64,000 nt of DNA from a virus, in the IMG/VR virus record IMGVR_UViG_3300027896_000001, positions 110,650-174,649 of that record; one strand, given 5' to 3'. Every line of letters starts with the position of its first letter. The stretch's first letter is position 1. The notes beneath the pieces were generated by a model, which saw only the letters and a program-made list of their open reading frames with translations, made no database searches and was not told where the DNA came from. A program made the translations under genes and the position numbers. Of this stretch, positions 1-64,000 are shown in pieces.

Positions 1-414
1 AGTGATATTGAATTAAGAAAAAGATATAAATCGTATATTCAGCAACAACCGTCTTTCGATTATTTTACAAAAGAAGCTGCCAGAGGAAGAGGGCTTGCAA
101 GAGGAGTCGGCAGTATAATTGGCGGTACAGCACGACTGGGAGGAAAAGTAGTCAGAACGACATTGGGAGCATTAAATCCATTTGTGCCTAAAAAAATGCC
201 ATTAGGAAAAAAAGTTTTTAGATATACTGTACAGGGCGCTGCTGCGGGAGGTGTGGGTTACGGGATGGTCAACGCCGGCCGCGCCATAACAAGGCCAGGT
301 TCTCAAGGAGATTATAATACGCATTTAAGAAACAACCTTCTTGCTGGAAACATATCTCCAAATGAAATTTCTCCTATGGAACAACGAGGGGTTGCTGAAC
401 TGGGGACAAGATGA
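1..414 (+). CDS. Small virion-module protein, 5' end outside window
   Basis: The frame is open from base 1 to the stop at 412-414, so this is the 3' part of a longer gene; a TTG at 163 is an internal codon. The visible 137 residues are basic and rich in Gly, Ala and Arg, with a short TKEAAR segment near the start and a stretch that could be a membrane or ejection-type helix. The stop overlaps the next start (ATGA). Position just upstream of the prohead protease suggests a capsid or ejection protein. No family was recognised. Confidence 0.6.
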   Translation, partial: SDIELRKRYKSYIQQQPSFDYFTKEAARGRGLARGVGSIIGGTARLGGKVVRTTLGALNPFVPKKMPLGKKVFRYTVQGAAAGGVGYGMVNAGRAITRPGSQGDYNTHLRNNLLAGNISPNEISPMEQRGVAELGTR

Positions 415-665
415 AAATAAAATACTGGTTACCATTTTTCAGAAATGAACTTGAAAAAATAGCCATACCAATGATGCCTGTTCTTATGGGAGGCCTCACG
501 GTAATGCAGACAAAAGGCGATATAACTGAAACAAGAAAACAAAACAAACTTGAACCATTAAGGCAGAAAGAGCAATCTTTACAAACACCAGGATCAAATC
601 AGTATCAATTCGAAGGTGGAAAAAGAATTGACAATCAAGCAGCCACAGCTGCAAACTTATATTAA
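411..665 (+). CDS. Hypothetical small protein with LEKIA motif
   Basis: 84 residues, translationally coupled to the preceding gene by an ATGA overlap. The first third holds a short hydrophobic stretch preceded by LEKIA, a motif that recurs in neighbouring capsid-module proteins; the rest is polar and Gln-rich. Function unknown; context suggests a minor head protein. Confidence 0.6.
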   Translation: MKIKYWLPFFRNELEKIAIPMMPVLMGGLTVMQTKGDITETRKQNKLEPLRQKEQSLQTPGSNQYQFEGGKRIDNQAATAANLY

Positions 666-676
666 AGGGAGACACT

Positions 677-1225
677 ATGTCAAACGGAATAAAAGAAGCA
701 GCAGACACTCTTTTAAAAAGTGGAAAAATCACGAAGGAAGAATATGATTCTCTTGATTTCGAAAAGGTGGCTGTAAAACTTAATTCACTTGAACGTTATG
801 GAAAATTTGTAAAAACATTGTGGCCGATACCGGTTACTATAGGAGCAGGTGTTCTTGCTAAAGAACTCATTGTTGATCCAATAGTCGCTAATCAACAAAT
901 AAACGCTTCTTACAAATCACTTGCAGAAAAAACTCCGCAATTAGCCGGAGAAGATCAGGCAAAAATAAGAGACTATTTTGATGTTGTAAGAACATATTCT
1001 CCTCATTCAGCGGCAAATCCTCTTGTGGCTGGCGCGCTCGTTAATAAAATGATTCAATTTGGCGGCGTCGATCATAAGTTGATACAGGATATCATAGCAA
1101 TACAAGAAGGCAAATCAGCTCTCAATGTTCTTCCTCCTGTTATAACTGAAGGGGCGAAAACTCTTGCAAAAGCTTCGGGTGGAGGAGATAAAACAACATC
1201 TATAATTAATAAAATATATCCATAA
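677..1225 (+). CDS. Hypothetical protein with FEKVA motif and a hydrophobic segment
   Basis: 182 residues, preceded by a clear AAAGGGAG ribosome binding site. The N-terminal 30 residues look like a short helical domain (KSGKITKEEYDSL), followed by FEKVAVKL and one hydrophobic helix near residues 47-65. It sits in a tight run of co-directional genes ending in the prohead protease. Probably a minor structural or ejection protein; no family recognised. Confidence 0.65.
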   Translation: MSNGIKEAADTLLKSGKITKEEYDSLDFEKVAVKLNSLERYGKFVKTLWPIPVTIGAGVLAKELIVDPIVANQQINASYKSLAEKTPQLAGEDQAKIRDYFDVVRTYSPHSAANPLVAGALVNKMIQFGGVDHKLIQDIIAIQEGKSALNVLPPVITEGAKTLAKASGGGDKTTSIINKIYP

Positions 1226-1227
1226 TT

Positions 1228-1563
1228 ATGAATACAATAAAAACACTTCGAATAGCAATGGAAAAAGACGCATCTCTTCCAGGAGATATGGCTAAGGGTG
1301 TTTATAATTTTGTAAAAAAACAAAACCCTTGGGTTGTATTAGGTGGAACGGCAGGGTTAATAGGAGCCGGCGCATTAGCGACATATGCGGCTAAAAAAGT
1401 TCTTCCTACATTTCTTATATGGGATCAAAGCCGAAAAAACGAAGCAATGGATTACCAAACAATGCTATTAAGACAAATAGCTGATTCTGTAGAAAAGCCC
1501 GCGGCCTTACAGCCTCCAGGGACAGTTCCGGCGCAAAAATTACTGGTTGAACCTTTAGAATAG
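1228..1563 (+). CDS. Hypothetical single-helix membrane-like protein with MEKDA motif
   Basis: 111 residues starting 2 nt after the previous stop. The N-terminus carries MEKDASLPG, a variant of the EK-x-A motif of its neighbours. A Gly/Ala-rich hydrophobic helix lies around residues 35-55, and the C-terminal third is polar and Pro-rich. The role is unknown; genomic position suggests a virion-associated protein. Confidence 0.6.
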   Translation: MNTIKTLRIAMEKDASLPGDMAKGVYNFVKKQNPWVVLGGTAGLIGAGALATYAAKKVLPTFLIWDQSRKNEAMDYQTMLLRQIADSVEKPAALQPPGTVPAQKLLVEPLE

Positions 1564-1566
1564 AAT

Positions 1567-3528
1567 ATGATTAAATTCGTTGAATACGAAGCGTTTGATG
1601 AACATGGACAACATATTGTTCCTGTGAACAGTTTATATCATATGAACAAGGTTGCCTCTGGTTCATATTCTCCAGAATTAATGAAAGTAATTCTGAATAT
1701 GAAGCGTAGACAGGATCGGTACTATGTTGTCATTAACGCATTAGGTTCGTATGAAATATGGGGGTGCAATAGAAATGGTGATGCATTTCCTGAAATAGGA
1801 TTAACTCATAAATCCTTAAGAACAGATATGGGAACACCAAATGATTATGGATATAAAACTTTTGAATATTACGCAAGACTTTACAAGCATCATGTAAATA
1901 AAGATCCTAATAATTCTTTCGGAGAAATAGTATTTGCACACTGGAATCCCGTCACGCATCGAGTTGAGCTTATTGTTGCTATTAACATGGAGAATGGAAA
2001 AGATATTATAGACGCCCTTGAAAAGCAACAACAAGTAGCTGTGTCGATGGGATGTAAGGTAAAATGGGACCGATGCAGTATATGCGGAAACAAAGCGGCT
2101 ACGAGAGAAAAATACTGCAAGCATCTCAAAGACTATATGAGAGAAGTTGTTGATAAGGATTTGTCTGAAATATGGTCAACAGAAACTGGTCGAAGAATTA
2201 TTCCTGGAATGCAGGTTTTTGCCTACAATGATTTTCCAAGATTTTTTGATATATCCAGAGTCTATATCGGCGCAGACAGAACATCATACATACTTGGAAA
2301 AGCGGCGTCAAAGGGATATACCGCCTATTCAGCAGACATTGCCGACGCATTAGGCGTCACTGATAAAATGATTGATAAATTAGCAATAGTCGGGAAACAA
2401 GGTGAAATAGAAAAAGAACTTGGCGGAGCTGTCAGCGAAAGCGACATTGATAAGCCTGACACTGACGGTTCAGTTTCAAATATCGAGGAAATGAATGTAA
2501 TAAGAAAAGCCCTTGATGAAAAAATAAGACACACAATAGCCGCAGAACCGAAACTTCCAAATAATTTACTGGATTCGATGTCTGCGTCTTTACCTTTAGA
2601 AACAATTTTTTCTACTTTATTCGGACTCGGAATACACCCGAAACCGGTTGAATTCCAAAGAATCATCCTTGTAAAAATAAACCAAAAACCTCTTGCTGAT
2701 GAACTTGAGGAAAATAATACGGTTTTTGATTACAATGATGATTCAGAAACCACTCCTATTGAGTTGTCTAATTCTGATTTCAGCGACACTCTTGGGAAAG
2801 CGCTCACTCCATTTCTTCAGGAGAGAAGTTGCTTTCCAAGCATGCTTGGACCAAGAATACGCGCTGTTATCATCAAGACAGCTCAATTAAATAGGAATGG
2901 CCAACCTTGGCCGGAAACGGAAAAAAAGGAAATGAGAATTGATCCTAGGCTTGCTGCTCTGGGAGGGTTAGCTGCACTATATTCTGGATTAAAATTAAAG
3001 GCGCTCGGTTATGGAGCAAAGGATTTGGCAGCAATTTTTGCCAATAAACCTTGGTTAAGAACTCTTTTTGGCGGAAGTGTAATGTGGAAAATTTATGATG
3101 AAATTGATAAGGGAAATATAGAAAATCAAGCATTACCTTCTGCAACCGCTTACGCCAATATTTTACAGAATACAAATCTTTCAGGGCATATTGTTAAACA
3201 AGCAGCTCGTTTTATCAAGCCTAAATTCAGGACAGACCTTGGCAATTCTTTAGGATATGGGCTCCTTACAAGCGCAGTTGCGCTTCCATCAGCCTATGTC
3301 GCAAACGCCTGGAATCAGAAGTCAATGTATGAAAAAGGTGTTGAAGTCTTTCCAGGCGCAAACAAATTAACATCCAATCCCATAAGCACCGCCATAGTTG
3401 GCGGAGGTGGAATTGCAGCGGCTCATTATGGTGGAACTAAAATGATTGATAAGATAATGGGGCCCAAATTTGTAGACAGGGCTGGAAAAGTAATTAAGAG
3501 CGGAATAAAGAATGTCTTGAAAAGGTAA
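1567..3528 (+). CDS. Putative prohead (capsid maturation) protease with long C-terminal extension
   Basis: 653 residues. The N-terminal 170 residues look like a capsid maturation serine protease. A His pair at 108-109 (LYKHHVNKDP) and a Ser at 160 (QVAVSMG) are about 51 residues apart, close to the His/Ser spacing of HK97- and T4-type head proteases. They flank a strand-rich core (FGEIVFAHWNP). Directly after the Ser is a zinc-ribbon-like insert (C170, C173, C184, H186). The remaining ~450 residues are unlike a protease and end in hydrophobic Gly/Ala-rich stretches, so the protein may be a protease fused to another virion protein. It lies directly before the scaffold and capsid genes, the usual place for a maturation protease. 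Catalytic assignments are inferred from spacing and context only. Confidence 0.55.
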   Translation: MIKFVEYEAFDEHGQHIVPVNSLYHMNKVASGSYSPELMKVILNMKRRQDRYYVVINALGSYEIWGCNRNGDAFPEIGLTHKSLRTDMGTPNDYGYKTFEYYARLYKHHVNKDPNNSFGEIVFAHWNPVTHRVELIVAINMENGKDIIDALEKQQQVAVSMGCKVKWDRCSICGNKAATREKYCKHLKDYMREVVDKDLSEIWSTETGRRIIPGMQVFAYNDFPRFFDISRVYIGADRTSYILGKAASKGYTAYSADIADALGVTDKMIDKLAIVGKQGEIEKELGGAVSESDIDKPDTDGSVSNIEEMNVIRKALDEKIRHTIAAEPKLPNNLLDSMSASLPLETIFSTLFGLGIHPKPVEFQRIILVKINQKPLADELEENNTVFDYNDDSETTPIELSNSDFSDTLGKALTPFLQERSCFPSMLGPRIRAVIIKTAQLNRNGQPWPETEKKEMRIDPRLAALGGLAALYSGLKLKALGYGAKDLAAIFANKPWLRTLFGGSVMWKIYDEIDKGNIENQALPSATAYANILQNTNLSGHIVKQAARFIKPKFRTDLGNSLGYGLLTSAVALPSAYVANAWNQKSMYEKGVEVFPGANKLTSNPISTAIVGGGGIAAAHYGGTKMIDKIMGPKFVDRAGKVIKSGIKNVLKR

Positions 3529-3633
3529 TGCCGAGGTTTTATAATTAAATTGCGTCCTGGATATTATCTAAGTTATATTATTAACTGTTGAAACTGTTTA
3601 CAACCTTTTTTTCCTAAATAATGGAGGATCCAA

Positions 3634-4536
3634 ATGGAACGCAGAACCAGTCATTTTGAAGACCATCTCAGTGTCGTCGAAGCCGGCCACGAAAAAACCG
3701 CATCGAAACTCTCAGCAAAAGGACAAAATACAACCCTACTCGCCAAACTCGCCGCAGAACTCGGGCTTGAAGGCAATCCGCCAGTAGCAGAAGGACAGAA
3801 AGAACTTCCAGGACGCGAACCTTCAGAGGCCAGTACCGAAGTCGCTGCCGCAATGGACGGTGTCGCGAATCCGCAGCTTGTCGCGGCAGGGACAGACGTC
3901 GCGGCCCAGGCAATAGGAATGGAACCCAAGGTCGTCGGTGAGACCGATCCAGTCCTCATTGCGACAGGCGAAGGCGAAGTGACCGATGCCGAAAATCTGA
4001 ACCGTACCGAAGAGGCTGTCGCGGCCGCCGGTCGCGGAGCAGGCGGGGCGCAGGAAGGAAAACTTGAAACGGCGGCTGTCAATGCTCCTGAAAAAGCGGA
4101 AGCCGAAAAAGTCGGCCAGCTTATCGCCAGATCATTCCAAGCAACGTTGGAAAAAGACGCCGCGGATATCGAGTACACGGAAGCGCTCAATTTCCTCGCT
4201 GACAGGGGTATGCTGGACAATTATACGATTCGGGATCCCGGCCTCGAAAAAGTAGCATCGGAAGAAGTTGATGCACTCGAGAAAATCGCAAGCGGTCAGC
4301 CGCTTACGAGGGATGATGTCATCGCTGCCGCTGCCCAATATATCGAGGTCGAAAAAATCGCCGAAGAGGCAGATGCTCAAGGCCGCGCGGAAGCGCACGA
4401 GCTTGTGGAACAGGTTGCCGAGGAAGAGAAGCTTGCAGAGCTTGAGAACGAAGAGCAGGAAAAAATCGCCGAGCTTATGCAGGACGAGAACGTAGTCGCC
4501 GCGGTGAAGGTTCTGAAACAGTACAACCTCCTGTAA
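3634..4536 (+). CDS. Putative scaffold (prohead core) protein
   Basis: 300 residues, strongly acidic, Ala/Glu-rich and predicted mostly helical or disordered. It follows the protease and precedes the cement and capsid genes, the position of a scaffolding protein. It contains many copies of a short EK-(I/V/T/D/L)-A motif (HEKTA, LEKDA, LEKVA, LEKIA, VEKIA, EEKLA, QEKIA). The segment around EEADAQGRAEAHELV resembles helical scaffold tails in other large phages. A GGAGG site at 3621-3625 sets the start. GC content and codon choice are much higher than in the upstream genes, fitting a highly expressed head protein. The ~105-nt gap before it may hold a promoter. Confidence 0.6.
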   Translation: MERRTSHFEDHLSVVEAGHEKTASKLSAKGQNTTLLAKLAAELGLEGNPPVAEGQKELPGREPSEASTEVAAAMDGVANPQLVAAGTDVAAQAIGMEPKVVGETDPVLIATGEGEVTDAENLNRTEEAVAAAGRGAGGAQEGKLETAAVNAPEKAEAEKVGQLIARSFQATLEKDAADIEYTEALNFLADRGMLDNYTIRDPGLEKVASEEVDALEKIASGQPLTRDDVIAAAAQYIEVEKIAEEADAQGRAEAHELVEQVAEEEKLAELENEEQEKIAELMQDENVVAAVKVLKQYNLL

Positions 4537-4561
4537 TCACTCGTTGATATAGGAGCGTTCG

Positions 4562-5065
4562 ATGTTGATGAAAGAAACAAATATCGGCCGCCTTATCCTG
4601 GAAAATATCCCAATGGTTAAGGTGGCCGATAAAAATAAAAATTTCGACCCTTCCAGGGCTGTTGTAATCGCACAGGGATTGGCCAAGGTCGCATCATATC
4701 AGTACAATGAAAAGGTGTACCAGTCAGTCCAAGAAATGATGAAAATAGCCTCGGAATGTCTTGTCAATCTCAAATCCGCGTTCGACGAGGCAATGGAGAA
4801 AAATGCTCAGCTGCGCAAGGCGGCTGAAGTTCAATGCATCATAGAGGACATGATGCTTAATGGCCTTGTTGGAGAACACGAAGTTCAAGAGAAGGTCGCC
4901 GAACTTATGGGCAAAACTCCTGAAAAGCTTGAAATAATGAAAGAGGCTGTCAAGCTTGCCAGTGGCGGAAAGAGTGGAAATATTTTTTCATTGGAAGCGG
5001 ATTCTCCTATAATTAAAACCGCTTCTCAGAAACCTGGTATTTTTGATTCGGTAATTCCACAGTAA
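4562..5065 (+). CDS. Head assembly-associated helical protein (EK-x-A rich)
   Basis: 167 residues, mostly helical, starting at the first of two close ATGs with AGGAG six bases upstream. It repeats the same motif style as the scaffold gene (MVKVA, LAKVA, MMKIA, MEKNA, QEKVA, IIKTA). The similarity and adjacency suggest a scaffold partner or internal head protein. No known family was recognised. Confidence 0.6.
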   Translation: MLMKETNIGRLILENIPMVKVADKNKNFDPSRAVVIAQGLAKVASYQYNEKVYQSVQEMMKIASECLVNLKSAFDEAMEKNAQLRKAAEVQCIIEDMMLNGLVGEHEVQEKVAELMGKTPEKLEIMKEAVKLASGGKSGNIFSLEADSPIIKTASQKPGIFDSVIPQ

Positions 5066-5086
5066 TCACAAACAAAGGAGTATCAC

Positions 5087-5608
5087 ATGTTGGAAATTCT
5101 TACCCCACTTAATAAGTGCGAACGCGTATCTCGGCAGATCGCCCCTGCAACATTTGTTGCAAAACCGGGCGAATGGGCTCAGGTTGAGTCCGACGGTTCA
5201 CTGATCAATGTAGAGGCCGGCGTAAATGCAAAAATCAACAAACTCGTTATTGGCAGTGCATCATCGAACCAATACGAGTCTCATGACGTTGAGGTGGGGC
5301 GCATCACCTCGATGGAAAGCCATGGAATCCGCTGCAAGGTCGATACTGTTGGTTTTCACGATGTTGTTTCCCAGGGCGACGAACTCGTCGTTTCGAGCGC
5401 GTCGGATTCCCTTGGCAAACTGATGTCGGTCAACAGGGCAGCTTCGGGAACATACGAGGTTGTTGCAAGGGCAGAAGAAGTGAATCTCACAACCGGCTAT
5501 CTCATTTTCAGAACCGTGTCTCCGTATATGAAGGCCGTTTCTCACGCAAGTACGAGCGCGAGTGCTTCGGCCAGCCCGTCGGCAAGTGTGTCGGCGAGTC
5601 CTTCCTAG
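5087..5608 (+). CDS. Putative capsid cement/decoration protein with C-terminal Ser-Pro-Ala tail
   Basis: 173 residues. The first ~145 residues form a small beta-rich domain with the run KPGEWAQVESDGSL, then YESHDVEVGRIT and a GDELVVS strand, typical of capsid-stabilising beta-barrel proteins. The last ~25 residues are a low-complexity Ser/Ala/Pro tail. A paralogue at 8105-8821 shares the core domain (NKLVIGS, YESHD, MESHG) but has its low-complexity arm at the N-terminus. It sits immediately before the major capsid gene, as decoration genes often do. Role inferred from fold-like pattern and position. Confidence 0.6.
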   Translation: MLEILTPLNKCERVSRQIAPATFVAKPGEWAQVESDGSLINVEAGVNAKINKLVIGSASSNQYESHDVEVGRITSMESHGIRCKVDTVGFHDVVSQGDELVVSSASDSLGKLMSVNRAASGTYEVVARAEEVNLTTGYLIFRTVSPYMKAVSHASTSASASASPSASVSASPS

Positions 5609-5623
5609 TCAATAAAAAGGTTG

Positions 5624-5646
5624 GGGCCGTACCTTTAAATCGGCCC
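5624..5646 (+). terminator. Short GC hairpin between cement and capsid genes
   Basis: GGGCCG (5624-5629) and CGGCCC (5641-5646) form a 6-bp stem with an 11-nt loop just after the cement gene. The T-tract after it is weak, so it may attenuate or protect mRNA rather than terminate fully. Confidence 0.4.
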
Positions 5647-5709
5647 ACGTTTAACTGAACGAAATCAGTAAAACTAAAAGTTTCTAAACCAAATTAAAAG
5701 GAGCCAAGT

Positions 5710-6738
5710 ATGTTGCGAGATCTTTCTGCGGTCCAGTTTAACGAGGCCTTCCTCGAAAAAATTGCGACCATTGAAGGGCAGGCGCAACTTACAGAGGCCG
5801 GTCGTCAATACGTCAAGACCGAGCTTCTGGAAGCTGCGTTTTCGCGCGCGATAATTCCCCAGGAACCAGTCACGACATCTGATTGTCAGAGGAACATCAA
5901 CGACAATTCCCTGTACATCATTCGCGACATCGAACCCGAGGCAGCGGCCGTCGGCGTCGACAACCTGGGTGAGCCCAATGGCAAATACGTGAAGGGTGAA
6001 AGGTACATCATCCCGATCGTGAACTTTGCCACAAACCGGTTCCAGATCACCGTGGAAGACCTTCGTGCGTACCAGTACAAAATCACGAAGCGTATCGAGG
6101 ACAAATCGGTGCCAGTCCTCGAAAAATTGGAAGACAAGTTCTTCCTTCGTCTCGTCGGCGCCGCTGTTGGTGTTGCCTCTGCCGGTTCCCAAAAAGCCGT
6201 TGCATACGCGGCCGGCGACAACACTCTGGAAATTTCGACACGCGACATCGTCAAGATCAAGAACACTCTCGCGTCTGGCATCAATGGCAGCGATGCAAAG
6301 CGCAAAGAGGTCGGCTGCATTCTCATGTGCCAGGAAGCATTCGAAACCGCAGTCATTCTGCCGAGTGCCGGCGATGACTTCGGTAAGGACCGTGTTCTGA
6401 ATGGTATCTCTTCGGATACCCTCTTCGGAACAAAGGTCGTTCGGACAATCAAGAGCGATGTTCTGCCGCGCGGCCACATGTGGGCCTTCACGACCCCGGA
6501 CTTTTTCGGCCACAATTTCGCATTGGGCGATCCCAATTTCGAAATCAAGTCGAACTTCGGGCTCATCGAATGGCAGACGAAGGAATCAATCGGAATGGGT
6601 ATCGGGAACGCCCTTTCCGCAGCGCTTATGACTCTCAAGGGTTCCGTGAATCCGGGCGGGTCGACCCCTCTCGTGGTTACATCAGACGGAACAGTTCCTC
6701 AGGCAATTCTGGATTACTACGCTTCTCTAAAGGTGTAA
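5710..6738 (+). CDS. Major capsid protein, HK97-fold type (putative)
   Basis: 342 residues with strong AAAAGGAG upstream. It has an N-terminal helical arm with the EK-x-A motif (FLEKIATIEG), which may be removed in maturation. A central region (ERYIIPIVNFATNRFQITVEDL, then a long helix with ERIEDK-type charges) fits an E-loop and spine helix, and the C-terminal half is strand-rich. Length, position after protease, scaffold and cement genes, C-rich codon choice and a strong terminator just behind it all fit the major capsid protein. Long open frames on the opposite strand are by-products of codon bias. Confidence 0.75.
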   Translation: MLRDLSAVQFNEAFLEKIATIEGQAQLTEAGRQYVKTELLEAAFSRAIIPQEPVTTSDCQRNINDNSLYIIRDIEPEAAAVGVDNLGEPNGKYVKGERYIIPIVNFATNRFQITVEDLRAYQYKITKRIEDKSVPVLEKLEDKFFLRLVGAAVGVASAGSQKAVAYAAGDNTLEISTRDIVKIKNTLASGINGSDAKRKEVGCILMCQEAFETAVILPSAGDDFGKDRVLNGISSDTLFGTKVVRTIKSDVLPRGHMWAFTTPDFFGHNFALGDPNFEIKSNFGLIEWQTKESIGMGIGNALSAALMTLKGSVNPGGSTPLVVTSDGTVPQAILDYYASLKV

Positions 6739-6764
6739 GCCTGAAAGAAAGCGTATCGTTGGCG

Positions 6765-6799
6765 AAAAAAAAGGCCTGGCCCATCGGCCGGGCCTTTTT
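6765..6799 (+). terminator. Strong bidirectional rho-independent terminator after capsid gene
   Basis: An A-run, a GGCC-T-GGCC/GGCC-G-GGCC stem with a short loop, and a T-run form a near-symmetric terminator 26 nt after the capsid stop. It would separate the abundant head-protein message from the next gene. Confidence 0.85.
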
Positions 6800-6822
6800 G
6801 ACAAGAAATAAGAAGGTTTATT

Positions 6823-7314
6823 ATGGCACTATCATTAAGCGAATATAGAGATGCGTTGCGCACGTTTCTTAAGGATAGCCCTGAACTAAATAGATTGTTA
6901 AAATTTGAAAAAGAAAACACAGATCCTCAATTGGATCTTTATTTAAATATGGCAATTGGTTTCTTGAATTCAATTCCACCTTACATAGGGCCGTTTAGTT
7001 GGGAAAATTTTCCGATACCAAATCTTGTAATACATCAAGCCACAATTGAATCTTTAATATCAAATAGTATTGTTCAGGCAAGAAATGAATTAACTTATAA
7101 TAACGGCGGCGTCACTCTTAAAGTTGCAGACGGCGCAAGATACGTCACGATTATTCAATTAATATATCGCGCAACCGATCAGGAAATAAGCGCATTGAAA
7201 AACATAAAAATAGCCATCAATATTCAACAGGGATATGGCGGCGTTTCAAGCCCATATTCCTATTTGCATGGAAGATCAGCAATTCTTAATCCCAATTCAA
7301 TATTGGCTGGATAA
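6823..7314 (+). CDS. Putative head-tail connector or neck protein
   Basis: 163 residues, AT-rich codons. The N-terminal half is helical (LSLSEYRDALRTFLKD, then an aromatic stretch IPPYIGPFSWENFPI) and the C-terminal half mixed. The first gene after the capsid terminator often encodes an adaptor or completion protein, but no motif proves this. Ribosome binding site is weak (AGAAGG). Confidence 0.4.
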   Translation: MALSLSEYRDALRTFLKDSPELNRLLKFEKENTDPQLDLYLNMAIGFLNSIPPYIGPFSWENFPIPNLVIHQATIESLISNSIVQARNELTYNNGGVTLKVADGARYVTIIQLIYRATDQEISALKNIKIAINIQQGYGGVSSPYSYLHGRSAILNPNSILAG

Positions 7315-7330
7315 TTAAAAAGGAGTATTC

Positions 7331-8071
7331 ATGGAACAGACAACTCTTAAAAAACAGGCTTGTGATGCAGGCAGAAGAGCAGCTTCTGCAGCTAAAAAAA
7401 GCATGCCTATGAAAAAACTCGCCCAAGGAGATTCAACAGCTTTTGACGAACGTGTTCCATCAAACGATGTAGGAATGCAAATGTCAGAAACTCAAGGTCA
7501 ACCCCAGCCAATGAAAGAAGCTGACCTTGCTCCTGGTTCAGATCAATATGCAGCCGTTCCAAACGCAGAAGGATTTCAAAATGCGGAAGGAATGGATGAA
7601 GGATTGCCGGCTGCGCCCCCGGAGATGATAGGGGCGGCCCATTCGTTTTTAGGCCCGGATGTCATGCAGGCCGCAATAGGAGGCGACCCAAACGCTCAGG
7701 ACCTCATAGCGCGAACAGCAGCGCAGGTAGGAAGCGCTTTCATGACTATGTCTGCCAATACCCAGCCTCAGCAGGATATGGGCGCACAGCCAGGCATGGA
7801 GGGCATGGAAGGTCAGGAACAGGCTCAGATGGCTCCGCCAGCAATTACCTCTCCTGAAGAGGATTTGGCGGCCGAACTGGTGCCAAATGTGATTTCTCCA
7901 GTCCCACAGGCCGGAATGAATCAAGGGATGGCAGAACCAATTCCTGGTCAGTCCGCTCCAGAAGGGGCAGCTCCTGCCGAAGGAGAGCCAGAAGGTGAAG
8001 GAGAAAATCAGAAAGTCGATATAGGAACTGTTGCAAAATTAATCAATCTTGCGAAAGCAGGAAAAATTTAA
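7331..8071 (+). CDS. Acidic low-complexity virion-module protein
   Basis: 246 residues with AAAGGAG upstream. The first 35 residues are basic (KKQACDAGRRAAS, MKKLAQGD); the rest is acidic and rich in Gln, Met, Pro, Gly and Glu, ending in a short helix (IGTVAKLINLAKAGKI). Little globular structure is expected in the middle. It could be an internal head or assembly-chaperone protein. No homologue recognised. Confidence 0.5.
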   Translation: MEQTTLKKQACDAGRRAASAAKKSMPMKKLAQGDSTAFDERVPSNDVGMQMSETQGQPQPMKEADLAPGSDQYAAVPNAEGFQNAEGMDEGLPAAPPEMIGAAHSFLGPDVMQAAIGGDPNAQDLIARTAAQVGSAFMTMSANTQPQQDMGAQPGMEGMEGQEQAQMAPPAITSPEEDLAAELVPNVISPVPQAGMNQGMAEPIPGQSAPEGAAPAEGEPEGEGENQKVDIGTVAKLINLAKAGKI

Positions 8072-8104
8072 TCTGAATTTTCAATCAACTTAAAGGAGAA
8101 ACCT

Positions 8105-8821
8105 ATGGCAGATTCACCGTCAATCAGCCCGTCAGCTTCTGAAAGCACATCGGTAAGTCCCTCAGGGTCAGCCAGCGCATCGGTAAGTCCCTCAGGGTCA
8201 GCCAGCGCATCAGTAAGCCCCTCAGGGTCAGCCAGCGCATCAGTAAGTCCCTCGGGGTCGGCCAGCGCATCAGTAAGTCCTTCCGGATCGGGAAGTCCTT
8301 CCGGATCAAAAAGCCCGTCCGCGTCACCAAGCGCTTCGCCGTCTGCGGCAATACCGGAAAAACCCATGCTCGAAATTTTAACACTGATGGAAAAGATCGA
8401 AAGGGTTTCCCGGTCGATAGAGTCAAGTTTTGTGGCCTACCCAGGACTCTGGGCGGTACTCAATAATGACGGCTCGATCGAAAACATCACAGAAGGGTCG
8501 AATGCGAAGGTTAATAAACTCGTTATTGGATCCAAGTCATCCAGTGTCTACGAGTCGCATGACACCGCGGTCGGAAGAATAACGACCATGGAAAGTCATG
8601 GCACAAGATGCAAAGTCAATTCCGGCGGATTCTACGGCAAAGTAAACCAGGGCGACAGGCTTGTGGTTTCGAGCTTTGCCAATTCACTCGGCAAGCTTGT
8701 ATCCGTTGAAGAAACCGCAGAAACAGGAGATCATGAAATAGTTGCGCGGTGCGAAGAGGTCGATCCAAACGGCGATTGGATCGTCTTCAGGACAATGTCG
8801 CCAACAATCGTTTCTCTTTGA
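8105..8821 (+). CDS. Second capsid cement-like protein with N-terminal Ser-Pro-Gly repeat arm
   Basis: 238 residues. Residues 1-80 are a Ser/Pro/Gly/Ala repeat; residues ~88-238 match the core domain of the protein at 5087-5608 (MLEILT, ERVSR, NKLVIGS, YESHD, RITTMESHG, GDRLVVSSF). The order of arm and domain is reversed relative to that paralogue. GC-rich codons like those of the capsid gene suggest high expression. It is likely a surface decoration protein with a long flexible arm. Confidence 0.6.
   Translation: MADSPSISPSASESTSVSPSGSASASVSPSGSASASVSPSGSASASVSPSGSASASVSPSGSGSPSGSKSPSASPSASPSAAIPEKPMLEILTLMEKIERVSRSIESSFVAYPGLWAVLNNDGSIENITEGSNAKVNKLVIGSKSSSVYESHDTAVGRITTMESHGTRCKVNSGGFYGKVNQGDRLVVSSFANSLGKLVSVEETAETGDHEIVARCEEVDPNGDWIVFRTMSPTIVSL
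8150..8280 (+). repeat. 30-bp tandem direct repeats coding a Ser-Pro-Gly-Ser arm
   Basis: Four consecutive 30-nt units start at 8150, 8180, 8210 and 8240, each reading TCRGTAAGYCCCTCRGGGTC plus RGCCAGCGCA with only a few base changes. The near-identity points to recent unit duplication, unlike the diversified Ser-Pro-Ala repeat in the giant fibre gene. Confidence 0.85.
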
Positions 8822-8847
8822 TAATTAAAACATTTTTAAAGTCCATA

Positions 8848-8885
8848 GAGGCAATAATACTATTTATCGTACTATTGCCTCTTTT
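8848..8885 (+). terminator. Rho-independent terminator
   Basis: GAGGCAATA-A-TAC pairs with GTA-C-TATTGCCTC around an 8-nt loop and is followed by TTTT. It closes the head-gene transcript before the glycosyltransferase cassette. Confidence 0.75.
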
Positions 8886-8905
8886 GGCTTAATAAGGTAG
8901 ATAAG

Positions 8906-9670
8906 ATGCGTTTGACAATAGGTATGCCAAGTTATAATAATTTTTCTGAAGTCTGGTTTACCATTCAGGCTTTAAGAATGTATCATAACTTAAAAGATTG
9001 TGAAATACTTGTAGTCGATAATTTTGGTGAAAAAAACATGGAAAAATTTATAAAACAAAATGGTAAAGGAATAGTTAGATATGAAAAATTTGTAGATCGC
9101 GTAGGAACAAGTTGTGCTAAAAATAAGATATTCGAACTGGCAAAAGGCGAAATGGTTATTTGCATGGATTCTCATGTTTTACTTAAACCCGGGGCTCTTG
9201 ATAATATTCCTGTTACAGATGACTTGATCCATGGCCCATTAATATACGCCAGTACAAATTATTATTGTTGTGAATGGCTGCCGGTATGGCGCGGGAATAT
9301 GTGGGGAATATGGGGAAAAAGTGTTACAAAACTGCCAGACAAACCATTCGAAATATGGGGAATGGGGTGTGGATTTTTTTTAACAAAAAAAAGCAGTTGG
9401 CTTGGTTACAATAAAAACTTTAAAGGATTCGGAGGAGAACAAGGATATCTTCACGAAAAATACAGAAAAGCAGGAAGAAAAGTATGGTGCTATCCTCAGT
9501 TCGTATGGATGCACATGTTTGATAGAAAAATACCTTATCCATTAGATATGTCATTAAGAGTGAGGAATTACATTATAGGATTTCAAGAATTAGGGCTTGA
9601 TACCACTCCAATAAAACAGCATTACGGAGAAAAACTTTTTACAGAAGCAATGGCTAAAATAAATGGATAA
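8906..9670 (+). CDS. Family 2-type glycosyltransferase
   Basis: 254 residues. A Rossmann-like N-terminus (LTIGMPSYNN, then EILVVDN) and an acidic metal/nucleotide-sugar site DSH at 88-90 (VICMDSHV) mark a GT-A fold transferase. Downstream W-rich segments and EQGYLHEKYRKAG resemble the acceptor side of family 2 enzymes. First gene of the cassette, overlapping the next by 8 nt. Substrate unknown; the setting among Ser/Thr-rich virion genes suggests virion glycosylation, but cell-surface modification is also possible. Confidence 0.75.
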   Translation: MRLTIGMPSYNNFSEVWFTIQALRMYHNLKDCEILVVDNFGEKNMEKFIKQNGKGIVRYEKFVDRVGTSCAKNKIFELAKGEMVICMDSHVLLKPGALDNIPVTDDLIHGPLIYASTNYYCCEWLPVWRGNMWGIWGKSVTKLPDKPFEIWGMGCGFFLTKKSSWLGYNKNFKGFGGEQGYLHEKYRKAGRKVWCYPQFVWMHMFDRKIPYPLDMSLRVRNYIIGFQELGLDTTPIKQHYGEKLFTEAMAKING

Positions 9671-10394
9671 ATTAATAAGCGCGCTTTGCATTACTTATGG
9701 AAGGCCCAAATTGCTGGAAGAAGCAATTGAAAGCTTTCTCAGGCAGGATTATGCAAACAAAGAAATGGTCATTGTAAATGATCTTCCTGAACAGGAATTG
9801 GTTTTCGATCATCCTCGAATAAGAATTTTTAATCTTAAAAAACGGGTTGAAACAATAGGGGAAAAAAGAAATATCGCCGTTAAGCTGGCAATGGGAAGCA
9901 TCGTTATTTGCTGGGATGATGACGATATAAATCTTCCATGGCGGATGTCTCAGGTTATGAATGTATTTAATTCTGATAAAAACATTAAATATTTTAATTT
10001 AAAAACAAAATGGTTATGGAGAAAAAACAATCTATCATTTAAACAAAGTTTGTGTGTTGGATTGCCGGCAATAGATAAAAAAACTCTTTTATATATTGGT
10101 GGATATAATTCATTAATAAGGGGAGAAGATACCGATTTAAATAAAAGAATAGCATTCAATTTGTTGTCACAAAATATTAAATTAATAGCTTTTTCAAAAG
10201 AAGAATGCCCAATTATTTATCGACAACATACAGGGTATTATCATCTTTCTTCAGTAAGCCACAAACCTGATGCAATGAAAATTATAGAAGATTCTGTAAA
10301 ATCAAAACCAATTAGCGAGATAGTTGTTCTTAACCCTCATTGGGAACAGGACTGGTTGCAATTAACCAAGGAGGCGACATGTTATCAAAAATAA
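9663..10394 (+). CDS. Family 2-type glycosyltransferase
   Basis: 243 residues. It starts ISALCITYGRPKLLEEAIESF, the usual opening of family 2 enzymes, followed by KEMVIVND and the acidic cluster WDDDDI at 84-89. The C-terminal part has GEDTDLNKRIAF, matching the catalytic-base (ED) region. It overlaps the previous gene by 8 nt and the next by 16 nt, so the three are translationally coupled. Confidence 0.8.
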   Translation: MDKLISALCITYGRPKLLEEAIESFLRQDYANKEMVIVNDLPEQELVFDHPRIRIFNLKKRVETIGEKRNIAVKLAMGSIVICWDDDDINLPWRMSQVMNVFNSDKNIKYFNLKTKWLWRKNNLSFKQSLCVGLPAIDKKTLLYIGGYNSLIRGEDTDLNKRIAFNLLSQNIKLIAFSKEECPIIYRQHTGYYHLSSVSHKPDAMKIIEDSVKSKPISEIVVLNPHWEQDWLQLTKEATCYQK

Positions 10395-10960
10395 CACAAA
10401 ATTTTTTCTACAATGAATTTCGTCCAGCTGGTGCTCCTGTTACGTGGATGCCAATTTCTGATTATCAAAATATATTGATCACAATGCTGGCAAACAACCT
10501 GCAAATAGTACGGTCATCTATGCCTCCAGGGTCCACTATGACAATTTCATGTGGAGTAAGAGTTCTGTCAGATTTTAATCGTTTAGTAAGTCAGGGATAT
10601 CATCCGTCTCCTACGAGCGATCATTTTTGTGGAAATGCTGTGCCGGTAGATTCTATTTCAGATAAATTCAAAAGGTATGGTCCTGTATATTATTTTTCAG
10701 TAGGAGCCGCGGATATAATTCCAAACGGAATGGATAACGATTTATTATTCAGAATGGCAGTGCAAATGACATTAAGAGGAGTATGCAGATTCGGACAGAT
10801 AATTAATGAACAGGATATTAAAAAAGGCACAAAATGGGTCCACTTCTCAAATGATTATTCGAGTATATTCTCATCTGATATGGTTAAGTTTCTTAATAAA
10901 CAGCCTTTTTTAACAACAATCGATGGAGGACTTACTTATACGCCATATCTTCCGGTATAG
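10379..10960 (+). CDS. Peptidase M15-like (D-Ala-D-Ala carboxypeptidase fold) protein
   Basis: 193 residues. The start at 10379 is chosen because AAGGAGG lies just upstream. A later part resembles the zinc peptidase M15 family: SPTSDHFCGNAV (His82) and KWVHFS (His155) correspond to two zinc ligands. The usual Asp seven residues after the first His is replaced by Pro, with an Asp two positions later, so activity may be altered or lost. It may be a tail-associated murein peptidase or a structural derivative of one. Confidence 0.55.
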   Translation: MLSKITQNFFYNEFRPAGAPVTWMPISDYQNILITMLANNLQIVRSSMPPGSTMTISCGVRVLSDFNRLVSQGYHPSPTSDHFCGNAVPVDSISDKFKRYGPVYYFSVGAADIIPNGMDNDLLFRMAVQMTLRGVCRFGQIINEQDIKKGTKWVHFSNDYSSIFSSDMVKFLNKQPFLTTIDGGLTYTPYLPV

Positions 10961-11009
10961 ATTTTTACTCTGTTAATTTGTATAATTAAAATAAACGCTT
11001 GGATCAACT

Positions 11010-12581
11010 ATGCAATTCACATCTGTAGACGTTGTAAAAACAAAAGAAAATTTTTATTATATTGAATGGGGATTTGCTCCAACAACCACGACTCCAGTTC
11101 CAACAACAGAGGCCCCTACAACTCCAGAACCGTTGGTTACCACTACCCCAGAACCGCATCATCCAGGCGGATTGCCTACCACTACCACCATGCCCCCGCT
11201 GTTTGATACAACGACTACGCCTGCGCCGGAATCTCCATCAACATCTCCATCAAGCAGCGCATCATCATCTGCCAGCCCTTCTCCTCCTCCAGAATCAGTT
11301 GATGATTATAATTTCCAAATATGGTGGAGCAGGGATCCTATTTCAGGATTTCTTGCTGTTCAAGATGTTAATGGGGATCCAATTGTAATAGATGGCGCGG
11401 TAGGTCCGCTTTGTTATACGCATCAAATACGTCAATACGATTTTAATCAAGATAATTATTATAAAATTCTTGCTATAAAAAAAGTTGAATTAACTCAATT
11501 TTTCTCTGAAACTGTTTTTATCGGAATGTTCAGCGACGGCATTCATGAGGTAATGAAATACAATGAAGAACTTCTTTACCAGCATTATCAAGGCGAACCA
11601 TGTCTTATAATCAAAAGAAAAAGCTTTGGCGCGCGTTGCCCTGTATGCTGGTCTAAAGAACGCCAACAAATGATAAGATCTCATTGCGATACATGTAAGG
11701 GAACCGGATTTGTTACAGGATATTATCAAGCAATTAGAGAACAGGTTTCCTTTGATTCGGATCCTAAAAAATCTGATTCTCAAAAAGAATGGGAAAATGT
11801 ATATGACACAATAAGGGCAAGGTTATCAAATTATCCTTTAGTGAGGCCAAAGGATTTAATTGTAAATCTTGACAATAATAAAAGATTCGTTATCACTCAT
11901 GTTGAAACAACAAAGCTTCCAAAATTAAGCGAAAGCAAACAGGTACTTTCAAAACAAAATTATATTTTAAGTCAATTACTCACCCTCGAAGAACTTAATC
12001 CGGATGATAATGAATATTTCATAGATGTGGACCATATTCCTGAAGTTCCGCAAGGGGATGAAGGTGGAACAGGAAGCACTATTCCGTTTTTTAATGATCA
12101 TCTTCCGGTAACGGTTGATCCTCCATTATCAATTACAGACAACCATCAACATGTAGTTTTAAATTACAGTTCGGATGATTTTAAATTAATAAATGGAATA
12201 CTGGCTCTTAAAAACAGCACCGGATCGATAGGCACGGAAAGTTATATAGCCGCAGAGGTAATAGCGCCCGCTCTGAAAGTAGTTATTACAAACGGAGATG
12301 GAACAATATCTATTGCAGATTCTTCAGACAAAACGCAGGTTGATAAAGTTGTAGGAATAACATTGAGTGAAGCGGCTATGGGAGGATTGGTTGTTGTTCA
12401 AAAACTTGGAAAACTTGTGAATGTATCATGGAATTGGACAATAGGAAAAGGAATATTTTTTGATGATAATGGCAATTTAACCCAAACAGTTCCAGTAGGA
12501 GGTTATTGGATGAACATCGCAAAAGTGATAACTCCAACTATAATAGAGATTCTTTTACGACTTCCGGTAATACGGGTTTAG
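11010..12581 (+). CDS. Virion appendage protein with mucin-like linker and zinc ribbon
   Basis: 523 residues. After a ~25-residue N-terminus, residues ~25-97 are a Thr/Pro/Glu then Ser/Pro linker like a mucin stalk. A zinc-ribbon motif (CPVCW ... CDTCKGTGF) follows near residues 210-235. The C-terminal ~110 residues (DGTISIADSSDKTQVDKVVG through VSWNWTIGKGIFF and NLTQTVP) resemble a beta-rich trimer domain found at the ends of phage fibres or collar proteins. It sits inside the glycosyltransferase cassette, making it a natural substrate candidate. Exact virion position unknown. Confidence 0.55.
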   Translation: MQFTSVDVVKTKENFYYIEWGFAPTTTTPVPTTEAPTTPEPLVTTTPEPHHPGGLPTTTTMPPLFDTTTTPAPESPSTSPSSSASSSASPSPPPESVDDYNFQIWWSRDPISGFLAVQDVNGDPIVIDGAVGPLCYTHQIRQYDFNQDNYYKILAIKKVELTQFFSETVFIGMFSDGIHEVMKYNEELLYQHYQGEPCLIIKRKSFGARCPVCWSKERQQMIRSHCDTCKGTGFVTGYYQAIREQVSFDSDPKKSDSQKEWENVYDTIRARLSNYPLVRPKDLIVNLDNNKRFVITHVETTKLPKLSESKQVLSKQNYILSQLLTLEELNPDDNEYFIDVDHIPEVPQGDEGGTGSTIPFFNDHLPVTVDPPLSITDNHQHVVLNYSSDDFKLINGILALKNSTGSIGTESYIAAEVIAPALKVVITNGDGTISIADSSDKTQVDKVVGITLSEAAMGGLVVVQKLGKLVNVSWNWTIGKGIFFDDNGNLTQTVPVGGYWMNIAKVITPTIIEILLRLPVIRV

Positions 12582-12592
12582 GAGAGTGACAC

Positions 12593-13474
12593 ATGCCAAA
12601 AACCAGTGTTATCATACCATCCAGAAATGAAAGATTTCTACAAAAAACAATTGATGATATTCTTTCAAAAGCTACAAAAGATATTGAGGTCATAGCTGTT
12701 CTTGACGGCTATTGGCCAAATCCAGCATTAAAAGAACATAAAAATTTAATACTAATCCATGTAACAGATCCGAGGGGAATGAGGCCGGCAATCAATTCTG
12801 CCGCTCAAATAGCGCGTGGAAAATATTTAATGAAACTAGATGCTCATTGTATGGTCGATAAAGGGTTTGATGAAAAATTAATGGCGGACTGTGATGACAA
12901 CTGGATTGTCGTTCCAAGAAGATACAGTCTTGAGCCGGAAAAATGGGAAATAGCTAAAACTGGAAAAGCCCCTGTTGATTGTCATTATCTTTCTTATCCA
13001 TATCTGAAACCGGAAGAAATCGGAATGCATGGAGTCCCATGGACCGAAAGAGCTAAGGCAAGGATTGATATTTTAATAGACGAAGAAATGTCCTCTCAAG
13101 GTTCTTGCTGGTTCATGCGCAAAGATTATTTCTGGAAATTTGGCGGAATGAGCTGTGAGGGATATGGAAATTTTGTTCAAGAGGCTCAGGAGCTTGGATT
13201 GAGAGCGTGGCTATCTGATGGAAAAATGATGGTTAATAAAAAAACATGGTACGCGCATCTTCACAAGGGGAAAACATATGGAAGAGGATATTATATATCA
13301 CAACCTAAAATGGTTGCAGGCGCAATATATTGCGCAAATTTTTGGATGAGCAATAAATGGAAAGAAAGAAAACACGATATGGAATGGTTTATAAATAAAT
13401 TTTGGCCCGTTCCAACGTGGCCTGAAAACTGGAAAGAACTTCGATTTAATAAGGAAACAAATGAATACTCTTGA
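12593..13474 (+). CDS. Family 2-type glycosyltransferase (DAH type)
   Basis: 293 residues. It begins SVIIPSRNERFLQKTIDDI with EVIAVLDGYW, and has the acidic site LDAH at 82-85. The N-terminal half is clearly paralogous to residues 1-300 of the protein at 17269-18882 (shared VIAVLDGYWP, KLDAHC/KIDAHC, FD-KLMAD). GGAGAG precedes the start. It overlaps the following methyltransferase by 14 nt. Confidence 0.8.
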   Translation: MPKTSVIIPSRNERFLQKTIDDILSKATKDIEVIAVLDGYWPNPALKEHKNLILIHVTDPRGMRPAINSAAQIARGKYLMKLDAHCMVDKGFDEKLMADCDDNWIVVPRRYSLEPEKWEIAKTGKAPVDCHYLSYPYLKPEEIGMHGVPWTERAKARIDILIDEEMSSQGSCWFMRKDYFWKFGGMSCEGYGNFVQEAQELGLRAWLSDGKMMVNKKTWYAHLHKGKTYGRGYYISQPKMVAGAIYCANFWMSNKWKERKHDMEWFINKFWPVPTWPENWKELRFNKETNEYS

Positions 13475-14123
13475 TCGCTCAGAATGGGATAAAGGAAGGG
13501 TTGGAGAATTAGGGTTTTGGAGAAATTTTCTTAATAATAAATCTAAAAAATATTTAATTAATAGACTTCTTCATCCTAGACTTCATTTTATGCTGGGGGA
13601 TAAAAAGGAAGTCAGTATCGCCGATATTGGCGCCGGAGCGATATCTATTATAGGAAACACTTATGAAGGCGTCAAACTCAATATAACTCCTTCTGATTTT
13701 TTAGCTGACGAATACAAACAATTATTAAACGAATTAAATATCCATCCTTTAATTTATACTGAAAAACAGGACATGGAAAAACTAACTTATGACAATAATA
13801 CTTTTGATATAGTTTATTGTCAAAATGCTTTAGATCATTGTTTTGATCCTAAAAAAGCAATATTGGAAATGATACGAATTTGCAAATCTAATGGATGGAT
13901 ATATTTTCGGCATTTTCCGCATGTGGCAAAACATCATAGATATCGTAATTTTCATCAATGGAATATTGACAAAACAAATAATAATGATTGCGTTGTCTGG
14001 AACAGACAGGAACAATTTTTATTATCAAGTTTGGCAAGTGGTTTTAATACTGAAACAGAAACAGGACGCATAGGGATGGTTGTAACAACAGGTAAAAAAG
14101 AAAATCTAAAGGAGGTGTCGTGA
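13461..14123 (+). CDS. SAM-dependent methyltransferase, class I
   Basis: 220 residues. A glycine loop (VSIADIGAGA, ~51-60) and the post-I block FDIVYCQNALDHCFDPKKA fit a class I fold of the methyltransferase-11 type. It lies between glycosyltransferases and overlaps both neighbours, so it probably O-methylates a sugar product of the cassette. Substrate not predictable from sequence. Confidence 0.75.
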   Translation: MNTLDRSEWDKGRVGELGFWRNFLNNKSKKYLINRLLHPRLHFMLGDKKEVSIADIGAGAISIIGNTYEGVKLNITPSDFLADEYKQLLNELNIHPLIYTEKQDMEKLTYDNNTFDIVYCQNALDHCFDPKKAILEMIRICKSNGWIYFRHFPHVAKHHRYRNFHQWNIDKTNNNDCVVWNRQEQFLLSSLASGFNTETETGRIGMVVTTGKKENLKEVS

Positions 14124-14737
14124 ATTTAATTGAATGCTTGTCGCAAAAATATTCTTTTGATTTGTCTCAAAAATCACCTATACAGCTTCCATTAACGCGA
14201 AACGATCTTACAAAAATATTTAAGGAATTGGGATTTAAAACAGGAGTTGAGATAGGCGTTCAAGAAGGAATTTATTCCGAAATTATATGCCAAAACAATC
14301 CAGAAGTATCTTTGTTTTGTGTTGATCCATGGAAAGCTTATCGTCGATATCGGGATTTTGTAAGTCAAGAAAGACTTGATAAATTTTATGAAACAGCGAA
14401 AAAGAGATTAGAACCTTATAACTGTACATTTATAAAAAAATTTAGCCTGGATGCGGCTAAAGATTTTGCAGATAAAAGCCTAGATTTCGGTTATATAGAC
14501 GGAAATCATGAATTCAGATATGTAGTAGACGATACCGATGAATGGATAAGAAAAATAAAAAAAGGCGGTATCATGGCTGGGCATGATTACAAACGATCAA
14601 AAGGCGATGCTCCATATCATGTAGTTGATGCTATTTCTGCTTATACTTATTCACATAAAGTGAAACCGTGGTTTATTACAACAGAAACAGATCATGATTT
14701 ACCTAGGTCTTTTTTCTGGGAGAAACAATGGATTTAA
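14120..14737 (+). CDS. SAM-dependent methyltransferase, class I (methyltransf_24-like)
   Basis: 205 residues with a GTG start after GGAGGTGTC. Motif I is VEIGVQEG (~43-50), then LFCVDPW; a DFGYIDGNHEF block and IMAGHDYK follow, typical of small sugar or peptide methyltransferases. Overlaps both neighbours, so cotranslated with the cassette. Confidence 0.75.
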   Translation: MNLIECLSQKYSFDLSQKSPIQLPLTRNDLTKIFKELGFKTGVEIGVQEGIYSEIICQNNPEVSLFCVDPWKAYRRYRDFVSQERLDKFYETAKKRLEPYNCTFIKKFSLDAAKDFADKSLDFGYIDGNHEFRYVVDDTDEWIRKIKKGGIMAGHDYKRSKGDAPYHVVDAISAYTYSHKVKPWFITTETDHDLPRSFFWEKQWI

Positions 14738-15423
14738 CAATATTATTTTACACATCAAATTATATAAACGAATCCTTCGCCAAGGAAATAAGGGATCAGT
14801 TAATAAGAGCTTCCGAAGGAATTCCTATAATAAGTATTTCTCAAAAACCAATGGATTTCGGAGAAAACATATGTGTTGGAGATATTAGCAGATCTCATCT
14901 TAATATTTATAGACAAATTTTAATAGGAGCAAAAGCAGCCACAACGGAGTATGTTGCATTGGCTGAAGATGATGTATTGTACTCTCCAAGCCACTTTACT
15001 TCATTTCGTCCAGACGGAGATACATTTGCATATAATTTAAATAAATGGAGTATTTTTACATGGGTAAATCCTCCAACATTTTCTTATATACCGCGAATGG
15101 TTATTAATGCATTAATAGCCCCAAGAAAACTTCTTGTTGAAGCTTTAACAGAAAGATTTACAAAATGGCCTGATGATACAAAAACACCTGTTAAATATTG
15201 GGGAGATTTAGGTCGTTATGAAAATTATCTTCATGTTACAGTTAGAAAAACAACAACTTTTAATTCTTCTCAATGTAATATTGTGTTTTCGCATACAGAT
15301 GCGTATGGATATCTTGGATTAGGAAATAGAAAAAAAATGGGAGATCAAAGAGTAACAGAATTAGACGGTTGGGGAACCGCATCGGATATAATAAAAATCT
15401 TCAAGGAAAGAAACCATGAATAA
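14728..15423 (+). CDS. GT-A-like glycosyltransferase domain protein
   Basis: 231 residues. A central EYVALAEDDVLY motif (EDD at 80-82) resembles the nucleotide-sugar/metal site of GT-A enzymes. The whole protein is paralogous to the C-terminal half of the 537-residue enzyme at 17269-18882 (shared KPMDFG/KPIEFG, NIV, TEYVALAEDD/AEIIYLCEHD, SHF). This is therefore a stand-alone version of that domain. Confidence 0.65.
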   Translation: MDLTILFYTSNYINESFAKEIRDQLIRASEGIPIISISQKPMDFGENICVGDISRSHLNIYRQILIGAKAATTEYVALAEDDVLYSPSHFTSFRPDGDTFAYNLNKWSIFTWVNPPTFSYIPRMVINALIAPRKLLVEALTERFTKWPDDTKTPVKYWGDLGRYENYLHVTVRKTTTFNSSQCNIVFSHTDAYGYLGLGNRKKMGDQRVTELDGWGTASDIIKIFKERNHE

Positions 15424-15949
15424 TATAGAAGATATAATATTTACAAATAAAGGTAAATGGCTCATGAAAATGAGCGAACGGTTAATGATATGCGGAATGG
15501 CTTCATTACTACATCCTGCCAGTATTTTAGAACTTGGGGTTTATCTTGGAAAATGTTCTGAGCAACTTTCAAAATTAACACCTATAGTTTATTGTGTCGA
15601 CCCAATGAGGCATGAAGAATTAGCATTACCTTCAAATTGTTATTTTATACAATTAACAAGCGATGAGTTTTTCAAGTGTGTTGCTAAAAACAATACATAT
15701 GATTTGATTATTGTCGATGCGGATCATACAGAGGAAAATGCGTACAGGGATTTAAAAAATTCTATTCAATATGGAAAGTACATTTTAATGCATGATAGCG
15801 CGAATCCTGAGTGCAGGCAAGGATACAAAAAGGCCATACGTGAATGCGGGGATAAAATAAAATTTAAAAATCTCGATTTGCTACCATGTTCATATGTTTC
15901 CACAAAAAATGTTCAATGGGGCGGATTAGGAATAGTAGTAACAAAATGA
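15416..15949 (+). CDS. Small SAM-dependent methyltransferase
   Basis: 177 residues. ILELGVYLGKC (motif I), then YCVDPM and YDLIIVDADHTEENAY, ending ILMHDSA, match the same small class I type as the protein at 14120-14737. Overlaps the previous gene by 8 nt and the next by 4 nt (ATGA). Confidence 0.75.
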   Translation: MNNIEDIIFTNKGKWLMKMSERLMICGMASLLHPASILELGVYLGKCSEQLSKLTPIVYCVDPMRHEELALPSNCYFIQLTSDEFFKCVAKNNTYDLIIVDADHTEENAYRDLKNSIQYGKYILMHDSANPECRQGYKKAIRECGDKIKFKNLDLLPCSYVSTKNVQWGGLGIVVTK

Positions 15950-16587
15950 TACCTAAAATTATACATACAGCATGGACATCTAATGATTCTTTTAAAAAAA
16001 AGTATCATAAGTTCAGAGAGTCATGGATAAGATTCAATCCAGATTGGTCGTTTTATTTTTGGGATCAGCATAATTTTCCATGGGGGAAATTTGACAATAT
16101 ATCAAAAGAGTTATTATCGTCAAACAAGGTTCATTACGTTGTTAAATCAGATGTAATCAGGTATGAAATATTAAGACTGTATGGGGGAATCTATGTCGAC
16201 TGTGATGTTGAATGTTTAAAATCGTTTGAACCATTATTAATATACGAATCGTTTGTAGGATATGAAAGATATCCTGATATTATAAGTAATTGTATTATCG
16301 GTGTTGAAAAAGACAACCCAATTATAATAGATATTTCCAGAACATTAAATGAAAAAATTCTAAATCATCGCGATTACAGCAATAAACATCCTCATGTTTA
16401 CGGGGTAGGTTTCGCCGGCAGTAAATTAAAAAATCTATCTATGGTTCTTCCTCAAAACGCGTTCTGTCCATTTTTAGGAGAAAGTCGTCCTAAAAATGTC
16501 AATTCTAAAAATTATCCAGATGCCTATGCTATTCATCATTTTTCAGGAATGGATGATGATGGATGGGTTAAAAACAGAGAGGTATGA
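15946..16587 (+). CDS. Family 32-type (OCH1-like) glycosyltransferase
   Basis: 213 residues. The start at 15946 gives IPKIIHTAWTS, the standard opening of the DXD sugar-binding family (Gly_transf_sug). The acidic site is YVDCDVE (85-87) after RYEILRLYGGI. A longer upstream frame exists but lacks the conserved start. Such enzymes transfer hexoses to glycans or proteins. Confidence 0.85.
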   Translation: MIPKIIHTAWTSNDSFKKKYHKFRESWIRFNPDWSFYFWDQHNFPWGKFDNISKELLSSNKVHYVVKSDVIRYEILRLYGGIYVDCDVECLKSFEPLLIYESFVGYERYPDIISNCIIGVEKDNPIIIDISRTLNEKILNHRDYSNKHPHVYGVGFAGSKLKNLSMVLPQNAFCPFLGESRPKNVNSKNYPDAYAIHHFSGMDDDGWVKNREV

Positions 16588-16590
16588 TTC

Positions 16591-17253
16591 ATGAAAGTTG
16601 CTTTGATATCTGCTAATCTTGGAAAATTCTGCAACCATAATGAATGGGAAAAACAGGAAATAAATCCTGATATCGAATTATCGATATTTAGATTGGATGA
16701 TAATAATTTTCCTCCCAGAGATAAATCTCTTACTTCAAGGATGCAGGCGAAAATACCCAAAGTATTTGGATGGCAGATGTTTCCAGGATTTGATTATTAC
16801 ATATGGATAGATGCGCGCTTCGAGGTAAAAAAAGGATTTGTACAATGGATGGTTGATCAAAATAAAAATTTTGATTGTTCGTTCTTTACTCATCCATGGA
16901 GACATTCGATAAAAGAAGAAGCCGACATGATGAATATTGCATTAAAATCAAAATTTCATAATCATTATGATTATATTCAATCAAGATATACTGGAGAATT
17001 TATAGATGAACAACTAGAAATAATTTTCAAAGACAAATCTTATAAAGACAATTACCTTCTTGCGGCGACAACTTTTATTTATAAAAATAACGATGTCATG
17101 AAAAACATATTATCAGAATGGTGGCTTCACATTTCAAGATACTGCATCATGGATCAGTTTATTCTTCCTTATTTATTGAGACAATATAAATGCAATCTTA
17201 ACATTATTCAAGACGATGTTTTTCATGCTAAACATGCTAAATACATCAAATGA
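16591..17253 (+). CDS. Putative hexosyltransferase, TOD1/MUCI70 (DUF616)-like
   Basis: 220 residues. The block GWQMFPGFDYYIWIDARFEV (Asp74) and the later FFTHPWRHSIKEEADMM resemble DUF616-type glycosyltransferases. No overlap with neighbours but only 3 nt from the upstream gene. Family call is from motif resemblance only. Confidence 0.55.
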   Translation: MKVALISANLGKFCNHNEWEKQEINPDIELSIFRLDDNNFPPRDKSLTSRMQAKIPKVFGWQMFPGFDYYIWIDARFEVKKGFVQWMVDQNKNFDCSFFTHPWRHSIKEEADMMNIALKSKFHNHYDYIQSRYTGEFIDEQLEIIFKDKSYKDNYLLAATTFIYKNNDVMKNILSEWWLHISRYCIMDQFILPYLLRQYKCNLNIIQDDVFHAKHAKYIK

Positions 17254-17268
17254 AAGGACATCAAAATC

Positions 17269-18882
17269 ATGGACCTGTCAATAGTAATTCCTGCCCGTAA
17301 TGAAGAATTTTTGCAACAGACAATTGATTCTATTGTAAAAGGAATCAAAGCTGATACAGAAGTAATTGCCGTTCTTGATGGGTATTGGCCGGTAGGGGGA
17401 ATTAAAGATCATCCGAGAGTAAGGCTTATTCACCATTCTGAATCAATAGGACAAAGAGCCGCCACCAATGAAGGGGTAAGATTAAGCGAAGCAAAATATA
17501 TAATGAAGATTGATGCGCATTGCGCCATCGATGAGGGTTTCGATGTAAAATTAATGGCTGATATTCAACATGATTGGACCGTTATCCCAAGGATGTACAA
17601 CCTTCATGTGTTCGACTGGAAATGTCAAAAATGCGGAAATAAAACTTATCAGGGCCCAAAGCCAATAAAATGCGAAAAATGCGATAATAAAACTGAATTT
17701 GAAAGAATAATCGTCTGGACTCCACGCTGGAATAGAATGTCGGATTTTGCCAGGTTCGACAGCACTCTTCATTTTCAATACTGGGGAGAGTACAAGCGTC
17801 GCCCTGAGGCGCAAGGCGACATATGCGATACCATGTGTCAGATAGGCGCATGCTGGATGATGGAAAGAAACAGATATTGGGAAATAGGAGGACTTGATGA
17901 GAATCATGGATCTTGGGGACAAATGGGTGTGGAAATTTCCTGTAAATCATGGCTATCAGGAGGAAGGCAAGTAGTAAATAAAAAAACGTGGTTCAGTCAT
18001 CTTTTCAGAACACAGCCCGGTTTTGGATTTCCTTATCCCAACCCAGGAGTAAATAAAGCAAGAGAATATTCAAGACAATTATGGATGGAAAATAAATGGG
18101 ACAAAGCAATACATAAACTTCCATGGTTAATAAAAAAATTTGCCCCGGTTCCTGATTGGCCAAGCGAAACCGATAAAAAAATATCAAAAGGCGTAGTGTA
18201 TTATACCGACAATCTTTGCGATCCAATGATAAGAGATGTTGTTCAAAAAAATCTTAAACAACGTTGTAATGGTTTTGATGTAGTATCCGTGTCTCTTAAG
18301 CCAATTGAATTTGGAAGGAATATTGTTCTTCCTCTTGAGCGTGGAATCCTTACAATGTTCAAACAAATATTGGCAGGGCTGGAAACCAATACTGCTGAAA
18401 TAATTTATTTATGTGAACACGATGTTATTTATCATGAAAGTCATTTTGATTTTATTCCACCAAGAAACGATACTTATTATTATAATGAGAATACATGGAA
18501 GGTCGACGCTACAACAGGACAAGCTTTATTTTATTATTGTAAACAAACATCAGGACTTTGTGCTTATCGCACTCTTCTCATAGAACATTATAAAAAACGT
18601 ATTGCAAGAATGGAAAAAGAAGGAAGGTATGAAAGAAGTGTTGGTTTTGAACCTGGAACTCATAAATTTCCGCGCGGCATTGATGAACACGGGGCTGAGA
18701 AATATTTTTCTGAATTACCAAATATAGATATAAGACATACGACTAATTTGACAAAAAACCGTTGGAGTCAGGATGAATTTCGAAACAAAAATTCATGTCT
18801 TGGATGGAAAATGTCGGATGAGGTTCCGGGGTGGGGAAAATCAAAAGGAAGGTTCAAAGACTTTTTACTGGAGGTGTTATGA
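17269..18882 (+). CDS. Two-domain glycosyltransferase with zinc-ribbon insert
   Basis: 537 residues. Residues 1-~300 are a family 2 domain (LSIVIPARNEEFLQQTID, VIAVLDGYW, IDAH at 81-84). A zinc ribbon (CQKCGNK ... CEKCDNK) is inserted near residues 118-140. Residues ~305-537 are a second GT-A-like domain with EHDVIY, paralogous to the stand-alone protein at 14728-15423. Both halves thus exist separately in the same cassette (12593-13474 and 14728-15423), indicating fusion or fission by duplication. It overlaps the next start by ATGA. Confidence 0.75.
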   Translation: MDLSIVIPARNEEFLQQTIDSIVKGIKADTEVIAVLDGYWPVGGIKDHPRVRLIHHSESIGQRAATNEGVRLSEAKYIMKIDAHCAIDEGFDVKLMADIQHDWTVIPRMYNLHVFDWKCQKCGNKTYQGPKPIKCEKCDNKTEFERIIVWTPRWNRMSDFARFDSTLHFQYWGEYKRRPEAQGDICDTMCQIGACWMMERNRYWEIGGLDENHGSWGQMGVEISCKSWLSGGRQVVNKKTWFSHLFRTQPGFGFPYPNPGVNKAREYSRQLWMENKWDKAIHKLPWLIKKFAPVPDWPSETDKKISKGVVYYTDNLCDPMIRDVVQKNLKQRCNGFDVVSVSLKPIEFGRNIVLPLERGILTMFKQILAGLETNTAEIIYLCEHDVIYHESHFDFIPPRNDTYYYNENTWKVDATTGQALFYYCKQTSGLCAYRTLLIEHYKKRIARMEKEGRYERSVGFEPGTHKFPRGIDEHGAEKYFSELPNIDIRHTTNLTKNRWSQDEFRNKNSCLGWKMSDEVPGWGKSKGRFKDFLLEVL

Positions 18883-19361
18883 GTTTTGTAGTTGTATTCA
18901 GTAAAGCAACCGGTAGAATACGTTCGATTTTTGTTCCTGATGATGATGAACAAATAAAAAATCTTAAATATTTGGACGGAGAAGATCATGTTATTTTAGA
19001 TGATAAAGATAAACTTCCACTTCCTGAACTTCAGGAATTAATTAATAAACAAACAGGAATTATCCCAAAAGACGACAGATATGCGGTAGTAGATGCGGCA
19101 GGAGAAGTAAAAGCTGTAATAATTGCCGATCCGTTATGTGGAGATGAAATAAAAGATCATGAATTAATTACTTCAACAGAAGCTGAGGTAGGACACACTT
19201 GGGATAAAGATGCCCATGTATTTGTTCCTCCAGTAAAGGCGGCAACAACAACTCCTGCGCCAACAACTTCTGTTCCAACAACTCCTGCCCCAACAACCAA
19301 AGACCCTTCAATTAAAGATGATTTAATAGAGGATTTTGTCCCTTCAGCGGGACCAGAATAA
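18879..19361 (+). CDS. Small virion-type protein with Thr-Pro C-terminal tail
   Basis: 160 residues from the ATG at 18879, chosen for the GGAGG site 8 nt upstream and the ATGA overlap. Residues 1-118 look globular with a beta-rich N-terminus (SFVVVFSKATGRIRSIFVP); residues ~119-145 are a Thr/Pro/Ala tail of mucin type. Placed just before the giant fibre gene, it may be a fibre adaptor or chaperone. Unknown family. Confidence 0.6.
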   Translation: MSFVVVFSKATGRIRSIFVPDDDEQIKNLKYLDGEDHVILDDKDKLPLPELQELINKQTGIIPKDDRYAVVDAAGEVKAVIIADPLCGDEIKDHELITSTEAEVGHTWDKDAHVFVPPVKAATTTPAPTTSVPTTPAPTTKDPSIKDDLIEDFVPSAGPE

Positions 19362-19392
19362 TAAATACATTTTTAATTATGCGAAATAAATT

Positions 19393-22300
19393 ATGGCATG
19401 GTATGCATACATATTGTCTGGCACCTCTTGGGCTGGTGTTGACACAGATGGCAGCAACATTACTGTTGAGTGTATTGGTGGTGGTGGCGGCGGAACATCA
19501 AGCACGACTGTTAATGATGGTGGTGGGGGTGGCGAATATCGTTCATCAGTAGTGGCATATACATCAGGTTCTACTATAAATGGAATTCAAATCGGACAAG
19601 GTGGAACTGGAGGAACTACTGGAGGAAATGGCACTCAAACTAAATGGAATACAAATGTTATAATTGCTGATAATGGAGATGGCGCAGCAGCTGGTGGGGC
19701 TGGAGGTTCGGGAGGAACAGGAACTACAGGACGAAATGGCGGCAGCGCAACAGGACCTGGTGGATATGCAGGAGGATCAGGTGGAGGTGGTGCTGGAGGG
19801 CCGGCAGCTGCGGGACAACCAGCTGGATCTCGTACTGGCGGTGGTTGGCAAAAAGGAGGTACAGGTGGTGGTGGTGCTGGAAATGGTGCAGCGCAAACTA
19901 CCAATTCAAGTTCAGCATCAGGAACAGATGGTGGAGATGGGCCTGGAGGAACAGGTCATGGAACCGGAGCAACTTCAAATGTCGCGCCAGGAGCAGCATC
20001 ATTAGGTGGTGGCGGAGGTGGAAGTTATTATAGCGCATCTGCTCCTCATTATGCCGGCGGAGACGGTTCAACAGCAAATACTTGGGATACCGAATATGGG
20101 CCTGGCGGCGGTGGTGGCGGTGGTGGCGGTTTATGTAACGGTGGTAATGGTGGAAATTATGGTGGTGGTGGCGCAGACTCTGGATATCGTCAAGGTACTG
20201 AAACAGGAGGAAACGGCGCTCAAGGTATTATCGTCGTTACTTATAAAAAATCAAGCGCATCTGCTTCAGTTTCTCCATCAGCATCAAGAAGTCCTTCCGC
20301 TTCAGTTTCTCCATCTGCAAGCGTATCAGCTTCAATAAGCCCGTCTGCTTCTGCGTCTGCATCTGTTAGTCCTTCAGCCAGCGCAAGCGCCTCTATAAGT
20401 CCAAGCGCATCAAGAAGTCCTTCAGCTTCAGTTTCTCCGTCTGCCAGTGCATCAGCATCTATTAGCCCTTCAGCTTCAATAAGTCCGTCTGCATCTGTAT
20501 CTGCATCTGTTAGTCCTTCAGCCAGTGCGTCTGCATCTATTAGTCCGTCTGCTTCCGTATCTGCTTCAATAAGTCCGTCAGCATCAAGAAGTCCTTCAGC
20601 TTCAGTTTCTCCGTCTGCATCTGTGTCGGCTTCAGTTTCTCCTTCAGCAAGCGCATCAGCGTCTATAAGCCCATCTGCTAGTGCGAGCGCTTCTGTAAGT
20701 CCAAGTGCTTCTATTAGCCCGTCAGCATCAATCAGTCCTTCTGAAAGCGCTTCTGAATCTGTAAGTCCATCAGAATCTATAAGCCCATCAGCGAGTGTAA
20801 GCCCTTCTCCACCACCTCCAGTAACTGTTTTTATCACTTCAGGAACAGTATGGAATGAAGAAACAGATGAATCTGATATTGATGTTGAATGTATAGGAGG
20901 CGGAGGAGGTGGCGCCGGAGGTGGTGGAGAATATAGAAAAAGCACTATATCTTATAAATCAGGTTCTAATTCTATTATTCAGATAGGACAAGGTGGAGGT
21001 CCTACACTTGATGGTACGGATACAAAATTTATAGGAGATTTTGAAGGAATAGGAGAAACACCAAGGTATTGGAATTGTATTACTGTTGCGCCTAATGGCG
21101 ATGTATATGCTAATGAATTTGGAGATATTTATAAACAAACAGGCGGGGTTGGCCCTTTTGTTGCTTTAGGACAAACAACTAGACTTTGGGAAGCAATGGC
21201 TGTTGCTGCTAATGGTGATGTTTATGTTGCTGTAATTAATGATGATATTTATATACAAACTGGAGGTATTGGTAATTTTGTTGGATTAGGCCAAGGAAAT
21301 AAACAATGGGCAGGAATGACTATCGCTCCTAATGGAGATATTTATACTGTTGAAATTGGTGGTGATATTTATAAACGCACAGGCGGTGTTGGTAATTTTA
21401 TTGCACAAGGACAAACATCTCGGTCATGGCAGGGAATCGCTGCTGCTCCTAATGGCGATATTTATGCAACAGATGCTGGTGGTGATATTTATAAAAGAAC
21501 TAATGGCGTAGGCGATTTTATTGCATTAGAACAAGAATCAAGATCATGGTCAGCTATAACCGCTACCCCAAATGGAGATATTTATGCTCTTGTAATTTTT
21601 GATGATGTTTATAAACAAACTGGAGGGGTTGGAGATTTTCTTCCGCAACATTGGTCGCAAGGTTCTGTATTTTTAGCTTCTGATCTTAATGGAATTTTAT
21701 ACGCTACTCTTTTTACCTTCATATCTCCTGTTGATATATATAAACAGAAAGTAATAATAGCTAAAGCCGGTCATGGATCTTCATCAGATAGGGCAGGAGG
21801 AACAAATGGTATAGGTGATCTTGGATATGATGGTGGCGCAGCCGGTTCTAATGATAATGCTGGCGGTGGTGGCGCTGGAGGGCCTAATGGTATTGGCGCT
21901 AAAGGCGGAAATGGCAGCGCAAATGGAGGAGGAGGTGGTGGTGGAGCTGGAGGAGGATCGACTGGAAATAATGGAAGCAATCCATCAGGTGGTGATGGAG
22001 GAAATAATTATTTAAGTTCAGGTCATGGAAATGGAGGAAATCTTTCTGGAGATCCTGGCGACAACGGATCAGACGGTGGTGGCGCTGGTGGCGGCGCAAT
22101 TAATGGAAAAGGTGGAAACGGTGGAAATGGTATAGATTGGACAGCAGAATATGGCGCTGGTGGCGGCGGAGGTGGTGGAGGAAATAATGCAAACGGTGGT
22201 AACGGCGGAATTTATGGAGGTGGCGGAGGCGGTACAAATAATGGAACCGCAGGTACTGGTGGTCAAGGAATAATTGCAATAACATACCGTCCCAAACCTT

Positions 22301-25300
22301 CTGCTTCTGTTTCTCCATCAGCAAGTAAATCTGCTTCAATTTCTCCAAGCGCATCAGTATCTCCGTCGGCAAGCGAGTCCGCTTCAATATCACCATCAGC
22401 TTCAGTGTCACCATCAGTTTCCATTTCTCCATCGGCCAGCGCATCGGCTTCTATAAGCCCATCAGCCAGCGCGTCAGCGTCAGTTTCACCTTCAGTGTCT
22501 GTTAGTCCATCGGCAAGTGCATCGGCGTCTATTTCTCCATCAGCTTCAATAAGCCCGTCTGCAAGCGCTTCAGCTTCTGTTTCTCCATCTGAATCTATTA
22601 GTCCTTCTGCAAGCGCCAGTGCATCTGTTTCACCTAGCGCTTCAATTTCTCCAAGTGCATCTATTTCTCCTTCAGCAAGTGAATCAGTTTCCATTTCTCC
22701 ATCGGCATCAATATCACCATCTGCAAGCGAATCTGTATCCGTTTCACCAAGCGCATCTATAAGCCCGTCAGCCAGCGTTTCAGCTTCAGTTTCACCGTCA
22801 GCGTCTATAAGCCCATCCGCATCTATCAGCCCATCTGCAAGTGCGTCGGCTTCGGTAAGTCCTTCTGAAAGCGCATCAGCATCAGTAAGCCCAAGCGAGT
22901 CTGTCAGCCCTTCTGCAAGTATTTCAGCATCAGTATCTCCTTCGGCAAGTGTTTCTGCTTCAATAAGTCCATCAGAATCAGTATCGCCGTCAGCAAGTGT
23001 TTCCGCATCTATTTCTCCTTCAGCAAGTGAATCAGCTTCTATAAGTCCATCAGCATCAATTAGTCCTTCCGCAAGCGAATCTGCTAGTATAAGTCCTAGC
23101 GCATCGATAAGTCCATCAGCGAGTATTTCTGCTTCAATATCGCCTTCAGCGTCAGTGAGCCCATCAGAAAGCGCTTCAGCATCTATAAGTCCCAGCGCTT
23201 CAATCAGTCCGTCAGCATCAACATCACCATCTGCAAGCGAATCAGCTTCGATATCTCCATCAGCAAGTATTTCAGCATCCGTTTCGCCATCAGCCTCAAT
23301 ATCGCCATCAGCAAGTATTTCGGCTTCAATTTCTCCTTCAGCAAGCGTGAGCGCGTCTATAAGTCCCTCTGCATCGATATCTCCATCAGAATCAATATCC
23401 CCTTCTGCAAGCGCATCTGCAAGTATTAGCCCATCGGCTTCTGTTTCTCCTTCAGCATCCGAAAGCGCATCCGTAAGTCCATCAGCGTCCGTTTCTCCAT
23501 CGGCATCAATTAGCGCATCAATCAGTCCGTCTGCTTCAATATCTCCAAGTGCTTCAGTAAGTCCCTCTGCTTCTGCCAGCGCTTCTATAAGTCCTTCCGC
23601 ATCCGTAAGTCCATCAGCAAGCGAATCAGCTTCTGTAAGCCCATCAGCTTCAATGTCTCCATCCGCAAGCGAATCTGCGTCTATAAGCCCTAGCGCAAGC
23701 GTATCTGCTTCAATAAGTCCATCAGCTAGTATTTCGCCATCTGTAAGCGAATCAGCATCTATAAGCCCAAGCGCATCTATAAGCCCTTCAGTTTCAGAAA
23801 GCACATCTGTCAGTCCGTCTGCATCTATCAGCCCATCAGCATCTATTTCTCCATCAGCGTCAGAAAGCGCTTCTATATCTCCTTCAGCATCTATTAGTCC
23901 ATCAGCAAGCGCATCTGCAAGTATTAGCCCATCAGCTTCTATAAGTCCATCAGCATCAGAAAGCGCTTCGATTTCCCCATCAGCGAGCATTAGTCCATCA
24001 GCTTCTGAATCAGCATCTATAAGCCCTAGCGCTTCTGTGTCGCCGTCAGAATCTGAAAGCGCATCGATATCTCCTTCGGCATCGATTTCTCCATCTGCTT
24101 CAGAAAGCGCGTCAATAAGTCCATCTCCATCAGTTTCTCCTTCTGCAAGTGAATCAGCTTCTATTTCTCCGTCTGCAAGTGAATCGGCTTCTGTAAGCCC
24201 GTCTGCAAGCGCATCAGCGTCTATATCACCGTCTGCAAGCGCTTCTGCCTCAATAAGTCCTTCAGCATCTGTAAGTCCTTCTGCAAGCGCATCAGCCAGT
24301 ATAAGTCCTAGCGCATCGATCAGTCCGTCTGAAAGTATTTCCGCATCAATTTCTCCTTCGGAATCAATTAGTCCGTCAGCAAGTGTTTCCGCATCCATAA
24401 GTCCAAGCGCCAGTGAATCTGCATCAGTAAGCCCAAGTGCCAGTGTATCAGCAAGCATAAGTCCATCAGCATCTATTTCTCCTTCAGTAAGTGAATCAGC
24501 TTCTATAAGTCCATCAGTAAGTGTTTCCGCATCAATAAGTCCAAGTGCATCAATTAGCCCCTCTGAATCAGTTAGTGCTTCAATTTCCCCAAGCGCTTCA
24601 ATAAGTCCAAGTGCAAGCGAATCTGCATCTATTTCCCCTTCAGAGAGTATAAGCCCATCAGCATCAGAAAGTGTATCGATAAGCCCATCTGAATCTATTT
24701 CTCCGTCAGCAAGCGAATCTGCGTCTATAAGTCCGTCGGCATCCATAAGTCCTAGCGCAAGCGAATCAGTATCGATATCCCCATCAGCATCTATAAGTCC
24801 GTCTGAATCTATATCTCCATCGGTAAGTATATCTGCATCTATAAGTCCAAGCGCATCTATAAGTCCTTCAGAATCTGAAAGTGCATCTGTTAGCCCGTCT
24901 GCATCAATAAGCCCATCAGCTTCTGAAAGCGTGTCAATCAGCCCTAGCGCAAGCGTATCTGTATCAGTAAGCCCGTCGGCATCTATAAGTCCTAGCGCCA
25001 GTGAATCAGCATCTATAAGTCCAAGCGCATCTATTTCACCTTCAGCAAGCATAAGCGCGTCAATAAGTCCATCAGCATCGATATCCCCATCAGTATCAGA
25101 AAGCGCATCTATATCCCCATCCGAATCTATATCCCCATCGGAATCGGAAAGCGCGTCTATAAGTCCAAGCGCATCTATATCTCCATCTGCTTCAATTAGC
25201 GCGTCAATAAGCCCGTCGGAGTCTATTTCTCCTTCTGTTTCAGAAAGCGCATCAATAAGTCCGTCACCATCAATTTCCCCTTCCGCTAGTGAATCGGAAT

Positions 25301-27264
25301 CTGTTTCTCCATCGGCATCTATAAGCCCATCCGCTAGTGAATCGGCATCGATTTCTCCGTCAGCATCTATAAGTCCATCAGCCAGTATATCGGCTTCAAT
25401 AAGTCCATCTGAAAGCGTCTCTGCATCTATTTCACCATCAGTATCTATTTCGCCATCAGCGTCTATTTCGCCATCAGCAAGTGAATCGATTTCAATATCA
25501 CCTTCTGCTAGTATTTCAGCATCAATAAGTCCATCAGCATCAATATCACCATCGGAATCAATTTCTCCATCAGCCAGTATTTCAGTATCTATAAGTCCAT
25601 CTGCCAGCATTTCAGCTTCGATAAGCCCTTCGGCATCTATCAGTCCATCAGTAAGCGCATCTGCTTCAGTAAGTCCTTCAGCAAGTGCCTCTGCATCGAT
25701 TAGTCCTTCAGAGTCTATAAGTCCGTCTCCCAGCATCTCAGCAAGCATTAGTCCATCAGCTTCAATTTCACCGTCAGAATCAATAAGTGCTTCTATTTCT
25801 CCATCGGCCTCAAGGTCACCATCAGCAAGTATATCGGCATCAATAAGTCCTTCAGCATCTGTAAGTCCAAGCGCTTCTGCCAGTATATCTGTAAGCCCTT
25901 CAGCGTCCATCAGCGCATCTATTTCACCTTCAGCATCAAGAAGCCCTAGCGCATCTGTTAGCGCTTCGATCAGCCCTTCTGCATCAGTAAGCCCGTCAGC
26001 ATCAGCAAGTGCGTCATTATCACCATCTGCAAGCATCAGCCCATCGGCAAGTATATCTGCAAGTATTAGTCCATCAGCATCTGTAAGCGCTTCGGTAAGC
26101 CCTTCTGTTTCTATTTCTCCGTCAGCGTCAGTGTCGGCGTCATTAAGCCCCTCAGCTTCCATAAGCCCGTCGGCAAGTATAAGCGCATCTATTTCTCCTT
26201 CAGCAAGTAGAAGCCCATCAGCATCGGTAAGCGCTTCGATCAGTCCTTCAGCAAGTATAAGTCCATCAGCTTCTGTAAGCCCATCGGCATCAGCAAGCGC
26301 GTCAAGAAGTCCTTCAGCTTCAATTTCTCCTTCAGTTAGTGTCAGCGCGTCCATATCTCCATCAGCAAGCAGAAGCCCTTCAGCCAGCGTCAGCGCGTCC
26401 ATATCGCCATCAGCAAGCGTAAGCCCGTCCGCTTCAAAAAGCGCATCTGTTAGCCCGTCAGCATCCGTCAGTCCGTCCGCATCTATCAGCCCATCGGCAA
26501 GTGCCAGCGCGTCTGTATCACCGTCTGCCAGCAGAAGCCCATCTGCAAGTATCAGCGCCTCAATAAGTCCATCTGCGTCCAGAAGCCCTTCTGCATCAAA
26601 AAGCGCTTCAATTTCGCCGTCTGCCAGTGCCAGTGCATCAAGAAGTCCGTCAGCCAGCAGAAGCCCGTCAGCCAGTATCAGTGCCTCTATAAGCCCTAGC
26701 GCATCTATAAGCCCGTCGCCTTCAGTAAGCGCATCGGCAAGTCCTTCTGAATCTGAATCGCCATCAATCAGTCCTTCAGCATCGGTATCAGCTTCTATAA
26801 GCCCTTCAGAATCAGTATCTCCTTCTGAAAGCGAAAGTCCGTCAATTTCTCCTTCAGAAAGTATAAGTGCCTCCATAAGCCCAAGCGCATCAGCGAGTCC
26901 TACACCATGGATTCTTGAAGTAAAAATGGAACATATAGAAGATGTGCTTTTACTGCAAAAATTGATTTATATTAATGATGAAGGACATTTTGAAGAACTT
27001 GATATTAATCCGATACCTCCAGATCTTATAGATAGAGTGTCTCATATTGAAAATTTGTTTTCGGATTATAAACCAATCCATATCAATAATGAAGGAAATT
27101 TAGAGGAAATAGACATCTGGAATGTTATAATGAATCCAGGAGATCCTTTAGAAGCCAGGATAACCAGATTAGAGGATATTATTAAAGACAAACCTATTCA
27201 TATAAATCCTTCTGGAGAAATTGAAGAAACAGATTTTAATAATCCTCCACTTCCTCCACCATAA
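19393..27264 (+). CDS. Giant fibre/adhesin: glycine-rich domains, inserted propeller, very long Ser-Pro-Ala stalk
   Basis: 2,623 residues. Rough layout: glycine-rich domain 1 (1-286), Ser-Pro-Ala repeat (287-472), glycine-rich domain 2 (475-966) interrupted by a six-repeat propeller-like segment (~550-790), Ser-Pro-Ala stalk (967-2504) and a C-terminal region (2505-2623). Each propeller repeat is ~40 residues with W..I..APNGDIY and [10 protein letters not shown]. The C-terminal region has three copies of an I-H-I-N-x-E/S-G unit separated by short coiled-coil-like helices. Poly-glycine domains serve as receptor-binding tips in other phage adhesins. The stalk is likely extended and, with Ser at about every second residue, is a prime glycosylation target. 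The gene directly follows the glycosyltransferase cassette. Fibre role is inferred. Confidence 0.7.
20251..20808 (+). repeat. Ser-Pro-Ala repeat block 1 in giant fibre
   Basis: Encodes about 186 residues of S-P-S-A-S type units between the two glycine-rich domains. Serine is written with both AGY and TCN codons, so the repeat is diverse at the DNA level but uniform in protein. Confidence 0.9.
22291..26905 (+). repeat. Ser-Pro-Ala stalk repeat (about 1,540 residues)
   Basis: A long unbroken array of units of the form S-(A/V/E)-S-(I/V/A/R/E)-S-P-S-A. The variable position is mostly Ile, Val, Ala or Glu; Arg and Lys variants (SRSPS, SKSAS) cluster toward the 3' end. The reverse strand is also open over almost the whole array, a composition effect rather than a gene. 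Confidence 0.9.
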
Positions 27265-27277
27265 AGGGAAAAAAAAT

Positions 27278-28006
27278 ATGGAAGATTTTCTTGCCTGGTT
27301 ATTAAAACTATCACCTACCGCAGGACTTTTTGCTCTTGGAATAGTTCTTATTATAGTTTTAATTTTAAAATCAAAAACAATAGTTGAAATATTAAAATGG
27401 TTTTCCAGTAAAAAAACGGGACGATCATGCGGGGATTGTGTTTTAATATTGTTTGGAATAAGAGAAAAATATGAAACAGAAACTATTAATATTTCGAATA
27501 ATATTCTTCGTTCACAAATGTCTTATTTTGAACAAAAAGCGCATGAATTAATATTATCTTTTATCAGATCATATCAGGAAGATCTTGAACTTCTTGGTGC
27601 TAATAAACCCGCCTCTTTACGACTTTCACAATTTGGAAATTATCAGGAAGCCCTCAAAAACGCCATGGCTGCCGTAAAAGATGAAGTAAGAAAAGCTTTT
27701 AAAGAAAACGGATTTGTCGATATGTCTGAAAGCGAATATAGCTCTTATGTAAAATCAAAAGTAAAAACCCTTATTTCAATAGTAATTTCTTATCTTTCAA
27801 CTTTTTATATTCAAACAGACGAAATGGTTGTAACATTAAAATATCGGGTAGATAAAATTGATACTCATAAAATCGATGAAATGGCGTTTGATGTTTTTGG
27901 TTTTGCAAAAACAATAGTAAGGCAATCAAGGGAAGAAGGAAAAAAATTAAAAGACAAATTTAAAAATGAAATAGATGATTTTATTAAAAATTCCGGAAGC
28001 CATTGA
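27278..28006 (+). CDS. Membrane-anchored protein of unknown function
   Basis: 242 residues from the ATG at 27278, preceded by AAAGGGA; upstream ATGs lie inside the fibre gene. One strong membrane helix at ~15-32 (LFALGIVLIIVLILKSK), then a polar helical body ending in a charged tail. Position between fibre and tail genes is compatible with a lysis or injection-related membrane protein, but nothing specific supports a holin call. Confidence 0.6.
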   Translation: MEDFLAWLLKLSPTAGLFALGIVLIIVLILKSKTIVEILKWFSSKKTGRSCGDCVLILFGIREKYETETINISNNILRSQMSYFEQKAHELILSFIRSYQEDLELLGANKPASLRLSQFGNYQEALKNAMAAVKDEVRKAFKENGFVDMSESEYSSYVKSKVKTLISIVISYLSTFYIQTDEMVVTLKYRVDKIDTHKIDEMAFDVFGFAKTIVRQSREEGKKLKDKFKNEIDDFIKNSGSH

Positions 28007-28058
28007 AACAAAAAGCTATGAATGATATAATAAAGTTGGTTATGAATGGTTTGCGTTA

Positions 28059-44629: not shown

Positions 44630-44724
44630 TATTATCCTTTCATAAAAGATAAAAAGAATGCGCAAAGCATTCTATTATTGTTATCCCCGAATATTATTAA
44701 TTATAACATATGTTCGAATAGGTT

Positions 44725-44751
44725 GGGGCGATTATTAAACCGCCCCTTTTT
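44725..44751 (+). terminator. GC hairpin with T-run on the plus strand
   Basis: GGGGCG/CGCCCC stem with TTTTT on the plus strand, although no plus-strand gene precedes it. On the minus strand it lies 12 nt past a small membrane gene and lacks a U-run. Confidence 0.5.
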
Positions 44752-44762
44752 GCACGAATCGC

Positions 44763-44912
44763 TTATACTCCCACCGGAACGTCGTCATTGCTTTTAAACA
44801 TCTTCTGTCCGGAGATCTTTTCAAAAACACGCTTCCAGAAATAGACTCCGGCAATATACGAAGCGATAACCAATGCAAGTCCGGCAATGAGAATAATCCT
44901 CTGCTTAATCAT
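44763..44912 (-). CDS. Small single-helix membrane protein (49 aa)
   Basis: 49 residues with AAGGAG upstream. MIKQRIILIAGLALVIASYI forms one membrane helix, followed by a charged tail (FWKRVFEKISGQKMFKSNDD). C-rich codons suggest expression. The shape could fit a holin-like or regulatory small membrane protein; no family assigned. Confidence 0.6.
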   Translation of the reverse strand: MIKQRIILIAGLALVIASYIAGVYFWKRVFEKISGQKMFKSNDDVPVGV

Positions 44913-44964
44913 GGCAATTACTCCTTAAACGCTTAAATTGTGATTTGAAACGACAGAATTTGAC

Positions 44965-45075
44965 TCTGCCAGTGATTTGCCCTTACAGACCGCGTAGGAA
45001 CGCGGCTACGCTACGATCTTAACCCCGGTCGAAGGGAAGGTGCTTAAGCACCAACCCCTAATTTGAGCCCCTTTA
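44965..45075 (-). ncRNA. Structured non-coding element with 14-bp palindrome
   Basis: Contains the perfect palindrome GGTGCTTAAGCACC (45039-45052), GACC/GGTC around CCGCG-TAGGAA-CGCGG (44988-45030) and an alternative GCGTAG/CTACGC helix on the minus strand. It lies in the gap between two minus-strand genes and could be a leader of the small membrane gene or a separate RNA. Confidence 0.4.
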
Positions 45076-45082
45076 AGGCTGC

Positions 45083-45703
45083 TTAGGATTCCAGATACTT
45101 TCGTGCGTTTGCCACCCTAATCCTTTTATCCATGAATTCATCAAACGACTTGAACTTTATGGGCGGTTCAAAACGTGATATATAAAGGTTTACAACCCCG
45201 TTTTTATGGACATAAATAACAGGGATATCATTTTCTTCTTCTTGAAGATGAACAGCTATCTTTATTCCTGAATCTGTTCCATGATGCCGATCTTTGCATA
45301 CCATTGTTTTTACATAAGGTTTTATTAAATGAAAATATTTTTTTGCTAATTGAAGACTTTCAAGATCGCAGTTAATTTTAAGAGCCCGTTGTTGGGTTTC
45401 CTGCCAGTAACCAAGACACGAAAAACCAGCCTTAAGAAGAGTGGCTGTTGAATATGTGTGGCGCTCCATTCCCTCACGATGATCTATTTCAAGAATCCAT
45501 TTCCAATGTTCAGGTTTTAAATTTTCAAGCCGTTTAGGCATTCTTGCAATTATTCTTCGAGTTTCCATATTTTTCCGATTTTCAAGCATGTTTATTAATG
45601 GAGTTATTTTTTTATCTATTTTATTTTTTTGTTGAAATAAAAGTTCGAGATTTTTTTGCACATCTATTATTTGTGTTTGAATATCCATAAACCTTTTTAA
45701 CAT
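45083..45703 (-). CDS. Hypothetical protein with N-terminal coiled coil
   Basis: 206 residues from the ATG at 45703 (CAAAGGAG upstream); longer upstream frames run into an RNA element. Residues ~5-60 are a likely coiled coil (IQTQIIDVQKNLELLFQQK), then a basic region and a C-terminal alpha/beta part. Unknown. Confidence 0.6.
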   Translation of the reverse strand: MLKRFMDIQTQIIDVQKNLELLFQQKNKIDKKITPLINMLENRKNMETRRIIARMPKRLENLKPEHWKWILEIDHREGMERHTYSTATLLKAGFSCLGYWQETQQRALKINCDLESLQLAKKYFHLIKPYVKTMVCKDRHHGTDSGIKIAVHLQEEENDIPVIYVHKNGVVNLYISRFEPPIKFKSFDEFMDKRIRVANARKYLES

Positions 45704-45718
45704 AATTCTCCTTTGTTT

Positions 45719-45815
45719 AAAAAAAAAGGGAGAGTCCAGGTACGGACTGTAACTACACCGTTCCGGGTTTAGCTCTCGGGCCATGGAGTTCCGATGCTTC
45801 CCTGAAGACTCTCCC
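45719..45815 (-). ncRNA. Structured RNA element, 9-bp closing stem plus U-run
   Basis: GGGAGAGTC (45728-45736) / GACTCTCCC (45807-45815), followed on the minus strand by a run of nine or more Ts. Internal CAGG/CCTG, TCGG/CCGA and CGGA/TCCG helices are possible. Third of three consecutive elements. Confidence 0.55.
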
Positions 45816-45817
45816 GA

Positions 45818-45962
45818 ATAAAAAGGACGGCGCTTCCCTGAACAGTTGACGTTCAGGGGCCCTGCACTTCGACACAAGAGGGTCGTGCTGATTACCCTCA
45901 AGCCGGTCAGCAGTTAACAAGAATTGAGAACAGCCGTTCAATCTCGATAGACTTTGCGCCGT
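45818..45962 (-). ncRNA. Structured RNA element with pseudoknot, 7-bp closing stem
   Basis: ACGGCGC (45827-45833) / GCGCCGT (45956-45962), followed on the minus strand by CCTTTTTA. Inside, TGCTGA/TCAGCA crosses GAGGGT/ACCCTC (6 bp each), and a separate CCCTGAAC-GTCAACT-GTTCAGGG hairpin stands 8 bp tall. Confidence 0.6.
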
Positions 45963-45966
45963 AACC

Positions 45967-46060
45967 CAAAAAAAAGTGCGCCACACAATCAGAAGCGAGG
46001 ACGCACCGAGCTTTGTTCTGATAATTTAGCCCTAAGCCAACTCGCAATAATGTGGCGCAC
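45967..46060 (-). ncRNA. Structured RNA element with pseudoknot, 10-bp closing stem and U-run
   Basis: GTGCGCCACA (45976-45985 as read on plus) / TGTGGCGCAC (46051-46060) close the element, followed on the minus strand by eight Ts. GCGAG/CTCGC (5 bp) crosses ATCAGAA/TTCTGAT (7 bp). Confidence 0.65.
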
Positions 46061-46068
46061 ATTTCAAT

Positions 46069-46246
46069 TTATATTTTCCAGTATTGACCCTCATATTCTT
46101 CAACCAAAATTTGCTCTTTCTTCAAATCGGGATAATGCTCCATAAGCATCTCAATAGTCATCCCGTATTGTTGAGCCGCAAAGGTCAATACTACTTTTGG
46201 TTCTTCCTGATCACCATCTTTAGTAAAGCGACCTCTTATTCTGCAT
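46069..46246 (-). pseudogene. Small gene with apparent early frameshift
   Basis: An AAGGAGG site and ATG (46244-46246) start MQNKR but meet a stop after eight codons. The +1 frame is open for ~57 codons and reads as good protein (RFTKDGDQEEPKVVLTFAAQ, then MTIEMLMEHYPDLKKEQIL). It may be a mutation, a sequence error or a programmed +1 shift after AGG. No ATG/GTG/TTG start exists in the open frame near the ribosome site. Confidence 0.5.
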
Positions 46247-46279
46247 ACAAACCTCCTTATTGGTTTATGCTGTTAATGT

Positions 46280-46489
46280 TTATTTTTCCTGAATATCTTC
46301 TTCAGGAATTAAAATCCCTACATCTTCACGTCTTAAAGTTCTAGTTATAATTGACGTATGTTTAAAAACGCCAGGGCTCGTTCTTTCTAAAATATCAGGA
46401 TGAGTTCCGCCGTATATAATAATAGTTCTGTTTGGATAAACTTCACAAGGCCAAGGATATTCTTTTGTTTGTTTTACTATTAATGGCAT
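46280..46489 (-). CDS. Small hypothetical protein
   Basis: 69 residues, beta-rich (TIIIYGGTHPDIL), ending IPEEDIQEK. Packed between other small genes. Unknown. Confidence 0.5.
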   Translation of the reverse strand: MPLIVKQTKEYPWPCEVYPNRTIIIYGGTHPDILERTSPGVFKHTSIITRTLRREDVGILIPEEDIQEK

Positions 46490-46497
46490 TTTTTACC

Positions 46498-46716
46498 TTA
46501 TTTCTGTTTCAAAAACTTTTCACGTACTTCTTTTGCATCTGCAGCATCTTTTACAATAGGACAAAGATAGTCTTTACATGTATATCCAGTCACAGAACAC
46601 ATCCAAACATTATGAAATCCTGCATTTGCAGCAGTAGAAGAATCTCCTTTTAATTTACATTTCAATGATAATTCGCGAAATTCTTTCTGGGAAAGGTCTC
46701 CAGTATTAACGTCCAT
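46498..46716 (-). CDS. Small cysteine-containing protein
   Basis: 72 residues, AAAGGA upstream. Cysteines in MCSVTGYTCKDYLCP may bind metal. Unknown function. Confidence 0.5.
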   Translation of the reverse strand: MDVNTGDLSQKEFRELSLKCKLKGDSSTAANAGFHNVWMCSVTGYTCKDYLCPIVKDAADAKEVREKFLKQK

Positions 46717-46727
46717 AGTTTTTCCTT

Positions 46728-47078
46728 TTATTTAAGATTTATTATTAAATGAACAATTTCCCCTTCTGGAACTGGATATGCAGGCTCAGGACCGTTACCT
46801 GAAAAATATGTCAACTTAGCAGGATAACCATCCACTGAAAGCCATTGTTCTCTTCCTCCAAACCCTCCTTCTAAAAACCATGGATTATTTTTAAAAAATT
46901 CCACCTCCAAGTGGTGAAGGTTTAAAAATCTTTTTACTAAAAATATCAAACGGTTTTGTTTTAATTCGTCTTCTGTTATTCCCAATTCTTCCAATGTAAT
47001 ATTTTTTTCAAATTTGACAGTTATTGTATCGGGCCTTCTTGGATCTATAAAGCCCCTTGAAAAATAATTAAATTTCAT
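46728..47078 (-). CDS. Hypothetical protein
   Basis: 116 residues with GAAAGGAT upstream. Contains ITVKFEKNITLEELGITEDEL and a Gly/aromatic-rich middle (WFLEGGFGGREQWLSVDGYP). No family recognised. Confidence 0.55.
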   Translation of the reverse strand: MKFNYFSRGFIDPRRPDTITVKFEKNITLEELGITEDELKQNRLIFLVKRFLNLHHLEVEFFKNNPWFLEGGFGGREQWLSVDGYPAKLTYFSGNGPEPAYPVPEGEIVHLIINLK

Positions 47079-47116
47079 TTTTATCCTTTCTTAAAAAAAA
47101 ATCATGCTGCGATGAT

Positions 47117-47497
47117 TTACTTAGATTTCTTTTTTTTTATTATAAACTGCGGTGAGGCGAGTCTTTTTTCAAAAGCATCCATCAGCGCCGCTTTTATATT
47201 ATCACCAGTCGGATATGATTTTTTACTTATATACATATAGGCTGAAAGGTTCTGAACAAACAAAAGTTGGGACTCTTCGTTCAGAATAGGCGTTGCAAAC
47301 GCCCGAGTATTACTAACTGCTCTGCCGGCTGATTTTGTTCGCCCTATTTTTTTACAGAAGATATCTTTTTCATTGCACTTGCAGACACCCCATCTGAATT
47401 CATTTAAATTATTTGTCTCAATCATTGCGAATGTATATCCTCCGCCTGCAAGTAATTTGCCTTCAGATGTGTACTTTCTTACATGAAAAAACTGCAT
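47117..47497 (-). CDS. Hypothetical protein with Cys pair and basic tail
   Basis: 126 residues, AAAAGGAG upstream, with GVCKCNEKDIFCKK in the middle and a KKKKSK tail. A beta-rich N-terminus precedes it. Unknown. Confidence 0.55.
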   Translation of the reverse strand: MQFFHVRKYTSEGKLLAGGGYTFAMIETNNLNEFRWGVCKCNEKDIFCKKIGRTKSAGRAVSNTRAFATPILNEESQLLFVQNLSAYMYISKKSYPTGDNIKAALMDAFEKRLASPQFIIKKKKSK

Positions 47498-47515
47498 AAA
47501 GTCTCCTTTTAAAAT

Positions 47516-47674
47516 GAAAAAAGCGCGCCACTCTGGTTTACCAGGAACAGATTTTCATCACGAAAATGCCGTTCCGTGACTATCCTGACCCAATCCGTAT
47601 GACATTCTGGGGGATGAGATTCGCAGATACGCAGAACCGGTTTAAGCTTCCATTATCTGCACTCATATGACGCG
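47516..47674 (-). ncRNA. Structured RNA element with closing stem, pseudoknot and U-run
   Basis: On the minus strand CGCGTCA pairs with TGGCGCG (7 bp with one G-U), followed by CTTTTTTC. Inside, ATGAG/CTCAT encloses GCAGAT/ATCTGC, while TTCTG in its loop can pair with CAGAA beyond CTCAT. A GGAAC...GTTCC hairpin with an internal ATTTTC/GAAAAT helix and CTGGT-AA-ACCAG follow. Confidence 0.5.
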
Positions 47675-47701
47675 TGTGTTTTTAATTGCTAATTTATTTT
47701 A

Positions 47702-48229
47702 TTAGGTTATATAAAAATCATATTTAATTTCGTTTGATGGATAAGGATAACGCCAACAATGCTGGCAATTAATATTTAAATTAACGCATTTTGTTTTTTT
47801 TATATCGCATTTAGGCAAATGCAATCCGGCAGTATTGGAAATACGTTTAACAGAAGCCACGCCAGATAACATTCTGATAGCGTTCATGTTCTGTTCTATA
47901 ATTAAATCGTCTAATGGTTTTCCGTTCGATTTCCGTAATTCAACAACCAAATCACCAACCGCGCCGAACTGCAAGATAGTTATTTCTTTAATTGTAAATG
48001 AATCGCCTAATTGGTTTTTTGCTTTATCCAAACAGGAATTGCATAATGACATGCTGCCTATCAAGCCGTCTTTGTCTTTTCTCTTTTCAGTAATTATTAC
48101 AGACGGACGATTGGTACAGCGAGTCCGTTCGCCAATATGCCCTCCCATGGAAAAAGCCCCGACCTGACGTTCTGCCTGGCATTGATTTGGATCAGGTGGT
48201 ATTAATTTGGGCTTCTTTTTTTTATCCAC
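47702..48229 (-). CDS. Cysteine-rich hypothetical protein
   Basis: 175 residues with a GTG start after GGAGG. Cysteines occur as C-N-S-C-L near residues 63-67 and C...C-Q-H-C-W near the end, suggesting zinc binding. Overlaps the upstream gene by 8 nt. Unknown. Confidence 0.55.
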   Translation of the reverse strand: MDKKKKPKLIPPDPNQCQAERQVGAFSMGGHIGERTRCTNRPSVIITEKRKDKDGLIGSMSLCNSCLDKAKNQLGDSFTIKEITILQFGAVGDLVVELRKSNGKPLDDLIIEQNMNAIRMLSGVASVKRISNTAGLHLPKCDIKKTKCVNLNINCQHCWRYPYPSNEIKYDFYIT

Positions 48230-48422
48230 TCTTTCCTCCTAATAGTTTAAATAGTGTTTTAATTAAAGTAGGTATTTTACTATTTTCTTGTTTTGCGATT
48301 TCGAAAGCCTGTTTTTTAGGCAAGCCGGTATCAAGAATCATTTTACATTTTTTGCAAAAAACTCCATATCCTTCTTTATATGGCCAGATAGTTCTTGCAA
48401 CCCCAAAAGCATGTTTACACAT
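48222..48422 (-). CDS. Zinc-ribbon small protein
   Basis: 66 residues. CKHAFG at the start and CKKCK near residue 23-27 give a C-x-H/C-x-x-C ribbon. Overlaps neighbours on both sides (8 nt each). Unknown role. Confidence 0.6.
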   Translation of the reverse strand: MCKHAFGVARTIWPYKEGYGVFCKKCKMILDTGLPKKQAFEIAKQENSKIPTLIKTLFKLLGGKSG

Positions 48423-48588
48423 TTTTATCCTTCCTTATTAATCTGCATTTTGCATTGGTTCCTTTGGGCCTTCCATACTGCTGACAAGGATATCTGCAAA
48501 GATTAAAGCCCATAGAATGCCTTGTATTATGTTCTGTTTTATGCGGACAATCAACTTTGCATTTTTCCCATAAAGGACAGATATTCAT
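48415..48588 (-). CDS. Small cysteine-rich protein (57 aa)
   Basis: 57 residues, start after GAGGA. NICPLWEKCKVDCPHK and NLCRYPCQQ give at least six cysteines, suggesting a metal-binding miniprotein. Overlaps the downstream gene by 8 nt. Confidence 0.6.
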   Translation of the reverse strand: MNICPLWEKCKVDCPHKTEHNTRHSMGFNLCRYPCQQYGRPKGTNAKCRLIRKDKNV

Positions 48589-48599
48589 AATTTTTTCCT

Positions 48600-48764
48600 C
48601 TAATCAAATTCTATTTCATCATTAATAGTTTTTCCATTATCCAGATTTTTTTCGATATTCTTCAGCATACTTAAAGCCATTAATAGTTCAACCGGATCTG
48701 GATTAGGGTTTATTTTATCCATTACAAAATGGATAGCTTCACGTATTGTTTTTTTTCCACTCAT
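48600..48764 (-). CDS. Small helical protein (54 aa)
   Basis: 54 residues from ATG at 48764 with AAGGAG upstream. Helical and acidic (DPVELLMALSMLKNIEKNL). Between the HAD gene and the Cys-rich gene. Unknown. Confidence 0.55.
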   Translation of the reverse strand: MSGKKTIREAIHFVMDKINPNPDPVELLMALSMLKNIEKNLDNGKTINDEIEFD

Positions 48765-48773
48765 GTTTTCTCC

Positions 48774-49049
48774 TTAAACTTTAATGTTCACTCTTCCTAA
48801 AGTAACAATTTCGTCATCGACCGCGATGTCAGGAATAAAGCTTCCTTTCAATACAATGTCTGCTTTAAGGCCAAGTTTCTCAGCCCATCGCTGTGCGTAA
48901 TCAAAACCTGATCCCGACCAGATGAACATATCGCAGCCGAAGTGTTCAAGAAATTTATAGAACCAAATCACATCATAGCGCGGAGTGTCTTCTTTTTTTC
49001 CTACCTGATGGATAAGGGTCCCGTCAACATCAAAAGCTACGCTAGGCAT
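48774..49049 (-). CDS. Small HAD-superfamily hydrolase
   Basis: 91 residues. FDVDGTLI at the start is HAD motif I, IWSGSG motif II and DIAVDDE a motif III/IV-like acidic site. Such small HADs are phosphatases; the substrate is unknown. Compact size suggests a minimal core without a cap domain. Confidence 0.75.
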   Translation of the reverse strand: MPSVAFDVDGTLIHQVGKKEDTPRYDVIWFYKFLEHFGCDMFIWSGSGFDYAQRWAEKLGLKADIVLKGSFIPDIAVDDEIVTLGRVNIKV

Positions 49050-49063
49050 GAATTCCCCTTATT

Positions 49064-49366
49064 TTATTTTTTAGTTAAATAAAACAATGTTTGCATTTCT
49101 TCCATAGTCAATATTGTAGTATTTCCGAAATCAGTTTTAATTCTATATCCTATAAATGAAACTATTGCTTTAACTTTAGAAAATTTATAAAATTTTGAAG
49201 ATACGATTTTAGCATTACCAATTTTTCGCCCGTCTTTTGTATAAAGAATAAGACCGGATCTTAATCTTCCTCTTTTATCGAAAATCGGCAAACGTCCAGT
49301 TCCACCGCAATGTAAGCATTTTTTTATTATGCCTTGGCACGATGGACACGGAACAGTATCTTTCAT
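49064..49366 (-). CDS. DnaJ-type zinc-ribbon protein
   Basis: 100 residues. CPSCQG ... CLHCGGTGR near residues 7-25 is a C-x-x-C-x-G ribbon; the remainder is a beta-rich domain. Probably an adaptor or nucleic-acid binding protein; specific role unknown. Confidence 0.6.
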   Translation of the reverse strand: MKDTVPCPSCQGIIKKCLHCGGTGRLPIFDKRGRLRSGLILYTKDGRKIGNAKIVSSKFYKFSKVKAIVSFIGYRIKTDFGNTTILTMEEMQTLFYLTKK

Positions 49367-49383
49367 AAGTCCTCTTTTCTGTT

Positions 49384-49594
49384 AAAAACAAGGTGGCCAG
49401 ACGTCTCCCACATAGCTTACGGAGTTGGGCGAATGACATCGCCGCTACCTGTACCGTATGCATTTAAACCCTGCCGCCTGCAATGCGCGCACCTACAAGC
49501 GGCGCTATTTGCATACCGCCATATATTTAAAATGGGTTCGTCGACATGCCTGTCTCCCCCAAGTCGTGGTATTTCACCGGCGACCCGACCACCT
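49384..49594 (-). ncRNA. Structured element, 6-bp closing stem, nested core
   Basis: AGGTGG/CCACCT ends (49391-49396, 49589-49594) with TGTTTTTAA after the stem on the minus strand. A core of GTATGCA/TGCATAC and GCCGC/GCGGC nests around a TGCGCGCA palindrome, and GGCGA-TGTCAT-TCGCC forms a side hairpin. Confidence 0.5.
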
Positions 49595-49868
49595 AATTAA
49601 TATTCAATGTTATCATGATTTTCTTTTTAACAAGACAGTACATGTCTCGTGCGGCATTTGATTCCGGTGTATCAGTTTGAAGATTTTGCCAGTATCCCAG
49701 TTCCTGCATACATTCAGGCAACTCAGGAAATTTAAGAACAATCTGTTTAGCTTTTATTAAGCTTTTGATATAACCGTTTTTTACAACAGTCCTATGTAAA
49801 AATATGATAAGAATAAAAGGTATGAGATACAATATCGCTAATGAAATTATAATTATTTCAGGTTTCAT
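49593..49868 (-). CDS. Membrane-anchored small protein
   Basis: 91 residues with GGAGG upstream. One strong N-terminal membrane helix (IIIISLAILYLIPFILIIFL), then a basic, helical cytoplasmic part. Overlaps the upstream gene by 4 nt. Unknown. Confidence 0.6.
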   Translation of the reverse strand: MKPEIIIISLAILYLIPFILIIFLHRTVVKNGYIKSLIKAKQIVLKFPELPECMQELGYWQNLQTDTPESNAARDMYCLVKKKIMITLNIN

Positions 49869-50197
49869 TTAGCCTCCCATTCAGTAAGATCATAATTATC
49901 TTCAATTTTATCAGTAATTTCTTGGACTTTATCCCATCCTATATTATGACCCTGATGCTCTTTATAACGAGCATCTTCAACAGCGTCATAATATTTTATA
50001 AGAAGTTTTAACACTTTAATTGCGTATCGTCTTTCATTTTTTAGAAATTTTATAGCATGCATACAATTTGCTATTTTTTCTTTGTATTTTATCATCCCGT
50101 ATTGAATGGCTGCAACCCATCCCTGCCGGGACAAAGTTTCCCGATCTTTCCAACGCTTATGACATCCTTTAATAATCCACCATTGACGATGATTCAT
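49865..50197 (-). CDS. Hypothetical helical basic protein
   Basis: 110 residues, helical, Lys/Trp-rich, ending DNYDLTEWEAK. TAGGAG upstream. Unknown. Confidence 0.55.
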   Translation of the reverse strand: MNHRQWWIIKGCHKRWKDRETLSRQGWVAAIQYGMIKYKEKIANCMHAIKFLKNERRYAIKVLKLLIKYYDAVEDARYKEHQGHNIGWDKVQEITDKIEDNYDLTEWEAK

Positions 50198-50206
50198 ATT
50201 TTTCTC

Positions 50207-50641
50207 CTAAACTATTTCTGTATTAATAATTATAATGATTTTATCAATCAACCAGTTTTTTGATATTTCCCAAAATTCCTGTGTTGTATTAACTGGGTTA
50301 TGTTTGTATTTTGCATTACTGTCTCTATAAGTTCTGAACTTACCATCAGGATCCATTTTAAGACAATACCATTTTCCATTATCAAATTTTACAAGATCGT
50401 ATTGGCCATAATGCCCCATAAGTCTTCGTTCAGGAATAAAGAGACCTTTTTCTTTTTTTTCTTTAATATCCTGTTTATCTAAAGTTTTTCCACAACGAAG
50501 GCAATAATTAAATCTTTGCCAAACATATGTGAGAATATCATGTTCCATACCGATAACGCTTGTTGCCCTCATGTTTTCTCCGGTATAGGCTTTCATTACG
50601 TTTTTATGCCCCCAGAGAAAACAAATTAATTTTTTAATCAT
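50207..50641 (-). CDS. Zinc-ribbon-like hypothetical protein
   Basis: 144 residues. A short N-terminal helix plus CLRCGK near residues 47-52 recalls small phage proteins with one zinc knuckle. A beta-rich middle (GQYDLVKFDNGKWYCLKMD) follows. Overlaps the upstream gene's last base. Unknown. Confidence 0.55.
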   Translation of the reverse strand: MIKKLICFLWGHKNVMKAYTGENMRATSVIGMEHDILTYVWQRFNYCLRCGKTLDKQDIKEKKEKGLFIPERRLMGHYGQYDLVKFDNGKWYCLKMDPDGKFRTYRDSNAKYKHNPVNTTQEFWEISKNWLIDKIIIIINTEIV

Positions 50642-50853
50642 TAAAAAGCCTCCCAGTATTTTTTATTTACATATGGATGTATCGGGTAAGAGACTCCATC
50701 GGTGTCTTTATAAACACTACCCCATCCAAGACATACGTCACAATTTGAGGTGTCACCATATCCACGAGACAATCTGAATTCTCCACCGCATTGCCAACAT
50801 CTGTGCTTTATGTGAAACATGAATTGAATAAATTGTTTAATTTTTTTAAACAT
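50641..50853 (-). CDS. Zinc-ribbon small protein
   Basis: 70 residues. CWQCGG ... CDVCLGWG forms a clear C-x-x-C pair after a basic helix. Unknown function. Confidence 0.6.
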   Translation of the reverse strand: MFKKIKQFIQFMFHIKHRCWQCGGEFRLSRGYGDTSNCDVCLGWGSVYKDTDGVSYPIHPYVNKKYWEAF

Positions 50854-50861
50854 AATCCTCC

Positions 50862-51068
50862 TTATATATCCAGTTTAAATAAATCTTCAAGACTCATTTG
50901 TAAAACTTTTTCACAATCAGATTCAGTGATTTTAACACTGTTCCCATATTGAGTAGCGATTCTAATAAGGTCTTCTTTTGTAATAGGTTTTTTTTCTGAA
51001 CGCAGTTCTCTTTGGGCTAATTCAAGACACCGATACGCGGCCCAAATTTTTTCATTAGAAGTTGCCAT
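50862..51068 (-). CDS. Small helical protein
   Basis: 68 residues, helical, starting MATSNEKIWAAYRCLELAQ with a weak ribosome binding site. Ends next to the following gene. Unknown. Confidence 0.5.
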   Translation of the reverse strand: MATSNEKIWAAYRCLELAQRELRSEKKPITKEDLIRIATQYGNSVKITESDCEKVLQMSLEDLFKLDI

Positions 51069-51069
51069 A

Positions 51070-51516
51070 TTAGCTTATTTCCGGATAATCGTCATTATAA
51101 ATCCATATACCGGCCTCTTTTGCTTCTTCATGCATTCCCATATCTTTGAAAAGTCTTTGAAGCATTTTAAGAATTCCATTGTTAGTTCCAATATCTTTTA
51201 AATCGTCTGAATCGAAATCTGCATCATTTGCACTATCCATTACAAATGAATTATTCATTGATATATCTTCGCCAGCTTGCATGGCTTTTACCATTTTATA
51301 TTGATAATCGTCTTCTGTATAATTGCCTAAATAATCTTCAAGTTCTTGAGCATCGTCTTGATATTCCAATACTTCATGCATTGGGGAATCATAATTTTCT
51401 TTTACTGTATCTTGGATAAAAAGTTTGCATCTGAACAACATATCCAGAAGGGTTCTTTTTATATCCTTTAGCATTCTTTTATTAACTTCAGATTCTGATA
51501 CAACTTGAGTGTCCAT
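51070..51516 (-). CDS. Acidic hypothetical protein
   Basis: 148 residues from the ATG at 51516 (AGAAAGG upstream), preferred because a longer frame runs into the structured element. Highly acidic middle (DANDADFDSDDLKDIG). Predicted helical. Unknown. Confidence 0.55.
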   Translation of the reverse strand: MDTQVVSESEVNKRMLKDIKRTLLDMLFRCKLFIQDTVKENYDSPMHEVLEYQDDAQELEDYLGNYTEDDYQYKMVKAMQAGEDISMNNSFVMDSANDADFDSDDLKDIGTNNGILKMLQRLFKDMGMHEEAKEAGIWIYNDDYPEIS

Positions 51517-51529
51517 GTTTACCTTTCTA

Positions 51530-51755
51530 AAAAGAAGAATGGATGTGAAAGTCACTAAAATAAAAGACCAAGGCACTCTCGTACCCTACTAACGCAAAAC
51601 AGACAACACGACAACCTAAGACCGAAGAAAGGTTATCAATATCTTTTTGCTTATGTATTCTACCTTCCCTTGCGGAAAAGATAGCGCCATTATCCGTTTC
51701 TTCAGACGTAAGTCTTAGGAAACGGCAAGAGGACATTGTCGGGCTTTCACATCCA
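51530..51755 (-). ncRNA. Large structured RNA element with 12-bp closing stem and pseudoknot
   Basis: TGGATGTGAAAG (51540-51551) / CTTTCACATCCA (51744-51755) closes ~190 nt, with TTCTTCTTTTT after it on the minus strand. Inside, CCGTTTC/GAAACGG crosses CTAAGAC/GTCTTAG (7 bp each), and GGTAC-GAGA-GTGCC is a GNRA hairpin. A 69-codon open frame crosses it without a ribosome binding site and is not accepted. Confidence 0.6.
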
Positions 51756-51761
51756 AATTGG

Positions 51762-52202
51762 TTAAATTACGATATCTGTAGTGGCATTGAAAGTATCGAG
51801 TTCGTCGCTGATGTCGTTGATTTCCTGCTGACGGCCGGAAACGATTTCATTCTTGCGGACGCGGGTTAATTGAGAAACATATTCTATTGCGATGTCGTTT
51901 CTCCAGTTTTCCTGGACACCGTTTTTGGGTTCGAGTTCTCTATAGAAATCGAGCAGGGATTTTAGTTCTCCCATCTTAAGGATTTTTCCGAACACCCCAC
52001 CGGCGATGTTTGCTTTCATGACAGCTTCTTTAAGCCCCATCATTTCATTTGTTTTCGCGGCGAGTTCGGCATCAAGTGTATCGAAGAGTTCTTCAAAATC
52101 GTTTCCTTTTACGGTATTAAGAGAGCTTGAAATACGTTTCTTCAACTCTTTGATTTCGCCTTTCAATCTGGCGATCTTTTTTAGTGCTTTTACAATTTTC
52201 AC
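51762..52202 (-). CDS. Coiled-coil protein
   Basis: 146 residues with a GTG start after GGAGG. Residues 1-60 form a coiled coil (IARLKGEIKELKKRISSSL), the rest is helical. GC-richer codons than neighbours suggest high expression. Function unknown. Confidence 0.6.
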   Translation of the reverse strand: MKIVKALKKIARLKGEIKELKKRISSSLNTVKGNDFEELFDTLDAELAAKTNEMMGLKEAVMKANIAGGVFGKILKMGELKSLLDFYRELEPKNGVQENWRNDIAIEYVSQLTRVRKNEIVSGRQQEINDISDELDTFNATTDIVI

Positions 52203-52411
52203 GATTCCTCCTTCTTTAATTGTTTTTGTAATAATTCTTCAAGTTTTGTTGCATTTGGTTCACCTATATTTTTCCATTCACATGTGTTGTCTAAAACTGA
52301 TTCGACAAGGTGCTGCCAATCATGGCAGTATTTACAATAACGATAATGAGCATTTAGTCTCCAATAGAACCAATAATGAATCCCAAACAGTTTGCATAAT
52401 AACCATCTCAT
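52199..52411 (-). CDS. Small zinc-knuckle protein
   Basis: 70 residues. LCKLFGIHYW at the start and YCKYCHDW resemble small phage proteins with one zinc site. Overlaps both neighbours by 4 nt. Confidence 0.55.
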   Translation of the reverse strand: MRWLLCKLFGIHYWFYWRLNAHYRYCKYCHDWQHLVESVLDNTCEWKNIGEPNATKLEELLQKQLKKEES

Positions 52412-52656
52412 AAATGCTCCATTTGATTTTTTAATTTTGAAGAAATTATATCAACAAATTGAGGATTTAATTCCATTTTTTGTTCTTCTTTTTTTAATTC
52501 TATTTTATGTTGTAATCTTTCAATTTCGGCTTTAATAATCGCTACGCTGTCAGGATTCGTAAAACACATCTGCCAAAGAAAACAAGCGGAAGCCTTGGGA
52601 AGGCTGCATTCATTTTCAACAAATTCGCTAGTAGGATAGTCTTTATCTATGTTCAT
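52408..52656 (-). CDS. Small hypothetical protein
   Basis: 82 residues, with a cysteine-containing N-terminal half and a helical C-terminal half (AIIKAEIERLQHKIELKKEE). Overlaps the upstream gene by 14 nt. Unknown. Confidence 0.5.
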   Translation of the reverse strand: MNIDKDYPTSEFVENECSLPKASACFLWQMCFTNPDSVAIIKAEIERLQHKIELKKEEQKMELNPQFVDIISSKLKNQMEHL

Positions 52657-52873
52657 CTTCGACTCCTAATTCTTGCGCCAATTGCGCCAGTAAAGTCTGT
52701 CTTTTTGGATTTTCTACAAATTTCTTAATTCCCTCTTCAGTAATTTTTATAATTGATTTAGAAGGTTCACCTAAAACAAATTGCCCCGGTTTGATTACGC
52801 AGTCAAGCCCTGAATGATAACCATATGCTCGCCCGCAATTAGCGCATATATCGATCAACCTATAAGCTGCCAT
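52643..52873 (-). CDS. Small zinc-binding-like protein
   Basis: 76 residues. CANCGRAYGYHSGLDC supplies a C-x-x-C ... H/C site, followed by a helical end. AAAGGA upstream. Unknown. Confidence 0.55.
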   Translation of the reverse strand: MAAYRLIDICANCGRAYGYHSGLDCVIKPGQFVLGEPSKSIIKITEEGIKKFVENPKRQTLLAQLAQELGVEDEHR

Positions 52874-52890
52874 ATTTTTCCTTTCAAATA

Positions 52891-52922
52891 AAAAAAAGGC
52901 CAGCTGTTACGCTGGCCTTTTC
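52891..52922 (-). terminator. Rho-independent terminator after RRM gene
   Basis: AGGCCAGC/GCTGGCCT stem with a 6-nt loop, flanked by A- and T-runs; on the minus strand a run of eight Ts follows. Ends the RRM transcript. Confidence 0.9.
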
Positions 52923-52945
52923 ACTGTCTATATAAACCGAGACGT

Positions 52946-53230
52946 TTATCTGCGGTTGCTTCCCTGGTATTCTTTTTTGGGACGTTCGCGGGCTTCGTTG
53001 ACAGTAAGCGCTCTGCCCGCCACTTCTTTTCCGTTCAGCCCATCGGCAGCAGATTCGGCGTCTGCTATCTTTTCGAACTCCACAAAGCCGAACCCTTTGC
53101 TCTTGCCGCTTTCGCGATCCGTTATTACTTTGGCCGACTTCACGGTCCCAAAGGATGAGAACAACGAAGACAGACCTGCATCATCTACGCTATAGGGAAG
53201 ATTCCCCACATACAATTTTGGCTTATCCAT
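52946..53230 (-). CDS. RRM-domain RNA-binding protein
   Basis: About 94 residues from the second ATG (53230), which has the better spacing to AAAGGAG; the first ATG is two codons earlier. Nearly the whole protein is one RRM: RNP2 KLYVGNLPY and RNP1 KGFGFVEF, with the usual beta-alpha-beta pattern and a short basic tail (RPKKEYQGSNRR). Bacterial and cyanobacterial RRM proteins bind single-stranded RNA. Codons are C-rich, suggesting strong expression. It could bind the numerous structured RNAs nearby, but that is inference. Confidence 0.9.
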   Translation of the reverse strand: MDKPKLYVGNLPYSVDDAGLSSLFSSFGTVKSAKVITDRESGKSKGFGFVEFEKIADAESAADGLNGKEVAGRALTVNEARERPKKEYQGSNRR

Positions 53231-53342
53231 TGACATTTCTCCTTTTAAATGATTGACAAAAACAGGTGAATTAAATTATTGTTTGGTTCTACTGATATCA
53301 ATTCCTCCATTCTTCAGCAGGTTAAAGATTTATATAAAATAA

Positions 53343-53720
53343 TTAATGTTGTTTCTGTTCTTCGAATAAATCTAATTGAGATCCGTCCTTTTCTCCCGCA
53401 ACGGCAATATGGACTTTAAATACCTGCCCTATATTGCGTTTGTAATATTTATAATCTTGCAGGAAGAATTTGCGAAGTTTTGTGAATAAATCAAGGCTTC
53501 TTGCCTGATGAGCATGAGTGGGTTTCAAGAATATCAACATCATGCATTTTCCGCCAGACGGCAGTCTTATATTACCCTCATCACTTTCGTAAGTAAGAAA
53601 GTATTTAGACAAGTCAGCCTTGTCCACCAGAATCACATCCAGGAGCCTTGCCTCCTCCACTGTCTTTCCTGATTCGTCCCATAATTTCCGACAAGCCTTG
53701 CTGAAATTTATCCTTTCCAT
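53343..53720 (-). CDS. Hypothetical protein overlapping its neighbour
   Basis: 125 residues from the ATG at 53720 (GGAGG about 11 nt upstream). It overlaps the upstream gene by 107 nt in a different frame. The C-terminal half is alpha/beta (GKCMMLIFLKPTHAHQ) with a polar end (DLFEEQKQH). Unknown. Confidence 0.55.
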   Translation of the reverse strand: MERINFSKACRKLWDESGKTVEEARLLDVILVDKADLSKYFLTYESDEGNIRLPSGGKCMMLIFLKPTHAHQARSLDLFTKLRKFFLQDYKYYKRNIGQVFKVHIAVAGEKDGSQLDLFEEQKQH

Positions 53721-53919
53721 CTGTAATAGCACCTCCTGTAATTTCTTTGATAAATTCTCCCGGATCTTTAGCCATTACTAACATAATAGAACATTTAAGG
53801 TCTTCAGGAATCATATCCGAAATTCCAAGTTTTGCCAATAGTTTTAATAGAGAAGAAAGTGATGCATGGTATAAAGCGCATGTATCACATTGAATGTCTT
53901 CTATTTTCTTTAGTTCCAT
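53614..53919 (-). CDS. Hypothetical protein with CDTC motif
   Basis: 101 residues with AAAGGAG upstream, first gene after a promoter-like motif. IQCDTCALYHASLSSLLKLL gives a C-x-x-C near the start; the C-terminal 25 residues are Gly-rich and overlap the next gene. Unknown. Confidence 0.55.
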   Translation of the reverse strand: MELKKIEDIQCDTCALYHASLSSLLKLLAKLGISDMIPEDLKCSIMLVMAKDPGEFIKEITGGAITDGKDKFQQGLSEIMGRIRKDSGGGKAPGCDSGGQG

Positions 53920-53955
53920 AGTTAAAAATCTCCTTTCTATATTAGTTATTTCATA

Positions 53956-53969
53956 AAATAGTTATTATT
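53956..53969 (-). promoter_or_regulatory. Promoter-like motif (core ATAACTATTTT)
   Basis: Minus-strand AATAATAACTATTTTATG, about 40 nt upstream of the start at 53919 and just past a tRNA terminator. One of five copies. Confidence 0.5.
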
Positions 53970-53974
53970 AACAT

Positions 53975-54024
53975 AAAAAAAAGAATGCGCGTAACGAAAC
54001 GGTGCATGAAAAAATTACGCGCAC
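53975..54024 (-). terminator. Terminator behind tRNA-Met
   Basis: TGCGCGTAA and TTACGCGCA form a 9-bp stem with a ~22-nt loop; on the minus strand TTCTTTTTTTT follows. It ends the tRNA transcript right before a promoter-like motif. Confidence 0.8.
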
Positions 54025-54029
54025 TCCTG

Positions 54030-54101
54030 CTGCAAGAATCCGATTCGAACGGACATCTATGGGTTATGAGCCCAATCGACATACCATTAGTCCACCTTGC
54101 A
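54030..54101 (-). tRNA. tRNA-Met (CAT)
   Basis: Acceptor TGCAAGG/TCTTGCA, anticodon loop CTCATAA giving CAT, T-arm with GTTCGAATC, discriminator G. CCA not encoded. Whether it is elongator, initiator or lysidine-modified Ile is not decided by sequence alone. Confidence 0.88.
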
Positions 54102-54111
54102 ACATCGTTTA

Positions 54112-54516
54112 TTATTTCGCCCGCCTGTGAATGAACATGCATAGGTTTGCCACGTCCACACATGCGTCTTCAACGTTTTTACCTGCATCCATCTCAGCCA
54201 GATTGGATTCGATATTGGTCCTGAAACTCCATGCAGGATCGGTGTCCCAGCCTTTTTTGCCGGCAATGACTTTTTCAGCCAATGTCGATTTCATTTCTTT
54301 GGCAAATGCGTTCACTTCCCGATTAAGCCGTTTGATTTCAGACTCCTGTTCAGGCGTGACTTTTGCTGTCTGTTTTTCTCCGGCTTTTTCAATCTCTTCC
54401 GGAGAAAGACCGCAATGGCCGCATTTTCCTTTTGAATCCAGAGCGACTTCGCCGTCTGTTATATAGCACGGCGCCAACAGGTTCTTTTTCCTTGGACATG
54501 TCTTTTCCTTTGCCAT
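54112..54516 (-). CDS. Hypothetical protein with zinc-binding N-terminus
   Basis: 134 residues from the ATG at 54516 (AAGGAGG upstream). CPRKKNLLAPC ... CGHCGLSP near the start form a zinc site, then helical and charged (EQESEIKRLNREV). GC-richer codons. Its ribosome binding site lies in a predicted hairpin (CAATCC-AAGGA-GGATTG). Confidence 0.6.
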   Translation of the reverse strand: MAKEKTCPRKKNLLAPCYITDGEVALDSKGKCGHCGLSPEEIEKAGEKQTAKVTPEQESEIKRLNREVNAFAKEMKSTLAEKVIAGKKGWDTDPAWSFRTNIESNLAEMDAGKNVEDACVDVANLCMFIHRRAK

Positions 54517-54518
54517 TG

Positions 54519-54538
54519 TCAATCCTCCTTGGATTGGG
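54519..54538 (-). promoter_or_regulatory. Hairpin enclosing the ribosome binding site
   Basis: On the minus strand CAATCC-AAGGA-GGATTG folds as a 6-bp stem that occludes the Shine-Dalgarno sequence of the gene starting at 54516. Could give translational control. Confidence 0.4.
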
Positions 54539-54661
54539 TTAAGATTCGTTGTATTTTTCTTCGTATTGGATAGTATTGTCCCATCCGCAATTCGGGCATG
54601 TCGGGCCATCTTCCCACGGATAGGTATGCCCGCATTCTGAACAAACCATATCTGCCGGCAT
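54539..54661 (-). CDS. Small zinc-ribbon protein (40 aa)
   Basis: 40 residues. C-S-E-C-G and C-P-N-C-G flank a Trp-rich loop, a classic zinc ribbon. GGAGG upstream; the start lies within the end of the upstream gene's spacer. A miniprotein of unknown role. Confidence 0.65.
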   Translation of the reverse strand: MPADMVCSECGHTYPWEDGPTCPNCGWDNTIQYEEKYNES

Positions 54662-54662
54662 C

Positions 54663-54959
54663 TTAAGCCTCCGTTTCTAAATCTATAGCAGCTTTAAGTT
54701 CTGCTTCTTCTGCAGCTTTTTTTTCTGCATCTTTTTTATCTTTGTGTCTTTTTCTTCGAAGTTTTTCATTGTCCACCGTTTTAATTATCGCTTCGAGATT
54801 GTGAGGAACATTAAGCTTTTTGCAAATATTGATTATATCGGTAATGGCTTTTTGTGCAGCCTCAATTCGCATTTCATCGCCTGGTTTTGAAATATATTCA
54901 TCAAGATTTTTACGGCGACGAACACAAGCGTTTTGCTGCCTTGCTAACCTTTTATTCAT
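54663..54959 (-). CDS. Basic helical protein
   Basis: 98 residues, highly charged helix (KLRRKRHKDKKDAEKKAAEE) ending in an acidic tail. GGAGAA upstream. Possibly nucleic-acid binding. Overlaps the upstream stop by 4 nt. Confidence 0.55.
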   Translation of the reverse strand: MNKRLARQQNACVRRRKNLDEYISKPGDEMRIEAAQKAITDIINICKKLNVPHNLEAIIKTVDNEKLRRKRHKDKKDAEKKAAEEAELKAAIDLETEA

Positions 54960-55177
54960 TTTATATCGTATTCTCCTTTCCTTTCTTTACTTAATTCATT
55001 TGTCATAAGATTCAATGTTTCGAGAAACAACGGGTCTTTCGGATATTTTCTGGCCCACTTATCAAGAAGATTTATCATCTTTAGGGCTGTTTCTCTGAAT
55101 CGAATAATAATTTCACACGCTTTGTCAAATTTATTTTCAGGTTCAATAACCTGAGTTTCGTCATCTTTTTCAGCCAT
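54956..55177 (-). CDS. Small helical protein
   Basis: 73 residues, helical and charged, beginning MAEKDDETQVIEPENKFDK. Tightly coupled to both neighbours. Unknown. Confidence 0.55.
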   Translation of the reverse strand: MAEKDDETQVIEPENKFDKACEIIIRFRETALKMINLLDKWARKYPKDPLFLETLNLMTNELSKERKGEYDIK

Positions 55178-55838
55178 GTTTTTTCCTCATTTTAAAATCT
55201 TTAGGAAGCAGATTCGGATATTCCTTATCAACTTCTTCCAAGACTTCCTCCATAAATTTAGTTGTTTTTTCAGGAGGATCAGTGATAAATTTTTCAGGGA
55301 CAAGTTCTTTTCTCTGAAGAATATCGATTATCAAAGATGAGGCAAAACCCTGAGCTACCGAATCTTTAATAAACCCTTCAACTGGAACAGGGTCGTTTTC
55401 CATTTTTTTAGATATTATTACTTTTTTATTTTTTATTTTATAAGGAATTACTATCAGCCTTTCGTTATTGACATTCTTAAAATCAATAACAGAAATAACC
55501 AACGCTTCTTGTTTTTTATTGGGTGGAGATTTTTTGAATTTTTCCCAATGTTCCATAACGTATTGAGCGTCTTTTTTATTTGAACATTTTGTAAGGAATG
55601 AGTCAGAAACAAATATTATTTGATGCGCTTTTTTATCATAAGTAAGTTTCCCAATTTGTTTACACATATTTTCTTTTTCTTCATCGCCCATAAATGGAGT
55701 AAAAACAACACTTATTTCTTTTTCGCTTAATATATTAAAATTAGTAGCAAATTTTTTGTTTTTTTCCCTTGTAACAATCAAGCCTTCAGTAGAGGCTTTT
55801 ACAATATCATTTATTATATCAGTTGTTATTTCCGGCAT
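55170..55838 (-). CDS. Hypothetical alpha/beta protein
   Basis: 222 residues with GGAGG upstream. Several beta strands (ISVVFTPFMGD, QIIFVSDSFL, RLIVIPYKIKN) alternate with Lys-rich helices; C-terminal helix is acidic. No family recognised. Confidence 0.6.
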   Translation of the reverse strand: MPEITTDIINDIVKASTEGLIVTREKNKKFATNFNILSEKEISVVFTPFMGDEEKENMCKQIGKLTYDKKAHQIIFVSDSFLTKCSNKKDAQYVMEHWEKFKKSPPNKKQEALVISVIDFKNVNNERLIVIPYKIKNKKVIISKKMENDPVPVEGFIKDSVAQGFASSLIIDILQRKELVPEKFITDPPEKTTKFMEEVLEEVDKEYPNLLPKDFKMRKKHG

Positions 55839-55866
55839 TTACACCTCCTATTAATATGAATAGATC

Positions 55867-56025
55867 TTATTTTAATAAATCATCAACAATCTTCATATGC
55901 AATATATTATTTAACTTTTCAAAAAATAGAAATATAATGCATTTTTTTTCTTCCGCTTTCCACCATTGACATTTATCCTCGTCACAATCAAAACCTTTTT
56001 TAAGCGGACAAGTTTGCGCTGGCAT
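55867..56025 (-). CDS. Small CxxxC-type conserved phage protein
   Basis: 52 residues from the ATG at 56025 (AAAGGAG upstream). The pattern CPLKKGFDCDEDKCQWW is typical of small phage proteins with C, C, C-WW and a later Cys. Probably metal-binding; role unknown. Confidence 0.6.
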   Translation of the reverse strand: MPAQTCPLKKGFDCDEDKCQWWKAEEKKCIIFLFFEKLNNILHMKIVDDLLK

Positions 56026-56064
56026 AAAACTCCTTTTGTTAAAATAAATACCGCTCTTATTATT

Positions 56065-56195
56065 GATGCTGCCCCGGCGGGGTTTGGACCCCCGCAGGGC
56101 TGGCATCCTGTAATTTTTTTGGGCGAGCCTCTTTGTTCCCGAGGGTAGCCGTTACCGGCAGAAGCGGCCACAGACTGTATGCGGGTTAGACAGAG
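56065..56195. ncRNA. Structured element with long imperfect GC hairpin
   Basis: GATGC...GCATC (56065-56107) encloses CGGGG-7 nt-CCCCG, a T-arm-like top. Upstream on the minus strand is GCCG-GTAA-CGGC, a GNRA tetraloop (56148-56159). On the plus strand the long hairpin is followed by ATTTTTTT. No complete tRNA cloverleaf could be drawn. Confidence 0.4.
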
Positions 56196-56209
56196 AAGAT
56201 TTTGTTTTA

Positions 56210-56809
56210 TTAGGCAAGCCCCTTATCTTTAAATCTTTGATACGCATCTATCATGTCTTTATTAGATGGGTAAAAATACCAGTTTGTCATATCAGAAAAT
56301 TTTACAAGAAGTTGGTTTGATGGACTTCCAGAAAACCATTCATAAAGCTGTATCATAAAATGGTTTTCTGGAGCTTTAGACAGAACCTGGCCTTGCCACT
56401 TTACCTTTCCATTTTCATGGAAAGATAAAAACCATTTTCCAACTATATGATCTTCAGGTTGTTTTGGATTTAAATAATTCATAAAAATATTAAATAAATC
56501 CTCAGCAAGATTTTCTGCATTTTTAAAATCTCGGGTTAATGGTATTTTAGTCCATCCTACAAATGTACTGCTCTTACTACTCATATGTATAAATTGTTTT
56601 AATTCTAATATTTTTCTTATTTCAAAATTAATTTCTTCACGGTTATTATGAATCACTTGGCGCCTGCCAGGTGACAATGTTATACAATCCCAGTGAACTT
56701 CCGCGAATGGTCTTTTTGTTTTATAAATTGTTATAACCGGGATATCTTTCTTTTCTGCATCATTAAAAGCTTCAGAATCTTCATTCTTTTTTTTTATTAT
56801 ATAATACAT
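56210..56809 (-). CDS. Hypothetical protein
   Basis: 199 residues, GAGAGGA upstream. Mixed alpha/beta with several Trp (VIHNNREEINFE, KWFLSFHENGKVKWQGQ). No family recognised. Confidence 0.55.
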   Translation of the reverse strand: MYYIIKKKNEDSEAFNDAEKKDIPVITIYKTKRPFAEVHWDCITLSPGRRQVIHNNREEINFEIRKILELKQFIHMSSKSSTFVGWTKIPLTRDFKNAENLAEDLFNIFMNYLNPKQPEDHIVGKWFLSFHENGKVKWQGQVLSKAPENHFMIQLYEWFSGSPSNQLLVKFSDMTNWYFYPSNKDMIDAYQRFKDKGLA

Positions 56810-56823
56810 AAAATCCTCTCTGT

Positions 56824-57153
56824 TTAAATGAATTTAATCCGTACTTCGCAAACACGGCGTCCCCATCCTTTTACTTCCTTTATTTTCGCAAGGACATTGT
56901 AAACGCCGTCGCCAACGCCTGTTGACACCAATACGCCAAGTCCTGGATGTCCTGCAGGGTAGTTAAACTGCATAACAGTAGGGCCTTTTGAATAATCGAT
57001 CCTGTCACAAAACTCAGACCAATTATGCCCAAGGACCTTTGCGTTTGCTTCTTTTTCCGCGCCTTCTTTATGAAGGATATAACACGGATCGCCGATCCAG
57101 CAAAGACCGGCATCTACGCCGATAACGCCAATTTGTTCAAAGCCTTTTTCCAT
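56824..57153 (-). CDS. Conserved phage-type beta protein
   Basis: 109 residues from the ATG at 57153 (GGAGGAA upstream). VIGVDAGLCWIGDPCYI and GVGDGVYNVLAKI form a recurring pattern seen in uncharacterised phage proteins, probably a beta domain. GC-rich codons. Overlaps the upstream gene end by 40 nt. Confidence 0.55.
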   Translation of the reverse strand: MEKGFEQIGVIGVDAGLCWIGDPCYILHKEGAEKEANAKVLGHNWSEFCDRIDYSKGPTVMQFNYPAGHPGLGVLVSTGVGDGVYNVLAKIKEVKGWGRRVCEVRIKFI

Positions 57154-57344
57154 ATATTCCTCCATGAGTTAAATATGATTCGTTTTGTTTTGCATAAGAA
57201 TATTCTTAAAGGAAGGTATTTGGAAATACGCACATACTTAACCTTGCGCCATGTTCCGTCTGGAAATTTTTCTATTCCAATCATCCTGTTTTTATTTATT
57301 ATACATAAACGACTTTGTGAATAAACCTCGTTTATCTTATCCAT
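57114..57344 (-). CDS. Small hypothetical protein
   Basis: 76 residues; ATG lies inside the previous gene's last codons (overlap 13 nt). Basic (RKVKYVRISKYLPLRIFL). The C-terminal part overlaps the following gene, so the true end is unsure. Confidence 0.4.
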   Translation of the reverse strand: MDKINEVYSQSRLCIINKNRMIGIEKFPDGTWRKVKYVRISKYLPLRIFLCKTKRIIFNSWRNIWKKALNKLALSA

Positions 57345-57655
57345 TTTATTTCTTCAGGACATAGAGATTTCGCAATAACATCAGCGATATAATCGCACAT
57401 ATTGTATCTTTTTTTTCTTCGCGCAAATTCATGCGCATCGCATAAATAATGTCCAAATAAATGCGCTGCATGCCATTTGCTTGTTATTCCACGAACAGGC
57501 CTTACACGTATCTGATGTATTGAAGTTACGTCGCATCTGTCTGTTGTAAAAAATTTAACTATTCGTGGCGTCCCCAATGTTATGGAAGTTTGATAACTGA
57601 AATGTTTACCAAAGAGTTTTCTTAATTCTTTTTTAACCTCTAAGTATGACGACAT
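57332..57655 (-). CDS. Hypothetical protein with CH-rich region
   Basis: 107 residues from the ATG at 57655 (AAAGGAG upstream). HAAHLFGHYLCDAHEFARR carries several His and one Cys, maybe a metal site. Unknown family. Confidence 0.5.
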   Translation of the reverse strand: MSSYLEVKKELRKLFGKHFSYQTSITLGTPRIVKFFTTDRCDVTSIHQIRVRPVRGITSKWHAAHLFGHYLCDAHEFARRKKRYNMCDYIADVIAKSLCPEEIKWIR

Positions 57656-57678
57656 GAAGTTCTCCTTTAATTGAAGGG

Positions 57679-57752
57679 CCGGCCGCACCGCGCCCTTATC
57701 GTGCATTCGCAGTAGTGGTTATACGTTTGCACTTTACGGTACGACCAGCCGG
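57679..57752 (-). ncRNA. Structured RNA element F1
   Basis: CCGGC (57679-57683) / GCCGG (57748-57752) closing stem; GTGCA/TGCAC nested in TCGT/ACGA on the minus strand. Last of a ~660-nt block of stacked elements (57679-58341). Confidence 0.4.
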
Positions 57753-57757
57753 ATAAA

Positions 57758-57840
57758 TAAAAAAAGGCCAGGTGCAACAAAGTTAAACCACATCCTGCAA
57801 GGACTGGTACAGCCTCAAGATATGGCAAAATGCACCTGGC
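57758..57840 (-). ncRNA. Structured RNA element F2, 10-bp closing stem and U-run
   Basis: GCCAGGTGCA (57767-57776) / TGCACCTGGC (57831-57840), followed on the minus strand by CTTTTTTTA. Inside, CCATAT/ATGTGG (one G-U) encloses TCCT-TGC-AGGA. Confidence 0.6.
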
Positions 57841-57850
57841 ACATGTTTTG

Positions 57851-57933
57851 TAAAAAAATCGGCTGCATACTGCCGGTGGGGCGGTGACTGCGTGCGCTGG
57901 TAAGAAGCGCCGTTGGTCACGTATGCAACCGAT
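57851..57933 (-). ncRNA. Structured RNA element F3, 13-bp closing stem with G-U and U-run
   Basis: On the minus strand ATCGGTTGCATAC pairs with GTATGCAGCCGAT (13 bp with one G-U; the plus strand would have an A-C mismatch), followed by TTTTTT. GTGAC/GTCAC nests inside, and GGCG can pair with CGCC beyond it. Confidence 0.6.
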
Positions 57934-57940
57934 AATTTTA

Positions 57941-58026
57941 ACAGGGGCGGGGCATACATTTGGACGATCTGCACAATCTCGCCATAAAAATTATGCCCTT
58001 ACTAGTTGTGCAACTCTTGCCCCTGT
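57941..58026 (-). ncRNA. Structured RNA element F4 with 7+7 bp pseudoknot
   Basis: ACAGGGGC/GCCCCTGT (57941-57948, 58019-58026) closes the element. GGGCATA (57950) pairs with TATGCCC (57992) and TGCACAA (57970) with TTGTGCA (58006), crossing each other. Confidence 0.65.
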
Positions 58027-58037
58027 CGATTAGATAA

Positions 58038-58159
58038 GACCTTATTCTGACGGGCGCGATTGTTTTGCCATATTCAGCACCGGTAGAGATATGGCGCAGG
58101 GTGGTCTACCAACAGTTTCTAGAAAACTGTCCGCTCTGGCGGGACCGCCAGAATAGGTC
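58038..58159 (-). ncRNA. Structured RNA element F5 with pseudoknot
   Basis: GACCT-T-ATTCTG / CAGAAT-AGGTC closing stem (11 bp, one bulge). GCCATAT/ATATGGC (58067, 58089) crosses GGTAG/CTACC (58082, 58106). ACAGTTT/AAACTGT and CTGGCG/CGCCAG hairpins stand beside it. Confidence 0.6.
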
Positions 58160-58180
58160 ATAATTTACTGAAAATAGTCA

Positions 58181-58213
58181 GGGCCCAGGTTTTATTGCAA
58201 TCTACCCAGGCCC
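58181..58213 (-). ncRNA. Hairpin element F6
   Basis: On the minus strand GGGCCTGGGT pairs with ACCTGGGCCC, 10 bp with two G-U pairs and a 13-nt loop; ATTTTC occurs a few bases later. Confidence 0.45.
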
Positions 58214-58240
58214 CAACCAATCGTATCAAGACAGGCTCAC

Positions 58241-58341
58241 CGCCCGAGGTTACCGGGCGAGTAGCGTCACGAGTAACGCCGGCAGGTTTTTAAAACACCT
58301 CTCGTAAGATGTTCGATTATCCCTACCTCGCTTCGCCTGCC
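58241..58341 (-). ncRNA. Structured RNA element F7
   Basis: GGCAGG/CCTGCC (58281-58286, 58336-58341), a CGCCCG-GTAACCT-CGGGCG hairpin at 58241-58259 and GCGT/ACGC nearby. It is the first part of the block in minus-strand order. Confidence 0.4.
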
Positions 58342-58351
58342 TCTACACAAT

Positions 58352-58558
58352 TTACTTTCTATCGAGCAGTTTATATAGCGTTATTGACTGCCCGGTATTA
58401 TTGTCCTTAATCGTGATTTTCTCTCGGAAGCTCACGTCGTCCTCCGTGAGCTCTTTGTGTCCTAACAATACTATTTCCTCACCTTTGCGGACTTTATCCG
58501 CTTTGGTTTGGAAAACCTTCCACCAACCTACCTTCTCCATGACAGCGTAAAACGCCAT
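58352..58558 (-). CDS. Small hypothetical protein
   Basis: 68 residues with GAAAGGA upstream. Beta-rich (EEIVLLGHKELTEDDVSF). GC-rich codons; preceded by a leader hairpin of a recurring type. Unknown. Confidence 0.55.
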   Translation of the reverse strand: MAFYAVMEKVGWWKVFQTKADKVRKGEEIVLLGHKELTEDDVSFREKITIKDNNTGQSITLYKLLDRK

Positions 58559-58574
58559 GGTGATTCCTTTCTAT

Positions 58575-58594
58575 GCCCGTGCCGTAGCGTGGAC
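58575..58594 (-). promoter_or_regulatory. Recurring leader hairpin (GCCC type)
   Basis: GTCCACGCTACGGCACGGGC on the minus strand, between the gene at 58601 and the ribosome site of the gene at 58558. Nearly identical to the copies at 59427 and 59755. Confidence 0.5.
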
Positions 58595-58600
58595 GGTGAG

Positions 58601-59410
58601 TTAGCATCTCTCTACATGAATCCGCGGTGAAACCTTACCATCGGCCCTGCCATGATTATAAACATCAACCAGCAAATCCAACCACTCTTGATCGCGGTCA
58701 CACCCACTGATTCCATGAATCATATTAGCGCACTGTTCGGTTTGCTCCATCATGGATGAGTGGTTGTAATGGTAATCGTTAATCAGTTGAAATGCCGCGC
58801 GTAGAAAGGCTCGCGAACTGATAGAAGTGGGAAACTTCGGAACCAAATCCTTTATTTGTTTGATAAAGGATATATAGACCCGGAAATCCGTTTCCTTGAA
58901 TTTATCATTCAATTCGCCACGCTGGAATGGAGTCCAGTCTTCGTTTTTGCGCCCTGCGCCTTGATGCATTAGGATGAGGCCAAAATCAATCGATATTGAA
59001 TTCTGGGTGATAAATTTCCCAAATTTCATATATCCCTCGAAACCCCAATCCACATAGGCCGCCAGGAAATCCCCGGACGTCCAAGGCTTTCTCAAACACT
59101 GTCGTTGAGCTAAATCGAGAATAGTAGGCTTTTTATCCACCAACACAAATCGTATCGGCAGACCATACGAGCTCAATGCGTATGACCTGTTCTGGCCGTC
59201 GATAATCCATAATTTCCGACCGTCCCAGAAACAATCGGCAGGGGAAAATTCGGCCCCCTGTTTCAATGCCGCTACGAGCTTGTTGACAAACGGCATATTA
59301 ATCAAACGATTCCATGAGAGTTGATTGAAATCGTTCCATTCTCGGGTTTCGTAAATATAACCCGAGACCTTGACTCCAAGACTATTCTTTTCCTTTTCCG
59401 TAAGAATCAT
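58601..59410 (-). CDS. ParB-like N-terminal domain protein
   Basis: 269 residues with AAAGGGA upstream. LWIIDGQNRSYALSSYGLPI matches the ParB/sulfiredoxin-type signature (D-G-x-x-R), preceded by EFSPADCFWDGRKL; the C-terminal part is helical. Family members act in DNA partition, as nucleases or in small modification systems; specific role not determined. Confidence 0.65.
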   Translation of the reverse strand: MILTEKEKNSLGVKVSGYIYETREWNDFNQLSWNRLINMPFVNKLVAALKQGAEFSPADCFWDGRKLWIIDGQNRSYALSSYGLPIRFVLVDKKPTILDLAQRQCLRKPWTSGDFLAAYVDWGFEGYMKFGKFITQNSISIDFGLILMHQGAGRKNEDWTPFQRGELNDKFKETDFRVYISFIKQIKDLVPKFPTSISSRAFLRAAFQLINDYHYNHSSMMEQTEQCANMIHGISGCDRDQEWLDLLVDVYNHGRADGKVSPRIHVERC

Positions 59411-59426
59411 TTTAATCCCTTTCTAT

Positions 59427-59448
59427 GCCCGTGCCACATGGCGTGGAC
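59427..59448 (-). promoter_or_regulatory. Recurring leader hairpin (GCCC type)
   Basis: GTCCACGCCATGTGGCACGGGC on the minus strand, just upstream of the ParB-like gene. Confidence 0.5.
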
Positions 59449-59455
59449 AGTGAAG

Positions 59456-59743
59456 TTATATGATATTGTGACGCTTTCCGATCGTCACGTATTCCTGGTA
59501 TTCAGTTTCAGTAATTTTCTTTCCAAGTTGCCTTTCCAATGCTTCCCGAAATCCGTCAATAACTTTGTGTTTTCTCTGTTTGCGCTCGGGAATAGCGCCG
59601 GCCAAGGCTTCCATGTAACCGTCAAGAACTGCACAGTCTTTTTTAAATACCTTGTTCGCCTGCTCTAGTTCTTTTGTATTTCCACTTAAACAGTGGTGAA
59701 TCTCTGCTATACGTTCGTCTAAGAACGCTGAATTCTGATTCAT
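59456..59743 (-). CDS. Hypothetical helical protein
   Basis: 95 residues with AAGGAG upstream. Helical, charged (FRGALERQLGKKI-type region, residues ~65-80). Unknown; follows a leader hairpin and a promoter-like motif. Confidence 0.55.
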   Translation of the reverse strand: MNQNSAFLDERIAEIHHCLSGNTKELEQANKVFKKDCAVLDGYMEALAGAIPERKQRKHKVIDGFREALERQLGKKITETEYQEYVTIGKRHNII

Positions 59744-59754
59744 AATATCTCCTT

Positions 59755-59774
59755 GCCCGTGCCGTAGCGTGGGC
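59755..59774 (-). promoter_or_regulatory. Recurring leader hairpin (GCCC type)
   Basis: GCCCACGCTACGGCACGGGC directly before AAGGAG of the gene at 59743; preceded by TTAACCTAAACCAA, which also occurs before the copy at 61439. Confidence 0.5.
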
Positions 59775-59798
59775 TTGGTTTAGGTTAAAGTACATAAC

Positions 59799-59812
59799 AA
59801 AATAGTTATCTC
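59799..59812 (-). promoter_or_regulatory. Promoter-like motif (GATAACTATTTTG)
   Basis: Minus-strand GAGATAACTATTTTGTTATG, about 55 nt before the gene at 59743 and just past a structured element. Confidence 0.5.
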
Positions 59813-59834
59813 AGAATACAAGGTCGAATAACAA

Positions 59835-60041
59835 GGGCAACAACGGAGTATCGGCAGCCATCCCGACATCTCAAGAGCCGTCCCCAAAATATCAGCTCTG
59901 CCTGGCTACTTCCCTGAACTCCAAGCCACCAGGATAGCGACTCGGCATGGGGCCTTGCCCCTTCAGGTTGGAACGAATCGCTCCAGCATACCAGCACCTT
60001 AGCCCGCTGGGAAAACGAGCCATTCAGTCACGTTGTCGCCC
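59835..60041 (-). ncRNA. Large structured RNA element with 11-bp closing stem and pseudoknot
   Basis: On the minus strand GGGCGACAACG pairs with CGTTGTTGCCC (11 bp with one G-U; A-C mismatch on plus). Inside, AGCGA/TCGCT crosses CCTGAA/TTCAGG, with GGGGC-AAG-GCCCC, AGAGC/GCTCT and CCTGG/CCAGG hairpins around it. About 207 nt, no U-run but TTGTTATT follows. Confidence 0.6.
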
Positions 60042-60048
60042 TTTTATT

Positions 60049-60495
60049 TTATTTTTTATCTACCGGAGTTCTTTCTTTATACTCCGACACATCAACGTAA
60101 TGAATGTCACGGCAATGATAACAATGCATCTTGTCGTATGCCGCTTGCACCACATCGCAAAACTTCTTGTCATACTGTAATTCATTATTATTGAAATACC
60201 CAATGTCTTCAACCAGGACAGCGTTAGCGTCTGACTCGTCGCCAATTTTTGTTATTTTTGATACGACAATCCCAGTGTTTTGGCTGTCATGATTGCCGGA
60301 AACGATATGATATCCAACCTCTATTGCGAAAATTGCATGAGGTTGATCGAACCTCGGTTTTGGCAGGAAGAGTGGTTTCAGGCGCTCTCCTTCTGGTCCG
60401 CACAGGACTTGGGCATGTCCTGTGTTGGTATACCCGGTTCCGATTTCGCAGAGTGTTGCGAGTCCGCTGCGGCTTCTGTCACATTTAAATTGCAT
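60049..60495 (-). CDS. Hypothetical protein
   Basis: 148 residues with AAGGAGG upstream. A Gly/beta-rich N-terminal half, then VVSKITKIGDESDANAVLVED and a helical end with CYHCRD. Its first 118 nt overlap the upstream gene in another frame. Unknown. Confidence 0.55.
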   Translation of the reverse strand: MQFKCDRSRSGLATLCEIGTGYTNTGHAQVLCGPEGERLKPLFLPKPRFDQPHAIFAIEVGYHIVSGNHDSQNTGIVVSKITKIGDESDANAVLVEDIGYFNNNELQYDKKFCDVVQAAYDKMHCYHCRDIHYVDVSEYKERTPVDKK

Positions 60496-60902
60496 ACATC
60501 CTCCTTGGCCGCGCTTTTGCCTGGCCGTGGGTTGCGTCCAAACCGGGGAAGCCGGTTCTGAACAGTTTTTAATATTTCATTTAATTCAAGACCTTCGCCA
60601 TAATTATCTATTGCACGATTTATTGCGCTCTCGTTAAGGAACCCAAGTTGGACAGCACGTAACACCGCGAGGAATAATGTAAGTTCCTCATGGCAGACGT
60701 CTTTATACAACATCCATACCCTTTCGGCGTAAATTCCGTGCGAGTCCAAGGCAAGGATATGAAGAAATGGATCCGCCGCGTCAGGATCGATTACGGCAGC
60801 ATCCAACAGAATATCAAAGCATATACGCAAGGCTCCTGGATTCCCTTGTCCTATTTTCTTTATTGCGGAATCCATACTGTCTTTTAACGTGATTCTTGGC
60901 AT
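60378..60902 (-). CDS. Hypothetical helical protein
   Basis: 174 residues from the ATG at 60902 (AAAGGAT upstream). Residues 1-115 are helical and globular (QGNPGALRICFDILLDAA); the last ~50 are polar and Pro-rich and overlap the downstream gene. Unknown. Confidence 0.6.
   Translation of the reverse strand: MPRITLKDSMDSAIKKIGQGNPGALRICFDILLDAAVIDPDAADPFLHILALDSHGIYAERVWMLYKDVCHEELTLFLAVLRAVQLGFLNESAINRAIDNYGEGLELNEILKTVQNRLPRFGRNPRPGKSAAKEDVCNLNVTEAAADSQHSAKSEPGIPTQDMPKSCADQKESA
60507..60526 (-). promoter_or_regulatory. Recurring leader hairpin (GGCC type)
   Basis: GGCCAGGCAAAAGCGCGGCC directly before AAGGAGG of the gene at 60495, inside the upstream gene's coding sequence. Confidence 0.5.
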
Positions 60903-60918
60903 TGTGCAATCCTTTCTT

Positions 60919-60939
60919 GGCCGCGCTATCTGCATGGCC
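60919..60939 (-). promoter_or_regulatory. Recurring leader hairpin (GGCC type)
   Basis: GGCCATGCAGATAGCGCGGCC before the AAAGGAT site of the gene at 60902. Confidence 0.5.
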
Positions 60940-60952
60940 GGGAATAAAGAAC

Positions 60953-61000
60953 AAAGAAAAATAAAAGAAACCCGGCGAGAGGATTTCTCCTCCCGCCGGT
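60953..61000 (-). terminator. Rho-independent terminator with GAAA loop
   Basis: CCGGCGGGAGGA-GAAA-TCCTCTCGCCGG, 12 bp with one G-U on the minus strand, followed by TTTCTTTTATTTTTC. Ends the helical-protein gene transcript. Confidence 0.85.
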
Positions 61001-61015
61001 CTGACTTTAGCGAAA

Positions 61016-61426
61016 TTACTTCGACATCCGCTTGAGCTCTTTCTCGATAGCTTTGAAACGCGGAATCCAGCGTGTCTTAATACGTTTGTCGAGTTTCTTG
61101 TCGATAACCTCCATGATTTTGTTCGAGCGCTTTAGGCTGGGTTCCATGCGCTTGACGAGTTTCTTCGTCAGCGGCTTTATAGCAGCCTGAAGGTCATTCA
61201 TGATGGGTTCCGCCGTAAGGTACAGTTCAGCGATCGCATCAGCATTGTCGTAAATAACTTTGCCGAGTTCAGCGATAGCCGGCTTCGTTTCCTCGCATAC
61301 CACCTTGAAAGCATCTGCGAGTGCATCGGCGCCTGTTTGCCCGGCTACATAACCGATCCTTGAAATTTTGCGAATCTTGGCCGCAACGATCTTTTTCTTC
61401 AGCGCGTCAACGATTCTGATACTCAT
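61016..61426 (-). CDS. Basic helical protein
   Basis: 136 residues with GGGAGG upstream. Entirely helical; Lys/Arg-rich ends flank an Ala-rich amphipathic core (GQTGADALADAFKVVCEE). C-rich codons and its own promoter-like motif suggest abundance; possibly nucleic-acid associated. No family recognised. Confidence 0.6.
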   Translation of the reverse strand: MSIRIVDALKKKIVAAKIRKISRIGYVAGQTGADALADAFKVVCEETKPAIAELGKVIYDNADAIAELYLTAEPIMNDLQAAIKPLTKKLVKRMEPSLKRSNKIMEVIDKKLDKRIKTRWIPRFKAIEKELKRMSK

Positions 61427-61438
61427 ACAATCCTCCCT

Positions 61439-61462
61439 GGCCTTACGTTTTCACGCGTGGCC
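61439..61462 (-). promoter_or_regulatory. Recurring leader hairpin (GGCC type)
   Basis: GGCC-ACGCGTGAAAACGT-AA-GGCC on the minus strand just before GGGAGG of the gene at 61426. Confidence 0.5.
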
Positions 61463-61497
61463 TTGGTTTAGGTTAGAAACACAGACATTAAAGCATT

Positions 61498-61513
61498 CAT
61501 AATAGTTATACCA
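61498..61513 (-). promoter_or_regulatory. Promoter-like motif (GGTATAACTATTATG)
   Basis: Upstream of the basic helical gene and just past the terminator of the exported propeller gene; nearly identical to the copies at 41106 and 62926. Confidence 0.55.
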
Positions 61514-61547
61514 GATTTTAGGCCTTTCTAACTTATCAATAATAGCT

Positions 61548-61572
61548 AAAAAAAAGGGCGCTTACAACGCCC
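61548..61572 (-). terminator. Rho-independent terminator
   Basis: GGGCG-TTGTAAG-CGCCC followed by eight Ts on the minus strand, about 45 nt past the propeller gene stop. Confidence 0.9.
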
Positions 61573-61615
61573 TTAGCCATATCGGAGGCCTGCCGACATC
61601 AGAATTAAAAACTTT

Positions 61616-62800
61616 TTATTTTGTTATAATAAACTCACTATGATTACCAGAAATTGACATTAGATAAGCGCCTGTTGATAATCCCGATATTGGAAGATTC
61701 AGGATTCCGTTTTGGGCCAGATGTGTGGCTGAATAAATTCTTTTTCCAACAACATTGAACAGTTCAACCGTTAAAAGTCCGCCAGAAGCTTCCGGCAATA
61801 ATACGGTAACGTATTTTTTATTTACATTAATTCTGCATTTGCCGGAAATAGATTGGTTGAGATTGGACTGGCTAACACCGGTAATATCAAACTTTGAAGT
61901 CAGGATATCAGAAGGTCCAACGGCTACAAATACACCATCACTACAAGCTATAGACATTAACGCTCCGGTGGTATTTGAATTTTCCGGTATCCACACCATA
62001 CCATCGGAAGATGACAAAATAACGCCCTGATACCCCACTGCAACAAACTTACCATTACCAGCAGTAATAGAATTAAGACCTATAAGCGTTCCCGAATTTT
62101 GTTGTGTCCAAGTTTTAGCGTCTGGAGATGTTAAAATCGATCCACGAGTTCCAACGGCAACAAATTGCTTATAGTAATAAACTACTGATTGAAGAATGCT
62201 GTTTTTAATTGACGTATTTTGCGTAGTCCAGGTTATACCATCAACGGATGTCGCTGTTACGCCAAATGCGTATTGGGAAGGAGCGTTGCCATAAAGGGAA
62301 TCACCAATCCCCACTGCGACAAATTGTCCGTTACCATAACATATAGCTTTAAAATTATTGGTAGTATTAGTGTCTATTAAATTCCATGAAGTTCCGTTAC
62401 CATTAGTGGAAATTGCAAGAACTTCACGGCCAATAGCAACACACTTACCGCTGGCGCAAACCGCAGTACAAAGAGGGCGTTTTTTTTGATGCCATCTGAC
62501 GATCCAATCGCTGGTTATAGTGGCGCGTGTATATATTCCACTATCTCCACCAAAGACTATATAACCATTAGCACAACAAACTAATCCTGCAATTCCCCAT
62601 GAAAAAGGTATTGGTTCACAATACACCCAATTTATACCGTCATTAGAAGATTCCGCATGGCTATCCCCAAGAGCCATAAATTCATTATCATGAGCAACAA
62701 ATTTTAATTGATGAGTAGGGCTTTGTCTTTGCCATACGGTTTGCCCAAAACACATCGATACAAAAGCCAACGATAAAATGATTAGAATTGAGTTTTTCAT
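61616..62800 (-). CDS. Exported propeller protein with type IX secretion-like sorting domain
   Basis: 394 residues with AAGGAGG upstream. MKNSILIILSLAFVSMCFGQ is a Sec signal peptide. Residues ~30-310 hold repeated beta-propeller units (FVAVGTRGSILTSPDAKTW, FVAVGYQGVILSSSDGMVW), a BNR/Ycf48-like pattern. Residues ~320-394 (LTVELFNVVGKRIYSATHLA, then ISGLSTGAYLMSISG and the final FIITK) resemble the C-terminal sorting domain of type IX secretion cargo. It would be exported to the host cell surface, for example for exclusion of other phages. It has its own promoter-like motif, leader hairpin and terminator. Confidence 0.7.
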   Translation of the reverse strand: MKNSILIILSLAFVSMCFGQTVWQRQSPTHQLKFVAHDNEFMALGDSHAESSNDGINWVYCEPIPFSWGIAGLVCCANGYIVFGGDSGIYTRATITSDWIVRWHQKKRPLCTAVCASGKCVAIGREVLAISTNGNGTSWNLIDTNTTNNFKAICYGNGQFVAVGIGDSLYGNAPSQYAFGVTATSVDGITWTTQNTSIKNSILQSVVYYYKQFVAVGTRGSILTSPDAKTWTQQNSGTLIGLNSITAGNGKFVAVGYQGVILSSSDGMVWIPENSNTTGALMSIACSDGVFVAVGPSDILTSKFDITGVSQSNLNQSISGKCRINVNKKYVTVLLPEASGGLLTVELFNVVGKRIYSATHLAQNGILNLPISGLSTGAYLMSISGNHSEFIITK

Positions 62801-62811
62801 AAAGCCTCCTT

Positions 62812-62833
62812 GACCTAAGTTTACACTATGGTC
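62812..62833 (-). promoter_or_regulatory. Recurring leader hairpin (GACC type)
   Basis: GACCATAGTGTAAACTTAGGTC on the minus strand, right before AAGGAGG of the exported propeller gene. Confidence 0.45.
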
Positions 62834-62860
62834 GTGGTTAAGTAATTAAATAAATAGAAA

Positions 62861-62884
62861 GGGCCAGCACTTTCGTACCAGCCC
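62861..62884 (-). terminator. GAAA-loop hairpin in the propeller-gene leader
   Basis: GGGCTGGTAC-GAAA-GTGCTGGCCC pairs completely on the minus strand when G-U pairs are allowed (10 bp), then TTTCTATTT. It stands between the promoter-like motif and the gene, so it could be an attenuator or end a short leader RNA. Confidence 0.55.
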
Positions 62885-62925
62885 TACAGAAAGGAATAAG
62901 CGTGTCATCGTTAAATGAACGCGCT

Positions 62926-62940
62926 CAATATAGTTATACC
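62926..62940 (-). promoter_or_regulatory. Promoter-like motif (GGTATAACTATATTG)
   Basis: About 130 nt upstream of the propeller gene, directly after the ACP gene stop. Confidence 0.5.
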
Positions 62941-62945
62941 ATATT

Positions 62946-63200
62946 TCAGGGGTTTATAACACCCGTCTTTTCAGGCCCTATTTTGTGATTTTCGAGATAT
63001 TTGAATACATCTTCAAGTTTTTTAAATCCTGTTGCCTCTTCATCTTCAACTGTAATTTCGTATTCATCTTCGATACTCATCCAGAATTCAACCTGATCAA
63101 GTGAGTCCATTCCCATAGATTCAGGCGTAGCATCTTTGGTAATTTTCTTTGGATCCACCCCTGTTCTTTCGATTAAAATTTCTTTGATTGTTTTAGCCAT
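62946..63200 (-). CDS. Acyl carrier protein
   Basis: 84 residues. GMDSLDQVEFWMSIEDEYEI contains the D-S-L phosphopantetheine site (Ser33) in the standard four-helix ACP; length and acidity are typical. It would carry acyl groups for lipid or other synthesis and needs host phosphopantetheinyl transferase. No acyl-chain enzyme is in the window. The start overlaps the upstream membrane gene by 28 nt. Confidence 0.88.
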   Translation of the reverse strand: MAKTIKEILIERTGVDPKKITKDATPESMGMDSLDQVEFWMSIEDEYEITVEDEEATGFKKLEDVFKYLENHKIGPEKTGVINP

Positions 63201-63421
63201 TCGTGCACCTTCTTTCTAAAAAACAATATGTAGCCCCAGCGGAAAATATTGTATGAAACTACACACCCTATGGTTATTATTAAAGCATAAATGATTTTAT
63301 AGTTTATTTGTTCTGAGAAAACAACCGAAAGAAATATACCAAAAAATGCACATGCAATTGATGGTATAATCCAGAGAAAACCTATTTCAATTATTTTCTG
63401 CATTGTTTTCATGTTTTCCAT
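63173..63421 (-). CDS. Small membrane protein, two helices
   Basis: 82 residues. Two hydrophobic helices (IGFLWIIPSIACAFFGIFL and IIYALIITIGCVVSYNIF) and a basic C-terminus. Coupled to the ACP gene, so perhaps membrane-lipid related, but no family found. Confidence 0.6.
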   Translation of the reverse strand: MENMKTMQKIIEIGFLWIIPSIACAFFGIFLSVVFSEQINYKIIYALIITIGCVVSYNIFRWGYILFFRKKVHEWLKQSKKF

Positions 63422-63603
63422 TTCCCTTTAACTGAATCGAAATTTTTGAGTTCCTTTTTTAACATTTTTAATGTGTATTCACTTACTTCAAAAGACCTTA
63501 AGTTATTTACAGCAAGTTTAAGAGCGGCATCAACCATATACCTTGCTGAATAAAACACCTTCTGCATTTCATCCACAGCTTCTTTTGCAGTCAAAACATC
63601 CAT
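63409..63603 (-). CDS. Small helical protein
   Basis: 64 residues, helical and charged, overlapping the membrane gene by 13 nt. GGAGG upstream. Unknown. Confidence 0.5.
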   Translation of the reverse strand: MDVLTAKEAVDEMQKVFYSARYMVDAALKLAVNNLRSFEVSEYTLKMLKKELKNFDSVKGKWKT

Positions 63604-63612
63604 TAAACCTCC

Positions 63613-63804
63613 TTATTTTTTTTTCCTTTTTTTAATTGTTTTTTTAGGATTTTCTGTTTCTTTTGCCGGAAGAAATAAAACCATATCTATTTTTCCAGCC
63701 TTAATTGTTATTTTCTGTATTTCAAATGAAGTATAAAGGTTAAATCGCTTTTCACTTAATTGAAGTTCTTTTGTAACAGAACTATAAGACAAAAATATTT
63801 GCAT
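63613..63804 (-). CDS. Small basic-tailed protein
   Basis: 63 residues. Beta-rich N-terminal half and a strongly basic C-terminus (KKTIKKRKKK). AAAGGAGG upstream. Unknown; possibly nucleic-acid binding. Confidence 0.5.
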   Translation of the reverse strand: MQIFLSYSSVTKELQLSEKRFNLYTSFEIQKITIKAGKIDMVLFLPAKETENPKKTIKKRKKK

Positions 63805-63814
63805 ATTTCCTCCT

Positions 63815-64000
63815 TTAATGATTTCTCATCCAGCCAAAATTTGGAATACTTCTATAACTTCCATTACCCATATAATTACCATTGTATTGTATAGGAAAAT
63901 AAAATCTACAAGAACTTATAAAACGTTTTCCAATTTGCATACTTTCAGGAAACAATCCTGATCTTTCAATTACAGGATCTTGAGGAATTTCTGTTGCTGA
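63815..64000 (-). CDS. Partial protein, 5' end outside window
   Basis: The last 61 codons before TAA, open to the window edge. Contains ESMQIGKRFISSCRFYFP and ends Asn-rich (YNGNYMGNGS). Function not determined. Confidence 0.55.
   Translation of the reverse strand, partial: SATEIPQDPVIERSGLFPESMQIGKRFISSCRFYFPIQYNGNYMGNGSYRSIPNFGWMRNH

What the first reader, a model, noticed from the sequence alone, without database searches (positions are those of the whole stretch)
8906..18882. Phage-encoded glycosylation cassette beside mucin-like virion proteins
About six glycosyltransferase-type genes and three SAM methyltransferases overlap or abut inside the structural module. They are interrupted by a mucin-like (Thr/Pro then Ser/Pro) appendage protein and followed by a giant Ser-Pro-Ala fibre. 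At least six virion-type proteins here carry Ser/Thr/Pro/Ala segments (5087, 8105, 11010, 18879, 19393 and the sheath at 29076). Motifs are seen directly; that the cassette decorates these segments with methylated glycans is inference. It would be a self-sufficient virion-glycosylation system.
Basis: partly seen in the sequence, partly recalled or inferred. Interest (0 to 1): 0.85.

Follow-up and report, generated by a model that had tools for sequence, protein, structure and literature searches.

The report
Phage enzymes that sugar-coat virions
This uncultivated bacterial virus carries a set of sugar-attaching and methylating enzymes, led by ones resembling the animal enzymes that start mucin glycosylation, next to structural proteins with long serine-proline tails; the two features occur together across many unrelated viruses and some ultra-small bacteria, so the virus most likely coats its own particle with sugars.

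Summary
At 8906-18882, inside a tailed-phage structural module, lie seven glycosyltransferase-type genes and three methyltransferases. Ser/Thr/Pro/Ala segments occur in six nearby proteins and three more elsewhere in the record. The interpretation gains strong but indirect support. (1) Two enzymes, 12593 and the N-domain of 17269, match eukaryotic polypeptide GalNAc-transferases (GT27) best, by profile (E 7e-11) and by fold (pLDDT 93.8; first 48 PDB hits), and keep the DxH and C-His metal ligands. (2) In IMG/VR, contigs found by a Ser-Pro-Ser-Ala pattern carry GT2 genes in 32/38 cases (at least 15 kb), against 6/43 random contigs. Loci found by the enzyme carry such repeats in 57/80 cases, against 0/80 random loci. 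Nearly all lack the window's virion genes. (3) Capsid-gene relatives without the cassette, four of them 126-208 kb, lack the segments; the putative sheath lacks exactly its 50-residue Ser/Pro insert. Limits: only about two state changes on the capsid tree; 'self-sufficient' is not shown; methylated glycans are inference; the same enzyme-plus-repeat module sits beside TatC in Patescibacteria chromosomes, so it is not virion-specific. Phage virion glycosylation is already known; this looks like a new, widespread variant.

The parts
5087..5608 (+). Protein encoded just upstream of the MCP, with a 31-aa S/A/P tail; proposed glycan acceptor (head decoration is a guess from gene order)
   Evidence: Segment. 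Relatives without the cassette keep one untailed copy; relatives with it often have extra copies with S/P, T/P or Ser-rich tails. No PDB or PHROG match.
5710..6738 (+). Major capsid protein
   Evidence: 28.6% identity to annotated MCP of Salmonella phage Arash; 35 relatives in IMG/VR
8105..8821 (+). Paralogue of 5087 with an 88-aa Ser-Pro-Gly/Ala N-terminal segment; proposed glycan acceptor
8906..9670 (+). GT2-type glycosyltransferase with a DSH motif where most GT2 enzymes have DxD
   Evidence: PF00535 3.3e-11; motif read; nearest PDB chain a GlcNAc-transferase, E 4.5e-05
9663..10394 (+). GT2-type glycosyltransferase, DDDD motif
   Evidence: PF00535 5.7e-13
10376..10960 (+). Conserved protein of the structural module (longest ORF starts at 10340); not an enzyme of the cassette as far as seen
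   Evidence: Also kept in relatives without the cassette; no family match
11010..12581 (+). Appendage-type protein with T/P then S/P segment near its N-terminus; proposed glycan acceptor
   Evidence: Segment; the orthologue in L051 (cassette-free record G009) starts MEFAFVEVVKTKENWFYIEWDMTPGPGEAIDDY, without the segment
12593..13474 (+). Glycosyltransferase resembling polypeptide GalNAc-transferases (DAH motif, C-terminal His)
   Evidence: Alignment A4, of which it is a row: PDB best matches ppGalNAc-T over the whole domain, E 7.2e-11; PF00535 8.5e-16
13461..14123 (+). SAM methyltransferase
   Evidence: Methyltransf_11 2.4e-11
14120..14737 (+). SAM methyltransferase
   Evidence: Methyltransf_24 2.1e-16; relatives in 65 of 80 enzyme-sampled viral loci
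14728..15423 (+). Glycosyltransferase-like protein (EDD motif), same family as the C-terminal domain of 17269
   Evidence: relatives in 71 of 80 enzyme-sampled loci; no Pfam or PDB sequence match
15416..15949 (+). SAM methyltransferase
   Evidence: Methyltransf_24 6.2e-06, just above cut-off
15946..16587 (+). GT32-type glycosyltransferase (longest ORF starts at 15886)
   Evidence: PF04488 1.1e-13
16591..17253 (+). TOD1/MUCI70-type glycosyltransferase-like protein
   Evidence: PF04765 6.5e-07
17269..18882 (+). Two-domain glycosyltransferase: N-terminal domain resembling polypeptide GalNAc-transferases, with an inserted four-Cys ribbon, and a C-terminal domain of the 14728 family; candidate initiating enzyme
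   Evidence: Profile and fold matches to ppGalNAc-T; D82, H84 and H244 invariant in 77 of 77 aligned sequences; rubredoxin-like Cys motif
18876..19361 (+). Small virion-type protein with T/P repeats near the C-terminus (longest ORF starts at 18831)
   Evidence: 15-base tandem repeat 19246-19297
19393..27264 (+). Giant 2623-aa Gly-rich fibre-type protein with Ser at every second residue over about 1,740 aa; main proposed glycan acceptor
   Evidence: codon analysis
29076..31826 (+). Putative tail sheath with a roughly 50-residue Ser/Pro insert
   Evidence: Alignment with relatives shows a clean insertion absent from cassette-free relatives

Best explanation
The cassette is a phage-encoded O-glycosylation system for the phage's own structural proteins. 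Enzymes resembling polypeptide GalNAc-transferases (17269, 12593, perhaps 8906) attach a first sugar directly to Ser/Thr in exposed, extended Ser-Pro-Ser-Ala and Thr-Pro segments, in the host cytoplasm before assembly. The remaining glycosyltransferases lengthen the chain and the three methyltransferases cap or modify the sugars. Ser at every second residue would give a dense brush of glycans on the giant fibre, on tailed copies of the MCP-adjacent protein, on the 11010 appendage and on the putative sheath insert. SHOWN: genes, segments, co-occurrence, joint absence in relatives, predicted fold and metal-ligand residues. INFERRED: that the enzymes act on these segments, which enzyme starts the chain, the sugars used, the methyl groups, and the benefit (shielding, adhesion or mimicry of a host coat). 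Sugar donors are probably taken largely from the host.
For: 1) Sampling by repeat: of contigs with a genuine SPSASxSPSAS repeat, 39/57 have a GT2 gene (32/38 at 15 kb or more; 23/24 at 30 kb or more), against 0/20 contigs matching only in a non-genuine frame and 6/43 random contigs of at least 15 kb (3 above Pfam's cut-off). 2) Sampling by enzyme: 57/80 loci of the 17269 family have strict S- or T-rich repeats within 8 kb, against 0/80 random viral loci; in genome contigs 18/34 against 0/39 generic GT2 loci. 3) 76/80 enzyme-sampled and 80/80 repeat-sampled loci share no detectable virion protein with the window, so this is not one lineage. Named PHROG hits of the cassette's neighbours are mostly virion genes (tape measure, portal, capsid, protease, adaptor). 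4) Capsid-gene relatives without GT2 (records of 186, 164, 208 and 126 kb among them) have no segment; those with it all have one. The putative sheath lacks just the insert. 5) ppGalNAc-T-like profile, fold and metal ligands; DxH replaces DxD in GT27 and GT60, both polypeptide Ser/Thr O-glycosyltransferases (PMC7185993). Generic GT2 relatives mostly show DxD. 6) In the giant fibre Ser holds 767 of 1543 positions using TCN and AGY codons in ordinary proportions, with codon identity at lag 2 no higher than chance: selection on the protein, not DNA slippage.
Against: No biochemistry or glycoproteomics. On the MCP tree the two traits need only two changes, so the within-lineage test has one or two independent contrasts. 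Some enzyme loci show no repeat (23/80, many truncated). Adjacent genes may simply travel together, though segments also appear in proteins outside the cassette. The ppGalNAc-T likeness has low sequence identity (about 20%) and lacks the lectin domain; acceptor specificity cannot be read from fold. PF00535 does not find every GT family, so 'GT-less' means GT2-less.
Confidence: 0.78

Rival explanations
1. The cassette modifies the host's surface polysaccharide (serotype conversion, superinfection exclusion), and its place next to repeat proteins is incidental.
For: Weak PHROG similarity of 8906 to GtrB-like O-antigen conversion (1.7e-05); glycosyltransferases of phages are often of this kind (background knowledge).
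Against: The ORFs read as soluble single- or two-domain enzymes, with no flippase or membrane partner seen among them. The enzyme family tracks Ser-rich repeats in unrelated phages, and repeats vanish with it in relatives.
Confidence: 0.05
2. The enzymes glycosylate modified bases of the phage DNA, as in T-even phages.
For: Viral glycosyltransferases of this use are known (Pyle 2024, cited in PMC12619734); one methyltransferase has a PHROG label 'DNA methyltransferase'.
Against: No thymidylate-synthase-type gene in the record, with a control that rang; no Tet/JBP hit, though that control was silent. Cassette lies in the structural module and tracks repeats.
Confidence: 0.03
3. The unit is a mobile Patescibacteria (CPR) cell-surface module, enzymes plus a giant Ser-Pro surface protein, picked up by phages mainly to imitate or replace the host's coat; glycosylation of virion proteins is secondary.
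For: Same enzymes beside giant Ser-Pro proteins and TatC in CPR chromosomes.
Against: On the enzyme tree the CPR sequences form a group within viral diversity rather than the reverse (root not inferred). In the window phage, segments sit in capsid- and tail-type proteins, not only in the giant protein.
Confidence: 0.08
4. The Ser/Pro segments are unglycosylated flexible spacers and the association is hitchhiking of neighbouring genes.
For: Repeat protein and enzymes are often adjacent, so linkage alone could keep them together.
Against: Segments also lie in proteins apart from the cassette, including about 70 kb away and in the putative sheath, and in the sampled lineage only where the cassette exists.
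Confidence: 0.06

Closest known systems
Virion glycosylation of mycobacteriophages (Freeman et al. 2023, as cited in PMC12619734 and PMC12691614)
   Same: Phage-encoded glycosyltransferases are linked to glycans on capsid and tail proteins; glycans hinder antibody recognition.
   Different: According to PMC12619734 the mycobacteriophage glycans are at C-termini of capsid and tail-tube subunits; here the proposed acceptors are alternating Ser-Pro/Thr-Pro segments, with seven glycosyltransferase-type and three methyltransferase genes. The original paper was not available to me.
Eukaryotic polypeptide GalNAc-transferases (GT27), mucin-type O-glycosylation
   Same: Best profile and fold match for 12593 and the 17269 N-domain; DxH motif, C-His and Gal/GalNAc-T-type motif; Ser/Thr/Pro-rich acceptors.
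   Different: No lectin domain or Golgi anchor; inserted four-Cys ribbon; second GT-like domain; about 20% identity; donor and linkage unknown.
Self-encoded glycosylation of giant viruses (chloroviruses, mimivirus; PMC9614988)
   Same: Virus-encoded machinery for glycans of structural proteins, including methylated sugars.
   Different: Eukaryotic viruses; different enzymes and, in chloroviruses, N-glycans on a capsid protein; they also encode sugar-nucleotide synthesis.
Serine-rich repeat glycoproteins of Gram-positive bacteria with their Gtf enzymes (own knowledge; staphylococcal Ser-Asp repeat proteins with SdgA/SdgB, PMC3794999)
   Same: Ser-dense repeats glycosylated by dedicated glycosyltransferases.
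   Different: Cell-wall adhesins; GT-B type enzymes (own knowledge); no virion link.

Membership tests
GT27 polypeptide GalNAc-transferase | GT-A catalytic domain closest to ppGalNAc-Ts | tested here: met
   Profile E 7.2e-11 over positions 3-259; AlphaFold2 model (pLDDT 93.8), ppGalNAc-Ts are the first 48 PDB hits, best 1.8e-14
GT27 polypeptide GalNAc-transferase | DxH motif and C-terminal His as metal ligands | tested here: met
   D82, H84, H244 in 77 of 77 aligned sequences; H244 aligns with the His of the ppGalNAc-T 'GHVFR' stretch
GT27 polypeptide GalNAc-transferase | C-terminal ricin-type lectin domain | tested here: not met
   C-terminal domain belongs to the 14728 family; no lectin match
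[quoted passage not shown]
   needs an enzyme assay
Phage-encoded virion glycosylation | Glycosyltransferase genes in the phage genome, in or near the structural module | tested here: met
   neighbours in unrelated phages mostly virion genes
Phage-encoded virion glycosylation | Glycan present on virion proteins | not testable with these tools
   uncultivated phage; needs mass spectrometry
Phage-encoded virion glycosylation | Putative acceptor segments present only with the enzymes in related phages | tested here: inconclusive
   Perfect match among records whose state could be scored, but only two changes on the tree
Self-sufficient glycosylation system | Genes for making the sugar donors | tested here: not met
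   No NTP_transferase; one epimerase/dehydratase-like gene only; not all families tested
O-antigen conversion (Gtr) cassette | GtrB-like glycosyltransferase with membrane segments plus flippase and membrane Gtr | tested here: inconclusive
   Only a weak GtrB-like PHROG hit for 8906; no membrane partner noticed among the ORFs, no dedicated topology prediction run

The most novel reading that the evidence does not exclude
A prokaryotic counterpart of mucin-type O-glycosylation: a DxH, polypeptide-GalNAc-transferase-like initiating enzyme dedicated to proteins with Ser at every second residue, spread as an enzyme-plus-acceptor module through many unrelated environmental phages and Patescibacteria, and used by phages to coat capsid and tail proteins.
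Probability: 0.55. Interest if true: 0.88.

Novelty: new variant of a known kind. Interest (0 to 1): 0.76.

Why it matters
Glycosylation of phage particles has been shown in a few cultured phages; here a distinct enzyme family and its likely acceptor repeats are linked across many environmental phage contigs (473 relatives of the enzyme in one scan). It gives a simple sequence signature for phages likely to carry glycan coats, a candidate prokaryotic mucin-type O-glycosyltransferase for glycobiology, and a link between phages and Patescibacteria surfaces that can be tested.

Tried and rejected
First AlphaFold run on 17269 with six sequences gave a poor model (pLDDT 49) and was replaced by a 68-sequence run. 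A degenerate Ser-codon pattern had too few fixed bases. MCP-tree test of correlated change: only 1-2 independent pairs, too few for significance. My first S/T/P/A detector missed Ser-Lys-Glu-rich tails in L128 and L034, found later by reading tails; L034 has a different cassette with a sulfotransferase. In the enzyme tree, L334 and L337 entered as mis-framed fragments and are disregarded. The genuine/artefact split of the pattern hits was made by reading translations; 19 of 20 artefacts were judged before the GT result, L212 (9 kb) after, without effect on the bins of 15 kb and above. The 1537-aa antisense ORF at 22263-26876 is a by-product of the repeat. DNA modification and O-antigen conversion were considered and judged unlikely. 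Literature searches found no description of this module, but only open-licence papers were searchable.
Full report
WHAT IS THERE. The window is the last 64 kb of a 174,649-base uncultivated virus record. Between the MCP (5710) and the putative sheath (29076) lie four GT2-type, one GT32-type and one TOD1/MUCI70-type glycosyltransferase genes. Gene 14728 has no Pfam match but belongs to the family of the C-terminal domain of 17269. Three SAM methyltransferases complete the set. The set is split by gene 10376 and the appendage protein 11010. S/T/P/A segments occur in 5087, 8105, 11010, 18876, 19393 and 29076, and in three fibre-like proteins elsewhere in the record.

REPEATS ARE PROTEIN FEATURES. 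In the largest repeat (22282-26910) Ser occupies 767 of 1543 codons, with both TCN and AGY codons in the proportions of other genes. At lag 2, identical residues share a codon only 18% of the time, about what random draws give. So the alternating Ser pattern has been kept by selection on the protein while the DNA diverged.

RELATIVES WITH THE SAME CAPSID GENE. The MCP finds 35, then 41 IMG/VR loci. Records with GT2 genes carry the segments. The records without GT2 that cover the region (186, 164, 208, 126, 100, 85 and 40 kb among them) have none over the whole record, apart from one 30-aa chance-like stretch in a 62-aa frame of the 40-kb record. In the putative sheath the segment is a clean insert. 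The MCP-adjacent protein exists as one plain copy in cassette-free phages; most cassette phages have extra copies with S/P, T/P or Ser-rich tails. L034 is telling: it has a different cassette (GT-like genes, methyltransferases, a sulfotransferase) and a 134-residue Ser-rich tail. L128, cut off inside its cassette, has a Ser-rich tail as well. Against over-reading: on the MCP tree the states change only twice, so this is not statistically independent evidence.

INDEPENDENT SAMPLINGS. Scanning IMG/VR for SPSASxSPSAS, without regard to enzymes, gave 57 genuine and 20 artefact records; GT2 genes were in 39/57 and 0/20 (32/38 and 0/11 at 15 kb or more). Random contigs of at least 15 kb: 6/43 at E 0.001, 3/43 above Pfam's cut-off. 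Scanning by the enzyme family instead found 473 relatives; of the best 80 loci, 57 have strict repeats within 8 kb, against 0/80 random loci. Seventy-six of these 80 and all repeat-sampled loci share no detectable virion gene with the window. Named PHROG hits among 99 neighbouring proteins are mostly virion genes.

ENZYME IDENTITY. Profiles of 12593/17269 match polypeptide GalNAc-transferases best in the PDB, in the joint profile over the whole domain. A confident model of 17269 (pLDDT 93.8) finds ppGalNAc-Ts as its first 48 PDB hits. The metal ligands D-x-H and the C-terminal His are invariant in 77/77 aligned sequences. A survey of GT-A enzymes reports DxH in place of DxD in GT27 and GT60, both polypeptide Ser/Thr O-glycosyltransferases (PMC7185993). 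Generic GT2 relatives mostly have DxD. The lectin domain of GT27 is missing, so this is 'works like', not 'is a member of'.

BEYOND PHAGES. In genome contigs the closest relatives are almost all from Patescibacteria; 18 of 34 loci have strict repeats nearby, against 0/39 for generic GT2 loci. Some lie in phage-like regions (L336, L340). Others (L343, L356, L358) lie beside TatC-type genes in long cellular contigs, one a complete chromosome (TatC confirmed by Pfam for L343 and L356, read by eye for L358). On the enzyme tree the cellular sequences group inside viral diversity, root unknown. The module is therefore an enzyme-plus-acceptor pair shared by phages and these bacteria.

ALTERNATIVES AND SELF-SUFFICIENCY. 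No thymidylate-synthase-type gene was found, the Tet/JBP search was uninformative, and the enzymes sit among virion genes; DNA glycosylation is unlikely. Host-surface conversion does not explain the link with repeats. No sugar nucleotidyltransferase was found and only one epimerase/dehydratase-like gene, so donors probably come largely from the host.

VERDICT. Observation confirmed; interpretation supported in its core and overstated in 'self-sufficient'. Virion glycosylation by phages is known; the enzyme type, the acceptor design and the breadth of the association appear new within the open-licence papers I could search.

Noticed in passing
window 37083-37482 (-): tmRNA gene in the phage (Rfam RF00023, 137 bits), with tRNA-Pro, tRNA-Gln and tRNA-Met nearby.
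   Followed up: no
L088:2564-3514 (-), record bases 2564-3514: NDP-sugar epimerase/dehydratase-like gene in the same virus record (PF01370, 181 bits), possible donor supply.
   Followed up: partly
L108:3208-8705: A capsid-gene relative (L034/G023) has a different cassette at the same place, including a sulfotransferase (PF03567, 1.4e-17) and a cupin, with a 134-residue Ser-rich tail on its MCP-adjacent protein.
   Followed up: partly
L343, L356, L358: Patescibacteria contigs carry the same enzymes plus giant Ser-Pro proteins directly beside TatC, suggesting a cell-surface use.
   Followed up: partly
window 17617-17706: A four-Cys, rubredoxin-like ribbon is inserted in the glycosyltransferase domain of 17269; three of its Cys are invariant in 68 aligned relatives.
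   Followed up: no
window 22263-26876 (-): 1537-aa antisense ORF, a by-product of the Ser/Pro/Ala codon composition.
   Followed up: yes
window 62946-63200 (-): Acyl-carrier-protein-like ORF in the phage, judged by eye.
   Followed up: no
window 52946-53236 (-): RRM-type RNA-binding protein-like ORF in the phage, judged by eye.
   Followed up: no
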